DNA of 64,000 nt from Pantoea rodasii (lineage in GTDB: Bacteria > Pseudomonadota > Gammaproteobacteria > Enterobacterales > Enterobacteriaceae), in the NCBI RefSeq assembly GCF_002095465.1, contig NZ_MLFP01000010.1, forward strand, positions 1 to 64,000. Direction: 5' to 3'. The position numbers and the translations under genes were made by a program. How positions within the stretch are numbered: the stretch's first letter is position 1; every line of letters starts with the position of its first letter. Under the pieces are notes generated by a model. The model ran no database searches. It was not told the DNA's origin and saw only the letters and a list, made by a program, of their open reading frames with translations. Shown here in pieces: positions 1 to 64,000 of the stretch.

Positions 1-80
1 CAGAAGCAACAGACTCGCCTCTGGAAACAAGCACAGAACCGTCTTCATCCTGACAGCACCGACCTCACGATCGACAGACG

Positions 81-110
81 AAAAAAAACCTGCTTTTTCA
101 AGCAGGTTTC
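81..110 (-). terminator. intrinsic terminator of the tRNA-Pro gene
   Basis: Read on the minus strand, the stem AACCTGCTT, loop GAAA and stem AAGCAGGTT run into a T tract. It lies immediately 3' of the tRNA. Nothing recognisable is seen in bases 1-80. Confidence 0.85.
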
Positions 111-118
111 TTCAAATA

Positions 119-195
119 TGGTCGGCGAGAGAGGATTCGAACCTCCGACCCACTGGTCCCAAACCAGTTGCGCTACCAAGCTGCGCTACTCGCCG
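119..195 (-). tRNA. proM: tRNA-Pro (anticodon UGG)
   Basis: Seventy-seven bases fold as a standard cloverleaf with an encoded CCA end (119-121). The anticodon stem ACTGG/CCAGT encloses the loop TTTGGGA, giving anticodon TGG, and the T-arm carries GGTTCGAATCC. By eye it matches the E. coli proM tRNA. In E. coli the proline tRNA beside eptB is proK (CGG), so the isoacceptor at this position differs. It has its own promoter and terminator. Confidence 0.96.
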
Positions 196-205
196 ATGGG
201 GGCGA

Positions 206-234
206 ATATTACTGCTCCCCCATGGGAGCGTCAA
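206..234 (-). promoter_or_regulatory. sigma-70 promoter of tRNA-Pro
   Basis: On the minus strand a -35 box TTGACG (229-234) is separated by exactly 17 bases from a -10 box TAATAT (206-211). The -10 lies about 10 bases upstream of the mature tRNA 5' end, as expected for a stable-RNA promoter. Confidence 0.75.
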
Positions 235-320
235 TCCCTTTTCCGTAAAATCCGCCCGATCGCCTGGAAAGCAAGCAGCGTCGCAAAAAGCCCTGCTGCT
301 CAACACCTTCCAGAAAACCC

Positions 321-2012
321 TTACAGCGCTTTAGCAGGCGTTGCCGCCGGTGCCTGACACCAGTTATTCGCCTCTTTAATCCCGCCATCCGGCGAGCTAT
401 AACCGAGGCAGCCTAAAATGGTATCAAACAGCTCAACATGGCGATGGGTTTTGCCCACGCGCTGCTGCGCCTGCAAACGCTCGAAGTTGCTGCGATTGGT
501 CGAATCATCCAGATACTTGTCCGAGGCCCACACCATCATCGGTACGCGGAACTGCTCTGGCGGTGCCATCTCACGCGGGGTGCCGTGTAAATGCGTATTC
601 TCGCTGATCGACTCACCATGATCGGCGGCATAAAACACAATCGCCTTCTTATCACGCAGCTGATCCAGCACGCTATCCAGCATGGTATCAACGTACAGAA
701 TCGAGTTGTCATAAGCATTAATCAACTGCGCTTTGCTACAGGTCTCATCCACGCCCATACATTCCGGCTGATAACGCGCAAAGCTGCGCGGATAACGCTG
801 GGAATAAAGGTAATGCGAACCTTTAGTGTGCAACACCACCAAATGCTTACCTTTCGGGAAACGTTGCAGCGACGCTTGCAGTTCCGGCACCAGCAACATG
901 TCATCCACCGCTTTGCCCTGATTACGCTTCTCAGAACCAATCTGCTCGCGGAACGAGAAGTTATTCACATTGGCGTTATCGTAGAACCACACCTCACTCT
1001 GCATGGCGAACAGCTCGGAGGTGAAGCCCAGTTCTTTCATCACTGAAAAAACGTTCTGCTCTTTCAGCGTGCGGCCTGGGTTATCCATGGTGCCGCCCTC
1101 GCGCACAAACATACAGCGCAGCGACAGCTTGGTGGCGGTATCACAAGACTCACCACGGAATGCCACCAGATTCTTCTCTTTAGAAAGCTTCGGTGTGGTA
1201 TCGCGGTCATAACCCAGCATGCCCATATGGTCCCAGCGGGTGGTCTCGCCGATCACAAACACCACATAGGTATCATCAATACCTGCCGGCGCAACATAGG
1301 TAAACTTCTTCGCCGGATCCAACAGCTCTGCGCCATCCACTTCTTCATCGACTTTGGTCCAGGCAAACAGACCTAACGCCGCAATCCAGTTAGAAGGCAG
1401 ATACGAGTGCGCCACCACGCCGCCGTAGCTCGGCAGATCGATGTTGGTGATCTCTTCATTCACTTTCTGCAGTTTGTCGAAATAGCGAATCGGCAACCAC
1501 ACCAGCGCGACGCTCAACAGCAAAATCACCGCAGGCTTCAGACGCTGGCCAGGGGTTTTCAACTGCTCAATCAAAGTCAGGCTAAGGTTATTGCGCCAAA
1601 TCATCAGCAGTGGCAGTGCGCTGACCAGCACCATCCACAACACAAAGCGCATGCCGACCACTTCTTTAGAGAGATCCACATCGGTGGTCATCACCGACGC
1701 CACGATGCCGTAGCCGATCACGACATTAAAGAAGGCCATGTAATAGGCTGCAGCCACCGAAATCACAACGGTCAGGCTGGCAAGGACGCGGTAAATCCAC
1801 TTGCCGCCCAGCGATAACAGACGCATCAGGAAAAACGTCAGTAACACCGCAGCGGTGACTTCTGCTACCGCAGAAAGCCAGTTAGAGAGTGTGGATTGTG
1901 TTAAGAAGCCGTCAAATCGGCGATAAAAAATCGGCAAATTCAATAAGATGCCGAGATAGAGCGCAAGCAGCAGCGACAGCTTTTGCTGCGTTAACGTTTT
2001 GATATAATTCAT
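321..2012 (-). CDS. eptB: Kdo2-lipid A phosphoethanolamine 7''-transferase EptB
   Basis: Inner-membrane enzyme that transfers phosphoethanolamine from phosphatidylethanolamine to the outer Kdo residue of LPS, changing surface charge. The 563 residues equal the E. coli EptB length. The first ~170 residues hold about five hydrophobic segments, followed by a periplasmic alkaline-phosphatase-like domain. The catalytic motif GETTRWDHMG with its nucleophile Thr lies around residue 255, and the metal-binding motif YAADHGES near residue 460. Several Cys typical of the disulfide-bonded domain are present (CDTA, LRCMF, CLGY). The gene sits upstream of and co-oriented with the tRNA, as eptB-proK does in E. 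coli. The 208 bases upstream of its start contain no gene. Confidence 0.96.
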   Translation of the reverse strand: MNYIKTLTQQKLSLLLALYLGILLNLPIFYRRFDGFLTQSTLSNWLSAVAEVTAAVLLTFFLMRLLSLGGKWIYRVLASLTVVISVAAAYYMAFFNVVIGYGIVASVMTTDVDLSKEVVGMRFVLWMVLVSALPLLMIWRNNLSLTLIEQLKTPGQRLKPAVILLLSVALVWLPIRYFDKLQKVNEEITNIDLPSYGGVVAHSYLPSNWIAALGLFAWTKVDEEVDGAELLDPAKKFTYVAPAGIDDTYVVFVIGETTRWDHMGMLGYDRDTTPKLSKEKNLVAFRGESCDTATKLSLRCMFVREGGTMDNPGRTLKEQNVFSVMKELGFTSELFAMQSEVWFYDNANVNNFSFREQIGSEKRNQGKAVDDMLLVPELQASLQRFPKGKHLVVLHTKGSHYLYSQRYPRSFARYQPECMGVDETCSKAQLINAYDNSILYVDTMLDSVLDQLRDKKAIVFYAADHGESISENTHLHGTPREMAPPEQFRVPMMVWASDKYLDDSTNRSNFERLQAQQRVGKTHRHVELFDTILGCLGYSSPDGGIKEANNWCQAPAATPAKAL

Positions 2013-2228
2013 TTACTTATTCATTCCTGACCCGGTGTCAATAAACCAACCTTAAATGTGACTATTTAAAGTCAATAGAGTTCGTCCGTGAGAGAGAAAA
2101 GCGCAAGCAACGAGCAGGAACGGGACGAATCTGAACCGGAACGGCAATGAGGGCGCATGCAGCGCAGCAGTAGAACATTTAACCAATGGTAAGACCAGAC
2201 AATTATTGATCTGCCCCCATCAAATGAT

Positions 2229-2248
2229 AAAAGGCCCCTCACGGAGCC
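2229..2248 (-). terminator. intrinsic terminator after ohr
   Basis: On the minus strand GGCTCC, loop GTGA and GGGGCC (one G-U pair) are followed by TTTT. It lies 24 bases past the ohr stop codon. Confidence 0.7.
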
Positions 2249-2271
2249 TCGTATACAGACTGGCAGTGTTG

Positions 2272-2700
2272 TTAGCGGATGATGTTCAGCGTCACATCAA
2301 TGTTGCCGCGCGTCGCGTTGGAGTAAGGGCAAACAATGTGCGCCGCATCCACCAGTTTCTGCGCTTCTGCTGCGTCCATCTCTGGCAGGTGAATATTCAG
2401 TTTGGCTTCAATACCAAAACCGGTTGGGATCGGGCCGATACCCACTTCACCCTCAATCCACGCATCTTTTGGCAGGGTGATTTTGTCGCGGCCGGCCACA
2501 AACTTCATCGCACCCAGGAAACACGCCGAGTAACCCGCAGCAAACAGCTGCTCTGGGTTAGTCACTTCGCCGCCTGCACCGCCCATCTCTTTTGGCACGC
2601 CCAGTTTCACATCCAGCACGTTGTCAGAAGAAGTGGCACGACCATCACGGCCGCCGGTGGCTTTGGCTTTTGCGGTATAAACAACTTTTTCTAAAGACAT
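2272..2700 (-). CDS. ohr: organic hydroperoxide resistance protein Ohr (OsmC family)
   Basis: Thiol peroxidase that reduces organic and fatty-acid hydroperoxides in the cytoplasm, normally recycled by lipoylated proteins. At 142 residues it has the usual length. The two redox Cys of the family are seen in [10 protein letters not shown] and HIVCPYSN. The start at 2700 gives [12 protein letters not shown], the typical Ohr N-terminus, with a GAGG ribosome site seven bases upstream. An in-frame ATG 33 bases further up would run through the probable operator and is less likely. It follows ohrR in the same direction with its own OhrR-like operator between the genes, so peroxide induction is expected. 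Confidence 0.94.
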
Positions 2701-2718
2701 GATAACCTCACTATTCGC

Positions 2719-2740
2719 TATATAATCGCGCACTATATAT
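2719..2740. promoter_or_regulatory. probable OhrR operator in the ohr promoter
   Basis: The AT-rich near-palindrome TATATAATCGCGCACTATAT lies 19-40 bases upstream of the ohr start. A related CGCG-centred sequence occurs upstream of ohrR (3273-3293). The shared core suggests both promoters bind OhrR. This is inferred from position and similarity only. Confidence 0.55.
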
Positions 2741-2798
2741 CAGTGTGCAGTTTTGACGTTGATATCAAGGATGCCGCGGTGGCGACATCCATAATGCT

Positions 2799-3263
2799 TT
2801 ATTTGGCGCGGCTAAGATTGGCGCGTAAATCGTCCAGCTGATTTTTTAATGCGATCAACGCTTCATCGTCGCAGGCTGTGGCACAGCGCACCGCTTCGGG
2901 AATGCTTTGTGCCCGTTCGCGCAGCGCGTGGCCTTCATCGGTCAGGGTCACCACCACCTGACGCTCATCCTGACGTGAACGCTGGCGGCGCAATAATCCT
3001 GCAGCCTCCAGACGTTTTAACAACGGCGTCAACGTGGCCGAATCAAGAAACAACTGCTCGCCGATTTCCGATACCGTCACATCATCCTGATTCCACAACA
3101 CCAGCATCACCAGATATTGCGGATAGGTAATCTCCAGCCCGGCCAGCAGTTGGCGATAGACTTTATGCATCGCGAGATTGGTCGAGTACAAAGCGAAGCA
3201 GAGATGTTGATCAACCTGGAGTGGCGTCTGCTGCACTTTTTTGTCATCTTGGTTACTGTTCAT
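2799..3263 (-). CDS. ohrR: organic peroxide sensor OhrR (MarR family)
   Basis: Winged-helix repressor that releases DNA when a reactive Cys is oxidised by organic peroxides. About 154 residues. The N-terminal sequence [12 protein letters not shown] holds the conserved sensing Cys, followed by the MarR helices and the wing, where [18 protein letters not shown] and [12 protein letters not shown] are recognisable. The ATG at 3263 is preferred, although its ribosome site is weak. An upstream TTG at 3299 would place the start inside the promoter. It is divergent from the HD hydrolase gene and upstream of ohr, the classic ohrR-ohr arrangement. Confidence 0.92.
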
Positions 3264-3272
3264 GCGATTCAA

Positions 3273-3293
3273 TATAAATAGCGCGCTAGATAA
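3273..3293. promoter_or_regulatory. probable OhrR autoregulatory operator
   Basis: A palindrome TAGCGCGCTA (3279-3288) in an AT-rich frame lies just upstream of the ohrR start, in the 61-base gap shared with the divergent HD hydrolase gene. It resembles the CGCG-centred element at 2719-2740. Confidence 0.5.
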
Positions 3294-3324
3294 TTGCAAG
3301 CGACTTTATTCCGGAGAGTGAAAT

Positions 3325-3918
3325 ATGCGTGATTCACTGGAAGAGCAAGCGCGCCGTTATGCCACGCAAGCACATGCTGCTGCGGGCCAGCGTCGCAAAT
3401 ACACCGATGAGCCTTACATTGTGCACCCGGCTGCGGTAGCCGAACTGGTGCGTAGCGTCACCGATGATGAACAGATGATTGCCGCCGCCTGGCTGCATGA
3501 CACCGTAGAAGATACGCCGAGCACGCTACAAGATATAGAAAGCCACTTTGGTCCGCGCGTGGCGCAGCTGGTCGATATGCTCACCGACAGCTCACAACCT
3601 GAGGCTAAAAATCGCGCCGCACGTAAACTGGCGCACTTCCGCCACACCGCCGAAGCCTGCCCCGATGCACAAACCATCAAGCTGGCGGATATCATCGATA
3701 ACACCCGTGCCATTGTGCAGTTCGATCCCGACTTTGCGCGCATCTACCTGATTGAAAAACAGATCCAGATTCAACTGCTGAACGAAGGCAATCCGCAATT
3801 GTGGCGGCAGGCAGAGCAGATTATTCAGCACGGTATTGATCAACTGGCGCAGCCACCGCACAGCGTGCCCGAGAGTTGGTTTGTGAAACAGGCGGCGAAA
3901 TATGGTGGGTTAAGCTGA
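3325..3918 (+). CDS. small HD-domain (p)ppGpp hydrolase-like protein (Mesh1/SAH type)
   Basis: 197 residues covering essentially only the HD phosphohydrolase fold of RelA/SpoT enzymes. The motifs RRKYTDEPYIVHP (HD1 region), LHDTVEDT (the metal-binding HD pair and the ED of hydrolases) and KLADIIDNT are all present. No synthetase or TGS domain follows. By family it should hydrolyse (p)ppGpp or a related pyrophosphorylated nucleotide; the actual substrate is not shown by the sequence. The start at 3325 follows GGAGAG at good spacing. It is divergent from ohrR, and the operator between them could affect both genes. Confidence 0.85.
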   Translation: MRDSLEEQARRYATQAHAAAGQRRKYTDEPYIVHPAAVAELVRSVTDDEQMIAAAWLHDTVEDTPSTLQDIESHFGPRVAQLVDMLTDSSQPEAKNRAARKLAHFRHTAEACPDAQTIKLADIIDNTRAIVQFDPDFARIYLIEKQIQIQLLNEGNPQLWRQAEQIIQHGIDQLAQPPHSVPESWFVKQAAKYGGLS

Positions 3919-3941
3919 AAAAACCCGCCGTGCAGGCGGGT
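3918..3941 (-). terminator. intrinsic terminator of the 3964-4260 gene
   Basis: On the minus strand ACCCGCC, loop TGCA and GGCGGGT are followed by a T run. It lies between two convergent genes, and the T run serves the leftward one. Confidence 0.75.
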
Positions 3942-3963
3942 CAGAGAACCGATAGTCTTCTTA

Positions 3964-4260
3964 TTACTCGAGTAACTGCCGCCCCAGATAGGGGTTTGCT
4001 TGCAGCAGTTTCATCAGTTTACGTGCCGTAGCGGACGGGCGCGTACGTTGCGCCTCCCAACTTTTTACAGATGAAACGCTCACCCCCATCACGCGGGCGA
4101 ATTCATCCACCTGCATGCCGGTCATTTCGCGTAAGCGCTGCGGCTCGGGAACGGATACTGCGTTGAGTGTAATTTCTGATACGGAAAGTTGTGCATCACG
4201 TGTCAAAACAATCTGCTCAAGGCTACTCAATAACTCGACCATTGGATCTTTTATTTCCAT
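3964..4260 (-). CDS. HTH antitoxin-like regulator (HigA/NadS type)
   Basis: 98 residues with a C-terminal helix-turn-helix. MQVDEFARVMGVSVSSVKSW followed by RPSATARKLMKLL is the pattern of HigA, NadS and MqsA-type XRE antitoxins. A GGAG ribosome site precedes the ATG. In higBA and nadRS operons the toxin gene lies just upstream. Here the 242 bases up to the carboxylase stop hold no RelE-like frame on either strand, so the gene appears to be an orphan antitoxin or stand-alone regulator. Its target is unknown. Confidence 0.75.
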   Translation of the reverse strand: MEIKDPMVELLSSLEQIVLTRDAQLSVSEITLNAVSVPEPQRLREMTGMQVDEFARVMGVSVSSVKSWEAQRTRPSATARKLMKLLQANPYLGRQLLE

Positions 4261-4502
4261 AGAGAACTCCTTAAAAACTCACTATGAAGCACGTGAAAGT
4301 AGAGAGGTAAGCGCCAGTAGGCGCTGAAACTCGGCCATGTCAGGCCATATCCCACAACTTTATTATTATCAAACCGTTACGGAATAGAGCCTGTTGCACA
4401 CTGCGAAAAGATGTCATAGCAATGCAACAATCAGCCGGGTTACTAATTATGGGTCAGATCCCCGGCTTTGCTGCCTGATTACTGATTATTTTTTATTCTT
4501 AC

Positions 4503-7500
4503 TTATGCCACTGAAGGGTCGATCACCATAAGTAGTTGACCCGCCTGCACTTGCTGCCCGGCCTGGCGATAGAAACTATGGATTTTTCCACTGACTGGCG
4601 CCACGATCGGGATTTCCATCTTCATAGATTCGAGAATGCCTACCGTGGCGCCCGCTTCAATCTCACTGCCTTCATCAACCAACCATTGCCACACGCTGCC
4701 CGCCACCTGGCTCTCTACCGGGCTACACCCTGCAGGCACCGTAATCTCTTCAGTACTCTGTTCCTGCAGCTGACTGTCGAAGGTGAATTGCCCTTCTGCG
4801 CGCCAGCGTGCCAGTTCACTGTCAAAGGCCCGCTGTCGTTGCTGCTGGAAGGCGTCGATTTCCTCCGCCTGCGCCACCAGCATCGCCTGATAATCTGCGA
4901 GGCGGAATTCGCCCTCTTCGCTACGCAGCGGATAGTCACCCCACGGAAAACGCTCGCGAATGGTGAGTAGTTCCTCGGCGCTGACCGGATAAAAACGGAT
5001 TTGATCGAAGAAGCGCAGCAGCCACGGCTGAGTGAACGCCGGGGTTTGTCGATCGCGGTTCCACATCTGCATGGTGCGCCCGACAAACTGGTAGCCGCCC
5101 GGCCCTTCCATGCCGTATACGCACATATAGGCACCGCCAATGCCCACCGAGTTTTCCGCTGTCCAGGTGCGCGCTGGATTGTATTTGGTGGTCACCAGAC
5201 GATGGCGCGGATCGAGCGGCGTCGCCACTGGCGCTCCGAGATAGACATCGCCCAACCCCATCACCAGATAGGCGGCGCTGAACACGATCTCCTTCACCTC
5301 ATCAATGCTGGCCAGGCCATTGATGCGGCGGATAAATTCAATATTGCTGGGGCACCACGGCGCATTGGGGCGCACCGACTGACTGTATCGGGTGATAGCC
5401 TCACGACAGGCCGCATCGTCCCAACTGAGCGGTAACCATACGGTACGCGAGGGCACAGCGGCATCGCTGAGGTCGCCCAGCGCATGATCAATGTGCAAAA
5501 TTTGCGCCAACAGCTCACTTCTCACACAGTGTTGTGCGTCGTAGTGCACCTGCAGCGAACGGATGCCCGGCGTTAATTCCAGCTGTCCCGGCAGCGGATG
5601 GGCTTCCAGCTGTTGCATCAACGCGTGAACGCGAAAGCGCAGCGCGATATCTAGCATCAAATCGCCATATTCCACCAGCAGGAAGCGGTCACCTGCCGCG
5701 CGCACGCTGAGCGATGGACGACCATTTTCTGCTACCTGATGGTGCAATAGGGGATCAATAAGGGGCAGCGCCGCGTTCACTGTAAGCGGCGCTGATTGCA
5801 GTTTGATGATGGCTTCACGCTGCGCCTGTGCCAGTTGATCCGCACTGCTGAGATCGATCGGCAGGAAGCGCACGCGATCCCCTGCTTTGAGCTGGCCCAG
5901 CTTCCACAGATCGGCTTCGATCACCGTGGCCGGGCAGACGAATCCACCGAGTGAGGGGCCGTCCGGACCAAGGATCACCGGCATATCGCCGGTAAAATCC
6001 ACCGTGCCAAAGGCGTAGGCGTTGTCGTGAATATTGGAAGGATGCATGCCCGCTTCGCCACCATCGCTGCGCGCCCAGGTCGGTTTGGGGCCAATCAGGC
6101 GGATGCCGGTGCGGCTGGAGTTGTAGTGCACTTGCCACTCGGCGGCAAAGAACGCCTCGATGTCTTCATCGGTAAAGAAGGTTGGTGCACCGTGCGGGCC
6201 ATAAATCACCCGCAGCTGCCATTCGCCGTTGAGTTCAGGCACCAGCTCGGCGGGTAAGTCTGCCGTTGCCAGCACTTGCGGATCGGCAAGATGTAACACG
6301 TCGCCCGCACGCAAAGCGCGCCCGGCGTGGCCACCAAACCTACCGAGCGTAAAGGTGCTGCGGCTGCCGAGATAGCGCGGGGTATTCAAGCCGCCCGCCA
6401 GCAGCAGATAGCTGCGGCATCCTTCGCTCACATCGCCCAGCGTCAGGGTTTGCCCGGCCTGAGCGGTGACGATCTGATGCATCGTTAACGGCTGCTGATC
6501 CAGCTGCGCGGCAATCGGTGCGCCGGTTAACACAAAACTGCACGCCTGATTAACACGCAGCGTGGGGCCGCGCAGGGTGATCTCCAGTCCCGCCGCCTGC
6601 GGGTCGTTATTCAATAGGCGATTACCTAACTGGAACGCGCGGCTGTCAAACGGGCCAGACGGCGGCACGCCGACGTGCCAATAACCGACGCGGCCAGGCG
6701 CATCCTGCACCGTGGTTAAAGTGCCGCCGCTGAGGATATCCAGCGTTGGCGGCTGCCACTGCACGCCGCCCAGGGTGGCGGTGATGATGCGACCCTGCTG
6801 CACTTCCGGCAGTGAGCAAAGATGGCGCAACCACAGCAGATTGGTTTCGATGCCGTACAGCTCGGTGGCGTCCAGCGCCTGCGCCATGCTGTGCAATGCC
6901 ACCTCACGGCTGGCCGCATGCACAATCACCTTCGCCAGCATCGGATCGTAGAAAGGCGAAACCTCCATGCCAGTTTCCACGCTACTGTCGATGCGCAGCG
7001 TAGCGTTTTCACTCTCCGTCGGGAACTGGACGTGGCTGAGCAAACCGGCACTGGGCTGGAACTGTTTGGCCGGATCTTCGGCGTACAGCCGCACCTGAAT
7101 CGCATGGCCTTGCGCTTTGGTCGATAAGGTGTGAATCGGCGGCAACGTTTGCTGCGCCAGCTCCACCATCCAGCGTACCAAATCCACGCCGTATACCATT
7201 TCGGTGACGCCGTGTTCCACCTGCAAACGGGTGTTCACTTCAAGGAACCAGAACTGCTCGCTGGCATCATCGTAGACATACTCCACGGTGCCCGCGCTGC
7301 GGTAGTTGACGGCGCAGGCCAGCCTGACCGCCGTAGCCTGCAGTTCGGCGCGCACTGCCGCACTCAGCCCTGGCGCGGGTGTTTCTTCCAGCACTTTTTG
7401 GTTACGGCGCTGAGCGGAACAGTCACGCTCGCCAAGGGCAATCACATTGCCAGCACCATCGCCAAAGATCTGCACCTCAATGTGGCGCGCACGCGCGATA

Positions 7501-8102
7501 AACTTCTCTAAAAATACGCCATCGTCGGCGAAATTGTTTCCTGCCAGACGCTTCACACGGGTAAATGCGGCGTTGAGTTGTTCGGCATCGTCGCAGCGCT
7601 GCATACCAATGCCGCCGCCGCCGGCAGTACTTTTCAGCATCACCGGATAGCCAATCTTCTCTGCCATCACTCGCGCTTCGTCCAGCGAAGTCAGCAAACC
7701 ACTGCCCGGCAGCAGCGGCACCTGATTCTCCTGCGCCAGCGCACGCGCACGGTGTTTCAAACCGAACGCTGCCATCTGCCCGGCACTCGGGCCAAGGAAC
7801 TGCACGCCTGCCGCTTCACAGCGCGTCACAAACTCGGGATTTTCGCTGAGGAAACCGTAGCCCGGATGCACCGCCTGTGCCCCGCTCTGGGCGGCAATCT
7901 CCAGTATTTTTTGCTGATTGAGATAAGTGTCTCGCACCTGCCCCTCGCCCAGCGACCAGGCTTCATCGGCCAGACGCACATGCCGCGCGTGGCGATCGGC
8001 TTCGGCATACACCGCAATCGCGCGAATGTTCATGGCTTGCAGGGTACGGATAATGCGCACGGCAATCGCGCCACGGTTGGCAATCAATACGCGATCAATC
8101 AT
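4503..8102 (-). CDS. guanidine carboxylase (annotated elsewhere as urea carboxylase)
   Basis: Biotin-dependent carboxylase of 1199 residues, normal for the family. Order: biotin carboxylase/ATP-grasp (about 1-445, with GGGGIGMQ and ERDCSAQRRNQK), carboxyltransferase of KipA type (about 455-770, GYWHVGVPPSGPFD), KipI-type domain (about 815-1020) and a biotinyl domain ending the protein, with the biotinylated Lys in ESMKMEI near residue 1161. Enzymes of this architecture carboxylate urea or guanidine using ATP and bicarbonate. The guanidine-I riboswitch in the leader and the two DUF1989 partners point to guanidine, giving carboxyguanidine. Last gene of the operon. No allophanate hydrolase domain is fused or adjacent. 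The substrate is inferred. Confidence 0.88.
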   Translation of the reverse strand: MIDRVLIANRGAIAVRIIRTLQAMNIRAIAVYAEADRHARHVRLADEAWSLGEGQVRDTYLNQQKILEIAAQSGAQAVHPGYGFLSENPEFVTRCEAAGVQFLGPSAGQMAAFGLKHRARALAQENQVPLLPGSGLLTSLDEARVMAEKIGYPVMLKSTAGGGGIGMQRCDDAEQLNAAFTRVKRLAGNNFADDGVFLEKFIARARHIEVQIFGDGAGNVIALGERDCSAQRRNQKVLEETPAPGLSAAVRAELQATAVRLACAVNYRSAGTVEYVYDDASEQFWFLEVNTRLQVEHGVTEMVYGVDLVRWMVELAQQTLPPIHTLSTKAQGHAIQVRLYAEDPAKQFQPSAGLLSHVQFPTESENATLRIDSSVETGMEVSPFYDPMLAKVIVHAASREVALHSMAQALDATELYGIETNLLWLRHLCSLPEVQQGRIITATLGGVQWQPPTLDILSGGTLTTVQDAPGRVGYWHVGVPPSGPFDSRAFQLGNRLLNNDPQAAGLEITLRGPTLRVNQACSFVLTGAPIAAQLDQQPLTMHQIVTAQAGQTLTLGDVSEGCRSYLLLAGGLNTPRYLGSRSTFTLGRFGGHAGRALRAGDVLHLADPQVLATADLPAELVPELNGEWQLRVIYGPHGAPTFFTDEDIEAFFAAEWQVHYNSSRTGIRLIGPKPTWARSDGGEAGMHPSNIHDNAYAFGTVDFTGDMPVILGPDGPSLGGFVCPATVIEADLWKLGQLKAGDRVRFLPIDLSSADQLAQAQREAIIKLQSAPLTVNAALPLIDPLLHHQVAENGRPSLSVRAAGDRFLLVEYGDLMLDIALRFRVHALMQQLEAHPLPGQLELTPGIRSLQVHYDAQHCVRSELLAQILHIDHALGDLSDAAVPSRTVWLPLSWDDAACREAITRYSQSVRPNAPWCPSNIEFIRRINGLASIDEVKEIVFSAAYLVMGLGDVYLGAPVATPLDPRHRLVTTKYNPARTWTAENSVGIGGAYMCVYGMEGPGGYQFVGRTMQMWNRDRQTPAFTQPWLLRFFDQIRFYPVSAEELLTIRERFPWGDYPLRSEEGEFRLADYQAMLVAQAEEIDAFQQQRQRAFDSELARWRAEGQFTFDSQLQEQSTEEITVPAGCSPVESQVAGSVWQWLVDEGSEIEAGATVGILESMKMEIPIVAPVSGKIHSFYRQAGQQVQAGQLLMVIDPSVA

Positions 8103-8182
8103 GAGTGAAATCTCTTATTACGGCAGGTCGTCCTGCGTGGACAATGACGGCAAAAAACGGGTCGTCCCGTTGCGTCAAAGCA

Positions 8183-8818
8183 TCACCACACGCTGACTAA
8201 GATCGGCGTGGGGTTGTAACCGTTACAGGGATTGTTGAGCTGTGGGCAGTTGGAGATCAGCACCAGGATGTTCATCTGCGCCACCATCTCGACGTATTTG
8301 CCGGGAGCAGAAATGCCATCGGCGAAGGTCAAACCGCCATCGTGCGTCACCGGCACGTTCATAAAGAAGTTGATATTGTGAGTGATATCGCGACGCGTCA
8401 GGCCGAATTCCGGCTTCTCGGCCACCGCCAGCATCCAGCTGTCACGGCAGGAGTGCATATGGCGCTTCTCCAGATCGTAACGCACGGTGTTGCTCTCACA
8501 GGAACAGGCGCCGCCCAACGTATCGTGGCGACCACAGGTATCGGCGGTTATCGTCAGCATCGGACGATCTAAGTTGGAGCGCAGCACGCTGCCCGCGCTA
8601 AGGAACACATTCTTTTGCCCGCGCAGCGTATCGCTCATGCTGTAGCGCTCGGCGGTGTCATCGGCGTTGAAGAACAGGGTATCGGCAGCCTGATTACCTT
8701 CCAGATCGGTGATACGCAAGGTCTGGCCCGCTTCTATGCGCTGCAACCAGTAATCACCGGCGTTCACCTGCTGCTGGAATGGCGCTTCGGCGGGATTGAG
8801 TAAGCTTTCAGTGATCAT
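8183..8818 (-). CDS. carboxyguanidine deiminase subunit, DUF1989 (UAAP2-like)
   Basis: 211 residues of the DUF1989 family once called urea amidolyase-associated protein. In the guanidine pathway two such proteins form a deiminase that converts carboxyguanidine to allophanate and ammonia. Conserved metal-type residues include GACSCESN, MHSCRD and the C-terminal NPCNGYNPTP. The start at 8818 is chosen because AAGGAG lies eight bases upstream and the ATG overlaps the previous stop by one base (TAATG); a start 72 bases upstream would lie inside the neighbour. The gap to the carboxylase is 80 bases. Which of the two paralogues is catalytic cannot be read here. Confidence 0.85.
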   Translation of the reverse strand: MITESLLNPAEAPFQQQVNAGDYWLQRIEAGQTLRITDLEGNQAADTLFFNADDTAERYSMSDTLRGQKNVFLSAGSVLRSNLDRPMLTITADTCGRHDTLGGACSCESNTVRYDLEKRHMHSCRDSWMLAVAEKPEFGLTRRDITHNINFFMNVPVTHDGGLTFADGISAPGKYVEMVAQMNILVLISNCPQLNNPCNGYNPTPILVSVW

Positions 8819-9525
8819 TAGATTTCTCCTTGCAGCTGATAGAGCGCGTTGTTGCGCAGGCCGCGCTGGTTTTCTTCGCGCGCCAGGCAAATTTCCGGCA
8901 GTGGCGCACGCTGGGCGTCCAGTGCGAGCTGCACCGGCTGGCGCGGATATTCGCTGCTGGCATTCAGCGGATGCGGGCAGGTGTGCAGCATCACCAGCGT
9001 ATCCATGGCAAAGCGCAGTCGCACCTGTGCACCCGGCGCACCCTGCTGTTCCAGTTGCAGCGTACCGTTATCATCGGCGCGCACCCTGGCAAACAGGTTG
9101 AGGCAAGAGGCCATATCACGCGGGCCGAGGCCGTATTTCGCCAGCTCGACGAGGAAACTGTCGTAGCCGTTTTGATGACGCAGATTGCGCGCTTGCTGAT
9201 AGTCGCTGGCGCCGAAACGTGCGGCAGTTTGCTCCGCATTTAAGGTGCCGCAGACGCTCTCATGCCAGCCGAAGCTGTCTTCTTCGATACCGCAGAAAAT
9301 GCGTCCCATATCGGAATAAAGGCAATGCCCGGCCGTCAGGCGGAAGGTGTGCTGGCACTTCAAGGTATCGGGCGCGTTGTAGCGCTCCAGCAGATTTTCC
9401 GGGTTGTAGAACAGCATGCCGACGTTGGCACCGCCTTCGATATCGGTCAGCGTCAGCGCCGTGCCGCTGCGCATCACCAGCGACCAGTGCGATCCCGCCG
9501 GTAACAGGGTTTGATAGGCATTCAT
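8818..9525 (-). CDS. carboxyguanidine deiminase subunit, DUF1989 (UAAP1-like)
   Basis: 235 residues, paralogous to the next gene and of the same DUF1989 family. Recognisable parts are TLTDIEGGANVGMLFYNPEN near the N-terminus, FGWHESVCGTL in the middle and LHTCPHPLNAS near the C-terminus. AAAGGAG stands seven bases before the ATG. It follows the transporter ATPase gene by 11 bases and is translationally coupled to the second DUF1989 gene. Together they are the expected deiminase that acts after guanidine carboxylase. Confidence 0.84.
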   Translation of the reverse strand: MNAYQTLLPAGSHWSLVMRSGTALTLTDIEGGANVGMLFYNPENLLERYNAPDTLKCQHTFRLTAGHCLYSDMGRIFCGIEEDSFGWHESVCGTLNAEQTAARFGASDYQQARNLRHQNGYDSFLVELAKYGLGPRDMASCLNLFARVRADDNGTLQLEQQGAPGAQVRLRFAMDTLVMLHTCPHPLNASSEYPRQPVQLALDAQRAPLPEICLAREENQRGLRNNALYQLQGEI

Positions 9526-9536
9526 AAAGTGCTCCT

Positions 9537-10298
9537 TTAAGCCACCTGCGGCTCAGACGGCAGCGCAGCATCAGGCTGTGTGCGATCCAGCGGCAGGTCG
9601 TAAGTGATAGTGGCGCCCCAGGCTTCCGGCGCGTGCGGGTCATGACGCAGTTTGTCGAACACCAGCAGGCGCGAGGCCAGGCTGAAGCCCTCTTTCAGGT
9701 CATGCGTGATCATAAAAATGGTCAGGTTATGCTGCTGCCACAGGCGGGTAATCAGCTGGTGCATCTCGCTGCGAATACCAGGATCGAGCGCCCCAAAGGG
9801 TTCATCGAGCAGCAGGATGCGCGGCTGTTTCATCAGCGCCTGCGCCAGCGCCAAACGCTGCTGCATACCGCCCGAGAGCTGATGCGGGTATTTGCTTTGC
9901 GCGTGCTCCAGGCCAACCTGCGCCAGCATTTCCTGCGCACGCAGACGAATCGCCTGGCGCTTTTTGCCCCACACGCGTCCCAGCCAGCGGGCGCTGCTGA
10001 ACTCTTCCGCCAGCATCACGTTGCCGAGCACCGTCAGATGGGGAAACACCGAGTAGCGCTGAAACACCACGCCGCGATGGGCATCGGGCTCATCGGGGAT
10101 GGGTTCGCCGTCCAGCAGCAGTTGGCCTTTAGTTGGCGATTCGGTGCCGAGCAGCATGTTGAGGAAGGTGGTTTTGCCGCAGCCGGATGCCCCGACAATC
10201 GCCACAAACTCGCCCTGCTCGACGTTGATGTTAAGACGTTCCAGCACCACCTGATCGCCGTAATGCTTTTCGAGGTTTTTCAGTTGCAGTAATGGCAT
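9537..10298 (-). CDS. ABC transporter ATP-binding protein (guanidine operon)
   Basis: 253 residues of the SsuB/TauB type. Walker A GASGCGKTT, signature LSGGMQQRLALAQA, Walker B ILLLDEPFG and the H-loop MITHDL are all visible. The start at 10298 (MPLLQLKNLEKHYG) follows CAGGAG at seven bases. An ATG 18 bases upstream and longer out-of-family extensions are rejected. It powers the permease and binding protein encoded upstream, importing the substrate that the carboxylase uses. Confidence 0.9.
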   Translation of the reverse strand: MPLLQLKNLEKHYGDQVVLERLNINVEQGEFVAIVGASGCGKTTFLNMLLGTESPTKGQLLLDGEPIPDEPDAHRGVVFQRYSVFPHLTVLGNVMLAEEFSSARWLGRVWGKKRQAIRLRAQEMLAQVGLEHAQSKYPHQLSGGMQQRLALAQALMKQPRILLLDEPFGALDPGIRSEMHQLITRLWQQHNLTIFMITHDLKEGFSLASRLLVFDKLRHDPHAPEAWGATITYDLPLDRTQPDAALPSEPQVA

Positions 10299-10312
10299 GG
10301 TTCGCTCCTGAA

Positions 10313-11125
10313 TCATTTCGCGTGATACCACGGCCAGCAGCGACGGCTGATCAGCCGCAGCAACAGGTCGAGCACAAAGGCCAGCAGCGCGATCCACGCC
10401 ACGTACGGCAAAATCACATCCATCGCCAGATAACGGCGCATCAGGAAGATGCGGTAACCCAGCCCTTCGGTGGCGGCAATCGCTTCGGCAGCAATCAGGA
10501 ACAGCCACGCCGACGCCAGCGACAGGCGCACCGCATCCAGCAGGCGCGGCATCATCTGCGGCAGGATCACGCGCCACAAAATCTGCGCGCTGTGCCCACC
10601 GAGCGTCTGCGCTTTCACCAGCTGCTCGCGCGGGATTTTCTCCACCTGCAGCTGCAAATCGCGCGCAATCAGCGGAGTAATGCCAATCACGATCAGCACC
10701 ACTTTCGACACTTCGCCGAGGCCAAAGCAGATAAACAGAATCGGCAGAATCGCCAGCGGAGGCACCAGCGCCACCACCGTCACCAGCGGCGCCAGCACCG
10801 CGCGCACCACCGGTAACGCACCGGTGAACAGGCCAATCGCCAGCGCCAGCAGCGCGCTGATCGCCACGCCGCTCAGCAGACGCATCAGGCTGGCGGCGGT
10901 GTCGGTCCACAGCAGATATTCGCCGGTACGCGGGCTGGGCTGAAACGCCATGCGACTGATGGCGTCCCCCATCGCGTTAAACCCCGGCAACAGTTTGTCT
11001 GCGGCATTCAGGCTGAGACGCGCATCCGACGCGAACAGATAGACCAGCAGCAGCGCCAGCAGCGGCAGGATGCCAAGCAGCAGGCGACCGAGCGGCAGCG
11101 GTTGGTAGTTGATCAATTTACGCAT
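10313..11125 (-). CDS. ABC transporter permease (guanidine operon)
   Basis: About 270 residues of the BPD_transp_1/SsuC-like family. An N-terminal membrane segment is followed by a large loop and roughly five further helices. The permease-ATPase coupling loop is seen around EQLVKAQTLGGHSAQILWRV. Two ATGs lie six bases apart. The second (11125) is eight bases from the GAGG site while the first (11131) is only two, so 11125 is preferred. The gap to the binding-protein gene is short. Confidence 0.87.
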   Translation of the reverse strand: MRKLINYQPLPLGRLLLGILPLLALLLVYLFASDARLSLNAADKLLPGFNAMGDAISRMAFQPSPRTGEYLLWTDTAASLMRLLSGVAISALLALAIGLFTGALPVVRAVLAPLVTVVALVPPLAILPILFICFGLGEVSKVVLIVIGITPLIARDLQLQVEKIPREQLVKAQTLGGHSAQILWRVILPQMMPRLLDAVRLSLASAWLFLIAAEAIAATEGLGYRIFLMRRYLAMDVILPYVAWIALLAFVLDLLLRLISRRCWPWYHAK

Positions 11126-11139
11126 CGGCATCGCCTCGC

Positions 11140-12198
11140 TTAGAGCTGACCCGCAGCGGCCAGCTTGGTGTACTCATCGGTGAAGCGCAGTTTCAGGTTG
11201 TTGGTATCGCCCCAATTACCGGCTGGCGTTTCCACGCCCACCACATCGGCGCTCGGTGCCCCTTCGCCCAATAAACCGTGCTTGAAGGAGAACTCCGCAA
11301 CCAGCTGCATGGTGGCTTTCAGCTGTGGGCTATCGACAAAATCGAGGGTGGTTTTGGCATCGCTGAACAGGTGGGTGGCGGCCAGTTGCTGTTCGAAGCC
11401 CGCCAGATCGGTGCCAGAAGCCTGCGCCATTTGGGTGCGGGCGGCTTTGGCGCTGTCACTCGCGCCGGACATGGTTTTCAGGGTTTCATACCAGGCTCCG
11501 GTCAGGGCTTTGCCGAGCTGAGGATACTTTTTCAGCGTGGCGGTGTTCACCACCAGCAAATCGAGGATTTCGCCCGGAATCTGGGCGGAAGAGAAGACTA
11601 AATGGCTATCCGGTTGTTTTTCCGCTTCGGCCAGCAATGGGTTCCAGGTGACGATCGAGTGCACGTCAGACGTACCGAACGCCGCCACCAGATCGGCATC
11701 GGCGGTGTTGACCACTTTGACATCTTTCTCGCTCATGCCGGATTTCTCCAGCGCACGTGCCAGCAGATAATGAGAGACCGAGAGTTCGACCAGATTGATG
11801 GGCTTGCCTTTCAGCGAGGCAATGTTGCCTTTGCCTTTGAGCAGAATGCCGTCATTACCGTTGGAGTAGTCGCCGACAATCAGCGCAGTGCTGTCCACGC
11901 CGCCGGTGGCAGGAATGGTTAGGGCATCCATGTTGGTCATGGTGCAGCCGTCAAAGCCCCCGGCGGTGTACTGATTCACCGATTCGATGTAATCGTTGAC
12001 CTGCACAAACTGGATATCGACGCCGTATTTATCGGCCCATTTTTTGACGATGCCGCTCTGCTGGGCGTAATCCCACGGCATCCAGCCCGCGTAAATGGAC
12101 CAACAGATCTTAAAGGAGGGTTTGTCGGCGGCCAGCGTATTAACGCTGAACAGCGCGACGGTGCAAAGCAACAGCAAGCGAAGGCAGGCTTTGATCAT
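11140..12198 (-). CDS. periplasmic substrate-binding protein, NMT1/SsuA type (guanidine/urea-carboxylase region)
   Basis: 352 residues. The N-terminus MIKACLRLLLLCTVALFSV ending in TLAADKP is a typical Sec signal peptide. The mature part (FKICWSIYAGWMPWDYAQQ) belongs to the NMT1/THI5-like solute-binding proteins that accompany urea/guanidine carboxylases. AGAGGA precedes the ATG at 12198. The frame stays open for 71 codons further upstream, but that stretch is the riboswitch and its terminator and is not coding. First gene of the operon. The ligand is inferred, not shown. Confidence 0.88.
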   Translation of the reverse strand: MIKACLRLLLLCTVALFSVNTLAADKPSFKICWSIYAGWMPWDYAQQSGIVKKWADKYGVDIQFVQVNDYIESVNQYTAGGFDGCTMTNMDALTIPATGGVDSTALIVGDYSNGNDGILLKGKGNIASLKGKPINLVELSVSHYLLARALEKSGMSEKDVKVVNTADADLVAAFGTSDVHSIVTWNPLLAEAEKQPDSHLVFSSAQIPGEILDLLVVNTATLKKYPQLGKALTGAWYETLKTMSGASDSAKAARTQMAQASGTDLAGFEQQLAATHLFSDAKTTLDFVDSPQLKATMQLVAEFSFKHGLLGEGAPSADVVGVETPAGNWGDTNNLKLRFTDEYTKLAAAGQL

Positions 12199-12223
12199 GA
12201 TGGTTCCTCTGACGTTAACGGGC

Positions 12224-12268
12224 GAAAAAAAGCAGGAGGCGGCGAGCAACGATCTCGCTTTCCTCCCG
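12224..12268 (-). terminator. riboswitch expression-platform terminator
   Basis: On the minus strand GGAGG (12262-12266) and GCGAG (12254-12258) pair with CTCGC (12242-12246) and CCTCC (12235-12239), followed by seven T (12225-12231). The 5' strand of this hairpin overlaps the 3' strand of the aptamer. Ligand binding should therefore prevent terminator formation and turn expression on. Confidence 0.85.
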
Positions 12269-12355
12269 GGCTTTTTTCCCGCCGTGTAACCGTCAGAGGA
12301 CGGTCGGTCACTCTCGGACCAGCATCTTTCGACCGGAACCCTAGTGACCCATTGC
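12256..12355 (-). ncRNA. guanidine-I riboswitch (ykkC class) aptamer
   Basis: Read on the minus strand, conserved blocks of the guanidine-I motif appear in the correct order: CTAGGGTTCCGG (12333-12344), GCTGGTCCGAGAG (12311-12323), ACACGGCGGGA (12277-12287) and AAAGCCCGGGAGG (12262-12274). These are the hallmark elements of ykkC RNAs. Its place 60 bases before an ABC transporter, DUF1989 and carboxylase operon matches the known gene associations. Predicted to sense free guanidine and antiterminate. Confidence 0.93.
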
Positions 12356-12410
12356 AAATTGTCTGGCGACGTCGGTTGCCCGCTATCGCTCCTGCATCTG
12401 CTTAAACACA

Positions 12411-12427
12411 TTCAAAAAAAGTGCCAA
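12411..12427 (-). promoter_or_regulatory. possible sigma-54 promoter of the guanidine operon
   Basis: On the minus strand TTGGCAC, five T and TTGAA resemble a -24/-12 sigma-54 promoter (TGGCAC-N5-TTGCA). The -24 box is perfect but the -12 box has A for the usual C. It would start transcription about 45 bases before the aptamer. The region further up (12481-12560) holds several GGTGC/GCACC-like half sites, for example TGGTGCAC at 12487 and GTGCACCA at 12510, that could bind NtrC. Tentative. Confidence 0.35.
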
Positions 12428-12632
12428 TATTTCAATTCATTGAAAAGTAACACCATTCACGCCATGTTCAGCTTGAACTGCTCGCCTGGTGCACAGCAAT
12501 GCAGCGTAAGTGCACCAACATGAAGCGCACCTTCCATCGAGAATATTGATGCACCTCGCAGTTTTAAACGAAGCCTGAAAAAACTTTTACTTACTGTTCA
12601 AAGGGTTATTCCTGTCACGTGTTTGTCATCTT

Positions 12633-12655
12633 CGAACCAATCCAATATTGGTTCG
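12633..12655. promoter_or_regulatory. perfect inverted-repeat operator, probably for the adjacent GntR regulator
   Basis: CGAACCAAT, five bases, then ATTGGTTCG form a perfect 9-base inverted repeat about 108 bases before the regulator start. One arm recurs at 12754-12762 directly before its start codon. The repeat and position suggest autoregulation. The remainder of 12428-12763 shows no gene. Confidence 0.65.
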
Positions 12656-12753
12656 CTTCTTGCCTAAGCTGAGATAGACGATTGCTCAGCCTTTCATCAG
12701 TAAAAGTGCTGGTTAATCCGGGGTTACCGATCTTTTTCTGATGCTCAAACAGG

Positions 12754-12762
12754 CGAACCAAT
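12754..12762 (+). promoter_or_regulatory. second operator half-site
   Basis: CGAACCAAT, identical to the left arm of the operator at 12633, ends one base before the regulator ATG and overlaps where the ribosome would bind. Confidence 0.45.
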
Positions 12763-12763
12763 C

Positions 12764-13482
12764 ATGAGTCACACGTCAGATAGCGCCCGCAATTCCAGTT
12801 CCGCTTTGGAGCAGCTACGTCAACTGATCCAGCAACAGGAGCAGCAGCCGCATCACGCGTTGCCCACAGAGCGCGAACTGGCGGAGCGCTTTGGCGTCGG
12901 ACGCCGTGAGATCCGTCGCGCCCTCGACGTGCTGGAAGAGGAAGGACGCATCTGGCGCAAACAAGGCAAAGGCACCTTTGTTGGCCCTGCTGCACCGGTG
13001 CAGCCGCTGGCGTTGCACGATCTGCCGCAGCAGTCGAACCTGCTGGAAGTGATGGAAGCGCGTTTGCAACTGGAGCCAGGATTGGCACGACTGGCCGCCC
13101 TGCGCGCCAGTAAAGAGCAGATTGCACTGATGAAGCGCCTGCTGGAACGGATGAATGGCATCACGGCACCGGAGGATGGCGACCAGCACGAACTGTGGGA
13201 CAGCGCCTTTCATCGTGCCATCGCTGAAGCCGCCGGGAATCGCCTGATGCTGGGATTGTTCGACGCCGTGGATGCAGTGCGCCGCGATCCGGGTTGGCAG
13301 CATCTGCGCGTGCAGGCGCGCACGCCCGCTCGCCTCAACAACTATGACGACCATCACCAGCGCCTGGTGAATCACATCGCGCAACGCCAGCCGCATGAAG
13401 CCGCTGCCGCGATGCGCGAACACTTAATGGCACTGCAACAGGCGCTGCTTGAAGCGCTCTACAGCCATCAGGAGGAGACGCC

Positions 13483-13486
<4 letters not shown>
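12764..13486 (+). CDS. GntR-family (FadR/FCD) transcriptional regulator
   Basis: 240 residues. The N-terminal winged helix (LPTERELAERFGVGRREIRR, then RALDVLEEEGRIWRKQGKGT) fills about residues 33-75. The C-terminal FCD ligand-binding domain shows the metal-type acidic and His residues (DSAFHRAIAEAAGN, YDDHHQRL, REHLMAL). The ribosome site is weak (AGGCG). Its stop overlaps the next start by four bases (ATGA), so it is the first gene of the transporter/GGT operon and the obvious regulator of it. The likely effector is the imported amino-acid or peptide derivative. Confidence 0.9.
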
Positions 13487-14474
<988 letters not shown>

Positions 14475-14478
<4 letters not shown>

Positions 14479-15535
14479 AACCGATTTTAGAGTGCCGCGA
14501 TTTAAGCAAACCTTTGCCGGGCCGAACCGCCTGTTTAAGCGCAATCGCGGCGTCACCGCAGTCGATCGTGTGTCGTTGCAGGTGATGCCGGGCGAAACGC
14601 TGGCGATTGTTGGCGAATCGGGGTCGGGTAAATCGACCCTCGGCCGTTTGCTGTTACGCCTGCTGGCGGCCAGTGCCGGAGACGTGTTTTATCAGGGCGA
14701 AAGCATTACCGATGCCAGCGGCGCACGCCTGAATCAACTGCGCCGCGAACTGCAAATCATCTTTCAGGACCCCTTTGCCTCACTGAATCCGCGCATGACG
14801 GTGCAACAGATTGTCGGCGAGCCGCTGTGGCTGCACGAAAAGCTGAGCCGGGAAGCACGCCATGCGCGCGTTGCTGAATTACTGCGCACCGTGGGTTTAC
14901 CGGCAGCCTGGGCGGAGCGTTATCCGCATGAGTTTTCCGGCGGTCAGCGTCAGCGTATTGGTATCGCCCGCGCCCTCGCCTCTCAGCCCAAACTGCTGCT
15001 GGGCGATGAGCCGGTTTCCGCCCTGGACGTTTCGGTGCAGGCGCAGGTGGTGAACTTACTGGAGAGCCTCAAACAGCAGTTTGGCCTGACGATGATCATC
15101 GTGGCGCACGGTCTGGCAGTGATTCGCCATATGAGCGATCGCGTGGCGGTGATGTACCTCGGGCAAATCGTGGAAGTTGCCACCGTGGACGAGATTTTTG
15201 ACGCGCCGCTGCATCCGTACACTCAGGCGCTGATCGCCTCCGCGCCGCAGATGCAGCCGGGAGCCAACCGCCAGATTCCGATGTTGCAGGGCGATCTGCC
15301 CAATCCTGCCCATCCGCCCACTGGATGCCGTTTTCACACCCGCTGCCCTTGGGCGACAGCGGATTGCCGTCAGTTTGAACCGATTAACCAGGTGCTGAGC
15401 GGTGGCCGCCAGATTGCCTGTCATCGCTGGCAGGAGATTAACCGCGATCGCAGCGTCATCGTTATTGCACCGCCTTCTGCCGCCTTTTTACGTCGCCGCG
15501 CGCTGTTTGAGCAGGCGGTCAAGCAACAAGCCTAA
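14475..15535 (+). pseudogene. peptide-type ABC transporter ATP-binding protein (DppF-like), frameshifted as read
   Basis: The expected protein starts at ATG 14475 (MKPILECRDLSK), overlapping the upstream stop. After codon 12 the frame changes: AAA at 14508-14510 must be AAAA for the family sequence TFAGPNRLFKRN to continue. From there the frame is intact to 15535 with Walker A GESGSGKST, signature FSGGQRQRIGIARA and the C-terminal Cys-rich tail (GCRFHTRCPWA). Reconstructed length is about 353 residues. A single missing A, as in other genes of this window, is more likely a sequencing error than loss of function. In Walker B (LLLGDEPVSALD) Gly replaces a hydrophobic residue. Confidence 0.85.
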
Positions 15536-15553
15536 CCCTCTGGAGATTCGCCT

Positions 15554-17071
15554 GTGAAGAAAGCTCGATTAACCTTACTCACGGCCTTAAGCGGCCTGCT
15601 CTTGCTCGGTGCCAGTGCACGCAGTCAGGCGGAAAGCGTGATTCGTATTGGCTTGGGTGCCGACCCGGACATGCTGGATCCACATCTGGCGCGCACTTAT
15701 TACGGTCGTTTTGTGTTTGCTGCCATGTGTGATCGTCTGGTGGATGTGGATGAGAACCTCAAAGTGGTGCCCGGCCTGGCAACAGATTGGGCATGGAGCG
15801 ACGATGGCAAAACCCTGACCATGAATCTGCGCGATGGCGTGACCTTCCAGGATGGCGAGAAGTTTGATGCCAACGCGGTGAAGTTCAATATCGAGCGCGC
15901 ACTGACTCTGCCAGGCTCGCTGCGTAAAAGCGAAATCTCTTCCATTGAAAGCGTGGAAGTGAGCGGTCCGATGCAGGTGAAGTTCCACCTGAAAACGCCG
16001 GATGCGGCGCTGCTCAGCCAGCTCACCGACCGCGCTGGCGCGATGCTGGCACCGGAAGCGGCCAAAAAACCGGGCTTCGCGACGCATCCGGTCTGCTCCG
16101 GCCCGTATCAGTTTGCCAGCCGCGTGCAGCAGGATCGTATCGTGCTGACGCGCTTTGAAAACTACTGGAACAAAAGCGCTTACCACTTCGATAAAGTGAT
16201 TTTTCTGCCGATCCCGGATGCCTCGGTGCGACTCGCCAACCTGCGCGCAGGCGATCTCGACCTGACGGAAGGCGTGGCGGCCAGCGATGTGAAAACCGTG
16301 GAGGCCGACAGCAAACTGGCGCTGTCCAAGGTTACCGGTCTCGGTTATCAGGGCATCACCTTCAACATCAATAACGGCAAGGTGGACGCGAACAGTCCGC
16401 TGAAAGATCCGCGCGTACGTGAAGCCTTCTCGCTGGCGATTGATCGCGACGCGCTGAATCAGGTGGCGTTTGAAGGCTTTTATACCCCATCCAATCAGGC
16501 TTTCTCGCCGGTCAGTGCCTATCACGTCAACACACCCATCAGCACACGCGATGTGGAAAAAGCCAAAGCGCTGCTGAAGGCGGCGGGTGTGACCACGCCG
16601 CTCAATCTGACGCTGTTGGTGACCAATAACCCAACGGCACAGCAGGTCGGCCAGGTGATTCAGGCGATGGTCGGTGAAGCGGGCATTAATCTCAATTTGC
16701 AGATGAGTGAGTTCGCCAGCTTGCTGGACCGCCAGCAGCGCGGTGATTACCAACTCAGCTTATCTGGCTGGTCCGGCCGCCCCGATCCCGATGGCAGCAT
16801 CTACTCGTTTATTAACAGCAAAGGCACGCTCAACGACGGTCGCTACAGCAATCCACAGGTTGATGAGTGGCTGAACGCCGCACGCCTCAGCAACGATCAG
16901 GCGCAGCGTCAGGCGCTGTACACCAAGGTGGTGAATCAGCTGCAAACCGATATGCCGATTGCCTATCTCTACTTCGAGCCACGCATCTTTGGCATGACGA
17001 AAAAACTGCAGGGCTTTAAAGCCTGGCCTGATGGTCTGGTACGCCTCGCGGGTGTGAGCATGGCGCAGTAA
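15554..17071 (+). CDS. periplasmic peptide/opine-type substrate-binding protein (SBP_bac_5)
   Basis: 505 residues. A signal peptide of about 26 residues ends in ARSQA. The mature protein has the SBP_bac_5 pattern: IGLGADPDMLDPHLAR, the LRDGVTFQDGEKFDANAVKF segment and FSLAIDRDALNQ. No lipobox is seen, so it is a soluble periplasmic receptor. It follows the ATPase gene by 18 bases. It may deliver glutathione or gamma-glutamyl compounds, judged only from the enzyme at the operon end. Confidence 0.9.
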   Translation: MKKARLTLLTALSGLLLLGASARSQAESVIRIGLGADPDMLDPHLARTYYGRFVFAAMCDRLVDVDENLKVVPGLATDWAWSDDGKTLTMNLRDGVTFQDGEKFDANAVKFNIERALTLPGSLRKSEISSIESVEVSGPMQVKFHLKTPDAALLSQLTDRAGAMLAPEAAKKPGFATHPVCSGPYQFASRVQQDRIVLTRFENYWNKSAYHFDKVIFLPIPDASVRLANLRAGDLDLTEGVAASDVKTVEADSKLALSKVTGLGYQGITFNINNGKVDANSPLKDPRVREAFSLAIDRDALNQVAFEGFYTPSNQAFSPVSAYHVNTPISTRDVEKAKALLKAAGVTTPLNLTLLVTNNPTAQQVGQVIQAMVGEAGINLNLQMSEFASLLDRQQRGDYQLSLSGWSGRPDPDGSIYSFINSKGTLNDGRYSNPQVDEWLNAARLSNDQAQRQALYTKVVNQLQTDMPIAYLYFEPRIFGMTKKLQGFKAWPDGLVRLAGVSMAQ

Positions 17072-17088
17072 ACCGCTGAGGAGCGATG

Positions 17089-18030
17089 ATGCTGGAACTG
17101 ATAGTTAAACGCTTACTGCTGGCGATCCCCACGCTGCTGCTGGTGAGCATCATGGTGTTTGCGCTGCAAAAGCTGCTGCCGGGCGATCCGGTGCTGGCGA
17201 TGGCGGGCGAGGAGCGCGATCCCGCGGTCATCACGCAGCTGCGGGCGGAATATCACCTGGATGATCCGATTCCCACACAATACTTCTCGTGGATTGGTAA
17301 TGCGCTGAAGGGCGATTTAGGCATGTCACTGCGCACCAAAGAGCCGGTGACCTCGCTGATCGCCAGCAAGTTGCCGGTGACGCTGGAGCTGTCGCTGCTG
17401 GCAATGGTGATTGCGCTAGGTATTGGCATCAGCATGGGCATTATCGCGGCGGTGCGCAAAGACACCTGGGTCGATCACACCACCAACTTTGTCGCGCTCT
17501 CCGGCATATCGGTGCCGCATTTCTGGCTGGGTATTCTGCTGATCCTGCTGTTTTCCGTGCATCTGCAATGGCTGCCGGCCTCCGGCTTTGTGCCCATCAG
17601 TGAAGATGTGGCGCAGAACCTGAAAACCCTGCTGCTGCCGGCGTTGGTGCTGGGTACCGGCCTCGCCGCTACCTTGATGCGCCATACGCGGGCGTCAATG
17701 ATCAGCGTGCTGAAGGCCGATTACATCCGCACCGCGCGCGCCAAAGGTTTGCTGGCCCCCAAAGTGGTGCTGAAGCACGCCTTCCGTAACGCGCTGATGC
17801 CGATCGTCACGCTCACCACCTTACTGTTTGGTGAGTTGCTGGGCGGTGCGGTGTTAACTGAGCAGGTTTTCACGCTGCCCGGCTTCGGCAAGATGATTGT
17901 CGATGCGGTGTTTAACCGTGATTACGCGGTGGTTCAGGGCGTGGTGCTGGTGGTGGCGATCGGCTTTCTGCTGCTGAACCTGCTGGCGGATGTGCTCTAT
18001 CTGTTAATCAACCCGAAAATGCGAGGCTAA
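17089..18030 (+). CDS. peptide-type ABC transporter permease (DppB-like)
   Basis: About 313 residues with six predicted membrane segments. The N-terminal LLLVSIMVFALQKLLPGDPV is the family hallmark, and the coupling loop TARAKGLLAPKVVLKHAFRN is clear. Two adjacent ATGs occur (17086, 17089). The second has the better distance to GAGGAG, so it is used. It is followed two bases later by the second permease. Confidence 0.92.
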   Translation: MLELIVKRLLLAIPTLLLVSIMVFALQKLLPGDPVLAMAGEERDPAVITQLRAEYHLDDPIPTQYFSWIGNALKGDLGMSLRTKEPVTSLIASKLPVTLELSLLAMVIALGIGISMGIIAAVRKDTWVDHTTNFVALSGISVPHFWLGILLILLFSVHLQWLPASGFVPISEDVAQNLKTLLLPALVLGTGLAATLMRHTRASMISVLKADYIRTARAKGLLAPKVVLKHAFRNALMPIVTLTTLLFGELLGGAVLTEQVFTLPGFGKMIVDAVFNRDYAVVQGVVLVVAIGFLLLNLLADVLYLLINPKMRG

Positions 18031-18032
18031 CC

Positions 18033-18914
18033 ATGAGCGAGGTGTTAACAGCAGGTGCAGTGCCAGCGGTCGCCAAGCCCAACCGCCGGGTGCTGAAGAA
18101 ATTTCTGCGCAATAAGAGTGCGCTGATCGGCGCAGTGATCGTGCTGCTGTTTGTTGCCGTGGCGCTGCTGGCGCCCTGGCTGGCACCGGCCGATCCGATC
18201 AAGGCGAACTTCCTTGCCGTGCGCAAAGCCCCTTCCGCGCTGTTCTGGTTGGGTACCGATGAGCTGGGCCGCGATATTCTGTCGCGTCTGATTTGGGGTG
18301 CGCGCACTTCACTGCTGGCGGGCTGCATCTCCGTGATGATTGCCATTTTGATTGGCGTGCCGCTGGGCCTGATCGCCGGTTACTGGCAGGGCTGGTGCGA
18401 TGGCATTATCTCGCGCTTTATCGAGGCGCTGCTCGCTTGTCCGTTTCTGATTCTGGCGATTGCGCTGGGTGCCTTCCTTGGGCCGAGCTTATCCAATGCA
18501 ATGATAGCGATTGGGCTTTCCGCCATGCCCATCTTTGCTCGCCTGACGCGCGGTCAGGTGATTGCTATCCGCCATGAAGAGTATATCGACGGGGCACGCG
18601 CCATCGGGCTGCCAGACCGCTGGATCATCCTGCGTTATGTGCTGCCCAACGTGCTGTCACCGATTCTGGTGCAGGCCACGCTGGCGATTGCCTCGGCGAT
18701 CATCACTGAAGCCAGCTTGTCATTTCTCGGCCTGGGCCAGCAGCCGCCGTCACCTTCCTGGGGCGCGATGCTGAACACCGCTAAAGGCTATCTGGAGCAG
18801 GCGCCATGGATGTCAATTTTCCCTGGGCTGGCGATTTTTCTCACTGTGCAGGGCTTCAATCTGCTGGGTGACGGACTGCGCGACGCGCTTGATCCGCGCA
18901 ATGACTCACATTAA
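18033..18914 (+). CDS. peptide-type ABC transporter permease (DppC-like)
   Basis: 293 residues. The sequence has a cytoplasmic N-terminus, a first helix around residues 36-55, the DppC-type HWLGTDELGRD-like block (WLGTDELGRDILSRLIWGAR) and five further helices. The coupling loop is EYIDGARAIGLPDRWIILR. It partners the DppB-like protein to form the channel. The next gene follows after nine bases. Confidence 0.92.
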   Translation: MSEVLTAGAVPAVAKPNRRVLKKFLRNKSALIGAVIVLLFVAVALLAPWLAPADPIKANFLAVRKAPSALFWLGTDELGRDILSRLIWGARTSLLAGCISVMIAILIGVPLGLIAGYWQGWCDGIISRFIEALLACPFLILAIALGAFLGPSLSNAMIAIGLSAMPIFARLTRGQVIAIRHEEYIDGARAIGLPDRWIILRYVLPNVLSPILVQATLAIASAIITEASLSFLGLGQQPPSPSWGAMLNTAKGYLEQAPWMSIFPGLAIFLTVQGFNLLGDGLRDALDPRNDSH

Positions 18915-18923
18915 GGAACCGTT

Positions 18924-20522
18924 ATGAGCGATTTGGATTTCAACGTTAGCTATGCCTCGCACCGCGCCCCGATGATGGGCCGCAATGCAGTCGCGACGTC
19001 TCAGCCGCTGGCGGCACAGGCGGGCATGCGCATGTTGCAACAGGGCGGTAATGCGGTAGACGCGGCGATTGCTACTGCGATGGCGCTCACCGTGCTGGAA
19101 CCGACCGGCAACGGCATTGGCAGCGATGCGTTTGCCATTATCTGGGATGGCAAAGAACTGCACGGCTTAAATGCCTCGGGCCGTTCCCCTGCCAGCTGGA
19201 ATGCAGAACGCTTTGCCGGACAGAGCACGATGCCGGAGATCGGTTGGGAAGCGGTGACCGTGCCGGGTGCGGTTTCTGCCTGGATCACACTGGCGGAACG
19301 CTTTGCCACCTTACCGCTGACCACGCTGGCGCAACCGGCCATCGAATATGCGCGTGACGGCTTTCCGGTTTCGCCGCTGATCGCCCATCTGTGGCAGCGC
19401 GGCTACAACAAACTGAAATCCCAACCGGGCTTTATTGAGTGTTTTGCGCCGGACGGCCGCCCGCCGCGTGCCGGTGAACTGTTCCGCAACCCGGCGCAGG
19501 CCGCCACGCTGCAGAAAATCGCCGAAACCAACGGAGAAACCTTCTATCGGGGTGAACTGGCCGAGAAAATGGTGGCATTTGCCGAGCAGCACGGCGCAGC
19601 GCTGAGCATGGCCGATCTCAACAACCACCGCGCCGACTGGGTAGATCTGTTATCACGTCCGTTTGCCGACGGCTCGGTGCAGGAATTGCCGCCCAACGGC
19701 CAGGGCATCGCCACCTTAATTGCGCTGGGTATTCTGGAGCAGTGGGACATCGGCAGCTACACGCCGGATTCCGTGCCGTGGCTTCATCTGTCGTTCGAAG
19801 CGATGAAGCTGGCGCTGGCCGATCTGGATCGTTACGTCACCGATTACGACCATCTCGAGTTCCCGGCGGAGCTGCTGCTGAGTGACAGCTACCTCAAGCA
19901 GCGTGCTCATCTGATCAATCCTGACCAGGCCGGGGATTTTACCTTCGGCTCACCGCAGCAGAGCGGCACCGTTTACCTCTCCACCGCCGATGCCAGCGGC
20001 ATGATGGTGTCGTTTATTCAGTCCAACTATATGGGCTTTGGTTCGGGCGTGGTGGTGCCAGGCACCGGCATTAGCTTGCAGAACCGCGGCTGCGGCTTCT
20101 CGCTCGATCCACAGCATCCGAACGTGGTGGCCGGCAGCAAACGTCCGTTCCACACCATTATTCCGGCATTTGCGCTGGATGCGGCGGGACAACCCTTGAT
20201 GTCGTTTGGCGTGATGGGCGGCCCGATGCAGGCTCAGGGCCATCTGCAGCTGGCGTTACGCATCATGCAGCACAAGCAAAATCCGCAAGCAGCGATTGAT
20301 GCGCCGCGCTGGCGCGTGGAGCAAGGCCGCGCGGTGGTGGTGGAACCGGGTATCGATCGTAACGTGCTGGCGAAACTGCGCGAGATGGGTCACCAGATTA
20401 CGGTGGAAGATCCGTTACAGAGCTACAACTTCGGAGGAGCGCAGGCGATTGTGCGCGATCCGCAGGGCTTCTATATTGCCGCCACTGAAAGCCGCAAGGA
20501 TGGACAGGCGCTGGTGTTTTAA
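18924..20522 (+). CDS. gamma-glutamyltransferase-family protein (cytoplasmic Ntn-hydrolase)
   Basis: 532 residues of the GGT superfamily, a proenzyme that self-cleaves before a Thr. The N-terminal block GGNAVDAAIATAMALTVLEP and the predicted nucleophile Thr at about residue 349 in SGTVYLSTAD, aligned with TTHYSVVD of E. coli GGT, are visible. No signal peptide is present, so it acts in the cytoplasm, unlike E. coli periplasmic Ggt. This subfamily (YwrD/HpxW-like) includes amidohydrolases such as oxamate amidohydrolase, so the substrate may not be glutathione. Last gene of the operon, presumably acting on what the transporter imports. Confidence 0.85.
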   Translation: MSDLDFNVSYASHRAPMMGRNAVATSQPLAAQAGMRMLQQGGNAVDAAIATAMALTVLEPTGNGIGSDAFAIIWDGKELHGLNASGRSPASWNAERFAGQSTMPEIGWEAVTVPGAVSAWITLAERFATLPLTTLAQPAIEYARDGFPVSPLIAHLWQRGYNKLKSQPGFIECFAPDGRPPRAGELFRNPAQAATLQKIAETNGETFYRGELAEKMVAFAEQHGAALSMADLNNHRADWVDLLSRPFADGSVQELPPNGQGIATLIALGILEQWDIGSYTPDSVPWLHLSFEAMKLALADLDRYVTDYDHLEFPAELLLSDSYLKQRAHLINPDQAGDFTFGSPQQSGTVYLSTADASGMMVSFIQSNYMGFGSGVVVPGTGISLQNRGCGFSLDPQHPNVVAGSKRPFHTIIPAFALDAAGQPLMSFGVMGGPMQAQGHLQLALRIMQHKQNPQAAIDAPRWRVEQGRAVVVEPGIDRNVLAKLREMGHQITVEDPLQSYNFGGAQAIVRDPQGFYIAATESRKDGQALVF

Positions 20523-20537
20523 ATCAAAACCGAACTG

Positions 20538-20559
20538 GGCGCACCAGAGTGCGCCTTTT
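20538..20559 (+). terminator. intrinsic terminator of the GGT operon
   Basis: GGCGCAC, loop CAGA and GTGCGCC are followed by TTTT, 16 bases after the stop codon. Confidence 0.8.
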
Positions 20560-20662
20560 CCCACCGTTTGCCGCCTCTCAACCCGTTGTACACGCCAGGC
20601 CATTGCACTATCCTTTAGGACCATTCCCACCGAATCGAATTTAGCCATAACAGGAGTTCAAC

Positions 20663-21376
20663 ATGGCGTCAGGATTATCCCGCATCTGGATGCGTACCGG
20701 CATGCTTATGGTCAGCGCACTGGTTGTGCTGCAACTTACCGCCTGTGGCGATAAAGAAGGCGATCAGCGTAAAGCCTTCACCGATTTCCTGCAGAACACC
20801 GCAATGCGCAGCGGCGAGCATCTGCCAAGCCTCAGCGAAAACCAGAAGCAGACTTTTGGCAACTACGCGGGCGACTACGCCATTCTGTATGGCTTCTCAC
20901 AGCAGGCCAATCAGGCGGTTGAGCAAGGTATGCGTCCGGTGGTCGATGAACTGGCCGCGATTCGCGTGCCGCAAGACTATCTGACCCGCCGCGACAGTCT
21001 GCGCCAGGCCAGCGGCAATTTGAGTGTGCTGTCACAGCAGATTCAGAGCGCCAAAATGCAGGCTGACAGCAGCAAAGCCACATTGAAGCAGCCAGACGAC
21101 CTGAAGAAAGTGTATGACAACGTGTACGCCAAAGTGGTGACGCAGCCGGCGGCTACGCTGATTCCGCTGTTGCCGCAGCTGCAGGCACTGAGCCAGGCGG
21201 CGGTGCAAACCGGCGATTATCTGCAGTCGCAGGGCACGCGTGTAACCTTCAACGATGGCGGCGTCCAGTTCCCCACGCAGGATCAGGCCACGCAGTACAA
21301 CACCCTGATGAGCAACCTCTCCAGCAATGCACAAGCGCTGACGCAGGCGCAAAATGCCGTGCAGGGTGGTTTGTAA
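20663..21376 (+). CDS. yiaF: DUF3053 lipoprotein YiaF
   Basis: 237 residues. A short signal sequence ends in the lipobox LQLTAC (Cys 28). The mature part DKEGDQRKAFTDFLQNTAMR is almost identical to E. coli YiaF, a DUF3053 lipoprotein of unknown function. The rest is alpha-helical and Gln-rich. An AGGAG site lies before the ATG. It stands alone between the GGT operon and the mannitol control region. Confidence 0.9.
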   Translation: MASGLSRIWMRTGMLMVSALVVLQLTACGDKEGDQRKAFTDFLQNTAMRSGEHLPSLSENQKQTFGNYAGDYAILYGFSQQANQAVEQGMRPVVDELAAIRVPQDYLTRRDSLRQASGNLSVLSQQIQSAKMQADSSKATLKQPDDLKKVYDNVYAKVVTQPAATLIPLLPQLQALSQAAVQTGDYLQSQGTRVTFNDGGVQFPTQDQATQYNTLMSNLSSNAQALTQAQNAVQGGL

Positions 21377-21495
21377 CGTCACTTTTTAGGCGTTCAGGGG
21401 TGACCAACAGGTCGCCCCTTCCCTGACAAATTCTTCAGTGCACCTTTCAGATTTTTCGTCACTTCCTTACAGCCTCCTTATCTGTATCGCTATTG

Positions 21496-21705
21496 TGTGA
21501 TCTGGCGCATTTTCGACCAGAAATAGTTTGTGATCTTAATCACACTTATGAAACAAACCATACGACCCCAAAGGTGACTTAAGTCACATTTATCCTGTTG
21601 TTTTGCTTAAAATTTCGCCGTCGTACTTTTCTTACACCTAATTTATGTGATCTGCATCACTTTATAGCACCCTGGCCACCCCAATTTAGAGTGATCTGCA
21701 TCACA
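21496..21705. promoter_or_regulatory. array of CRP-cAMP sites in the mannitol operon control region
   Basis: Four good CRP boxes are seen: TGTGATCTTAATCACA (21529-21544), GGTGACTTAAGTCACA (21573-21588), TGTGATCTGCATCACT (21646-21661) and AGTGATCTGCATCACA (21690-21705). A weaker half-match TGTGATCTGGCGCATT begins at 21496. The E. coli mtl promoter is known for several CRP sites, so strong catabolite control is expected. The gene-free interval 21377-21857 otherwise holds only the leader of mtlA. Confidence 0.88.
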
Positions 21706-21857
21706 CTTACCCCGTGCTCTACGCAGCGTAATAAACTAGTGCTAAAGTCCGCGTGCATACAGTGATGCCACGGCCTGCGCCGAAACGGCTCAATAAAAGT
21801 CTTAACAAAAACAAACGCGCTCTCTTATTGCAGAGCGTCTCAATAAGGGGTGGGTTT

Positions 21858-23783
21858 ATGTCCTCATCAGCGAAGGTCAAGGTCCAGAGCTTTGGTCGTT
21901 TTCTGAGTAACATGGTGATGCCAAACATCGGTGCGTTTATCGCCTGGGGTATCATCACAGCACTGTTCATCCCAACCGGATGGATTCCAAATGAAACGCT
22001 GGCGAAGCTCGTCGGCCCAATGATCACTTACCTGCTGCCATTGCTGATCGGTTTCACCGGTGGACGTTTGGTAGGCGGCGATCGCGGTGGCGTGGTCGGT
22101 GCAATCACCACCATGGGCGTGATTGTCGGTGCGGATATGCCAATGTTCCTCGGCGCAATGATTGCTGGTCCGCTGGGCGGCTGGGCGATCAAAACCTTCG
22201 ACCGTATGGTTGATGGCAAGATCAAAAGCGGCTTCGAGATGCTGGTTAACAACTTCTCAGCCGGTATCATCGGTATGCTGCTGGCGCTGCTGGCATTTAT
22301 CGGCATCGGTCCACTGGTTGAAGGTTTGTCGCACATCCTCGCGGCGGGCGTAAACCTGATGGTGCAGAACAACCTGCTGCCATTGACCTCTATCTTTGTT
22401 GAACCGGCGAAAATCCTGTTCCTCAATAACGCCATCAACCACGGTATCTTCTCGCCACTGGGTATCCAGCAGGCCAGCGAAGCCGGTAAATCCATCTTCT
22501 TCCTGATTGAAGCTAACCCAGGCCCAGGTATGGGTGTGCTGGTTGCCTACATGATTTTTGGTCGCGGTAGCGCCAAACAGTCTGCAGGCGGTGCGGCAAT
22601 CATCCACTTCCTCGGCGGTATCCACGAAATTTACTTCCCGTACGTGCTGATGGCACCACGCCTGCTGCTGGCGGTGATCCTCGGTGGTATGACAGGCGTG
22701 TTCACCCTGACCGTACTGAACGGTGGTCTGGTGTCTCCTGCGTCTCCGGGTTCAATCCTCGCGGTACTGGCGATGACGCCAAAAGGCGCGTATTTCGCCA
22801 ACATCGCGGCAATCATCGCGGCGTTTGCGGTCTCCTTCGTGGTCTCTTCTATCCTGCTGAAAACCAGTAAAGTGAAAGAAGAAGATGATATCGAAGCCGC
22901 GACTCAGCGCATGCGTGATATGAAAGCGCAGTCGAAAGGGCAGGCCGTTGCCGGTTCTCCGGTTATCGCCGATGCCAACAGCGTTGATGTCAGCCACGTG
23001 CGTAAAATCATCGTGGCGTGTGACGCCGGTATGGGTTCCAGCGCCATGGGTGCAGGTGTGCTGCGTAAGAAAGTGCAGGATGCCGGTCTGAGCAATATCT
23101 CGGTGACCAACAGCGCGATTAACTCGCTGCCGGGCGATGTGGATCTGGTGATTACCCACCGTGATCTGACAGAACGTGCGATGCGCCAGGCGCCACAGGC
23201 ACAGCATATTTCGCTGAACAACTTCCTCGATAGCGCGCTGTACAGCAATCTGACTGAACGTCTGATCGCCGCTAACCGCAGCGAAACGCATCGTGAAACC
23301 GTGCAGACGACGCTGGCAGACAGCTACGATGACGGCAGCGCTAACTTGTTCAAACTGGGCGCGGACAACGTGTTCCTCGGCTTGAGCGCCAGCAACAAAG
23401 AGCAGGCGATTCGTTTTGCCGGTGAGCAGTTGGTGAAAGGCGGTTACGTTCAGCCAGAATATGTTGAAGCGATGCTGGAACGTGAAAAGCTGACCCCGAC
23501 CTATCTCGGTGAGTCTATCGCTGTGCCGCACGGCACCGTGGAAGCCAAAGACCGCGTGCTGAAAACCGGCGTGGTGTTCTGCCAGTATCCAGCGGGCGTG
23601 CTGTTTGGTGAAGAAGCCGATGACGTGGCTCGCCTGGTGATCGGTATTGCGGCTCGCAATAACGAACACATCCAGGTGATTACCAGCCTGACCAACGCGC
23701 TGGATGATGACAGCGTGATTGAGAAGCTGGCGAACACCACCAGCGTGCAGGATGTGCTGGACCTGTTGTCGCCAAAAGCGTAA
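21858..23783 (+). CDS. mtlA: PTS mannitol-specific EIICBA permease MtlA
   Basis: 641 residues. Imports D-mannitol and phosphorylates it to mannitol 1-phosphate. The EIIC membrane domain fills about residues 1-340 (QSFGRFLSNMVMPNIGAFIA). The EIIB domain has its phosphorylated Cys at residue 388 (VACDAGMGSS). The EIIA domain has its active His at residue 558 (IAVPHGTVE). The start at 21858 gives the E. coli-like N-terminus MSSSAKVKVQSFGRF; 35 upstream in-frame codons are leader. Operon mtlA-mtlD-mtlR. Confidence 0.97.
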   Translation: MSSSAKVKVQSFGRFLSNMVMPNIGAFIAWGIITALFIPTGWIPNETLAKLVGPMITYLLPLLIGFTGGRLVGGDRGGVVGAITTMGVIVGADMPMFLGAMIAGPLGGWAIKTFDRMVDGKIKSGFEMLVNNFSAGIIGMLLALLAFIGIGPLVEGLSHILAAGVNLMVQNNLLPLTSIFVEPAKILFLNNAINHGIFSPLGIQQASEAGKSIFFLIEANPGPGMGVLVAYMIFGRGSAKQSAGGAAIIHFLGGIHEIYFPYVLMAPRLLLAVILGGMTGVFTLTVLNGGLVSPASPGSILAVLAMTPKGAYFANIAAIIAAFAVSFVVSSILLKTSKVKEEDDIEAATQRMRDMKAQSKGQAVAGSPVIADANSVDVSHVRKIIVACDAGMGSSAMGAGVLRKKVQDAGLSNISVTNSAINSLPGDVDLVITHRDLTERAMRQAPQAQHISLNNFLDSALYSNLTERLIAANRSETHRETVQTTLADSYDDGSANLFKLGADNVFLGLSASNKEQAIRFAGEQLVKGGYVQPEYVEAMLEREKLTPTYLGESIAVPHGTVEAKDRVLKTGVVFCQYPAGVLFGEEADDVARLVIGIAARNNEHIQVITSLTNALDDDSVIEKLANTTSVQDVLDLLSPKA

Positions 23784-23803
23784 CAGCACGTTTTAACTTC
23801 CCT

Positions 23804-23853
23804 GGGGCGGGCAAGCCCGTCCCACTTATACGGGGCGGATTTGCCCGCCCTTT
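23804..23853 (+). terminator. long hairpin between mtlA and mtlD
   Basis: GGGGCGGGCAA pairs with TTGCCCGCCC around an inner, nearly complementary pair CCCGTCCC/GGGGCGG, and ends in TTT. It could attenuate transcription or protect the mtlA 3' end; it may also be a REP-like element. The function is not decided by the sequence. Confidence 0.5.
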
Positions 23854-23877
23854 CGTCATTTGATATGGGTCAAATTT

Positions 23878-25026
23878 ATGAAAGCGTTACATTTTGGAGC
23901 AGGTAACATCGGTCGCGGTTTTATCGGTAAGTTGCTGGCAGATGCCGGTATCGAACTGGTGTTCGCGGATGTGAATCAGGTGGTTCTGGATGCCCTTAAC
24001 GCCCGTCATGAGTATCCGGTTCATGTGGTTGGCGAGCAGGCAAAAGTCGAAATCGTTACCGGCGTTAGCGCAGTGAACAGCACCAGCGACGATATCGTCA
24101 CGCTGATCGCTGAGGTTGATATCGTTACCACGGCGGTTGGTCCGCAGATTCTGGAGCGCATCGCAGGCGGTGTGGCGAAGGGTCTGGCCAAACGCAGCGA
24201 CAACGGTAATGTCCGTCCGCTGAATATCATCGCTTGTGAAAACATGGTGCGCGGCACCAGCCAACTGAAGCAGCACGTGCTGAACGCGCTGCCAGAACAG
24301 TATCACGCGTGGGTTGAAGCGCATGTTGGCTTCGTCGACTCCGCCGTAGACCGTATCGTGCCGCCGTCCGAAGCAGGCAGCAGCGATCCGCTGGAAGTCA
24401 CCGTTGAAACCTTCAGCGAGTGGATTGTGGATAAAACCCAGTTCAAAGGTGAATTGCCGAACATTCCCGGCATGGAACTCACCGACAACCTGATGGCGTT
24501 TGTGGAACGCAAACTCTTCACGCTGAACACCGGCCATGCCATCACCGCGTATCTCGGCCAGTTAGCCGGCCACGCCACCATTCGTGATGCGATTCTGGAT
24601 GAGAAAGTGCGTGCCGTGGTGCAGGGTGCGATGCAGGAGAGCGGCGCGGTGCTGATCAAGCGTTATGGTTTTGATGCCGACAAGCACGCCGCCTACATCC
24701 AGAAAATCCTCACCCGCTTTGAAAATCCGTACCTGAAGGATGATGTAGAACGTGTTGGCCGCCAGCCGTTGCGTAAACTCAGCGCGGGCGATCGATTGAT
24801 CAAGCCAACGCTTGGCACGCTTGAATACAACCTGCCGCACGCCAACCTGGTGCAGGGTATTGCTGCCGCCATGCACTACCGCAGCGAAGCCGATCCGCAG
24901 GCGCAGGAACTGGCTGCACTGCTGGCTGAAAAAGGCCCGCAGGCGACGCTGGCCGAGATATCTGGGCTGGAAGCCGATAGCGAAGTGGTCACCTCAGTGG
25001 TGAGTGCTTACAACGCTATGGCATAA
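23878..25026 (+). CDS. mtlD: mannitol-1-phosphate 5-dehydrogenase MtlD
   Basis: 382 residues, the same as E. coli. Oxidises mannitol 1-phosphate to fructose 6-phosphate with NAD. The N-terminal Rossmann motif [11 protein letters not shown] follows MKALHF, which fixes the start at 23878. The C-terminal domain carries the long-chain polyol dehydrogenase motif around [19 protein letters not shown]. Lies 94 bases after mtlA across the hairpin. Confidence 0.97.
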
Positions 25027-25090
25027 TGCGCGCCTTTTAATAGCTCACTCGGGCGCGGTGCCAACCGTGCCCGTCGGCGGTAGTGGAACG

Positions 25091-25636
25091 ATGCAGGCAA
25101 TAATGGAAGAGAAGCAAGCTTTTGAAAACCGGGTGCTTGAGCGCCTGAACGCCGGTCGATCGGTGAGAAGCTTCCTGATCGCCGCCGTTGAGCTATTGGC
25201 TGAAGCGGTCAACCTGCTGGTGTTGCAGGTTTTCCGCAAAGACGATTATGCCGTGAAGTATGCGGTCGAACCGTTACTGCTTGGCGACGGTCCGCTGGGT
25301 GAACTGTCGGTGCGCCTGAAACTGATTTACGGCTTGGGCGTCATCAATCGTCATGAATATGAAGATTGTGAGTTGCTGCTGGCGCTGCGTGAGGAGTTGA
25401 ATCACGACACCAGCGATTATCGCTTTACTGACGATGAAATCCTTGGCCCGTTTGGCGAACTTCACTGCGTAGTTGCCTGGCCGCCACAACCCGATTTCAC
25501 CCGTGACGACGAGGCGTTGCGCAGTATGCTGCAACAACGCTATTTGCAGATGGTCCGTTCTACCATGGTGCTGTCGCTAACCGAGCTGATTTCACGTATC
25601 TCGCACAAGCAGGCGTTTAAGAAACCTGCCGTTTAA
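25091..25636 (+). CDS. mtlR: mannitol operon repressor MtlR
   Basis: About 181 residues. The core [20 protein letters not shown] to [14 protein letters not shown] matches E. coli MtlR, an all-helical repressor of the operon with no recognisable HTH. The start is uncertain: ATG 25091 and ATG 25103 are both possible, and the E. coli protein has a somewhat longer N-terminus. It lies 64 bases after mtlD. Confidence 0.92.
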
Positions 25637-25727
25637 CAGCGTACTGCATGCATATCCGCTCGCCCCGCTGCAAAATCGCCCCGTTTTGATGTATCCTTTG
25701 CCTGTTTTCCTTAACGAGTTTCCCCTG

Positions 25728-26090
25728 ATGAAAGAACAAGAAAAAGCCGAGATCAAACAGCTCAGTGATCAACTGGACGCATTGAATCGCAAAGAACCCC
25801 AGCTGCTGGAATCTGGCGATGCCGAAAAACTCGGCGAGCTGCTGCGTGAAAAAGAGAAGCTGGTGCTGGAAATTGAACGCCTGCGTGGCGTGCGTGAAGA
25901 CAAGCTCAGCAAAGAAGCGCAACAGCTGCAGAAGCTGGGTTTCAGTCGTGAAATCACCAAGAAAGAACAAGCCAACATGGGCGCATTTAAGAAAAGCGTG
26001 CGCGGCCTGGTGGTGGTGCATCCAATGACCGCGCTCGGACGTGAGATGGGGCTGAAGGTAATGACCGGCTACGCGAAACAGCCGTTCTGA
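25728..26090 (+). CDS. yibL: YibL, ribosome-associated DUF2810 protein
   Basis: 120 residues, equal to E. coli YibL. The N-terminal two thirds is a charged coiled coil ([16 protein letters not shown]). The C-terminal [20 protein letters not shown] is the conserved signature. E. coli YibL co-fractionates with ribosomes; its role is unclear. It follows mtlR as in E. coli and is convergent with the next gene. Confidence 0.92.
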
Positions 26091-26097
26091 TAGCTGA

Positions 26098-27084
26098 TTA
26101 CGCGGCGTGTGACACGTCGCGTTCTACGCTTTCCACTGGTGCAGGTTCAATTCCTGCTGCCTGTAGCACCTGCGTATTGAGCGTATCCATCAGCGTATAG
26201 CGACGGCGATACTCTGCGCGCTTCTTACTGGCAATCTCTTCCAGCGCTTTCCTTTCCATATGCAGTGGCAACGTACACAGTCCATCGGCACGCGCCTCTC
26301 CGCCCAGTGACAGCCAGAACTCGCTGTAGCTGGCGAAGAATTTGTCACCTTTACTGTGGCGATAGCGCAGGCTGCGGAAAACATGCGTGGTATCTCCCAC
26401 CGCAGTTATCGCTTGCACGCCACACTGTTGCGCCAGAATAAATACGGCCTCCATTAATAAACGTTTTGGGAATACGCCATGTGCGGCTTTGGTCGCATCA
26501 CGGATCACGTCATTCGAAATGTGTTTACGCGGACCCTGTAAGCCGCCAATTAATAATGTGCGCTTGCCCTGCTCCTGAATAATTGAAAAAGAGAGCGAGG
26601 CAATATTCATGGTTTGATAATTGAGTGTCAGGGTTATTTCACCTTCGCGGTCAAAATGTCCTGGACAGCAATGAATGACAAAAGCTTCGTCATTTTTTCC
26701 CTGCATGGCGGCAATCTGCTGCGACGTCGGGCTTAATAACAGCTGGCGCAGTTTGACGTTATCCAACTGATCCATCGTGACATAATGGTCAAGCAATGCC
26801 TGAGCACGCTGCGCCACGCTGAAGCCCGCGCGCAGGTAGGGACGATGAGGTTTTGCCGGCAGCAAGCCCTGCATCTTCAACAGTTGTGGCAGAAACGGCA
26901 GTTTCGCTAACTCGTTGAGGTAATTAAACGTGGTAACAGGAAAGATTAAAGACCTTAAAGCAAATTTAAAGCGGAACATACTGCTGTTCCATAACTTATC
27001 AGGTCTGACTTTTCCGCTAATTAACGGCAAAAACAGGGATGCCGACGAATCTTTATTCGCCACAGGGGTAGTGATAGTAGACAT
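26098..27084 (-). CDS. VirK/YbjX family (DUF535) protein
   Basis: About 328 residues of the DUF535 family that includes Shigella/Salmonella VirK and E. coli YbjX, linked to envelope and antimicrobial-peptide resistance and often PhoP-controlled. The family core is seen in VIHCCPGHFDREGEITLTL, LLIGGLQGPRK and AVGDTTHVFRSLRYRHSKGD. ATG 27084 is chosen because the 16 codons before it are not family-like; the ribosome site is weak. No partner gene is nearby. Confidence 0.85.
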   Translation of the reverse strand: MSTITTPVANKDSSASLFLPLISGKVRPDKLWNSSMFRFKFALRSLIFPVTTFNYLNELAKLPFLPQLLKMQGLLPAKPHRPYLRAGFSVAQRAQALLDHYVTMDQLDNVKLRQLLLSPTSQQIAAMQGKNDEAFVIHCCPGHFDREGEITLTLNYQTMNIASLSFSIIQEQGKRTLLIGGLQGPRKHISNDVIRDATKAAHGVFPKRLLMEAVFILAQQCGVQAITAVGDTTHVFRSLRYRHSKGDKFFASYSEFWLSLGGEARADGLCTLPLHMERKALEEIASKKRAEYRRRYTLMDTLNTQVLQAAGIEPAPVESVERDVSHAA

Positions 27085-27222
27085 GGTTATTTTAACTTTT
27101 ATTTGATCAACTGCGGCTACTATATGCCCCAAATTATCAACGAAAAGTTAATAACGACCGCAACGGTATTGTCAGCAACGGTAATATCGAAGTGGTTTAA
27201 GAAGTGTTTAGAAATCGTAAAG

Positions 27223-27251
27223 AAAAAACCGGTGAAGCAGCTTCACCGGTT
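27223..27251 (-). terminator. intrinsic terminator of sodA
   Basis: On the minus strand AACCGGTGAAG, a short loop and CTTCACCGGTT run into six T, 25 bases past the sodA stop. Confidence 0.85.
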
Positions 27252-27275
27252 GTGTGCGTTGGCTATCGCCTGAAC

Positions 27276-27892
27276 TTACTTAGCGGCAGCAAAACGTGCT
27301 GCTGCTTCGTCCCAGTTCACCACGTTCCAGAACGCTTTGATGTAATCAGGACGTTTGTTCTGATACTTCAGGTAGTAAGCGTGTTCCCACACATCCAGAC
27401 CAATAATTGGCTCACCGGATGCGCCAGAAATCGCTTCGCCCATCAGTGGGCTATCTTGGTTTGCGGTTGAAACCACAGCCAGCTTGTCGCCCTTTTTCAC
27501 CAGCCACGCCCAGCCTGAACCGAAACGGGTGGTCGCGGCTTTCTCGAACTCAGCCTGGAATGCTTCAACGCTGCCGAAATCTTTTTCGATAGCGGCTTTC
27601 AGTTCGCCTTGCAGGCTGGTGCCCAGTTTCAGGCCTTTCCAGAAGAAGCTGTGGTTAGCGTGGCCGCCTGCGTTGTTACGCAGTGGACCTTTTTTGTCTG
27701 CTGGCAGCTGATCCAGTTTAGCGATCAGTCTTCAACCGGCAGGTTAGCGAATTCGGTCCCTTCCAGTGCTGCGTTTGCGTTGTTAACGTAGGCCTGGTGG
27801 TGTTTAGAGTGATGGATTTCCATCGTCTGCTTGTCGAAGTGTGGTTCCAGTGCGTCATACGCGTAAGGCAGGGATGGCAGTGAATAACTCAT
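27276..27892 (-). pseudogene. sodA: manganese superoxide dismutase SodA, frameshifted as read
   Basis: The start [20 protein letters not shown] and the end [16 protein letters not shown] are those of cytoplasmic Mn-SOD. Metal ligands are seen: His in MEIHHSKHH, His in NHSFFWKG and Asp/His in DVWEHAYY. The frame breaks after codon ~56 (LPVED): one base is missing at about 27728, where GAC-CTG is needed but GACTG is read. With that base restored the protein is 205 residues, as expected. AGAGGA precedes the ATG at 27892. A base-calling deletion is likelier than loss of sodA. Confidence 0.9.
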
Positions 27893-28079
27893 GTTCTTCC
27901 TCTCCATTTAGTGTTTTGCAGCACCACCTCAGCAGGGTGCCGCGTAAGCAGTCGGATCATTATAGTTAAAATCATGATCGGTAAAAGGGTTATCAATGCC
28001 TTAGATTTGATAAGGATTTGATGAATCTGGGAAAAGCACCGCACGCAGAGTCACATCTCATGCACGCGGTGCCGCAGGA

Positions 28080-29104
28080 TTACATCTTGTGCGTGCTGGC
28101 ACGCAGCTTGAGCTGCACCGGCAATTCGTTGATCACGGGCGGCTCATCTCCCTTCAATGCGGAAAGTAAGCGCTTGCCCGCGATCCTGCCCATCTCTTCG
28201 TATGGCAGCACAACACTGGTGAGCGGCGGTGAGCATACCGCCGCCAGCGGACCACCGCCGATACTGGCGATCGCCAGCTGGCTGGGAATGGCAATGCCTG
28301 CGGCGTGGCAAGCCATGATCGCACCACAGGCCACTTCGTCACTGGTGCAAATCAGCACATCCAATTCCGGCCAGGTCAGACGGATCTCTGCCAGCAGGCT
28401 GTGTCCGGCGGCAAAGGTGGGCATTTTCGGCGAGGTCACCACGCGGTGCGGGGCCTGATTCAATGCCAGCATCCCGCTGTGCCAGCCATTCAGCAGCTGG
28501 CGAAAAATCGTGGTATTGGTTTGCGTGCACAGCAAACCGAGATGGCGATAGCCGCGTTCCACCAAACTCTGCACCAGCTGGCGAATCGCTTTGGCGTAAT
28601 CCACGCCGATGCTAATACCCGCTGATTCCTGATGCACACCGCCGATATCCATCACCGGCAGGCCGGAATTACTCAGCAAACGATAGGCTTCAGCGGCATT
28701 GTCGAAGTTAAAATGCACCATCGCCGCCGGATTATACGAGAGCAACATCTCGATCAACTCGCTCTCTTCCGCCGCCGAGTGGTTGGCTTCCGCCAGCATC
28801 ATGTTGTAACCCTGCGGGCGCAGGATCTCCTGCAGCGCTTCCGACACAATCGCACTACCCGGCGTCGCAAACGAAGGTACCACCATGGTGATCAACTTCG
28901 ACGACGCGACGCCAGATTGCGCGCCTGGATGTTCGGCACGTAAGCCAGTTCCGTCACCGCCGCATCGATTTTGGCACGGATTTCAGGTGAGACTTTCTCC
29001 GGCATGCGCAACGCACGTGATGCCGTCATAGTACTCACGCCGACCAAACGGGCAACATCGGCCAGTGTGCTTTTGCCGGTACCGCGCCGTTTTTTCTCTG
29101 CCAT
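28080..29104 (-). pseudogene. LacI-family transcriptional regulator, frameshifted as read
   Basis: The N-terminal HTH (STLADVARLVGVSTMTASRA, then LR) and the ligand-binding domain (KLITMVVPSFATPG to the C-terminal KLRASTHKM) are in different frames. One base is missing at about 28906, in the hinge region RNLASRR(S)KL. The reconstructed protein is about 341 residues, GntR/PtxS-like. It is divergent from a PTS operon, and two LacI-type palindromes lie in the gap (29274, 29307), so it is the likely repressor of that operon. The break is probably a sequencing error. Confidence 0.85.
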
Positions 29105-29273
29105 GCCTTCTCCTAACTGACTCGCTACAAATGCCCGCACGCAGCTTAAAACCAAATGCGCCAACGTGCCACGTTAATAACCATAGATTCGGGCACGCTT
29201 CACCGGTTGAGGATTTTCAGAATCTCCGAGCATGTCAGGTGCTTGCAACGATGACAAACGGGCTGCACGAAAA

Positions 29274-29287
29274 TGTTAGCGATAACA
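29274..29287. promoter_or_regulatory. LacI-type operator 1 of the PTS operon
   Basis: TGTTAGCGATAACA is a near-perfect palindrome with the CG centre typical of LacI/GntR-type operators. It lies 112 bases before the EIIA start. Confidence 0.65.
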
Positions 29288-29306
29288 CAGTTTTTAACAA
29301 CATCCG

Positions 29307-29320
29307 TGTTAGCGCTAACT
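29307..29320. promoter_or_regulatory. LacI-type operator 2 of the PTS operon
   Basis: TGTTAGCGCTAACT contains the perfect 12-base palindrome GTTAGCGCTAAC. Its centre is 33 bases (about three helical turns) from operator 1, which favours cooperative binding. Confidence 0.7.
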
Positions 29321-29398
29321 TTTGCGACAACCATCACAGAAAAGCGGTGAGAAAATCACCTAAAGTGCACTCCATCGACGAATAACCAGGAATTACTG

Positions 29399-29839
29399 AT
29401 GCTCACTCAATGGCTGACACCGCAACATATCCGCATCGTAGAGCAGGTCAACGACTGGCAGGAAGCGGTACGTTTATCTGCAGAGCCGTTGCTGGCTGAA
29501 GGCGCGATTACGCCAGCCTATCTCGATGCCATCTTCACCTCGCATGCTGAACTTGGGCCTTATTACGTGCTGGCGCCGGGCCTGGCGATGCCACATGCCC
29601 GTCCGGAACAGGGGGCGCGTAAAAATGGCCTGTCATTGTTGCACGTGAAAAAAGGCGTGAGTTTTGAAGCGGATGAAAACGATCCGGTTTACGTCATCAT
29701 CATGTTGTGTGCACTCTCCGGCGACGATCATATCCAGATGATCACTGCGCTGGCAGAGGTGTTCAGCGACGAATCCCGCCTGCAGCAATTGCTGTCGGCT
29801 GCTACCTTGCCAGCGATTGAAGCTGTCATTTCAAATTAA
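29399..29839 (+). CDS. PTS EIIA component, mannitol/ascorbate (UlaC) type
   Basis: 146 residues, one EIIA domain of the Mtl/Fru type. The phosphorylated His lies in LAPGLAMPHARPEQGA. Receives phosphate from HPr and passes it to the EIIB encoded 18 bases downstream. An AGGA site stands eight bases before the ATG. First gene of the EIIA-EIIB-EIIC-epimerase operon. Confidence 0.9.
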   Translation: MLTQWLTPQHIRIVEQVNDWQEAVRLSAEPLLAEGAITPAYLDAIFTSHAELGPYYVLAPGLAMPHARPEQGARKNGLSLLHVKKGVSFEADENDPVYVIIMLCALSGDDHIQMITALAEVFSDESRLQQLLSAATLPAIEAVISN

Positions 29840-29857
29840 TCACCAGAGAACCCTATT

Positions 29858-30124
29858 ATGAAAAAAGTATTGATCGTGTGTGGAAATGGTTTAGGCAGCA
29901 GCTTTATTGTCGAAATGAACGTGAAGAAAATTGTGGCGGAATTAGGTAAAGAGGCAGAAGTCGGCCATACCGATTTAACCACGGCGAAATCTGAGCAGGC
30001 TGATTTAATTATTAGCGCCAAAGATATTGCCGATCAGTTATCCGGGCACAGCGCGCAGGTATTTGGTCTGACAAACTTATTAGACAACGCCAAAATTAAA
30101 GAAATCCTGGCGGAAAATCTGTAA
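29858..30124 (+). CDS. PTS EIIB component, ascorbate (UlaB) type
   Basis: 88 residues. The P-loop-like active site KKVLIVCGNGLGSSF near the N-terminus carries the phosphorylated Cys. UlaB-like small soluble phosphotransfer protein between the flanking EIIA and EIIC. Confidence 0.9.
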   Translation: MKKVLIVCGNGLGSSFIVEMNVKKIVAELGKEAEVGHTDLTTAKSEQADLIISAKDIADQLSGHSAQVFGLTNLLDNAKIKEILAENL

Positions 30125-30153
30125 TAGCCCGATTTTACTCACATGGAGTAATT

Positions 30154-31416
30154 ATGCTGCAATTTATCATCAAGGATGTTCTTGGAACACCCGCAATACT
30201 TGTCGGCCTTTTTTCCCTGATTGGTTTATTATTGCAAAAGAAACCGGTGTCGGATGTTATTTCCGGCACGCTGAAAACCATCATGGGCTTTGTGATTCTT
30301 ATCGCTGGGGCCAACCTCATTGCGGCAACACTGACCATTTTCAGCCAGCTGTTTGAGCACTCGTTCAATATTCAGGGTGTAGTGCCAAATACCGATGCGA
30401 TGGCGGCGCTGGCGCAGAAAAGTTACGGCACCGAAACCGCGATGATCATGGTGTTCGGTATGCTGGTCAACATTCTGCTGGCGCGTATCACCCCGCTGAA
30501 ATACATCTTCCTGACCGGCCACCACACGCTGTATATGTCGGCAATGCTGGCGGTGATTTTGTCCGTGGGAGGCATACACGGCTTCTGGTTAGTGCTGATC
30601 GGTTCCCTGATTCTCGGCACCATGATGGTGGTGTGCCCGGCGATTCTGCAGCCGTTCACGCGCAAAATCACCAATTCGGACGATCTGGCGCTCGGTCACT
30701 TCGGCTCAACCGGTTATTTGCTGGCTGCGTTGGTGGGTAAAGCGGTGGGCAAAGGCAGTCCATCCACCGAAGAGCTGAAGGTCCCGAAAACCCTAAACTT
30801 CCTGCGTGACTCGTCGGTGGCGATCTCGCTGACCATGATGATTCTGTTTATCGCGCTGGTGTTGGTGGCGGGCAAAGAGTTCACCGAAAGTCAGGTGAGC
30901 GGCGGTCAGAACTTCATCGTGTTCGCCATTATTCAGTCCATCACCTTTGCGGCTGGCGTTTATATCATCCTCGCCGGTGTGCGTATGGTGATTGCCGAGA
31001 TCGTACCGGCATTTAAAGGCATCGCAGATAAATTAGTCCCGAACGCTAAACCGGCGCTGGACTGCCCAACCGTGTTCCCGTTCGCGCCGAATGCAGTGAT
31101 CATCGGCTTCCTGTGCAGCTTCTCTGCCGGTCTGATCAGCATGTTCCTGTGCCCGCTGTTTGGTCTGAGCGTCATTGTTCCTGGCCTGGTGCCCCACTTC
31201 TTCTGCGGTGCCACTGCTGGCGTATACGGCAACATCACCGGCGGACGTCGCGGCGCGGTAGTCGGCTCTTTTGTACAAGGGCTGCTGATCTCCTTCCTGC
31301 CGGCGATTCTGCTGCCGCTGATGGGCGACCTGGGCTTTGCCTCCACCACCTTCGGCGACGCAGACTTCGGTATTGTCGGCATCGTGCTCGGCCACATTAT
31401 TTCGTTCTTCCATTGA
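30154..31416 (+). CDS. PTS EIIC permease, ascorbate (UlaA) family
   Basis: 420 residues, highly hydrophobic, with about ten membrane segments. UlaA-like blocks are ISGTLKTIMGFVILIAGA, ITPLKYIFLTGHHTLYMSA and FAPNAVIIGFLCSF. GGAG precedes the ATG. The transported sugar cannot be read from sequence. The absence of ulaD, ulaF and ulaG homologues here argues against a complete ascorbate pathway. Confidence 0.88.
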   Translation: MLQFIIKDVLGTPAILVGLFSLIGLLLQKKPVSDVISGTLKTIMGFVILIAGANLIAATLTIFSQLFEHSFNIQGVVPNTDAMAALAQKSYGTETAMIMVFGMLVNILLARITPLKYIFLTGHHTLYMSAMLAVILSVGGIHGFWLVLIGSLILGTMMVVCPAILQPFTRKITNSDDLALGHFGSTGYLLAALVGKAVGKGSPSTEELKVPKTLNFLRDSSVAISLTMMILFIALVLVAGKEFTESQVSGGQNFIVFAIIQSITFAAGVYIILAGVRMVIAEIVPAFKGIADKLVPNAKPALDCPTVFPFAPNAVIIGFLCSFSAGLISMFLCPLFGLSVIVPGLVPHFFCGATAGVYGNITGGRRGAVVGSFVQGLLISFLPAILLPLMGDLGFASTTFGDADFGIVGIVLGHIISFFH

Positions 31417-31424
31417 TGTCGTAG

Positions 31425-31540
31425 CCCCTAAATAATTTGAGGTGCAGGAAGGCGGCAAGAGAATGAATCCCATGGAGCTTACTCCGGTAAGTGACTGGGG
31501 TGAATGAGCGCAGCCAACGCACCTGCAGCTTTAAGAATGA
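31425..31540. repeat. ERIC-like intergenic repeat
   Basis: About 115 bases of palindromic sequence sit between EIIC and the epimerase. The ERIC core is seen as GAATCCCATGGAGCTTAC and GGTAAGTGACTGGGGTGA, flanked by complementary ends GGTGCAGG and CACCTGCAG. It is transcribed within the operon and may alter mRNA stability. Confidence 0.75.
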
Positions 31541-31550
31541 CGGGGATAAA

Positions 31551-31568
31551 CAGCGCCTGCGGGCGCTG
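31551..31568 (+). terminator. short GC hairpin after the ERIC element
   Basis: CAGCGCC, loop TGCG and GGCGCTG form a strong hairpin, but it is followed only by TATTATG, so it is a poor terminator. It may be an mRNA-stabilising stem before the epimerase gene. Confidence 0.4.
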
Positions 31569-31592
31569 TATTATGTAATGAGGAAATAAACA

Positions 31593-32273
31593 ATGAACGC
31601 TCAATTTTCACCGTCATTAATGTGTATGGATCTCACGCGTTTTCGTGAACAAATCGAAGCGATGAACAATACCGCGGCTTTTTATCATGTCGATATTATG
31701 GACGGCAGCTACGTTAAAAACATTACGCTATCGCCGTTCTTTATCGAGAATCTGCGTAAAATTACCGATGTGCCGATCGATGTGCATTTGATGGTTAACC
31801 ATCCAGAAGATATTATTCCGATGTGCATCGAAGCGGGCGCGGATATTATTAGCTTCCACCCGGAGACAGCGAATAACAAAATATTCCGTTTGCTGACCCA
31901 AATCAAAGAAGCCGGCCGTCGCTGTGGCGTGGTATTAAACCCGGCAACGCCTGCCGAGAGCATTCGCGAATATGCGCATCTGCTGGATAAGGTTACGGTG
32001 ATGTCGGTAGATCCTGGTTTTGCAGGGCAGAAATTTATTCCGGAAACACTGAACAAGATTCGCCAGCTGATTGCCATGCGCGAAGCGCACGGTTATCACT
32101 ATCTGACAGAGATTGATGGCTCCTGCAATGCGCGCACCTTTAAGCAGATTGCTGCTTCTGGTGTGGATGTGTTTATCGTTGGCACATCAGGTTTGTTCAA
32201 TCTGGATGATGACGTGGCGCAGGCGTGGCAGAAGATGGAAAGTATTTTTGCCGAGGAAACAGCCGCCGCGTAA
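31593..32273 (+). CDS. ketose-phosphate 3-epimerase (AlsE/ribulose-phosphate epimerase family)
   Basis: 226 residues. TIM-barrel motifs of the family are seen: FSPSLMCMDL, HVDIMDGSYV, VHLMVNHPED, VDPGFAGQKF and TEIDGSCNART, with the catalytic Asp residues in VDIMDG and EIDGS. Closest by eye to E. coli AlsE (D-allulose 6-phosphate 3-epimerase). As the only metabolic enzyme beside this PTS it probably epimerises the phosphorylated ketose made by the transporter. GAGGAA precedes the ATG. Confidence 0.88.
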   Translation: MNAQFSPSLMCMDLTRFREQIEAMNNTAAFYHVDIMDGSYVKNITLSPFFIENLRKITDVPIDVHLMVNHPEDIIPMCIEAGADIISFHPETANNKIFRLLTQIKEAGRRCGVVLNPATPAESIREYAHLLDKVTVMSVDPGFAGQKFIPETLNKIRQLIAMREAHGYHYLTEIDGSCNARTFKQIAASGVDVFIVGTSGLFNLDDDVAQAWQKMESIFAEETAAA

Positions 32274-32283
32274 TCCTTAAATA

Positions 32284-32344
32284 GCGCGATAAATCGCACC
32301 GCTACAAGAGTATGAATAATGTGTAGCGGTGCAATTTATTGCGC
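32284..32344. repeat. inverted-repeat element, copy 1 (GTAGCGG/GCGCGATAAAT family)
   Basis: Left arm GCGCGATAAATCGCACC-GCTACA (32284-32306) and right arm TGTAGCGG-TGCAATTTATTGCGC (32322-32344) form a near-perfect 23-base hairpin with a 15-base loop. It lies between two convergent genes. Closely related copies occur at 43125 and 60279. It may also end transcription of both genes. Confidence 0.8.
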
Positions 32345-32349
32345 ATCTT

Positions 32350-33690
32350 TTAGCGACCCAGCTCGGTCAGTGACTTATCCAGCGCACCCACCAGCCAATC
32401 AATATCCGCTTCCTGGAACGCCAACGGCGGACGCAGTTTTAGTACGTTGCCATACGGTCCGGCCACTGACGTCAACACGCGGTGATCGCGTAGCTTCTCA
32501 GTGAGATCCAGCGCCAGCGCTTTATCCGGCGTTTTGCTGGTGCGGTCCTGCACCAGTTCGAAGCCAATAAACAGCCCCGCACCGCGCACATCACCAATGC
32601 TTTCATGGCGATCCATCAGCTTCTGCAACTCGGCGAGCAGTTTGGCACCGACCACGCGGCTGTGCTCCTGCAATCCTTCTTCTTTAATCACCGTCAACAC
32701 CGCCTGCGCCGCCGCCATGGCAACTGGGTTACCGCCAAAGGTGTTGAAATAAGGGATATCGTCACTAAACGCCGCCAGCACATCACTCTTCGCCAGCAGG
32801 CCGGAGACCGGAATGCCGTTGCCCATTGGTTTGCCAGTGGTCACCACATCCGGCACCACGCCGTGACGGGCAAAGCCCCAGAAGGCGTCACCGGTACGAC
32901 CAAAGCCCGGCTGCACTTCATCGGCGATGAAGATACCGCCGTTAGCGTGCACCACATCCACCGCTTTCTGCAGGAAGCCGCGTGGATTCGGCAGCACGCC
33001 ATCGGAAGAGAAGATCGAATCCGCGAGGAAGCCAGCAAACTTGATGCCGTGCGCTTTCATGTCATCGATCTGTTTCTGGATTTCGTTGGCAAACCATTCG
33101 CCCAGATCCGGTGCGTTGACGCGATAAGCATCGGGAGGAGAAACCAGGCGCGTAGTGGCCGCGAGTGGCTGGCCGCTGCCCAATGCCGGAGAGACGCCAG
33201 ACGTCAGATCGCTGGTGCCGTGATAGGCTTCCTGCGACACGATAATTCCGGTACCGCCGCTGAAGGCTCGCGCCACGCGGATCGCCAAATCGTTGGCCTC
33301 CGAACCGGTACACATATACATGGCACGGTCGATGGCATCTGGCGTGGTTGCCAGCAGCTCTTCGGTGTAATCGAGAATACGTTCGTGCAGATAACGCGTG
33401 TGGGTGTTCAGCATCTTCATCTGCTGATTCACCGCTTCAATCACCGCCGGATGGCAGTGACCAATGCTGGCCACGTTGTTGTACACATCAAGATATTTAT
33501 TACCTGCGGCATCCCACAGATACTGCCCTTCACCGCGCACCAGATGCACCGGCTTACGATAAAACAGGCGATACGACTCGCCCAACACTTTGCTGCGCTT
33601 GTCTGTCAGCTGGCGGGTTGCCGCATCCAGACCGTCGGCGTGCTCAGCACGAAAACTGTTGGTGTCCATGATGGTGGAACGTGTAGCCAT
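32350..33690 (-). CDS. class III PLP-dependent aminotransferase
   Basis: 446 residues, fold type I. The PLP Lys is predicted at residue 287 (TTGKPMGNG), with Asp257 in FIADEVQPGFGRTG and CTGSEAND for phosphate binding. Resembles the AGXT2/ethanolamine-phosphate phospho-lyase-like group (LFYRKPVHLVRGEGQYLWD); the substrate is not recognisable. GGGAG lies seven bases before the start. Divergent from a DeoR regulator that probably controls it. Confidence 0.87.
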   Translation of the reverse strand: MATRSTIMDTNSFRAEHADGLDAATRQLTDKRSKVLGESYRLFYRKPVHLVRGEGQYLWDAAGNKYLDVYNNVASIGHCHPAVIEAVNQQMKMLNTHTRYLHERILDYTEELLATTPDAIDRAMYMCTGSEANDLAIRVARAFSGGTGIIVSQEAYHGTSDLTSGVSPALGSGQPLAATTRLVSPPDAYRVNAPDLGEWFANEIQKQIDDMKAHGIKFAGFLADSIFSSDGVLPNPRGFLQKAVDVVHANGGIFIADEVQPGFGRTGDAFWGFARHGVVPDVVTTGKPMGNGIPVSGLLAKSDVLAAFSDDIPYFNTFGGNPVAMAAAQAVLTVIKEEGLQEHSRVVGAKLLAELQKLMDRHESIGDVRGAGLFIGFELVQDRTSKTPDKALALDLTEKLRDHRVLTSVAGPYGNVLKLRPPLAFQEADIDWLVGALDKSLTELGR

Positions 33691-33772
33691 GGTAACTCCC
33701 GTTGCGAAGGTGAAAGGGGTGCATGATGTGTGACCGTTGTCACTATCATGCCTGCTTTAACAACAAATGCAA

Positions 33773-33798
33773 CCAAATACCCAAATACAACCAAATAC
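33773..33798. promoter_or_regulatory. direct-repeat operator between aminotransferase and DeoR genes
   Basis: CCAAATAC occurs three times (33773, 33781 and 33791) within 26 bases of the divergent promoter region. Direct repeats are common DeoR-family operators. Confidence 0.55.
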
Positions 33799-33862
33799 AC
33801 ATGACGCCGTGATGACACTCAGGTAAGCTTAGGCCCAGATTATTACGCTACAGGGAAAAGTC

Positions 33863-34639
33863 ATGCTGCAGGAAACCCGCTTACATCGCATCCGAGCCCT
33901 GCTGACCACGCAGCATCAGGTCAGCACCGAGCGCATTATTAATGAGCTGGGTATTTCGCGGGAAACAGCGCGGCGGGACATTATTGAGCTGGAAGCGCAG
34001 GGCTTAGCGCGACGAGTGCATGGCGGTTTAGTGGCGGTGGACAGTCAACCGGAACCCCCGCTGCAAGTGCGGCGTAATGCTCAAGCCAAAGAGAAACGCG
34101 CGATTGCCGTGGCGGCAGCACAGCATTTGCAGCCGGGCCAGACGCTGTTTCTCGATGCCGGCACCACCACCACCATGCTGGCGGAGCAGCTGCGCAGCAT
34201 GTCCGGCTTGACCATTATCACCAACAGCCTGCAGGCCGCGCTGGCACTCAGCGCCGCCGAAGAACATGAGACGCTGAATAATCAGGTGATTTTGCTTGGC
34301 GGGATGATGATGGCGGGCGCACAGCAGACGCGCGGAGAAATCACGGTCGGTGAGATTTACCGCTATCGCGCCGACGTCGCCCTGCTTTCACCAGTCGGCA
34401 TTGATGCCAAAAACGGCGCCAGCAGTTTCCATCCGCACGAAGCGGCGATCGCCCGCGCCATGGTGCAGCAGGCTGCCCGTACCATTTTACTGGCGGATCA
34501 CAGCAAGCTAGGGGTGATAAGCCGCACGGTTTACGCGCCGGTTGGGGAAGTGGATTTGCTGATTTGCGACAACGGACCCGCCAAAGCAGGCGCATTAGCC
34601 GCGCTCCAGCAGGCGTTACCGCAGGTGCAGGTAGTTTAA
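33863..34639 (+). CDS. DeoR-family transcriptional regulator
   Basis: 258 residues. An N-terminal DeoR HTH (about 5-57, INELGISRETARRDIIELEA) is followed by a DeoRC sugar-phosphate sensor domain (FLDAGTTTTMLAEQL, TIITNSLQAALAL, LLADHSKLG). Divergent from the aminotransferase with repeated CCAAATAC in between. Its stop overlaps the convergent HNH gene by four bases. Confidence 0.9.
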   Translation: MLQETRLHRIRALLTTQHQVSTERIINELGISRETARRDIIELEAQGLARRVHGGLVAVDSQPEPPLQVRRNAQAKEKRAIAVAAAQHLQPGQTLFLDAGTTTTMLAEQLRSMSGLTIITNSLQAALALSAAEEHETLNNQVILLGGMMMAGAQQTRGEITVGEIYRYRADVALLSPVGIDAKNGASSFHPHEAAIARAMVQQAARTILLADHSKLGVISRTVYAPVGEVDLLICDNGPAKAGALAALQQALPQVQVV

Positions 34640-35220
34640 CGGCTGAGAAAATAGCGATAGGCGAATTCGTTGAGTTCAGCACGATTGCCCATCGCATGCC
34701 AGATACGCAGTTGACGTAAGCGCTCTTTCTTACGCATGGGCAAGTTTAAACCGTAGGTTTCCAGCGTTATCGCGGCAGCGTGCTGATTTTCGGCCAAACG
34801 ATCGGGCGCGACCGCGACTTCTCCATTGTCGAAATTACAGATGAAGTAGTCGTCAAAATCGTAGTCGGGCCGATCGGGTTTAATTAATGCGGCATGATAC
34901 TTCTCACGCTTCTGACTTTGGCACATATCACAGCAGGGAAATAAGTTTTCCCAGTCAAATGCCGATTCAGGGAACTGGCTCTTGGGTTTGAAATGCTCCA
35001 GCGTCTCACGGCTTTCACTGCCAATAAATCCATCACAAAATGCACAATGATGCTGCGTCATCTCTAACAATGCCGTGCGCACCGCATGATAACAAGCCTC
35101 GGAAAACCAGCGAAATCGTGCCGCAGGATTTTGACTACGCGCAACGATATAACGCGCTGTCCAATCTTGTTGATGCTCTTCCAGACAGCAGGGCCAGGAT
35201 CCGCGTTCTAATTTGAACAT
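34636..35220 (-). CDS. HNH nuclease, Septu PtuB-like
   Basis: 194 residues. Two CxxC knuckles (HCAFCDG and CCDMCQSQK) and the His in ETLEHFKPKS give an HNH/beta-beta-alpha-metal nuclease of the retron/Septu type. It is encoded directly after an AAA ATPase in the same direction, as ptuB follows ptuA. A GAGGA site lies upstream of the ATG at 35220. Presumed to cut DNA or RNA when the ATPase partner senses phage; that is family knowledge and not shown here. Confidence 0.8.
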   Translation of the reverse strand: MFKLERGSWPCCLEEHQQDWTARYIVARSQNPAARFRWFSEACYHAVRTALLEMTQHHCAFCDGFIGSESRETLEHFKPKSQFPESAFDWENLFPCCDMCQSQKREKYHAALIKPDRPDYDFDDYFICNFDNGEVAVAPDRLAENQHAAAITLETYGLNLPMRKKERLRQLRIWHAMGNRAELNEFAYRYFLSR

Positions 35221-35232
35221 TCCATGTTCCTC

Positions 35233-36576
35233 TTATTTGCTTAAACGACGTGCGATCTGCCGCAACTCCATTTCAATAATCATTCTAACTCTTCACCGCG
35301 AGCGCGAAGCTTGTCCGCTAATGACATTAGCGCGGTATCATCTGCAGGGTTCTGCAAATAACCATTACGCGCGAGCTTAAATGACGCCAGTAATTTCTCG
35401 GTCTCAATGTCAAAGCGTTCGCCCACATCAAACACCTCTTCAAGAATAAGCTGAATGCTTTTTCCTGCCCCTGATTCGGTGGGCACGATCTCTTCAGGCA
35501 CTGACGCATCACGAAGCATATGGCGCTGAGGATCCGGCAGCCGATACACCCAGGCATCTTCTAGTGAGCCGACAACAAATGGAGAATGGGTAGAGACAAA
35601 CACTTGCGCATTCGGCAGAAGCTTTTGTATCGCAGGCAATATCCGGCGCTGCCATTTTGGATGAAGATGAATATCGACTTCATCGAGGAAGAGAATAATC
35701 GGTTGGGAGAAAATCTCTCGCTTCTGAGTAAACGGAATATCTTCCAGTCGTAAAGCCAGGTCTGATACCCAGTGAATAATGGATTTTAACCCTTCCGGTA
35801 GCGAATCAAACGTCATCTCGCAGCCATCCAACAGGAATGCCACTGCTAAAGGATGACGCTGCAGTTTAAACTCGATGGAAACTTCGCAAATTTCGAAGAT
35901 GAAGTCAGCTATCTTGCGTAACGCGAATTGATAATATTTTTCTTCTTCAGCGGCGTTATCCAGCTTCGAAAGGGCAGCCTTGGTGATGTTATTGGCAATC
36001 CATTGTGCCAATAAAGATGCCCGACACGTGTTTTCAAAAGACAATGCCTTATCAAACGGTGAATCGTTAATATCAACGATAGCATTGACTCTGAACTGCC
36101 CGTGAAGACTTCGACTGCCGGAATAGGCAAAGGCAGCATAGGGAAATTGGACTTGATTGATTCTGGCGAATTTATCGTAATGGCGGGAATAGCGTTCAGT
36201 TAAATTAATATACTTTTCATCACCATAATATCTCAACCCGCACGCGCCTGCGATTAACGCGTATTCACCTTCTTGTTCACGCAGCTCTCGCAGAGTGTAA
36301 ATTCCGTTGCCTGACGCAAAGTTAAAACCCACGCAACTCGTGTCGCTCACGAATCTATTTTTTATCAATGGTTCAGCGGTGTGAGAGTCAAAAAATTGCC
36401 GCTAACGCATATAACACCGTGCTTTTGCCACATCCGTTGGGGCCGGTAAAAATATGGATCTCAGCTTTACCGGCATCACGCAGCGCGCTTTCAGCAGGTG
36501 GAAAATCAAAGTGGGTATTTTCAAAAACACCGATGCCTTTCAGGGTCAGGCTTTCAATACGATGAGGCTGTCGCAT
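35233..36576 (-). pseudogene. AAA/ABC-type ATPase, Septu PtuA-like, frameshifted as read
   Basis: Walker A GPNGCGKST (residues 45-53) is in the first frame (36388-36576). Walker B IILFLDEVDIHLHPKW and the D/H-loop FVSTHSPFVV are in a second frame (35280-36368). The frames join at a run of six T near 36395, with one T too many or two missing. Near 35281 a further missing A (GAATG for GAAATG) would extend the protein in the third frame by MIIEMELRQIARRLSK to a stop at 35233, just before the ribosome site of the nuclease gene. The reconstructed protein is about 445 residues, the OLD/PtuA size class. Probably intact in the organism. Confidence 0.75.
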
Positions 36577-36608
36577 TGCATCACATCCTTGTGGTGAATT
36601 CTGTTTCG

Positions 36609-37433
36609 TTAAACCAGGCGCTGCGGATGACTGTACACCGTGGCGCGTCCCGGCTTACTAAACCCTATCAGCGTTAAATTACAACGCTCGGCGACCTCAA
36701 CTGCGAGCTGGGTCGCAGCGGATACCGCAAATAAAATCTCCACGCCGCACATCGCGGACTTTTGCACCATCTCATAGCTGGCACGGCTGGAGACCAGCAC
36801 CGCGCCCTGCTGCCACGACTGCTGGCTGCGATGCCCCAGCAGTTTATCCAGTGCCACATGACGGCCCACATCTTCGCAGCCACCGAGTAACTCACCGTGC
36901 GGTGACATCCATGCCGCCGCGTGCGTGCATCCGGTGAGATTGCCGATGGGTTGGTAATTACGCAGTTGCGCCAGGCCGATATCAAGGTTCGCCAGATCGA
37001 AGGTTTGGGTAAAGGGCAGCGGCTGCAGCGGTTTACCAATCTGGTCGAGTTGTTCCACGCCGCATACGCCACAGCCAGTTCTGCCCGCCATGGCACGGCG
37101 CTGCTCTTTAAGCGCCATAAAGCGGCGGCTGGAGAGTTCGATCTGCACTTCAATGCCGTTGCAGCCGGGCACCACATCCATGCCGAAGATCTCATCGGGC
37201 TTATCAATGATGCCTTCTGAGAGCGAGAAACCGAGCGCAAAAGCCTCGAGATCGTTGGGCGTGGCCATCATCACCACATGGGAAATGCCGTTATACACCA
37301 GCGCGATCGGCACCTCTTGTGCCAGCCAGTCGGTTTCCGCCGTGCTGATATCACGCCGCTGGCGCACCTGCGCCTGCACTGCGCCTGAGATCTCACTCAC
37401 ACTCTGATGACTTTCCTGTGCTTTAACTTTCAC
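36609..37433 (-). CDS. fdhD: formate dehydrogenase sulfurtransferase FdhD
   Basis: 274 residues. Transfers sulfur from IscS to the bis-MGD molybdenum cofactor of formate dehydrogenases. The Cys pair in [13 protein letters not shown] and the block [20 protein letters not shown] are as in E. coli. The GTG at 37433 is chosen because GAGG lies eight bases upstream and the length then matches E. coli (277); the ATG at 37460 has no ribosome site. Divergent from fdoG, as in E. coli. Confidence 0.94.
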
Positions 37434-37578
37434 TTTGCTCGCCTCGGACAACAACCACATTAAAGCAGTGGTATTATTTCGCTGCTATTCTCACACTATT
37501 AGTTGGGTCATTGTGAACCTCGGCCCAACGCATCGCAAAACTAAAAAATGTGAAGTCATGTCGACTCAAGGATTAACC

Positions 37579-40500
37579 ATGAACGTCAGCCGAAGAAAAT
37601 TCTTCAAGATCTGTGCTGGCGGTATGGCAGGGACATCGGCAGCACTGCTCGGCTTTACGCCGGACGTGGCGCTGGCGGAAACGCGACAGTACAAGCTGCT
37701 GCGTGCCCGCGAAACCCGTAATACCTGCACCTACTGCTCAGTGGGCTGTGGCTTATTAATGTACAGCCTCGGTGACGGCGCGAAAAACGCCAAAGAGACC
37801 ATTTTCCACATTGAAGGAGATCCGGACCATCCGGTGAGTCGTGGTGCATTGTGCCCGAAAGGCGCGGGTCTGCTCGACTTTATTCACAGCGAAAGCCGTT
37901 TGAAATACCCTGAATATCGCGCGCCGGGCTCGGATAAATGGCAGCGCATCAGCTGGGACGATGCCTTTGATCGTATCGCTAAACTGCTGAAAGCCGACCG
38001 TGACGCCAACTTTATCGCGCAGAACGCCGCAGGCGTTACCGTCAACCGCTGGCTGTCATCAGGCATGCTGTGTGCCTCCGCGTCCAGCAACGAAACCGGC
38101 TATTTAACCCAGAAATTTACCCGATCGCTTGGCATGTTAGCGGTCGACAACCAGGCACGCGTTTGACACGGACCAACGGTAGCAAGTCTTGCTCCAACAT
38201 TTGGTCGCGGTGCGATGACCAACCACTGGGTCGACATCCGAAATGCCAATCTGATCGTTGTGATGGGTGGCAACGCCGCTGAAGCGCATCCTGTGGGATT
38301 CCGCTGGGCGATGGAAGCCAAGATTCACAACAAAGCCAAATTGATTGTTATCGATCCGCGCTTCACGCGTACGGCATCGGTGGCAGACTTTTACACGCCG
38401 ATTCGTTCCGGCACCGACATTGCTTTCCTGTCGGGCGTGCTGCTGTGGCTGCTGCAAAATGACAAAATCCAGCATGAATATGTGCAGGCGTACACCAACG
38501 CCAGCCTGATTGTGCGCGAGGATTATCATTTCGATGACGGCCTGTTCAGCGGCTACGACGACGAAAATCGCAAATACGACAAAACCAGCTGGAACTATGA
38601 GCTGGGCGATGACGGCTTTGCCAAACGCGATGACAGCCTGCAACATCCGCGCTGCGTGTGGAATCTCCTCAAGCAACACGTCAGCCGCTACACGCCAGAA
38701 ATGGTGTCACGCATCTGTGGCACGCCAAAAGAGGACTTCCTGCACGTCTGCGAGCTGATTGGTGAAACCAGCGCGCGCGACCGCACCACCTCATTCCTGT
38801 ATGCGCTCGGCTGGACGCAGCACTCGGTCGGTGCCCAGAACATCCGCACCATGGCGATGATCCAGCTGCTGCTCGGCAACATGGGCATGGCGGGCGGCGG
38901 TGTGAACGCGTTGCGCGGTCACTCCAATATTCAGGGACTTACCGATCTCGGCCTGCTGTCGCAGAGTTTGCCGGGTTACATGACGCTGCCCTCGGAGAAA
39001 CAGACCGATCTGCCAACCTATCTCGCGGCCAATACCCCGAAACCGACGCTGCCCGGCCAGGTGAACTACTGGAGCAACTACCCGAAATTCTTTGTCAGCA
39101 TGATGAAAGCCTTCTTCGGCGACAAAGCGCAGGCTGAGAACAGCTGGGGCTTCGACTGGTTACCGAAGTGGGACAAAGGCTACGACGTCTTGCAGTATTT
39201 CGAGATGATGTCGCAGGGCAAAGTGAACGGCTATCTGTGCCAGGGCTTTAACCCGGTGGCCTCGTTCCCGAATAAACGCAAAGTCATCGCGTCGCTGTCG
39301 AAACTGAAGTTCCTGGTGACCATTGACCCGCTCAACACCGAAACCTCGACCTTCTGGCAAAACCACGGCGAGTTTAACGATGTCGATCCGGCGAAGATTC
39401 AGACCGAAGTGTTCCGCCTGCCTTCAACCTGCTTTGCCGAAGAGAACGGCTCGATAGTCAACTCCGGTCGCTGGCTGCAGTGGCACTTCAAAGGCCAGGA
39501 TGCGCCGGGCGAAGCGCTGAATGACGGTGAAATCCTCTCTGGCATCTACAGCCGTCTGCGCAAAATGTACGCCAGCGAAGGCGGTGCCTTGCCAGAGCAG
39601 GTGCTGAACATGAGCTGGAACTATCAGACGCCAGATAACCCGGCGTCGGAAGAAGTGGCGATGGAGAGCAACGGCAAAGCGCTGGCAGATGTTTTCGATG
39701 ACAAAGGCACGTTACTGGTGAAAAAAGGCCAGCAGCTCAGCAGCTTTGCGCAGTTGAAAGATGACGGCAGCACCAGCAGCGGCTGCTGGATTTTCGCGGG
39801 CAGCTGGACGCCAGAGGGCAACCAGATGGCGCGGCGTGATAACACTGATCCGAGTGGATTGGGCAACACGCTGAACTGGAGTTGGGCGTGGCCGCTCAAT
39901 CGTCGCATTCTTTATAACCGCGCATCGGCCGATCCGCAGGGCAATCCGTGGGATCCGAAACGGCAAATCCTCAAGTGGGATGGCAGCAAATGGGGCGGCA
40001 TGGATATTCCGGACTACAGCGCCGCCGCACCGGGTAGCAATGTGGGGCCGTTTATCATGCAGCCAGAAGGCATGGGCCGCCTGTTTGCGCTCGACAAAAT
40101 GGCTGAAGGTCCGTTCCCGGAACACTACGAGCCTTTCGAAACGCCGCTCGGCACCAATCCACTGCACCCGAACGTCATTTCGAATCCGGCAGCACGCGTG
40201 TTCAAAGACGATCTGGCATCAATGGGTAAAGCCGAGCAGTTCCCGTATGTCGGCACCACTTATCGTCTCACCGAACACTTCCATTACTGGACCAAACACG
40301 CGTTGCTCAATGCCATCGCGCAGCCGGAACAGTTTGTGGAGATAGGCGAGAAGCTGGCCAATAAGCTGGGCATCGTGCAGGGCGATACGGTGAAAGTCAG
40401 CTCCAATCGCGGCTACATCAAAGCCAAAGCTGTGGTCACCAAACGCCTGCGTCCGCTCGATGTGGATGGCAAAACCATCGATACCATCGGCATTCCGATC

Positions 40501-40626
40501 CACTGGGGTTATCAGGGCATTGCCAAGAAAGGCTTTATCGCCAATACCCTGACGCCGTTTGTCGGTGATGCCAACACGCAAACGCCGGAGTTTAAGGCGT
40601 TCCTGGTCAATGTTGAGAAGGTGTAG
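37579..40626 (+). CDS. fdoG: formate dehydrogenase-O major subunit FdoG (selenoprotein)
   Basis: 1015 residues, E. coli FdoG 1016. Oxidises formate in the periplasm and feeds electrons to quinone. A twin-arginine signal MNVSRRKFFKICAGGMAG starts at 37579 behind AAGGA. A [4Fe-4S] site (CTYCSVGCG, and CPKG) follows. Codon 196 is TGA (38164-38166) in the context NQARV-U-HGPTVASL, exactly the E. coli Sec196. The frame resumes without shift to 40626. It must therefore be read as one selenoprotein gene, not two fragments. First gene of fdoGHI-fdhE. Confidence 0.97.
38164..38204 (+). promoter_or_regulatory. bacterial SECIS element of fdoG
   Basis: Directly after the UGA codon a hairpin forms: GG, a bulged U, AGC, loop AAGUCUU, GCU, CC (178-195 within 38 kb). 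The bulged U and the GUCU in the loop are the SelB-recognition features known from the E. coli fdhF and fdnG elements. Confidence 0.85.
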
Positions 40627-40636
40627 GAGAACGTAG

Positions 40637-41533
40637 ATGGCTTATCAATCGCAAGACATTATCCGCCGCTCCGCCACCAATGGTTTCACGCCTGCCCCGC
40701 AGGCGCGTAATCATCAGCAGGAGGTAGCGAAGCTGATCGACGTCACCACCTGCATCGGCTGCAAAGCTTGCCAGGTGGCGTGTTCAGAGTGGAACGACAT
40801 CCGCGATGAGGTCGGGCATAACGTTGGGGTGTACGACAACCCAGCGGATTTGACCGCCAAATCCTGGACGGTGATGCGCTTCTCAGAAGTGGAAGAGCAC
40901 GGCAAGTTAGAGTGGCTGATCCGCAAGGATGGCTGCATGCACTGCGCCGATCCCGGCTGCCTGAAAGCCTGCCCGTCGGAAGGCGCGATTATTCAGTACG
41001 CTAACGGCATCGTCGATTTTCAGTCCGAGCAGTGCATTGGCTGTGGCTACTGCATTGCCGGCTGTCCATTTGACGTGCCGCGTCTGAATAAAGACGACAA
41101 CCGCGTGTATAAATGCACGTTGTGCGTCGATCGTGTCAATGTCGGTCAGGAACCGGCGTGTGTGAAAACCTGCCCGACCGGTGCGATTCACTTCGGCAGT
41201 AAAACCGATATGCAGGCGCTGGCGGGCGAACGCGTGGCGGAGTTAAACACGCGCGGCTATGCCAATGCCGGGTTATACGATCCGGAAGGTGTCGGCGGCA
41301 CACATGTCATGTACGTGCTGCATCATGCAGATAAACCGCAGTTGTATCACGGTTTGCCGGAAAACCCGAGCATCAGTCCGGCGGTCACTTTCTGGAAAGG
41401 CATCTGGAAACCGCTGGCCGCCATCGGTTTCGCCGCCACCTTCGCCGCCTCGGTATTCCATTATGTTGGCGTCGGGCCGAACCGGGTGGAAGATGAGGAA
41501 GACAACCTGCACGAAAAAGAGGAGCGCGAATAA
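40637..41533 (+). CDS. fdoH: formate dehydrogenase-O iron-sulfur subunit FdoH
   Basis: 298 residues. Carries four [4Fe-4S] clusters; the Cys motifs [35 protein letters not shown] and CTLCVDR are all visible. One C-terminal membrane helix ([20 protein letters not shown]) anchors it. Passes electrons from FdoG to cytochrome FdoI. Overlaps fdoI by one base. Confidence 0.97.
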
Positions 41534-42174
41534 TGAAAAAGCGCGATCGTCTGGTGCGTTACAGCGCACCGGAACGCATCAATCACTGGATTGTGGCGTT
41601 CTGTTTTGTTCTGGCGGCCCTGAGCGGGCTGGGTTTCTTCTTCCCCTCGTTTAACTGGCTGATGCACGTGCTGGGCACACCACAACTGGCGCGTATCCTG
41701 CATCCGTTTGTTGGTGTGGTGATGTTTGCCGCTTTTCTGATCATGTTTTTGCGCTACTGGAAACAGAATCTGATTAATCGCGAAGACCTGATCTGGGCGA
41801 AAAACATCAACAAGATCGTGCGCAATGAAGAGGTGGGTGATACCGGCAAATACAACTTCGGGCAGAAGTGTGTGTTCTGGGCTGCTATCATCAGCTTAGT
41901 CTTGCTGCTGGCGAGCGGAGTGGTTATCTGGCGCCCTTACTTCGCAGGCGCCTTTGCAATTCCGCTGATTCGCGCCGCTTTGGTGGTGCATTCGGTCTCA
42001 GCTGTGGCATTGATCGTGGTGATTATGGTGCATATCTACGCGGCCCTGTGGGTCAAAGGCACCATTACTGCCATGGTTGAGGGCTGGGTGCCGGCCGCGT
42101 GGGCGAAGAAACATCATCCACGCTGGTATCGTGAGCAGCGCCAACGCCAAACACAACAGGAAAAACGTCCCTGA
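41533..42174 (+). CDS. fdoI: formate dehydrogenase-O cytochrome b556 subunit FdoI
   Basis: 213 residues with four membrane helices. Heme-ligand His residues are seen in [17 protein letters not shown] and [11 protein letters not shown]. Binds the two b-type hemes and the quinone site. The stop overlaps the fdhE start by one base (TGATG). Confidence 0.96.
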
Positions 42175-43099
42175 TGAGTATTCGCATTATCCCGCAGGAC
42201 CAGCTGGAGAAAGGCGAAAAAACACGGCGGAACAGGTTCCGCCGCTGCTTTTCCCTCGGCTGAAAAATCTGTACAGCCGCCGTGCAGCGCGTTTGCGTGA
42301 GCTGGCCGCGAAGAATCCGTTGGGCGATTATCTGCGCTTTGCTGCGGTGATCGCGCAGGCGCAGGACATCGTGCTGTACGATCATCCGCTGCAACTCGAT
42401 TTGCGCCAGCGTTTGGCCGAAAGCGCCGCACAGGGTAAACCTCCGCTCGATATCCACACCTATCCCCGCGATGCCCACTGGCAGCGTCTGCTGCATTCGC
42501 TGATTGCCGAGCTGAAGCCCGAGATGAGCGGCCAGGCATTGGCGGTGCTGGAGAACCTGGAGAAGGCCTCCTCTTCCGAGCTGGAAGGCCTGGCCAGCGC
42601 GCTACTGGAGGGCGATTTTGCGCAAGTCAGTAGCGATAAATCCCCGTTTATCTGGGCGGCACTTTCAATCTATTGGGCGCAGATGGCGGCGCTGATCCCC
42701 GGCAAAGCGCGTGCAGAATACGGTGAACATCGCCAGTTTTGCCCGGTGTGCGCCAGCGTGCCGGTCACCAGCGTGGTGCATATGGATGTGGGCCAGCAGG
42801 GGCTGCGTTATCTACACTGTAATTTGTGTGAAAGTGAATGGTATGTGGTGCGCAGCAAGTGCTCCAACTGCGAGCAAACCCGCGACCTCCATTACTGGTC
42901 ACTCGACAGCGAGAAAGCCGCGGTGAAAGCCGAAAGCTGTGGCGACTGTGGCACCTATCTGAAGATGCTGTATCAGGAGAAGGATCCGGCGGTGGAACCG
43001 GTGGCCGATGATTTGGCCTCGCTGGTGCTGGATGCGCGCATGGAGCAGGAAGGCTTTGCCCGTAGCAGCCTGAATCCGTTTATGTTTCCAGGGGATTAA
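42174..43099 (+). pseudogene. fdhE: formate dehydrogenase accessory protein FdhE, frameshifted as read
   Basis: Rubredoxin-like protein needed for formate dehydrogenase maturation. The true N-terminus [16 protein letters not shown] begins at ATG 42174. The rest ([20 protein letters not shown] onward) is in another frame. The shift is in the A run 42217-42222: six A are read where seven are needed. The C-terminal zinc knuckles [20 protein letters not shown] and CGDCGTY are intact. The reconstructed length is about 308 residues (E. coli 309). Most likely a homopolymer error. Confidence 0.9.
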
Positions 43100-43124
43100 G
43101 CCGAATTTCAGCTTTCCCACGAAC

Positions 43125-43192
43125 TGTAGCGGCGCGATTTATCGCGCTATTTTGAGCCATTACATCAACGCGCGATAAATCGCGCCGCTACA
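43125..43192. repeat. inverted-repeat element, copy 2
   Basis: A perfect 23-base inverted repeat (arms 43125-43147 and 43170-43192, beginning TGTAGCGGCGCGATTTATC) with a 22-base loop lies between fdhE and yibF. It belongs to the same family as 32284-32344 and 60279-60337. Confidence 0.9.
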
Positions 43193-43229
43193 ATTTGTGT
43201 CCTTATCACTGTCGCAAAGGAAACGCCTG

Positions 43230-43841
43230 ATGAAACTGATTGGCAGCTACACCAGCCCTTTTGTCCGCAAAATTTCAGTGATCCTGTTGGAAAAAGGCCT
43301 GGTGTTCGAATTTGTTAACCAGTCGCCCTGGGTAGAAGACAGCCATGTGCCGCAATACAACCCGCTGGGCAAAGTGCCGGCGCTGGTCGACGATAACCAT
43401 CTCACCTGGTTTGACTCCTCTATTATCGCCCAGGTGATCGAACTGCGCGGTGACGCCCCTGCTCTGTTGCCGGATGACGCCCTGCTCGCTTTACAAGTCC
43501 GCCAGCTGGAGAAGCTCGCCGATGGCATCAACGATGCCGCAGTGATGATCGTGCGCGAGCAAATGCGCCCCGGCGATCAGCAATCCGAAGAAGTACTGCT
43601 GCGCAACCGTGAGAAAATTTTGCGTGGGCTGGATGCGCTGGAAACGGCGGCAGCCCAGGGTGAACTGTTGAACAGCGGCACGCTCAATCTGGCCGATATC
43701 GCCACCGGCTGCATGATTGGCTATCTCAATTTCCGCCGCGTGCTGCCCAACTGGTGCGTGAACCGCCCGGCGTTGATCAAACTGGCGGAAACGCTGTTTA
43801 AGCGGGAGAGTTTTGCCCGCACCGTTCCGCCTTCCCATTAA
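43230..43841 (+). CDS. yibF: glutathione S-transferase-like protein YibF
   Basis: 203 residues. A thioredoxin-fold N-terminal domain ([19 protein letters not shown], then [10 protein letters not shown]) and an all-helical C-terminal GST domain. Matches E. coli YibF, which lacks a firm physiological substrate. The start at 43230 follows AAAGGAA. Nine bases before selA, in the same direction, as in E. coli. Confidence 0.93.
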
Positions 43842-43849
43842 GCGACGCG

Positions 43850-45229
43850 ATGAAAACTCTGTACTCGCAACTGCCTGCTATCGACAGCCTGCTCCGCGAT
43901 CCCGCTTTGCAGCCGCTTCTGCTGCAATCCGGCACCGCTTTTACCACCCGCCAGCTGCGGGCGATGCAACAAGACGCACGCGCGCATATTCAACAGCATC
44001 AAACCCTGCCCGACTGGCACCTGAACTGGCCGCAAGAAGCGCAGCGCCGCGCGCAACAGCAGCAGCAGAGCGCATTGCGCCCGGTGTTCAACCTCACCGG
44101 CACCGTGCTGCACACCAATCTCGGGCGTGCCCAGTTAAGTGAGCGCGCAATTGAGGCGGTCACAGCCTGTTTGCGCCAGCCGGTGACGCTGGAATATGCG
44201 CTGGATGATGCGTCACGCGGTCATCGCGATCGTGCGGTGAGTGCGTTGCTGTGTGAACTGACGGGCGCAGAAGCGGCCTGTATCGTGAATAACAATGCCG
44301 CCGCCGTGCTGCTGATGCTGGCGGCACTGGCACCGGGTCGCGAAGTGATTGTCTCACGTGGAGAGCTGGTCGAAATCGGCGGCGCGTTCCGCATTCCCGA
44401 TGTGATGCGCCAGGCGGGCTGCCAGCTGGTTGAAGTCGGCACCACCAATCGCACCCATCTGAAAGATTATCGAGCCGCCATCAGCGATAACACCGGCTTG
44501 CTGATGAAGGTGCACACCAGCAACTACCAGATTCAGGGCTTTACTCATGCGGTCGCGGAAGCCGAGCTGGTGGCATTGGCGGCTGAGCATCAGCTGCCGG
44601 TGATCACCGATTTAGGCAGCGGTTCGCTGATCGACATGACCGCATTTAATTTGCCCGCCGAGCCGATGCCGCAGCAGTTGATTGCCGCTGGCGTGGATCT
44701 GGTGAGTTTTTCCGGCGATAAATTGCTGGGCGGCCCACAGGCGGGAATTATCGTCGGCAAACAGGCACTTATCGACCAGCTGCAACAGCATCCGCTCAAG
44801 CGAGCCTTACGCGTCGATAAAATGACGCTGGCTGCGCTGGAAGCCACCTTGCAACTTTATCGTCAGCCCGAAACCTTGCGAGAGGCGCTGCCTACACTGC
44901 GCCTGCTGACGCGACCGCCGCATGAGATTTTGCAGCAGGCGGAACGGCTGATGCCCGCACTGGAACAGGCGTATGACGCTGAATTTTCGCTCAGTATCGC
45001 CGCCTGTTCGTCGCAAATTGGTAGCGGATCGCTGCCGATTGAGCGCTTACCCAGTTTTGCCATCACCTTTAGCCCACGAGACTCTCATGGCAGCTCGCTG
45101 GATGCACTGACGCAACGCTGGCGCACGCTGCCACGTCCGGTGATTGGCCGCATTCAGGAAGGCAAACTGTGGCTGGATTTACGCTGCCTCGAAGATGAAG
45201 CGGCGCTAATACGGACCTTAACCGCATGA
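43850..45229 (+). CDS. selA: L-seryl-tRNA(Sec) selenium transferase SelA
   Basis: 459 residues. PLP enzyme that converts Ser-tRNA(Sec) to Sec-tRNA(Sec) using selenophosphate. The PLP Lys is at residue 291 in [28 protein letters not shown] and the N-terminal tRNA-binding region are present. Overlaps selB by four bases (ATGA). With selB it serves fdoG seven kilobases upstream. Confidence 0.96.
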
Positions 45230-47076
45230 TTATCGCCACCGCTGGACACGTCGATCACGGCAAAACCGCGCTGCTGCAGGCGTTAACCGGTGTGGATGCC
45301 GATCGCCTGCCCGAAGAAAAACGGCGCGGCATGACCATCGATCTCGGCTATGCCTACTGGCCGCAACCGGATGGCCGCATTGTGGGCTTTATCGATGTGC
45401 CTGGACACGAGAAATTTCTCGCCAATATGCTGGCGGGCATTGGCGGTATTCATCATGCGCTGCTGGTAGTGGCGTGCGATGACGGTGTGATGCCGCAAAC
45501 GCGTGAGCATCTGCAATTGCTGAGCCTGGCCGGACAACCCCCGCTCAGCGTAGCCTTAACCAAGGCGGATCGCGTTGACGCCGTGCGCATCGCTGAAGTG
45601 CAGCATCAGGTGGCGGAACTGACGCAACAATTGGGCTGGTCAGCGGTGCTGCAGTTTGTCACCAGCAGCACTACCCAGCAGGGCATCGGCGCGCTGCGTC
45701 AGCACCTGAGTGCACTACGTGCGCCGGATGTCGACACTGGCCGCCGCTTCCGCCTCGCCATTGATCGCGCGTTTACCCTCAAAGGCAGCGGATTAGTGGT
45801 CACCGGCACAGCCCATTCGGGTGAGGTTAGCGTGGGCGATTCGTTGTGGCTCAGTAGTCTCAATCTTCCGGTGCGCGTGCGTTCGCTGCATGCGCAGAAC
45901 CAGTCAGTGACGCACGCGCAGGCCGGAGAACGTATCGCGCTGAATATCGTCGGCGATGTGGAGAAAGACCAGATTGCGCGTGGTGACTGGCTGCTGGCGC
46001 AAGCGCAACCCACAGGCACTCAGCGACTGATCGTGGCGCTGCGTTTGCTGCACCCGTTAAAAACCCCATCGCAGCCGGTGCATCTACATCATGCCGCCAG
46101 CCATATCACCGGACGGCTGAATGTGATTGCAGGCGATGTGGCAGAACTGGTGCTCAGCGAGCCGCTGTGGCTGGCCGAAAACGATCGGCTAATTATCCGC
46201 GACAGCAATGCCCAACTGACAATCGGCGGCGGACGTGTGCTGCTGCTGAACAGCAAGAAACGCGGCAAGCGCCATCCTGATTATCTCGGCTGGTTGCAAC
46301 AGCTAGCGGCGTCAGAAACCGATGAAGCCAGCCTGCAGGCGCATCTGGCACAGCAACCGGTCGATATGGCCGAGCTAGCCTGGGCACGTCAGCTGAGCGA
46401 CGATGCACTCAACAACCTGCTGGATAAGGTGGCGCCCGTGCGCCTCGGCAGCGCCGTCATGGCCGCTGAACAGACCACTGACTGGCAGCAGCGTCTGCTG
46501 GAAGCGCTGACGGCGTTTCATAAGCAGCATCCTGAAGTACCGGGCATTGGTCGCGATCGCTTGCGTCGGGTGGCACTGCCTCACCAGCCGCCGGAACAGG
46601 TTATCGCGCTGATCGATCGGCTGCTTTCACAAGGCCAGTTGCAGCACCGGCAAGGCTGGCTGCATCTGCCTGATTTCGAGCCGCGCTTTAATCCCCAGGA
46701 AGAAGCACTGTGGCAGCAGGTCGACCCGCTGTTTGGTGACCAGCCGCTATGGGTGCGCGACATCACACTGGCGATGCAGCAAGACGAAGAAACCATTCGC
46801 AGCCTGCTACTCACCGCCGCACGCCTCGGCCACATCACGGCGATCGTGCGCGATCGCTACTATCGCAGCGAGCAGATCCAGATCTTCGCCGATCTGATTC
46901 GGCAGCGTGACGCCAACGGTGGCAGCACCAGCGCCGCCGATTTTCGCAATCAGCTCGGCACCGGGCGTAAAGTCGCGGTGCAGATTCTTGAGTTCTTTGA
47001 CCGCAGCGGTTTCACCCGCCGTCGTGGCAACGATCACCTGCTGCGCGACGCCCGCCTGTTCGACACTTCCGCTTAA
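45226..47076 (+). CDS. selB: selenocysteine-specific elongation factor SelB
   Basis: 616 residues, as in E. coli (614). N-terminal GTPase motifs [15 protein letters not shown] (G1), DVPGHEKF (G3) and TKAD (G4), then EF-Tu-like beta domains, then C-terminal winged helices that bind the SECIS hairpin. Brings Sec-tRNA to the ribosome at the fdoG UGA. Confidence 0.96.
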
Positions 47077-47106
47077 CCCTTCGCGTTGCTCAAAAATGTG
47101 CCAGGA

Positions 47107-47125
47107 TGTAAGAATACTTCTTACA
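47107..47125. promoter_or_regulatory. parDE operator/promoter palindrome
   Basis: TGTAAGAA, TAC, TTCTTACA is a perfect 8-base inverted repeat 11 bases before the parD start. It fits an autoregulatory ParD site. Confidence 0.65.
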
Positions 47126-47135
47126 TTGGGACACG

Positions 47136-47423
47136 ATGATGGCACGTACCATGACAATCGATTTAGGTGATGAACTGCGCGAGTTTGTTGAATCTCTGGT
47201 GGAGTCCGGTGACTACCGTACCCAAAGCGAAGTGGTGCGCGACTCGCTGCGTTTACTGCGGGAGAGACAGGCGGCGTCGAAGCTGGAGGCGCTAAAAGAA
47301 TTGGTAAGGCAAGGATTCGAAAGCGGTCCAGGTAAAGAGTGGGACCATGAAGATTTTCTGAGACGAGCAAAAGCCAGGGTGGGCATGTATGAAAAGGAAG
47401 ATCACGATAAAACCGGAAGCTGA
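47136..47423 (+). CDS. ParD-like antitoxin (CC2985 family)
   Basis: 95 residues. The N-terminal ribbon-helix-helix (MTIDLGDELREFVESLVESG, then DYRTQSEVVRDSLRLL) binds DNA. The charged C-terminus should wrap the toxin. GGGA lies just before ATG 47136; an ATG follows at once. Overlaps the toxin gene by 35 bases. Lies between selB and glyS. Confidence 0.9.
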   Translation: MMARTMTIDLGDELREFVESLVESGDYRTQSEVVRDSLRLLRERQAASKLEALKELVRQGFESGPGKEWDHEDFLRRAKARVGMYEKEDHDKTGS

Positions 47424-47679
47424 TGCCGATCTGATGAAAATCTGGATTTACGGATACTGGAATTTTGGGGAGCAGCTCGCAGATGCTTACAACCTTAAAT
47501 TTTCCCAGCTCTTCGATAAAATTGCCCTATTCGACCTGGGGCGAAAACGGCCGGATTTAGGTTATCAAATCTATTCACTTCCCTTCGGTGAGCACATTGT
47601 GATTTACCGTGCTGAGGTTGATGAGATCTTTATAGGTCGCATCTTGCACCACTCCCAGGAAGTCAGCGCCGAATTTTAA
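47389..47679 (+). CDS. ParE-like toxin (RelE/ParE superfamily)
   Basis: 96 residues. ITIKPEADADLMKIWIYGY, then FGEHIVIYRAEVDEIFIGRI, is the ParE pattern; the family poisons DNA gyrase. It overlaps the antitoxin frame, indicating translational coupling. No sign of damage. Confidence 0.9.
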   Translation: MKRKITIKPEADADLMKIWIYGYWNFGEQLADAYNLKFSQLFDKIALFDLGRKRPDLGYQIYSLPFGEHIVIYRAEVDEIFIGRILHHSQEVSAEF

Positions 47680-47684
47680 ACAAC

Positions 47685-47707
47685 AAAAAGGGACGATCGC
47701 TCGTCCC
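47685..47707 (-). terminator. intrinsic terminator of glyQS
   Basis: On the minus strand GGGACGA, loop GCGA and TCGTCCC are followed by five T, 24 bases past the glyS stop. Also lies after parE but lacks a good T run in that direction. Confidence 0.8.
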
Positions 47708-47730
47708 TTCGGTTCACTTCAGCACATCAC

Positions 47731-49798
47731 TTACTGCAGCAGTGAAATATCCGCCACCTGCAGGAACAGTGCGCGCAGTTGCGCCAACAGCGTCAGGCGG
47801 TTAATACGCACTTCCGCTTCATCGGCGTTAACCATCACGTTATCGAAGAAGTTATCGACCGCTTCACGCAGCTGTGCCAGTTCTACCAGCGCATCCTGAT
47901 AACGGCCTTCCGCGAAGTACGGCTGCAGTTTGTCACCGAGCGCCGTCACGAAGGTCGCCAGCTGGATCTCGGCGTTCTCTTTCAGCAGCGATGCCTGCAC
48001 GCTGTCATTCAGGGTCTCGGTGCTTTCGCCAGGATGTTAGACACACGCTTGTTGGCCGCAGCCAGCGACGATGCCGCTTCCAGCGTACGGAAGTGGGATA
48101 CCGCCTTCATGCGCGCATCGAAATCCGCCGGACGAGTTGGACGACGCGCCAGCACTGCCTGAATGGTGTCAACGCTGTGGCCTTCTTCCTGATACCAGGT
48201 ACGGAAGCGACCCAGCATGAAGTCGATGACTTCATCCACCACTTTCCCGTTGCTCAGCTTGCTACCGTACAGGCGCACCGCCTCTTCGGTCAGGGTTTGC
48301 AGATCGAGTGGCAGGTTTTCTCAACGATAATACGCAGTACGCCCAGCGCAGCACGGCGCAGTGCGAATGGGTCTTTATCGCCTTTCGGATGCTGACCAAT
48401 GCCGAAGATGCCCGCAAGGGTATCCATTTTGTCAGCAATCGCCACGGCATAAGCCACGGGATTCGATGGCAAATCATCACCGGCAAAGCGCGGCTGATAC
48501 TGCTCGTTCAGCGCCACCGCCACATCTTCGGCTTCGCCATCATGACGTGCATAGTGCATGCCCATCACGCCCTGCGTATCGGTGAACTCGAAGACCATGT
48601 TGGTCATCAGGTCACACTTCGATAGCAGACCCGCGCGGGTGGCGTGGTTCACATCGGCACCAATCTGAGCCGCAATCCAGCCAGCCAGCGCCTGAATGCG
48701 GTCCGTTTTATCACGCAACGTACCCAGCTCTTTCTGAAACAACACGGTTTCCAGACGCGGCAGGTGATCTTCAAGACGCTTTTTACGGTCAGTGTTGAAG
48801 AAGAACTCGGCATCGGCCAGACGCGGACGTACCACCTTCTCGTTACCGGAGATGATTTGCTGCGGGTCTTTGGATTCGATGTTGGTGACGAAGATAAAGT
48901 GCGGCAGCAGTTTGCCGTCAGCGGCGTACACCGGGAAGTACTTCTGGTCACCTTTCATGGTGTAAACCAGCGCTTCAGAAGGCACCGCGAGGAATTTCTC
49001 TTCAAACTTCGCCGTCAGCACCACTGGCCACTCCACCAGCGAGGCGACTTCTTCCAGCAGGCTGTCGCTCAGGTCGGCGATGCCGCCCAGTTGCTGTGCC
49101 GCGGCTTCCGCATCCGCTTTGATTTTGGCTTTACGGGTCGCGAAATCAGCCACCACTTTACCGCGCTCCAGCAGCAGCTGTGGATACTGATCGGCGTTGT
49201 CGAGCGCGAACTCTGGCTCGCCCATAAAGCGGTGGCCGCGAATCACGCGATCGGACTGAATACCGAGAATCGTCGCCGGGATCAGCTCATCGCCCAGCAG
49301 CAGCGTCACGGTATGCACCGGACGCACAAACTGTACGTCGCTTGCGCCCCAGCGCATCAGTTTTGGAATCGGCAGCTTGCTCAGCGCGGTTACCACCATC
49401 GCCGGCAGCAGCGCCTGAGCGCTTTCGCCTTTCACTGACGCGCGATGCACCAGCCATTCGCCTTTATCGGTGCTCAGACGCTCAGCCTGATCCACCGTGA
49501 TACCGTTGCCGCGTGCCCAACCTTCGGCCGCTTTGGTAGCATTGCCATCAGCGTCAAACGCAGCAGCAATTGCTGGACCACGTTTTTCCACTTCACGATC
49601 GGCCTGCGCCGTCGCCAGTTGGGCGACTTTCAGCGCCAGGCGACGTGGAGCGGCAAACCACTTCACTTCACCGTGTGCCAAACCGGCGCTGTCCAGCTCA
49701 GCGGTAAAATGCGCAGCAAAAGCTTCTGCCAGGCTGCGCAGGGCTTTCGGAGGCAACTCTTCGGTGCCAATTTCCACCAGGAAAGTTTTATCGGTCAT
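47731..49798 (-). pseudogene. glyS: glycyl-tRNA synthetase beta subunit GlyS, two frameshifts as read
   Basis: Three consecutive frames together give the complete GlyS from [20 protein letters not shown] to [12 protein letters not shown]. The first break is at 48316-48319, where four A of the coding strand should be five ([15 protein letters not shown]). The second is at 48024-48026, three A for four (ILAKSTETLND). With both restored the length is 689 residues, exactly that of E. coli. This subunit binds and aminoacylates tRNA-Gly with GlyQ and is essential, so both gaps are almost certainly sequencing errors. Overlaps glyQ by four bases. Confidence 0.93.
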
Positions 49799-50718
49799 GG
49801 CTGCCTCTTACTTGTTTTATTGCACATTGGGAAACCGAGCGCCTCACGGGACGCGTAATAGGCTTCCGCCACGGCTTTCGTCAGGGTGCGGATACGCAGG
49901 ATATAGCGCTGACGCTCGGTCACCGAGATCGCCTTGCGTGCATCCAGCAGGTTAAAGCTGTGTGCCGCCTTCAAAATGCGCTCATAAGCTGGCAGCGGCA
50001 GGGGTTTTTCCAGCGCCAGCAGCTGTTGCGCTTCCTTCTCATACTGCTCGAAGCAGGAGAACAGGAAGTCCACATCCGCGTATTCAAAGTTGTAGGTCGA
50101 CTGTTCCACTTCGTTCTGGTGGAACACTTCACCGTAGGTGGTTTTACCAAATGAACCGTCGCTCCACACCAGATCGTAAACGCTATCGACGCCCTGGATG
50201 TACATCGCCAGACGCTCAAGACCGTAAGTGATCTCACCGGTGACCGGCTTACACTCCATGCCGCCCACCTGCTGGAAGTAGGTGAACTGCGTCACTTCCA
50301 TACCGTTGAGCCACACTTCCCAACCCAGTCCCCAGGCACCCAGCGTTGGATTTTCCCAGTTATCTTCCACGAAGCGGATATCGTGCACGGTCGGATCCAG
50401 GCCCAGCTCTTGCAGTGAACCCAGGTACAGCTCCTGCAAGTTGTCCGGGTTAGGTTTGATCATCACCTGGAACTGATAGTAGTGCTGTAAGCGGTTCGGG
50501 TTTTCACCGTAGCGACCATCGGTAGGACGGCGCGAAGGCTGCACATAGGCGGTGGCCATGGGCTCTGGGCCGATAGCGCGCAGGCAGGTCATTGGGTGTG
50601 AAGTGCCAGCGCCCACTTCCATATCCAGCGGCTGGACGATGGTGCAGCCCTGGCGCGCCCAGTAATCCTGCAAGGTCAGGATCAGGCCCTGAAAGGTCTT
50701 GGTATCAAACTTTTGCAT
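49795..50718 (-). CDS. glyQ: glycyl-tRNA synthetase alpha subunit GlyQ
   Basis: 307 residues (E. coli 303). Class II catalytic subunit: [17 protein letters not shown], motif 2-like [18 protein letters not shown] and the [15 protein letters not shown] block are present. The C-terminus is a few residues longer than in E. coli ([12 protein letters not shown]). Start MQKFDTKTF as in E. coli. Overlaps glyS, giving a coupled glyQS operon. Confidence 0.96.
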
Positions 50719-50855
50719 GTTGAGTACGCGATAAGGGTCGATTAAAAAAGAGTGCGACAGTATACCCTTTGACCGCGCAATGTGCAGCCGGAAATCCTGG
50801 CGCGTCCGGGGAGGGTTTTGGCGCGGATCACCTCGCTAAAACCCGGAGATAAGAA

Positions 50856-50869
50856 AATCGTATACGATT
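50856..50869. promoter_or_regulatory. palindromic operator 1 of the 51-60 kb cluster
   Basis: AATCGTATACGATT is a perfect 14-base palindrome 192 bases before the RidA-like gene. GTATAC-centred palindromes are typical of GntR/FCD regulators, and such a regulator is encoded in the cluster. The gap 50719-51060 holds no gene. Confidence 0.6.
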
Positions 50870-50955
50870 CAGACAGACACCCCTCCGCTCGTATCGAATC
50901 CAAAATTAAATATTAAATTTCAGTCATCTATCTAAATTATAATCAAATCCTATTA

Positions 50956-50971
50956 CGTGACCCACATCACC
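50956..50971. promoter_or_regulatory. CRP-like site
   Basis: CGTGACCCACATCACC fits the TGTGA-N6-TCACA pattern with one mismatch in each half, 90-105 bases upstream of the RidA-like gene. Suggests catabolite control of the cluster. Confidence 0.5.
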
Positions 50972-51015
50972 TTTTCGACCCGATGGTCAAAAATCGCGCA
51001 TTGACACTTGTATAA

Positions 51016-51025
51016 TCGTATACGA
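51016..51025. promoter_or_regulatory. palindromic operator 2, overlapping a TATAAT box
   Basis: TCGTATACGA repeats the core of operator 1 at 147 bases distance (centre to centre about 158). It directly adjoins TATAAT (51011-51016), so a bound repressor would block the promoter. Confidence 0.6.
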
Positions 51026-51060
51026 AATTGCGGTGAAACAGTTTTGCTTGGAATTTCACC

Positions 51061-51453
51061 ATGAAGACCGCAATTGCTTATCCAGGAATGAACGCCAGTG
51101 ACCGCCCAATGGGCCCGGCACCGCTTTCCGCTGCTGTATTGCACGAACCGATGCTGTTTATCTCCGGCCAGGTGGCGATTGATCCGTACAGCGGCGAGAT
51201 CAAGGGTAGCGATATCGCCAGCCAGACGCGCCAGGTGTTGTAAAACGTCGGCGACCTGTTGAGCGAAGCGCAGATGACCTTCGATAACGTAGTGCGCGTG
51301 ACGATCTATCTCACCGACCTCAGCACCTTTAGTGAGATGAACGCGGCGTACAGCGAGTTCTTCCAGTTCCCGTTCCCGGCACGCGCCACCGTCGGTATTC
51401 AACTCAACCATCCTGACCTGCTGGTCGAGATGGAAGTCACGGCGATGCGCTGA
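51061..51453 (+). pseudogene. RidA/YjgF-family protein with an in-frame stop codon
   Basis: Intact, the protein would have 130 residues. GPAPLSAAVLHEPMLFISGQ and, after the stop, FDNVVRVTIYLTDLSTFSEM and ARATVGIQLNHPDLLVEME are RidA-family, including the Arg that binds the substrate acid. Codon 61 is TAA (51241-51243) within QVL-*-NVGDLL, where relatives usually have Glu or Lys; the frame does not shift. This is a substitution, unlike the indels elsewhere, so it could be a real nonsense mutation or an error. RidA proteins hydrolyse reactive enamine/imine intermediates. First gene of the cluster. Confidence 0.8.
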
Positions 51454-52424
51454 TGCATATTCATATCGAAAACGACGCCAGCGCCCCGCAGGCATTACAT
51501 CTAAACATGCAGCATCTGCAACAGCAGTTGGATGCTCACCCACAGCTGCGCGGTCACTTTACCCTGAGCGAGAACAGCAACGCTGCGCATACCGCAGATT
51601 TCCTCGCCACCAGCGACATTCTGTGGAGCGGCCGCAAGCTGGCGCTCGATACCTTCAGCGCACCGCGCCTCGGCTGGGTGCAGGTGATGTCCGCCGGCGT
51701 CGAGCAGTGGCTGGCGCATCTGCCACAGGGCGTGACGCTGACCAATGCGTCTGGCGTGCACGGCGATAAAGGCGCCGAGTTCATTCTGATGGCGGCGTTG
51801 ATGTTCAACTTTGGCATTCCCGGTTTTCTGCAGGATCAGGCTCAGCGCTTGTGGCGTCCAACCTTCGGCGGCTGTGCACGTGGCAAAACTGTCTTGCTGC
51901 TCGGCGTCGGCGGTATCGGCGCGGCGGCGGCCAAACTGCTGACCGCGCAAGGTTACCGCGTGATAGGCGTGACGCGCAGCGGCCAGTGTGATGCCGACGT
52001 GGCGCGCTGTATCCGCATCGATGCCATCGATGATGTGTTACCGCAGGTGGATGTGCTGGTCTCGACGCTGCCACTGACGCCACAGACAGAAATGCTGTTC
52101 GACCGTCGCCGTCTCGATCTGCTGCCTGCCCGTGCGGGCATCGTCATTGTGGGTCGTGCCGCGGTGTTCGACTACACGGCAATGCGCGAAAAACTGTGCG
52201 CCGGTGAACTGGCCGGGGCGGTTTTGGATGTTTATCCGCAAGAGCCGTTACCGGTGGACGATGCGCTATGGAGCACACCCGGCGTGGTCATGACACCGCA
52301 CTGCAGCCTGGACGATCACAGTGCCTACCTTGAGGGTTGCCTTGAGGTGTTTATCGATAACCTGGTGCGTTTCCGTAGCGGCCATCCGCTGCACAACCAG
52401 GTTGATGTCGCAAGAGGTTATTGA
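51453..52424 (+). CDS. D-2-hydroxyacid dehydrogenase family protein (GhrA-like)
   Basis: 323 residues. The NAD(P)-binding motif is LLLGVGGIGAAAAKLL, and the catalytic-region His lies in VVMTPHCSLDD with Glu in YPQEPLP. The usual catalytic Arg appears in the VGRAAVFDYTAM block. Likely interconverts a 2-keto acid and a 2-hydroxy acid. Starts on the last base of the RidA stop (TGATG), so the two are coupled. Confidence 0.85.
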   Translation: MHIHIENDASAPQALHLNMQHLQQQLDAHPQLRGHFTLSENSNAAHTADFLATSDILWSGRKLALDTFSAPRLGWVQVMSAGVEQWLAHLPQGVTLTNASGVHGDKGAEFILMAALMFNFGIPGFLQDQAQRLWRPTFGGCARGKTVLLLGVGGIGAAAAKLLTAQGYRVIGVTRSGQCDADVARCIRIDAIDDVLPQVDVLVSTLPLTPQTEMLFDRRRLDLLPARAGIVIVGRAAVFDYTAMREKLCAGELAGAVLDVYPQEPLPVDDALWSTPGVVMTPHCSLDDHSAYLEGCLEVFIDNLVRFRSGHPLHNQVDVARGY

Positions 52425-52502
52425 AGTCGCAGTACCCGTAAAGAGATTCATAAAAAACAAGGTCATCGCTTACACATTCACCAGCACCAGGGGAACCTTA
52501 TT

Positions 52503-53399
52503 ATGAAATTTGCACGCATCGCATTACTGATCTCTGGCATCACCGGCACGCTGTTAGCTGGACTCTCCAGCGCCCATGCCGCCAGCACCGACCCGATTAC
52601 GCCGACCGCCAGCGATTTCGCGGCGATGGCGCAGTGCAAGGCGCTGCAGACCAAATATCCGTCGCTGAAAGGCAAAGATCTGGTGGTGGGCCTTGGCGGC
52701 TACACCAAAGGCTTCGAAGCCCCTTCAGAAAAAGACCCGAGCATTATTGAAGGTCTCGATCCTTCACTGTTCGAGCGTATCAGCAGCTGCCTCGGCGCTA
52801 AACATAGCTATCAGACCGGTTCATTCAACGTGCTGCTGACCTCCATTACCAGCGGCCGTGCCGATATCGGTCCGATGCTGTATGTCACCGATGAACGTCT
52901 GAAGCAGATCGCTTTCGTCGCCTCAATGCAGGTGCAGGATGGTTCGATTCTGGCGAAAGGCAATCCGAAGAAAATCGCCACCGTGGATGACCTGTGCGGC
53001 AAAACCGTGGCGGCTGCGGCTGGCTCTTACGAAGCCAACAAGCTAGTGCCTGAGCAGAGCGCCAAATGCACCGCCGCCGGTAAGCCAGAAGTCAGCATGT
53101 TGATGGTGCAGAACACCGACAACAGCATTCAGGCAGTGAAAAGCGGTCGTGCAGATATCTATCTGACCGAAGCCGGTTCCGCCATCGCTATCGCCAAAGC
53201 TGACAAAACGCTGGAAAGCGGTTTCACCGTTGACCTGCCGATCATGGTTGGCTTCCCGATTGCCAAAGACAACGCCACTTTGCGTGGCGCGGTGATGGAT
53301 GCAATGAAGGTGATTCAGGAAAGCGGTGCGCAGAAGAAATTGCTGGATTACTGGGGTCAGGGCAGCGCTGCTGAACGCCCGGTTGTTGCACGTGGTTAA
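52503..53399 (+). CDS. periplasmic amino-acid-type substrate-binding protein (SBP_bac_3)
   Basis: 298 residues. A clear signal peptide of about 26 residues ends in SSAHA. The mature part follows the family 3 pattern: LSRADIGP-like SGRADIGPMLYVTDERLKQI and DDLCGKTVAAAAGSYEANKL. Four Cys in the mature part could form disulfides. Delivers its ligand to the fused permease/ATPase encoded next. Confidence 0.88.
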   Translation: MKFARIALLISGITGTLLAGLSSAHAASTDPITPTASDFAAMAQCKALQTKYPSLKGKDLVVGLGGYTKGFEAPSEKDPSIIEGLDPSLFERISSCLGAKHSYQTGSFNVLLTSITSGRADIGPMLYVTDERLKQIAFVASMQVQDGSILAKGNPKKIATVDDLCGKTVAAAAGSYEANKLVPEQSAKCTAAGKPEVSMLMVQNTDNSIQAVKSGRADIYLTEAGSAIAIAKADKTLESGFTVDLPIMVGFPIAKDNATLRGAVMDAMKVIQESGAQKKLLDYWGQGSAAERPVVARG

Positions 53400-53475
53400 T
53401 GCATAAACTCAGTCGGATCAATTGGGTTGCTGCATCACGGGCAACCCAAGCGATCGCATTGAGGGAGATAACGCC

Positions 53476-55002
53476 TTGGATGATTTTCTAAAGTACCTGA
53501 CCTTCCCTTATCTGTGGGAAGGGGCCGTCATCGCTGTTCAGCTGCTGGTAGGCGCCTTAGCGGGCGGCATCCTGATTGGTTTTTTCCTGGCGTTGGCCAG
53601 CACCTCAAAGCACTGGTTTATCCGCGTGCCGGTGAAAGTGTATATCTATCTGCTGCGCGGCACGCCGGTGCTGCTGCAGCTGATTCTGCTCTACAACGTG
53701 CTGCCGGAATTCGGCCTGCGTTTCAGCCCGTTCACCAGCGCACTGCTGGCATTGATGATTAACGAAACCGCCTTCTGCGCCGAGATCATTCGCGGCGGCA
53801 TTATGGCCACCGATCGCGATCAGAGCATGGCAGCGCAGGCCTTTGGCTATTCGCGCACCAAAGAGATGATCCACGTGGTGATCCCGCAAGCGCTGCGCGC
53901 CATCTTGCCGACCATGGGCAATGAAACTGTCGGCCTGCTGAAATCCACCTCGCTGGCATCCGTGGTGGGCGTGAATGAGCTGACGATGCGCGGCCAGGCC
54001 ATCGTGTCGCAGAACTTCCTGTTTATTCCGGTGCTGGTCGCTTCGGGCGGTATTTACCTGATTCTCTCTACGCTGCTGGCGGGCGGTCAGTGGTGGCTGG
54101 AGAAGTTCTATAACCTCGATGAGCGCGCACGCCGTGCCCGTGCGCGGCTGGCAAAACTGCCGCCGGAAGCTGACGTGATGGCGATGCAACTACCGAAACA
54201 GCGCTGGGATACGCAAACCGCCGCCCCGGTGCTGGAAGTGGACCAGCTGTGCGTTGAATACGCCGGTAAAGCGGTCCTGAAATCGCTGTCACTCACCGTG
54301 CGTCGTGGCGAAGTGGTGGTACTGCTCGGTCGTTCCGGTTCCGGTAAAAGCACCCTGCTGAAATCAATTCTGGCGCTGACGCCGCGCAGCAGCGGCACCA
54401 TCCAGACCGAAGGGCATTTTATGGGCAGCGATGAAAACGGCCGCCCATTGGCCGCCCGTCATCTGCCGGCTAACCGCGCCAAATCCGGCATCGGTATCGT
54501 ATTCCAGCACTTCGCGCTGTTCGATCACCTCACCGCATTGGAAAACGTGATGAGTATTCTGCTGCGTGTGCAGGGTGTTCAGCCCGAAATCGCCCGCGCT
54601 AAAGCGATGCGCGCGCTGAAAATGGTCGGATTACAAGACTTCGCCGCCTCGCTGCCGCATGAGTTGTCCGGCGGTCAGAAACAGCGTGTCGGCATTGCGC
54701 GTGCCTTAGCGGCGGAACCGCAAATCCTGCTGTTCGATGAGCCGACTTCAGCGCTCGACCCCGAGCTGGTGCGTGAAGTGAACCAGACCATGCGCAGCCT
54801 GGCGCAAACCGGCATCACCATGATTATCAGCACCCATGACATTGCCTTCGCCGCAGGCGTGGCCGACCGCGTGGTGTTCCTGCAAAACGGTGCGCTGATT
54901 GAAGAAGGCCCGCCGTCGATTTTACAGAATCCGCAAACCCCAGCCTTCGCCAGCTTCATGGAACACGAAAAAATCACGGAGGCCCAACATGCCAACGCAT
55001 GA
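53476..55002 (+). CDS. fused amino-acid-type ABC permease/ATPase
   Basis: About 508 residues. Residues 1-235 form a HisM/GlnP-type permease (YLLRGTPVLLQLILLYNVLP, the coupling loop AAQAFGYSRTKEMIHVVIPQ). Residues ~250-500 form the ATPase with Walker A GRSGSGKST (285-293), signature LSGGQKQRVGIARA and Walker B LLFDEPTSALD. The TTG at 53476 is chosen because GAGGGAGA lies seven bases before it; the frame open from 53422 has no ribosome site. In most transporters these are separate proteins. Overlaps the next gene by 14 bases. Confidence 0.85.
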   Translation: MDDFLKYLTFPYLWEGAVIAVQLLVGALAGGILIGFFLALASTSKHWFIRVPVKVYIYLLRGTPVLLQLILLYNVLPEFGLRFSPFTSALLALMINETAFCAEIIRGGIMATDRDQSMAAQAFGYSRTKEMIHVVIPQALRAILPTMGNETVGLLKSTSLASVVGVNELTMRGQAIVSQNFLFIPVLVASGGIYLILSTLLAGGQWWLEKFYNLDERARRARARLAKLPPEADVMAMQLPKQRWDTQTAAPVLEVDQLCVEYAGKAVLKSLSLTVRRGEVVVLLGRSGSGKSTLLKSILALTPRSSGTIQTEGHFMGSDENGRPLAARHLPANRAKSGIGIVFQHFALFDHLTALENVMSILLRVQGVQPEIARAKAMRALKMVGLQDFAASLPHELSGGQKQRVGIARALAAEPQILLFDEPTSALDPELVREVNQTMRSLAQTGITMIISTHDIAFAAGVADRVVFLQNGALIEEGPPSILQNPQTPAFASFMEHEKITEAQHANA

Positions 55003-56029
55003 TCTAGCCGCGCGTGAACGGCTCGGCGATGCCCTGTTCCGTTATATGCAGGGCCAGCCAGCGGATGCGCTGATGGACGAGCCAGATGCTAACCAGCAGG
55101 CGCTGCGCCGCTTTCGTCTGCTGCCGCGTGTATTACAGGGCAATGAGGCGATCAGCACCCAGACTACCTTGCTCAATCAAAGCTGGTCAGCACCGCTGGG
55201 CGTGGGCGCCTTTGCTGGCGATCGCATTTTCCATGAAGAGGGATTACTGCCGATTGCCCGCGCCTGTAAACGTCTGCAACTGCCGCTGGTGATTTCCGAA
55301 GAGACGGTGACGCCGCTGGAGCAGATTGGCGCGGAGTATGACCGTTGCTGGCTACAGCTACGTGCGGCGGGTGATGTCGGGCGTATCAAAGATTTGATCG
55401 ATCAGGCCGCACAGGCCGGATTCAAACATATCGTCCTCACCGTGCTGGCACCGGTGCATCCGGTGCCGGGCTTACAGCCGGGCGGTTTCTCGATTGGTGA
55501 CGCGCTCAAACAGCGCGGCTGGCACACCATCGGCGGCACGCAGCCGGGCGTTGAACCCTTACCGGCGTTTCCGGTGTGGCGCTGGCAGCAGATTGATGAG
55601 GTGGCGGCACACTGTGCTGCGCGTCAACTGCCGCTGTGGCTAAAAGGTATTTTGCATCATGACGATGCTGCCCCGGCCGCCCAGCATGGTGTCAGCGGCA
55701 TTATCGCTTCGAATATTGGCCTGCGCCAAAGTGCGCGCTGGGCCACGCCAGTGGATCAATTAGCCGATTTGCATGCAGTCACTCGCCTGCCGCTGCTGCT
55801 GGACGGCGGCGTGCGCTGCGGCAGTGACGCGGTGGTGGCTCGCTGCCTGGGAGCTTCGCTGTCACTCAGCGTGCGACCGATCATCAGTGCCCTGGTGGCC
55901 GGTGGCGAAAGCGCGGTGTTCGATCTGCTCTCCGGCTGGATCAATGAAATCATCGCCATCAGCCACTGGTGCGGCGTCAGCGAGATGACGGCGCTCAACG
56001 GCAGTTTTGTTACGGAGGTGCGCGGCTGA
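54989..56029 (+). CDS. FMN-dependent alpha-hydroxyacid oxidase-like protein lacking the usual catalytic His
   Basis: 346 residues of the LldD/glycolate oxidase TIM-barrel family. FMN-site pieces are seen (APLGVGAFAG, LWLKGILHHDDA, LLDGGVRCGSDAV). At the motif normally SNHGGRQ, where His is the catalytic base, this protein reads SNIGLRQ with Ile at residue 243. It may therefore not oxidise hydroxyacids by the standard mechanism, or act on another substrate class. GGAGG lies six bases before the ATG. Overlaps its neighbours on both sides. Confidence 0.8.
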   Translation: MPTHDLAARERLGDALFRYMQGQPADALMDEPDANQQALRRFRLLPRVLQGNEAISTQTTLLNQSWSAPLGVGAFAGDRIFHEEGLLPIARACKRLQLPLVISEETVTPLEQIGAEYDRCWLQLRAAGDVGRIKDLIDQAAQAGFKHIVLTVLAPVHPVPGLQPGGFSIGDALKQRGWHTIGGTQPGVEPLPAFPVWRWQQIDEVAAHCAARQLPLWLKGILHHDDAAPAAQHGVSGIIASNIGLRQSARWATPVDQLADLHAVTRLPLLLDGGVRCGSDAVVARCLGASLSLSVRPIISALVAGGESAVFDLLSGWINEIIAISHWCGVSEMTALNGSFVTEVRG

Positions 56030-56952
56030 TGCAGACGTTAATCTTTAATCAGGGCGATACCAGCGAATCCCGCATTTACTATTGCGCCCACTATCTGGCC
56101 GACAGCCTCGGCTTGTTTGCCGCTGAGCAGTTGCAGGTCACCTTCACCACCAGCGCGTCGGGCGGCCACACCGTGCAGGGCGGACAAGTGCCTGCGGTGT
56201 TGAGCCGCCAAGCGGACCTCACGCTGGGTGGGCCGATGGTGGTGATGAAGCATTACCAGCAGCACGGCGCTGAGTTGCAGTGCTTTTGCGCCTCGGTCGC
56301 CGCCAACCCGTGGTTTCTGGCGGCAGCAAAGGCACAACCCGATTTTCAGCTGAGTGATTTGCGCGGCAAGCGCGTGCTGGATGTCGGTAACGTCGGCACC
56401 GCTACGCTGACCTTCCGCTGGCTGCTGGCACAGCACGGTTTGCTGGATCAGGTGGAGTTGATTGCCGGTAGCGGGGATCAGGCCCGCGATTTCGCGGCCG
56501 TGTCCAGCGGTGAAGCCGATTATGCGCTGCACGCCATGCATATGCTGGCACCGGCGATTGCCGCCGGACAGCTAAGCAGCATCAGCAGCCTCGCCTCGCT
56601 GTGCGGCAAAGTGCCGTGGAGCGCCTATATCGCGCGGGCCGATGTGCTGACTGAGAAAGCCGCTGCGTTTGCTGCCTTCTCACGCGCCATCGAACAGGCA
56701 CTGGCGTGGATCGCCACCCATGATGCCGAAACACTGGCGGCGAGCGTGCAGCACTATTACCCCGATTATCCGCTTGATGCGCTGATCACCGGTTTAGCCG
56801 CGTATCAGCAAGCCCACGTCTTCGCGCCCAACGGCCTGATTCCAGCAGATGAATTTAACCACTTTAGCCAACTGCTGGGCGACATCGGCTGGCTGGATCC
56901 TTCTCAGCCAGTGCCCTATCGCGCACTGGTGACGCAAGCAGGAGCAGAGTGA
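56029..56952 (+). CDS. NMT1/THI5-like solute-binding domain protein without signal peptide
   Basis: 307 residues. The SsuA/ThiY-type fold is indicated by YYCAHYLADSLGLFAAEQLQ, LTLGGPMVVMKHYQ and LSDLRGKRVLDVG. The N-terminus MQTLIFNQGDTSESR has no signal peptide, so it is probably cytoplasmic, unusual for this family and reminiscent of enzymes such as THI5/NMT1. Starts on the last base of the previous stop (TGATG). Function unknown; may be an enzyme or a cytoplasmic ligand carrier in this pathway. Confidence 0.75.
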   Translation: MQTLIFNQGDTSESRIYYCAHYLADSLGLFAAEQLQVTFTTSASGGHTVQGGQVPAVLSRQADLTLGGPMVVMKHYQQHGAELQCFCASVAANPWFLAAAKAQPDFQLSDLRGKRVLDVGNVGTATLTFRWLLAQHGLLDQVELIAGSGDQARDFAAVSSGEADYALHAMHMLAPAIAAGQLSSISSLASLCGKVPWSAYIARADVLTEKAAAFAAFSRAIEQALAWIATHDAETLAASVQHYYPDYPLDALITGLAAYQQAHVFAPNGLIPADEFNHFSQLLGDIGWLDPSQPVPYRALVTQAGAE

Positions 56953-58328
56953 TGAAACAATTAATTATCAACGGTCTGGTGGTGACAGAAACCCGCGCCA
57001 CACCGGCCGATGTGCTGATTGAAAATGGCAAAATCAGCGGCCTGCTGCTGCCGGGTGCTATCGCTGACGGCATCGATGAGATCATTGATGCGCAGGGTTT
57101 AATCATCGTGCCCGGCGCAATTGATGTGCACACCCATTTCACCGGTTCGCACGATTTCCCTGAACAGGAGCTGCGCGAAGGCACGCGCGGTGCCGCCGCA
57201 CACGGCGTCACCACCATCGTTGAGATGCCGCACTCGCTGCCGCCCGCCACCAGCCTCGCCAACTTCACCGCCAAGCAGCGCTGGCTGGCGGACAACTGCT
57301 CAGTGGATTACGCCATGTGGGCCGGACTGGATGGCCGCAACGTGCACGAGTTAGCCGCGCTGGATCAGGCGGGCGCACTGGCGTTCAAAGCTTTCCTGTG
57401 CAGCGGCGCACCGAACGGCGAAGCCACCGACGAGAAAGGCTTACCGCGCCTCGATGACGATGGCTTACTGCGCGCGATGCGTGAACTGGCGACCTTTGAC
57501 GGCCTGATTGGCGTCCACGCTGAGAATCACGACATCCTGATCGGTGCCGGTAGCGAACTGCGCCGCGCCGGACGCAAAGATACCCGTGCGCATGCGCTGG
57601 CCGGGCCAGAAATCGCCGAAATCGAAGCCGTGGGACGCGTATTGGCGGTAGCGGAAGAGACCGGCGCACGCTGCCACATCGTGCACGTCAGCTCCGCGCG
57701 CGCTGCCGAAGCCATCGTCGCCGCCAAAAGCAAAGTGCGCGCCAGCTTCGAAACCTGTCCGCACTATCTGATTCTCGATGAAGACGATCTGGTGCGCATC
57801 GGACCGAATGCGCGCTGTGGCCCGCCGATCCGTCCACGCCCGGTGGTCGATGCGCTGTGGCAGGTGCTGCTGCGCGGCGATGTCGACATGATCGCCTCTG
57901 ACCACTGTCCGTACACCCCGGCGCAGAAACAAGCCGGTGAAGCCAGTATTTGGGATGCGGGCATGGGATTAACCGGCGTCGAAACCTTAAGCCCGATGTT
58001 CTTCAGCGCGGCCCACATCGATCGCGGTCTGGCCCTCACGGAGTTTGCCCGCATGACCGCCAGCGGCCCGGCCAAAGCCTTCCAGCTGTGGGGCAAAAAA
58101 GGCGCGATCGCACCTGGCTTCGATGCCGATTTGGTGTTTATCGATGCGCAGCACAGCTGGATCGTAGAGGGGGAGAAATTCCAGGGTCTTGGCAAGTGGA
58201 GCGCATTTGAAGGCATGCGCTGTCAGGGTAAAGTGGTGCGCACATTGATTCGTGGTGTCACGGTATTCCAGGATGGCCAGATGCAGGTTGAACCCGGCTT
58301 TGGTCAGTTCGTGACCCGACAGGTATAA
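56952..58328 (+). CDS. cyclic amidohydrolase (allantoinase/hydantoinase/dihydropyrimidinase family)
   Basis: 458 residues. Binuclear-metal site elements: DVHTHFTG (HxH), the carbamylated Lys in LAFKAFLCSG, His in GVHAENHD and HIVHVSSA, and the Asp in ASDHCPYTP. Hydrolyses a cyclic amide such as a hydantoin, allantoin or dihydropyrimidine; which one is not decided. ATG 56952 is preferred, seven bases after GGAG; a GTG at 56949 is possible. Coupled to the upstream gene. Confidence 0.87.
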   Translation: MKQLIINGLVVTETRATPADVLIENGKISGLLLPGAIADGIDEIIDAQGLIIVPGAIDVHTHFTGSHDFPEQELREGTRGAAAHGVTTIVEMPHSLPPATSLANFTAKQRWLADNCSVDYAMWAGLDGRNVHELAALDQAGALAFKAFLCSGAPNGEATDEKGLPRLDDDGLLRAMRELATFDGLIGVHAENHDILIGAGSELRRAGRKDTRAHALAGPEIAEIEAVGRVLAVAEETGARCHIVHVSSARAAEAIVAAKSKVRASFETCPHYLILDEDDLVRIGPNARCGPPIRPRPVVDALWQVLLRGDVDMIASDHCPYTPAQKQAGEASIWDAGMGLTGVETLSPMFFSAAHIDRGLALTEFARMTASGPAKAFQLWGKKGAIAPGFDADLVFIDAQHSWIVEGEKFQGLGKWSAFEGMRCQGKVVRTLIRGVTVFQDGQMQVEPGFGQFVTRQV

Positions 58329-58342
58329 ACAGGACAATCACC

Positions 58343-59104
58343 ATGGCAGGAAAATCATCCACCCCAAGCCGTAAAAGCAGCGCACCGCTGGCGCAGGAAG
58401 CCGCAACAGACGGCAACTGGCAAGCCGCGCGTCCGCGCACGCTGGTCGATCACGCCGTCGACGCGATTCTCAGCGCCGCCTCACGCGGGCTGATTTTACC
58501 CGGCGATCGCGTCGTTGAGCCGGATCTGGTGGCGAAACTCGGCATGAGCCGCGTGCCGATCCGTGAAGCGCTGCGCATTCTGGAGAGCCAGGGCATCGTC
58601 ACCAGCGAGCCGTACAAAGGCATTCGTTTGATGGAGATTTCCCATCAGCGGCTGGAGCAGATCATTGATGTGCGCATCCCGCTGGAGACGCTGGCTTGCC
58701 GCCGTGCCATTGAAGCCGGACGCAACGGTGCCGAGCAGCTCAGTCAGCTGTATCAGGGCGTAACGCAGATGCAGACCATGATGCAAAACGAGGATGTGTA
58801 TGGCTTTGCCTCGGCGGATACCGATTTCCATCGCACGCTGTGCAGCTTCGCCCACAACCCGGTATTGAGCAATTTGTGGGAATCGATTGCCCGCCAGCTG
58901 ACGGTGATTTTCGGCCTCTCCACCATGGGCAAATCGATGAGCGACATCATTGAGGAGCACCAACGGCTGATCAACGTGTTCGCCGAAGGCGATATCGCGC
59001 AGATGACCGATGAGATTGAAAACCACATCCGCATTCAGGCGCTGGATGTGGATTACGAGACCTTGATTACGCAGCGCCGACAGCAGCGTTCCGCTGTGGG
59101 CTGA
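58343..59104 (+). CDS. GntR-family (FCD) transcriptional regulator
   Basis: 253 residues. Long polar N-terminus, then winged HTH (DRVVEPDLVAKLGMSRVPIR, then EALRILESQGIV) and an FCD domain with metal-binding His and Asp (DTDFHRTLCSFAHN, EEHQRLINVF, ENHIRIQA). Lies 14 bases after the amidohydrolase gene. The probable binder of the TCGTATACGA palindromes upstream of the cluster. Confidence 0.9.
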   Translation: MAGKSSTPSRKSSAPLAQEAATDGNWQAARPRTLVDHAVDAILSAASRGLILPGDRVVEPDLVAKLGMSRVPIREALRILESQGIVTSEPYKGIRLMEISHQRLEQIIDVRIPLETLACRRAIEAGRNGAEQLSQLYQGVTQMQTMMQNEDVYGFASADTDFHRTLCSFAHNPVLSNLWESIARQLTVIFGLSTMGKSMSDIIEEHQRLINVFAEGDIAQMTDEIENHIRIQALDVDYETLITQRRQQRSAVG

Positions 59105-59140
59105 TGCTTTATTGATTGCCTTTACACCAGGAAAACCACG

Positions 59141-60256
59141 ATGAAGATCACCAACGTTGAAGCGTTTTATCTGCGCCTGCCGGTTATTGAGCAGCGCACC
59201 GATAGCTCGCAGGATGCACTGCTAATCAAAATCACCACCGATGCGGGCATCACCGGTTGGGGTGAAGTGGATGGCAGCCCATATGTCACCAAAGCCATTA
59301 TCGAAGCGCCCTATTCGCACACTATGGTCACCGGACTGAAATCGCTGCTGATCGGCGAAAATCCGCTGGAGACCGGTCGTCTGTGGAAGAAGATGCACAA
59401 AGCCACCATCTACTACGGTCGCAGCGGTGCGGTGTTGCAGGCGATGGCGGGCATTGATATCGCCCTGTGGGATATCAAAGGCAAAGCGCTGGGCAAACCG
59501 ATTGTTGAACTGCTGGGCGGCGCGATGCGCGACAAAATGCGCGTTTATTCCTCCAACATGTTCCAGTACAGCGTCGAAGAGACAGTGGCGCGCGCGCAGC
59601 ACGCCATCGATACTGGCCACACGGGCGTGAAGTTTGGCTGGGAGCCGTTTGGCACCGATGAAGCGCTGGATTTGCGTTATCTGGAAGCGCTGCGCACCGC
59701 GATGGGCGATAGCGTAGATCTGATGCTGGATGTCGGTCACGTTTGGGATGCAAAAACCACCGTGCGCCGCAGCCAGCGCTATGAACATCTCAACCTGTTC
59801 TGGATCGAAGAGCCGCTGCACCCGGATAACTACGCCGGTTACGGCCAGGTGTCCGCCGCCTGCCAGCAGCACATCGCCGCCGGTGAGCAAGAGTGTTCGG
59901 TGGTTGGCTTCCAGCGCCTGATTGACGAAGGCGGCATCGACATCGTGCAGATCGACCTGACGCGTACCGGCTTTACCCAGGCGATGGAGATCGCCAGCTA
60001 CGCGCACAGCCGTGGCCGCAAGGTGTGTAATCACAACTTCACCACCGATATCAACACCGCCGCCTCGCTGCACTTCCTGTGTGCGATTGAGAATGCGCTG
60101 GTGATGGAGTATTGCGTGGAGCCGGGTGAAATCAGCCGCTCGCTGGCGAAAAACCCGGTGCGCATCGCCGACGGTTACGCCTGGTTGCCGAGCGAGCCAG
60201 GTTTGGGTGTCGAGCCAAACGAAGCGGTGATCGAGAAGTTCCTCGTCCGCGATTAA
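59141..60256 (+). CDS. enolase-superfamily enzyme (mandelate racemase/muconate lactonizing type)
   Basis: 371 residues. Metal ligands Asp in LMLDVGHVWD, Glu in WIEEPLHPDN and Glu in AAGEQECS are visible. The base Lys lies in GVKFGWEPFG, where the second Lys of the usual KxK is Gly. A His in CNHNFTTDINTAAS serves the opposite face. Likely an acid-sugar or hydroxyacid dehydratase or racemase. Lies 36 bases after the regulator and probably ends the cluster. Confidence 0.86.
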   Translation: MKITNVEAFYLRLPVIEQRTDSSQDALLIKITTDAGITGWGEVDGSPYVTKAIIEAPYSHTMVTGLKSLLIGENPLETGRLWKKMHKATIYYGRSGAVLQAMAGIDIALWDIKGKALGKPIVELLGGAMRDKMRVYSSNMFQYSVEETVARAQHAIDTGHTGVKFGWEPFGTDEALDLRYLEALRTAMGDSVDLMLDVGHVWDAKTTVRRSQRYEHLNLFWIEEPLHPDNYAGYGQVSAACQQHIAAGEQECSVVGFQRLIDEGGIDIVQIDLTRTGFTQAMEIASYAHSRGRKVCNHNFTTDINTAASLHFLCAIENALVMEYCVEPGEISRSLAKNPVRIADGYAWLPSEPGLGVEPNEAVIEKFLVRD

Positions 60257-60278
60257 GCCACCGCTCAGCACGCACTTT

Positions 60279-60337
60279 GTAGTGGAGCGATTTATCGCGC
60301 GTTTTTTACACCACGCGCAATAAATTGCGCCGCTACC
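60279..60337. repeat. inverted-repeat element, copy 3
   Basis: Left arm TGTAGTGGAGCGATTTATC-GCGCG and right arm CGCGCAATAAATTGCGCC-GCTAC (60314-60337) form an imperfect hairpin. Same family as 32284 and 43125, more diverged. It lies at the end of the catabolic cluster and may act as a terminator. Confidence 0.75.
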
Positions 60338-60446
60338 AGACCGCGCCCCCGCTAACAGAGTGATCCGAATTTCAGTCCTAAAGGTTGTTGACGCATCACG
60401 CTGTGGCTACCCTTCTTCGCACGGACGTTCTGCGCTTGAGGAAGGC

Positions 60447-61440
60447 ATGTCGCAAAAATACACTGGATCGACAACTTGCGTGCGGTTGCCTGCCTGATGG
60501 TGATCGTGATTCACACCACCACCTGGTATATCACCGGACCGATGGCGGTCACGGGCACCAGCTGGGATGTGGCGAATCTGCTCAACTCCGCGTCGCGCGT
60601 CTGTGTGCCGCTGTTCTTTATGATTTCAGGCTATCTGTTCTTTGGCGAACGCAGCGCGCAAGGGCGGCATCTGCTGCGCATCGTGCTGTGCTTGCTGTTC
60701 TACAGCGCGGTCGCGCTGGCCTATATCACCTGGCTGACGCCGATCAGTGAAGGCCGCTCGCTGCTGAAGCTGCTGCAAAACCGGTGTTCTATCACCTGTG
60801 GTTTTTCTTCGCCATCATCGGTATTTATCTGCTGTCGCCACTGATTCAGGTGAAAAGCGTGCAGCCGCGCTACGTGGCATTGCTGGTGATCGTGCTGGCG
60901 GTGCTGGCCAATCCCAACACCGTGAGTCAGTCGCTGGGTCCCTTCCACTGGCTGCCGGTGAATCTTTACGTCAGCGGTGACAGCATTTACTACCTGCTGT
61001 ACGCGCTGCTGGGGCGGGCGATTGGCTGCATGGAAACCGACAAGCGCGGCATCAGTTGGTTAGCGGGATTAGGTTTTATCGCCTGCTGGATTGGTATCAC
61101 GCTTGGCACCAAACAGATGCTAAAAATCAATGGCGCATTCAACGACACCTGGTATCTTTACTGCGGTCCGCTGGTGTTTATCGCCGCCATTAGCTTGCTG
61201 GTGTTGTTCAAAAACAGGCTCAACAGCCATACCCCGCCGATGCTGGCGATGATCTCGCGCTACTCGCTTCCGATTTATGGCTTTCATGCGCTGTTCATCC
61301 ACTATTTGCGCACCAACCATTACGACGATATGTCACGTCCGTGGCTCGATCTGCCGTGGGTGTTTGGTATTACGCTGATCGGCAGCTTACTGTTGGCGAT
61401 GCTGTTAAAACGCGTGGATAAACATCATCTGGTGAGTTGA
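60447..61440 (+). pseudogene. wecH: O-acetyltransferase WecH, two frameshifts as read
   Basis: Acyltransferase-3 membrane protein that O-acetylates enterobacterial common antigen. The product is spread over three frames: start MSQK(I)[14 protein letters not shown], middle [20 protein letters not shown], end RYSLPIYGFHALFIHYLRTN. The first break is the A run 60454-60458, five for six. The second is 60777-60780, four A for five ([14 protein letters not shown]). Restored length is 331 residues, the same as E. coli. GAGGAAG precedes the ATG. Both gaps are probably errors. Its end overlaps the convergent regulator gene by 16 bases. Confidence 0.9.
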
Positions 61441-62356
61441 TCGTCCCAGCGCTGATGGGCGCGACGTAGCTGGCGTGCCGAGGAGAATCCGGCCGCCAGC
61501 GCGGCTTTTTCTGCCGCTTCGCCCTGCTGCTGGCGCTGGCGTGCAATCACCAAACGCAGCTGTTCATGATATTCACGCACGCTGATCCCCAGATGCTGGC
61601 GGAACAGGCGCGTTAAGTGGCGTTCGCTGACGTGCGCACGATCGGCCAGCGCGGTCAGCGACCAGTCGTGTTCGGGGTGAGCAATCATCACGTCCTGCGC
61701 CCGATGAATCGCCGGATGCAGATGATTGCGATAACGCAGCCACGGCGAGAGCTGGGGATCGTCACCAGAACGTCGGAACCACACCACCATTTCCCGCGCC
61801 ACCTTCAACGCCAGCGGCGCGCCACACAGTCGGTTGATCAGATGAAGCGCCAGATCGATACCCGCCGTGATGCCTGCGCTGGTCCAGATGCCATGATCTT
61901 CCACGAACACGCGGTTATCTTTCACTAACGCGGCCGGTGCGGCGGCTTTCAGACGCGGCAACACATCGTGATGGGTGGTGCATTGCACGCCATTCAGCAA
62001 TCCCGCCTGCGCCGAGAGCAATGCACCGGAACAGATGCAGACTAATGTGATGCGCTTAGCGTGGATGGCGGACTGCTGCGAGCGTAACCAGTCGCGGGCA
62101 GCGGCAGCGGGTGCCGTATCGAACCAGACTTTGGAGTCGTACACGCCAGGCACCACCAGCAGGCTGTTATCGGGTAGCTGCTCAGGAAGTGGCGCAATAT
62201 CCGCGATCGTCATGCCGGTGGAGCAGCGCACGCTGGCCTGCGGGCCAATGTAGTGCAGAGCAAAAAACCATCCGCCAGCTGCAGGGTTTCCGCCGGGCCA
62301 GTGAGATCGAGCGCCATCACGCCAGGAAGAACCAGGAAATAAACGGGCTGCGGCAT
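61425..62356 (-). pseudogene. DJ-1/PfpI-AraC transcriptional regulator (GlxA-like), frameshifted as read
   Basis: N-terminal DJ-1/PfpI domain (MPQPVYFLVLPGVMALDLTG at 62356, then nucleophile-elbow CICSGALLSAQAG) and C-terminal double AraC HTH (LTALADRAHVSERHLTRLFR). The T run (plus-strand A 62262-62267) has six bases where seven are needed to join LQLADGF to FALHYIGPQ. Restored length about 310 residues. GGAG lies six bases before the ATG. GlxA-like regulators often govern amino-acid or betaine-type catabolism; the target here is unknown. Confidence 0.82.
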
Positions 62357-62583
62357 CAGGAACTCCAGAGTGGGTGATGTGTTTTACCCTCAACCTTTGC
62401 ATGGCGGAAAAGAACCGTTCGAGGGACGAGGTCAATGGGGCAGCTGCCTCAACCTCCAGCACATCCTCACCGCTAGTGCAGAAGTACTGAGGGCAATTCA
62501 GGCCATAGATTTTAACCCGATTTGCCCATCATAGCGGAATAAATATTAAAACCACGACCTAATCCGGCCATCACCTAACCGAA

Positions 62584-64000
62584 TCAAGACATCAGCGGTT
62601 TGAGCTGCTGATACAGCTGCGCAAATTTCTCACGCTGCGGCTGATAAGCCTGATGGCGGGCCGCATCGGGCTGATGCCGTTGTGCCAGCTCCAGCGACGG
62701 CCATTCGCTTTGTGGATCGATCGCCAGCTGCGCCAGGCGTGCGGCACCAAGCGCCGGGCCCACTTCGCCGCCGTGGCAATAATCCAGCGTTAATCCGCTG
62801 ATATCCGCCAGCATTTGCCGCCACCAGGCACTGCGCGCACCGCCGCCGATCAGCATCACGGTTTGCGGCTGTACGCCGCATTCATGCACCGCGTCCATCC
62901 CCTCGGCCAGCGCAAAGCCCACGCCTTCCAGCACCGCGCGCGCCAGTTCAGGACGCCCATGCTGATGGGTTAAACCAAAAAATGCGCCCTGGGCTTGTGG
63001 ATTGTTGTGCGGGGTACGTTCACCGGAGAGATAAGGCAGGAACCAAATCGGTGCGGCTTCGCGGCTGGCTTTTTCCGCTTCCGCCAGCAGCTCAGGCACG
63101 TCTTTACAGCCGGTTAATGCCGCTGCCCAATCCAGACAGGATGCGGCACTCAACATCACCGACATCAAATGCCAGCGCTTGGGCAACGCGTGGCAAAAAC
63201 TGTGTACCGCACGTTGCGGATTGCTGAGATAGCCATCGCTTACCACGAAATAGACGCCGGAGGTGCCGAGCGACAACATGCCCTGACCCGGCGCCACCAT
63301 GCCAACACCCACCGCGCCAGCTGCGTTATCGCCGCCGCCCGCGACGATCGGCACGGCGTTCATGCCCCAGCGTGCGGCAACGTCTGGCAGTAAGGTGCCG
63401 GTAATCTGATTGCCTTCATAAAGCGCGGGCATCTGGCTGCGGTTGAGATCGCAGGCGCTGAGCATCTCATCACTCCAGTCACGCTGAGCCACATCCAGCC
63501 ACATCGTGCCTGCCGCATCGGACATGTCGCTGGCGTAATCACCGCTGATCCGCCAGCGCAGGTAATCTTTGGGCAGCAGGATTTTCGCCACTCGCTTGAA
63601 CACGTCCGGCTCGTGCTGCTGCACCCACAATAGCTTGGGCGCGGTGAAGCCCGGCATCATCAGGTTGCCGGTGATGTGACGCGATTCCGGCACGCGCTGC
63701 TCCAGCTCCCGACACTGCTCACTGCTGCGACCGTCGTTCCACAGAATCGCCGGACGCAGCACCTGATTATCGGCATCCAACAGCGTCGCACCGTGCATCT
63801 GCCCCGTCAGACCAATGGCGCCGACATCACTGAGATCGTGCTGCTGCGCCAGCGCCTGCATCGCCTTGTCTGTGGCCTTCCACCAGCTCTCGGGATCTTG
63901 CTCACTCCACAACGACTGCGGACGCGACACCTGCAACGGCGCGGTTTCCACGGCAATCACCTGCCCCTGCGCATCCAGCAACACCACTTTGACGCCAGAG
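62584..64000 (-). CDS. xylB: xylulokinase XylB (5' end beyond the window)
   Basis: At least 472 residues, running off the right edge; about 12 N-terminal residues are missing compared with the 484 of E. coli. FGGY-kinase features: TGQMHGATLLD, VAGGGDNAAGAVGVG, LPYLSGERTPHNNP and LIGGGARSAWWRQML. Phosphorylates D-xylulose to xylulose 5-phosphate. In E. coli wecH also lies near xylB, so this end is syntenic. Confidence 0.95.
   Translation of the reverse strand, partial: SGVKVVLLDAQGQVIAVETAPLQVSRPQSLWSEQDPESWWKATDKAMQALAQQHDLSDVGAIGLTGQMHGATLLDADNQVLRPAILWNDGRSSEQCRELEQRVPESRHITGNLMMPGFTAPKLLWVQQHEPDVFKRVAKILLPKDYLRWRISGDYASDMSDAAGTMWLDVAQRDWSDEMLSACDLNRSQMPALYEGNQITGTLLPDVAARWGMNAVPIVAGGGDNAAGAVGVGMVAPGQGMLSLGTSGVYFVVSDGYLSNPQRAVHSFCHALPKRWHLMSVMLSAASCLDWAAALTGCKDVPELLAEAEKASREAAPIWFLPYLSGERTPHNNPQAQGAFFGLTHQHGRPELARAVLEGVGFALAEGMDAVHECGVQPQTVMLIGGGARSAWWRQMLADISGLTLDYCHGGEVGPALGAARLAQLAIDPQSEWPSLELAQRHQPDAARHQAYQPQREKFAQLYQQLKPLMS

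Follow-up and report, generated by a model that had tools for sequence, protein, structure and literature searches.

The question raised by this locus is whether an operon that automatic annotation would assign to urea is used for the assimilation of guanidine. The locus belongs to Pantoea rodasii (contig NZ_MLFP01000010.1); the whole stretch of 64,000 nucleotides that was analysed is referred to as the window, and all features given below with window coordinates are on the minus strand. Judged from its sequence, the operon is very probably one for guanidine nitrogen assimilation. Reading operons of this kind as guanidine rather than urea operons is already accepted, and the core layout is known, so the value of the present analysis is in the details. 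A preliminary description of the locus contained neither the second switch nor the missing atzF, and did not mention that the reinterpretation was already in the literature.

The carboxylase and its neighbouring genes

Behind the guanidine-I riboswitch the genes are ordered as substrate-binding protein (SBP), permease, ATPase, two DUF1989 proteins and carboxylase. The periplasmic SBP of the importer (11140..12198) is of the NMT1 type and matches PF09084 and TIGR03427 (NCBIfam "putative urea"); it is followed by an ABC permease (10313..11131, PF00528) and an ABC ATPase (9537..10298, PF00005). The DUF1989 proteins, both matching PF09347, are UAAP1 (8818..9525, TIGR03425, 285 bits) and UAAP2 (8183..8818, TIGR03424, 324 bits), and would be the two subunits of carboxyguanidine deiminase: two adjoining DUF1989 proteins beside a carboxylase are the mark of CgdAB, and both NCBIfam profiles are over their cut-off. 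The carboxylase (4503..8102, TIGR02712, 1789 bits), a urea carboxylase in NCBIfam and probably a guanidine carboxylase here, is biotin-dependent and carries carboxyltransferase domains of CT_A_B/CT_C_D (KipA/KipI) type. The NCBIfam and Pfam matches agree with the preliminary description, which listed an NMT1-type ABC importer, two DUF1989 proteins and a KipA/KipI-type carboxylase, and expected automatic annotation to say urea; indeed, the names of TIGR02712, TIGR03424, TIGR03425 and TIGR03427 all do.

The same four names are what favours reading the operon as one for urea assimilation, composed of a urea carboxylase and a urea importer, with guanidine merely as the inducer. As a sequence criterion for guanidine as opposed to urea carboxylase, the available text of PMC11410670 gives Asp at K. 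lactis positions 1584 and 1330. In the window, the specificity residue D702 aligns with Asn1330 of the K. lactis urea amidolyase (TIGR02712 position 701), and the motif GLGDVYLG pairs with GLGDVFLG in 3va7, where the Asp is residue 1584 by count, so that Asp is present at both positions. Among 80 related loci, the specificity residue is Asp wherever DUF1989 genes stand beside the carboxylase (56/56) and Asn wherever they do not (24/24), which can serve as a rule for re-annotation; both DUF1989 genes are seen in 55 of the 56 Asp loci, and in L018 the contig starts inside the region. The Asp- and Asn-type carboxylases are split by one branch with an SH-aLRT of 100 (53-row tree, quick method); one locus with broken frames, L115, was left out of the carboxylase comparisons and the tree.

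The urea reading is confronted with a specificity residue that is Asp and not Asn, with two riboswitches that are both of guanidine classes, with another, Asn-type carboxylase in the genome that is accompanied by AtzF and UrtABCDE, and with a review which, in its available part, links the carboxylase's neighbouring genes to carboxyguanidine and not to urea (PMC12186494); we regard it as extremely improbable. The earlier claim that the urea carboxylase operon is really one of guanidine assimilation is supported by D702, the Asp/Asn split and the strong RF00442 match, and it is possible that the carboxylase has some urea activity.

That the divergent GntR-opp genes belong to the system was weighed and rejected: of the 13 named clade loci, 9 have them next to the operon, and of the 31 other loci none does (one of these, L115, has one partial oppD match); in L004 a GGT gene stands beside the operon in their place. 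The genome was also searched for a SugE/Gdx exporter, which gave four SMR matches: the three that were scanned are below the SugE cut-off, and the remaining one lies over the third in a different reading frame.

The leader and its promoter-like element

The covariance search with Rfam models gave a full-length RF00442 match for the guanidine-I (ykkC) aptamer at 12261..12355 (81.3 bits, gathering score 63, E 6.4e-13), the single one across the genome assembly of 5.75 Mb. An intrinsic terminator, a hairpin followed by U7, lies at 12225..12267; it opens with GGGAGG at 12267, within the aptamer 3' end, and has a folding energy of -15.3 to -16.4 kcal/mol. Its 5' arm thus overlaps the aptamer 3' strand, as is expected when terminator and aptamer are mutually exclusive. 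The preliminary description had the guanidine-I leader with its overlapping terminator, and named the lack of a covariance-model match as a result that would speak against it; the match obtained is strong. As a generic terminator scan did not list the leader terminator, the leader was folded directly. For comparison, 30 of 42 leaders were folded from the same GGGAG, with the start fixed by script; the 10 nt behind the hairpin contain 5 U or more in 27 of these 30 but not in L096, L098 and L105, and the L110 hairpin has a shape different from the others.

Upstream of the aptamer, a sigma54-type promoter-like element, TTGGCAC-N5-TTGAA, is found at 12411..12427. The sigma54 consensus is GG-N10-GC in a TGGCA/TGC context. 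A relaxed pattern of this type is present at -47 to -71 from the guanidine-I aptamer in all 42 leaders examined, of which 30 also fit the strict form, GG-N10-GC. The window is not among these 30, its element being degenerate (GG-N10-GA, with the -12 GC replaced by GA), and for that reason we do not class it as having a sigma54-dependent promoter. The NtrC-like match in the window is hardly better than in shuffles (3 vs 3.5 mismatches). For the relatives, we only infer that transcription may be gated by nitrogen limitation through sigma54/NtrC. In the literature searched we found no report of a sigma54-type element preceding guanidine-I; if true, such a promoter would link guanidine use to nitrogen limitation besides the ligand.

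The guanidine-II switch before the carboxylase

A guanidine-II (mini-ykkC) riboswitch at 8123..8173 (P1 8171-8156, P2 8136-8123) lies behind the second DUF1989 gene and 20 nt ahead of the start of the carboxylase; it is an addition to the preliminary description, which had only guanidine-I. It is the sole RF01068 match in the genome, with 34.5 bits against a gathering score of 32 (E 0.0035 for the window and 7.5e-5 for the whole genome). Taken alone the match is weak, barely over the cut-off, but its place is conserved in relatives. Across the family (198 genomes), a guanidine-II match lies 4.1–4.35 kb downstream on the same strand for 27 of the 31 guanidine-I matches (the window counted). In a sample of the class, pairs 3.3–5.1 kb apart accompany 11 of 38 guanidine-I matches (again with the window counted), and since 27 of the 38 have no guanidine-II partner, the pairing is far from general beyond the family.

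The low score raises the possibility that guanidine-II is a decayed relic without effect on the carboxylase; a relative, G141, with an altered P1 loop and no Rfam match up to E 0.5 points the same way, as does the linker discussed below. Set against this, the two hairpins with ACGR loops that define the class are present in the window and in all 13 named clade loci by pattern search, P2 is invariant save for the loop purine in 26 aligned clade loci, and the position of the switch is kept across the family. A relic is therefore unlikely, and we treat guanidine-II as a probable second switch.

How it would act is less easily read. An anti-Shine-Dalgarno in the linker that sequesters the ribosome site is the expression platform proposed for guanidine-II in the available text of PMC9094411 and PMC9300104, although it is not part of the Rfam definition of RF01068. 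In the window's clade the pairing between linker and Shine-Dalgarno was not above shuffles (mean 9.3 vs 10.7) by a crude test on 27 rows, one locus being entered twice, as L014 and L119. A second clade, taken as a group, gave 10.6 vs 10.9 for the 11 of 14 loci that could be parsed (in three P1 was not recognised, and these were left out), and L103 and L104 singly show the pairing. The linker model thus finds no support in the sequences of the window's clade, and we did not find this reported in the literature searched. A possible outer helix around P1 (8177-8173/8149-8145, UGACG/CGUCA in the window) has the variants GGCGC/GCGCC, GACGC/GCGUC and GCGUG/CACGC in other loci and a mean of 13.2 vs 10.3 in shuffles; because p is below 0.05 singly in just 3 of 27 rows, it stays a suggestion. 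P1 followed by a U run was tried as an internal terminator and dropped, as the U run is restricted to the closest relatives.

Proposed pathway and comparison with known systems

Both aptamers, the terminator overlap, the gene families, the Asp specificity residue and a single remote atzF come from the sequence, and ligand binding, switching direction and enzyme activities are taken over from published relatives. On this basis, the ABC importer would take up guanidine, the biotin carboxylase would convert it to carboxyguanidine, and the two DUF1989 subunits would deiminate this to allophanate, which AtzF from a separate urea operon would hydrolyse. A single mRNA would sense guanidine twice: guanidine-bound guanidine-I at the 5' end would block terminator formation so that the operon is transcribed, and guanidine-bound guanidine-II would raise the output of the carboxylase gene, presumably at translation. 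Two classes that respond to one ligand within a single transcript lend themselves to a test as serial gates.

The last step is separated from the others, as the operon has no allophanate hydrolase; the sole atzF of the genome over the cut-off is an open frame on contig C7, outside the operon of the guanidine genes, in a urea operon ordered atzF-carboxylase-GntR-urtABCDE. The carboxylase there is homologous and biotin-dependent; it is split, through an assembly error or as a pseudogene, and its two pieces are 49% and 62% identical to the window's enzyme, but it has Asn at the specificity site and a different importer, and no DUF1989 genes and no guanidine-I or guanidine-II match were found with it. 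We infer only that its AtzF may act in trans on the guanidine pathway. The atzF gene is away from the guanidine operon in 24 of 25 clade genomes, and in four of the 25, where no urea carboxylase was found in the genome, a remote atzF still stands next to the urea operon's GntR gene; these four are a natural test of the last step in trans. A split pathway with a remote atzF was not found reported in the literature searched.

To hypothesize, guanidine assimilation in Enterobacterales could be triply gated and split: a sigma54/NtrC promoter would confine transcription of the operon to nitrogen limitation, guanidine-I would then let it proceed and guanidine-II release the carboxylase, and AtzF would be a hub shared with the urea operon, a lone atzF being kept for guanidine alone where urea carboxylase was lost. 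We give this view about an even chance.

The published layout of two switch classes, guanidine-I at the start and guanidine-II before the carboxylase, is described for Vreelandella, Klebsiella, Raoultella and Erwinia in the available parts of PMC12508155 and PMC12186494, and is found in the window. Both accounts also have atzF within the operon, which we do not regard as a defining trait of the layout because the hydrolase may be supplied from another locus. The statement in the available text of PMC9481103 that there are no tandem guanidine switches concerns switches stacked before a single gene, and so does not conflict with an operon layout; tandems of T-box and guanidine switches (PMC12452182, available part) are unlike the window's layout.

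In Vreelandella boliviensis, as far as the available text of Sinn et al. 2025 (PMC12508155) describes it, the two-switch operon was probed in vitro and growth occurs on guanidine and methylguanidine. Like the window, it has a 5' guanidine-I, an ABC importer, two deiminase subunits and guanidine-II between the cgd genes and a guanidine carboxylase; likened by description, it also has mgdH, mgdL and atzF, none of which is behind the window's carboxylase. Its guanidine-II binds methylguanidine as well as guanidine, which would suit an importer and pathway serving a larger guanidino compound such as methylguanidine, with guanidine as an intermediate; that pathway, however, uses mgdH and mgdL behind the carboxylase, where the window has an HTH regulator (4260-3964) instead, and we consider it very unlikely here. 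For guanidine itself as the substrate, strains of Raoultella, Klebsiella and Erwinia with the two-switch operon grow on it (PMC12186494, available part). In Raoultella terrigena, Klebsiella michiganensis and Erwinia rhapontici, the same text places guanidine-I before the importer and deiminase genes and guanidine-II before the carboxylase, as in the window; compared by description, these three operons have the allophanate hydrolase together with the carboxylase behind guanidine-II, where the window's genome has its remote atzF.

Operon content and predicted specificity of the carboxylase

The operon, a leader and six genes, occupies the minus strand between 12427 and 4503. A full-length guanidine-I aptamer lies at its head (12355-12261, minus; Rfam 81.3 bits, cut-off 63, E 6.4e-13), so the covariance-model search confirmed the switch that the preliminary description had placed there. 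The terminator which that description saw overlapping the 3' strand of the aptamer was also recovered on folding: the hairpin starts with GGGAGG at 12267, within the 3' end of the aptamer, and ends in CCUCCU, with U7 after it. Folding covered 30 of the 42 leaders, with a script that fixed the start at GGGAG (the other 12 had an aptamer core outside the search pattern), and at least 5 U were found within 10 nt 3' of the hairpin in 27 of these 30, the exceptions being loci L096, L098 and L105; the hairpin of the L110 leader has a different shape.

All the operon parts named earlier are present by profile matches, on the minus strand: an importer consisting of an SBP gene (TIGR03427) and ABC permease and ATPase genes, two DUF1989 protein genes (TIGR03425 and TIGR03424, each above its cut-off), and a biotin-dependent carboxylase of 1199 residues (start 8102, end 4503; TIGR02712, 1789 bits against a cut-off of 1304). 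The domain search lists carboxyltransferase domains of the KipA/KipI kind in this carboxylase and no amidase domain.

Guanidine carboxylases are defined by Asp at the positions of K. lactis 1584 and 1330, the latter being the residue that distinguishes them from urea carboxylases (PMC11410670). In alignment with the references 5i8i and 3va7, D702 of the window stands opposite N1330 of the K. lactis enzyme, and GLGD stands at the place counting to 1584. Of 80 loci, 56 carry DUF1989 genes next to the carboxylase (55 show both genes; the contig of L018 begins there), and every one of these has Asp; the 24 loci that lack such neighbours all have Asn. In a tree of 53 rows (a subset of loci, built by a quick method, with a tool warning that some long branches meet), a single branch separates the Asp and Asn types (SH-aLRT 100), and the window sits in a clade of 21 rows that includes members of Pantoea, Erwinia and Franconibacter. 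Locus L100, from a genome of the same genus (G146), has an operon of the other clade with a carboxylase 60% identical, which may reflect horizontal exchange of the operon.

Several further elements were also recorded. A divergent GntR/FCD regulator, a peptide-type ABC importer and gamma-glutamyltranspeptidase lie at 12764-20522 (plus), and the GntR-opp genes among them adjoin the operon in the window's clade only, where 9 of the 13 named loci have them. Of the four SMR matches in the window's genome (loci L091-L094), three were scanned (Qac/EmrE-like, MdtI and MdtJ), and none of these three is a SugE/Gdx exporter over cut-off; the fourth is a continuation of the MdtJ match in a different frame. 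Within 37435-40626, a strong SECIS_3 match (38161-38219, plus; 83.4 bits) is flanked by two ORFs in the same frame with starts 780 nt apart; the UGA there likely encodes selenocysteine, and the gene is presumably a formate dehydrogenase.

Pairing of two riboswitch classes

A guanidine-II aptamer, overlooked in the preliminary description, lies at 8173-8123 (minus; Rfam 34.5 bits, cut-off 32), after the stop of the second DUF1989 gene and before the carboxylase start at 8102. The whole genome holds one guanidine-I and one guanidine-II match, both in this operon. In 198 family genomes (window included), 27 of 31 guanidine-I matches are followed, on their own strand, by guanidine-II at a distance of 4.1-4.35 kb. 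As for the unpaired four, G165 has a sub-threshold guanidine-II (28.6 bits) at the expected place, G141 has an altered P1 loop and no guanidine-II hit, and the other two are below cut-off, with no operon genes found in the 10 kb examined. In 369 class genomes (window included), guanidine-II lies 3.3-5.1 kb downstream of 11 of 38 guanidine-I matches, and 27 have no partner; the filters were strict in both samples and weak matches were lost. Beyond the family sample, Rfam models confirm both classes in 12 of 13 named clade loci, counting the guanidine-II of G207 just under cut-off (31.3 bits); in L012 the two are known by pattern alone.

Other arrangements were seen further afield. In a Pseudomonas sp. 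MAG (the genome of L054), one cluster (L126, 5905-11858) carries three guanidine switches. Two are guanidine-I, and each of these sits directly 5' of a separate SBP gene; the third, a guanidine-II, precedes the carboxylase. In Sphingomonadales, the set of importer, DUF1989, carboxylase and atzF genes occurs in all 20 genomes that were searched (20 loci among L016-L049), and neither guanidine-I nor guanidine-II gave a match in any of them.

By analogy with published relatives, guanidine-I would relieve termination at the leader hairpin, and guanidine-II, as proposed for such relatives, would expose the ribosome site of the carboxylase. The V. boliviensis switches bind guanidine with apparent KD of 44 and 93 micromolar, its guanidine-II binding methylguanidine too (PMC12508155). 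For guanidine-II of E. coli sugE, a linker anti-Shine-Dalgarno has been proposed (PMC9094411, PMC9300104). This model is not supported in the clade, where a crude comparison gives no pairing of linker and ribosome site above shuffles (mean 9.3 against 10.7; 27 rows). P2 is invariant except for the loop purine in 26 aligned clade loci, and P1 is frequently enclosed by a possible outer helix whose sequence differs between loci. Taken together, these three features suggest that the expression platform may work by another route. In the window, a U run follows P1 and a possible outer helix surrounds it (8177-8145), its sequence varying and its pairing kept in several relatives.

Allophanate hydrolase outside the operon

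There is no allophanate hydrolase behind the window carboxylase. The sole AtzF over cut-off in the genome lies on another contig (C7), in the order atzF-carboxylase-GntR-urtABCDE, next to an Asn-type carboxylase. This urea-type carboxylase is split into two overlapping frames near residue 242 (L095, 6473-10089), either an assembly error or a recent pseudogene; the 19 other clade genomes where it was found give an uninterrupted match. Each of 24 other distinct clade genomes (25 handles, G099 and G208 having identical coordinates throughout; the genome of L012 is outside the count) has one AtzF over cut-off. With the window's own genome counted, atzF is inside the urea operon in 20 of 25, beside a GntR gene without urea carboxylase there in four (G057, G184, with a shorter match of 2-492 of 563, G087 and G097), and immediately behind the guanidine carboxylase in one (G141). 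Carboxylase number agrees with this placement, being two in the 20 and one in the five. These five form three tree lineages (G097, G057 and G184; G087; G141), with G115, which has both carboxylases, separating G141 from G087. Retention of atzF where no urea carboxylase was detected is probably best explained by allophanate coming from guanidine.

Of the 14 rows of the second clade, 6 have atzF directly behind the carboxylase. In the other 8 it was not seen within 1.1-1.25 kb past the carboxylase, and longer stretches of 9.0 kb in G009, 9.2 kb in G151 and 8.4 kb in G103 showed none either. Operons lacking atzF therefore also occur outside the window's clade, and such absence may be commoner than the published accounts consulted suggest. 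Of six second-clade genomes counted, G009, G151, G103, G146 and G076 have two carboxylases, and G153, with an adjacent atzF, has one.

Possible nitrogen control and comparison with published systems

A sigma54-type TGG(C/T)A-N6-TTG(A/C/T) element lies upstream, at -47 to -71 of the guanidine-I aptamer, in 42/42 leaders (0.4 expected from shuffles), and the stricter (C/T)TGG(C/T)A-N6-(C/T)TGC in 30/42 (0.18 expected), although the leaders represent 41 distinct loci (L014 and L119 are the same locus), many are related, and the pattern was defined after inspection of the same leaders. The best NtrC-like palindrome has a mean of 1.98 mismatches against 3.63 in shuffles, and some second-clade loci have near-perfect sites, such as AGCACCAGCATGGTGCA in L107. 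In the window and eight close relatives, the -12 GC is replaced by GA or GT, and the window's NtrC-like match, with 3 mismatches where shuffles give 3.5, is barely above chance. Judged from these motifs, nitrogen control by sigma54/NtrC is therefore likely in the family, but uncertain in the window's genome.

In the literature searched, where coverage of subscription papers was limited and part of the search for the promoter settles little, we found no paper linking a sigma54-type promoter to guanidine operons, nor a remote single atzF retained without urea carboxylase, and a word search of the two key papers on the two-switch operon gave no mention of NtrC; either feature may already be known. 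The two-class layout and its guanidine role are already published: the operon has been described "like in several other bacteria" (PMC12508155), and Raoultella, Klebsiella and Erwinia with the two-class operon grow on guanidine (PMC12186494). The window operon is thus a further case of a known layout.
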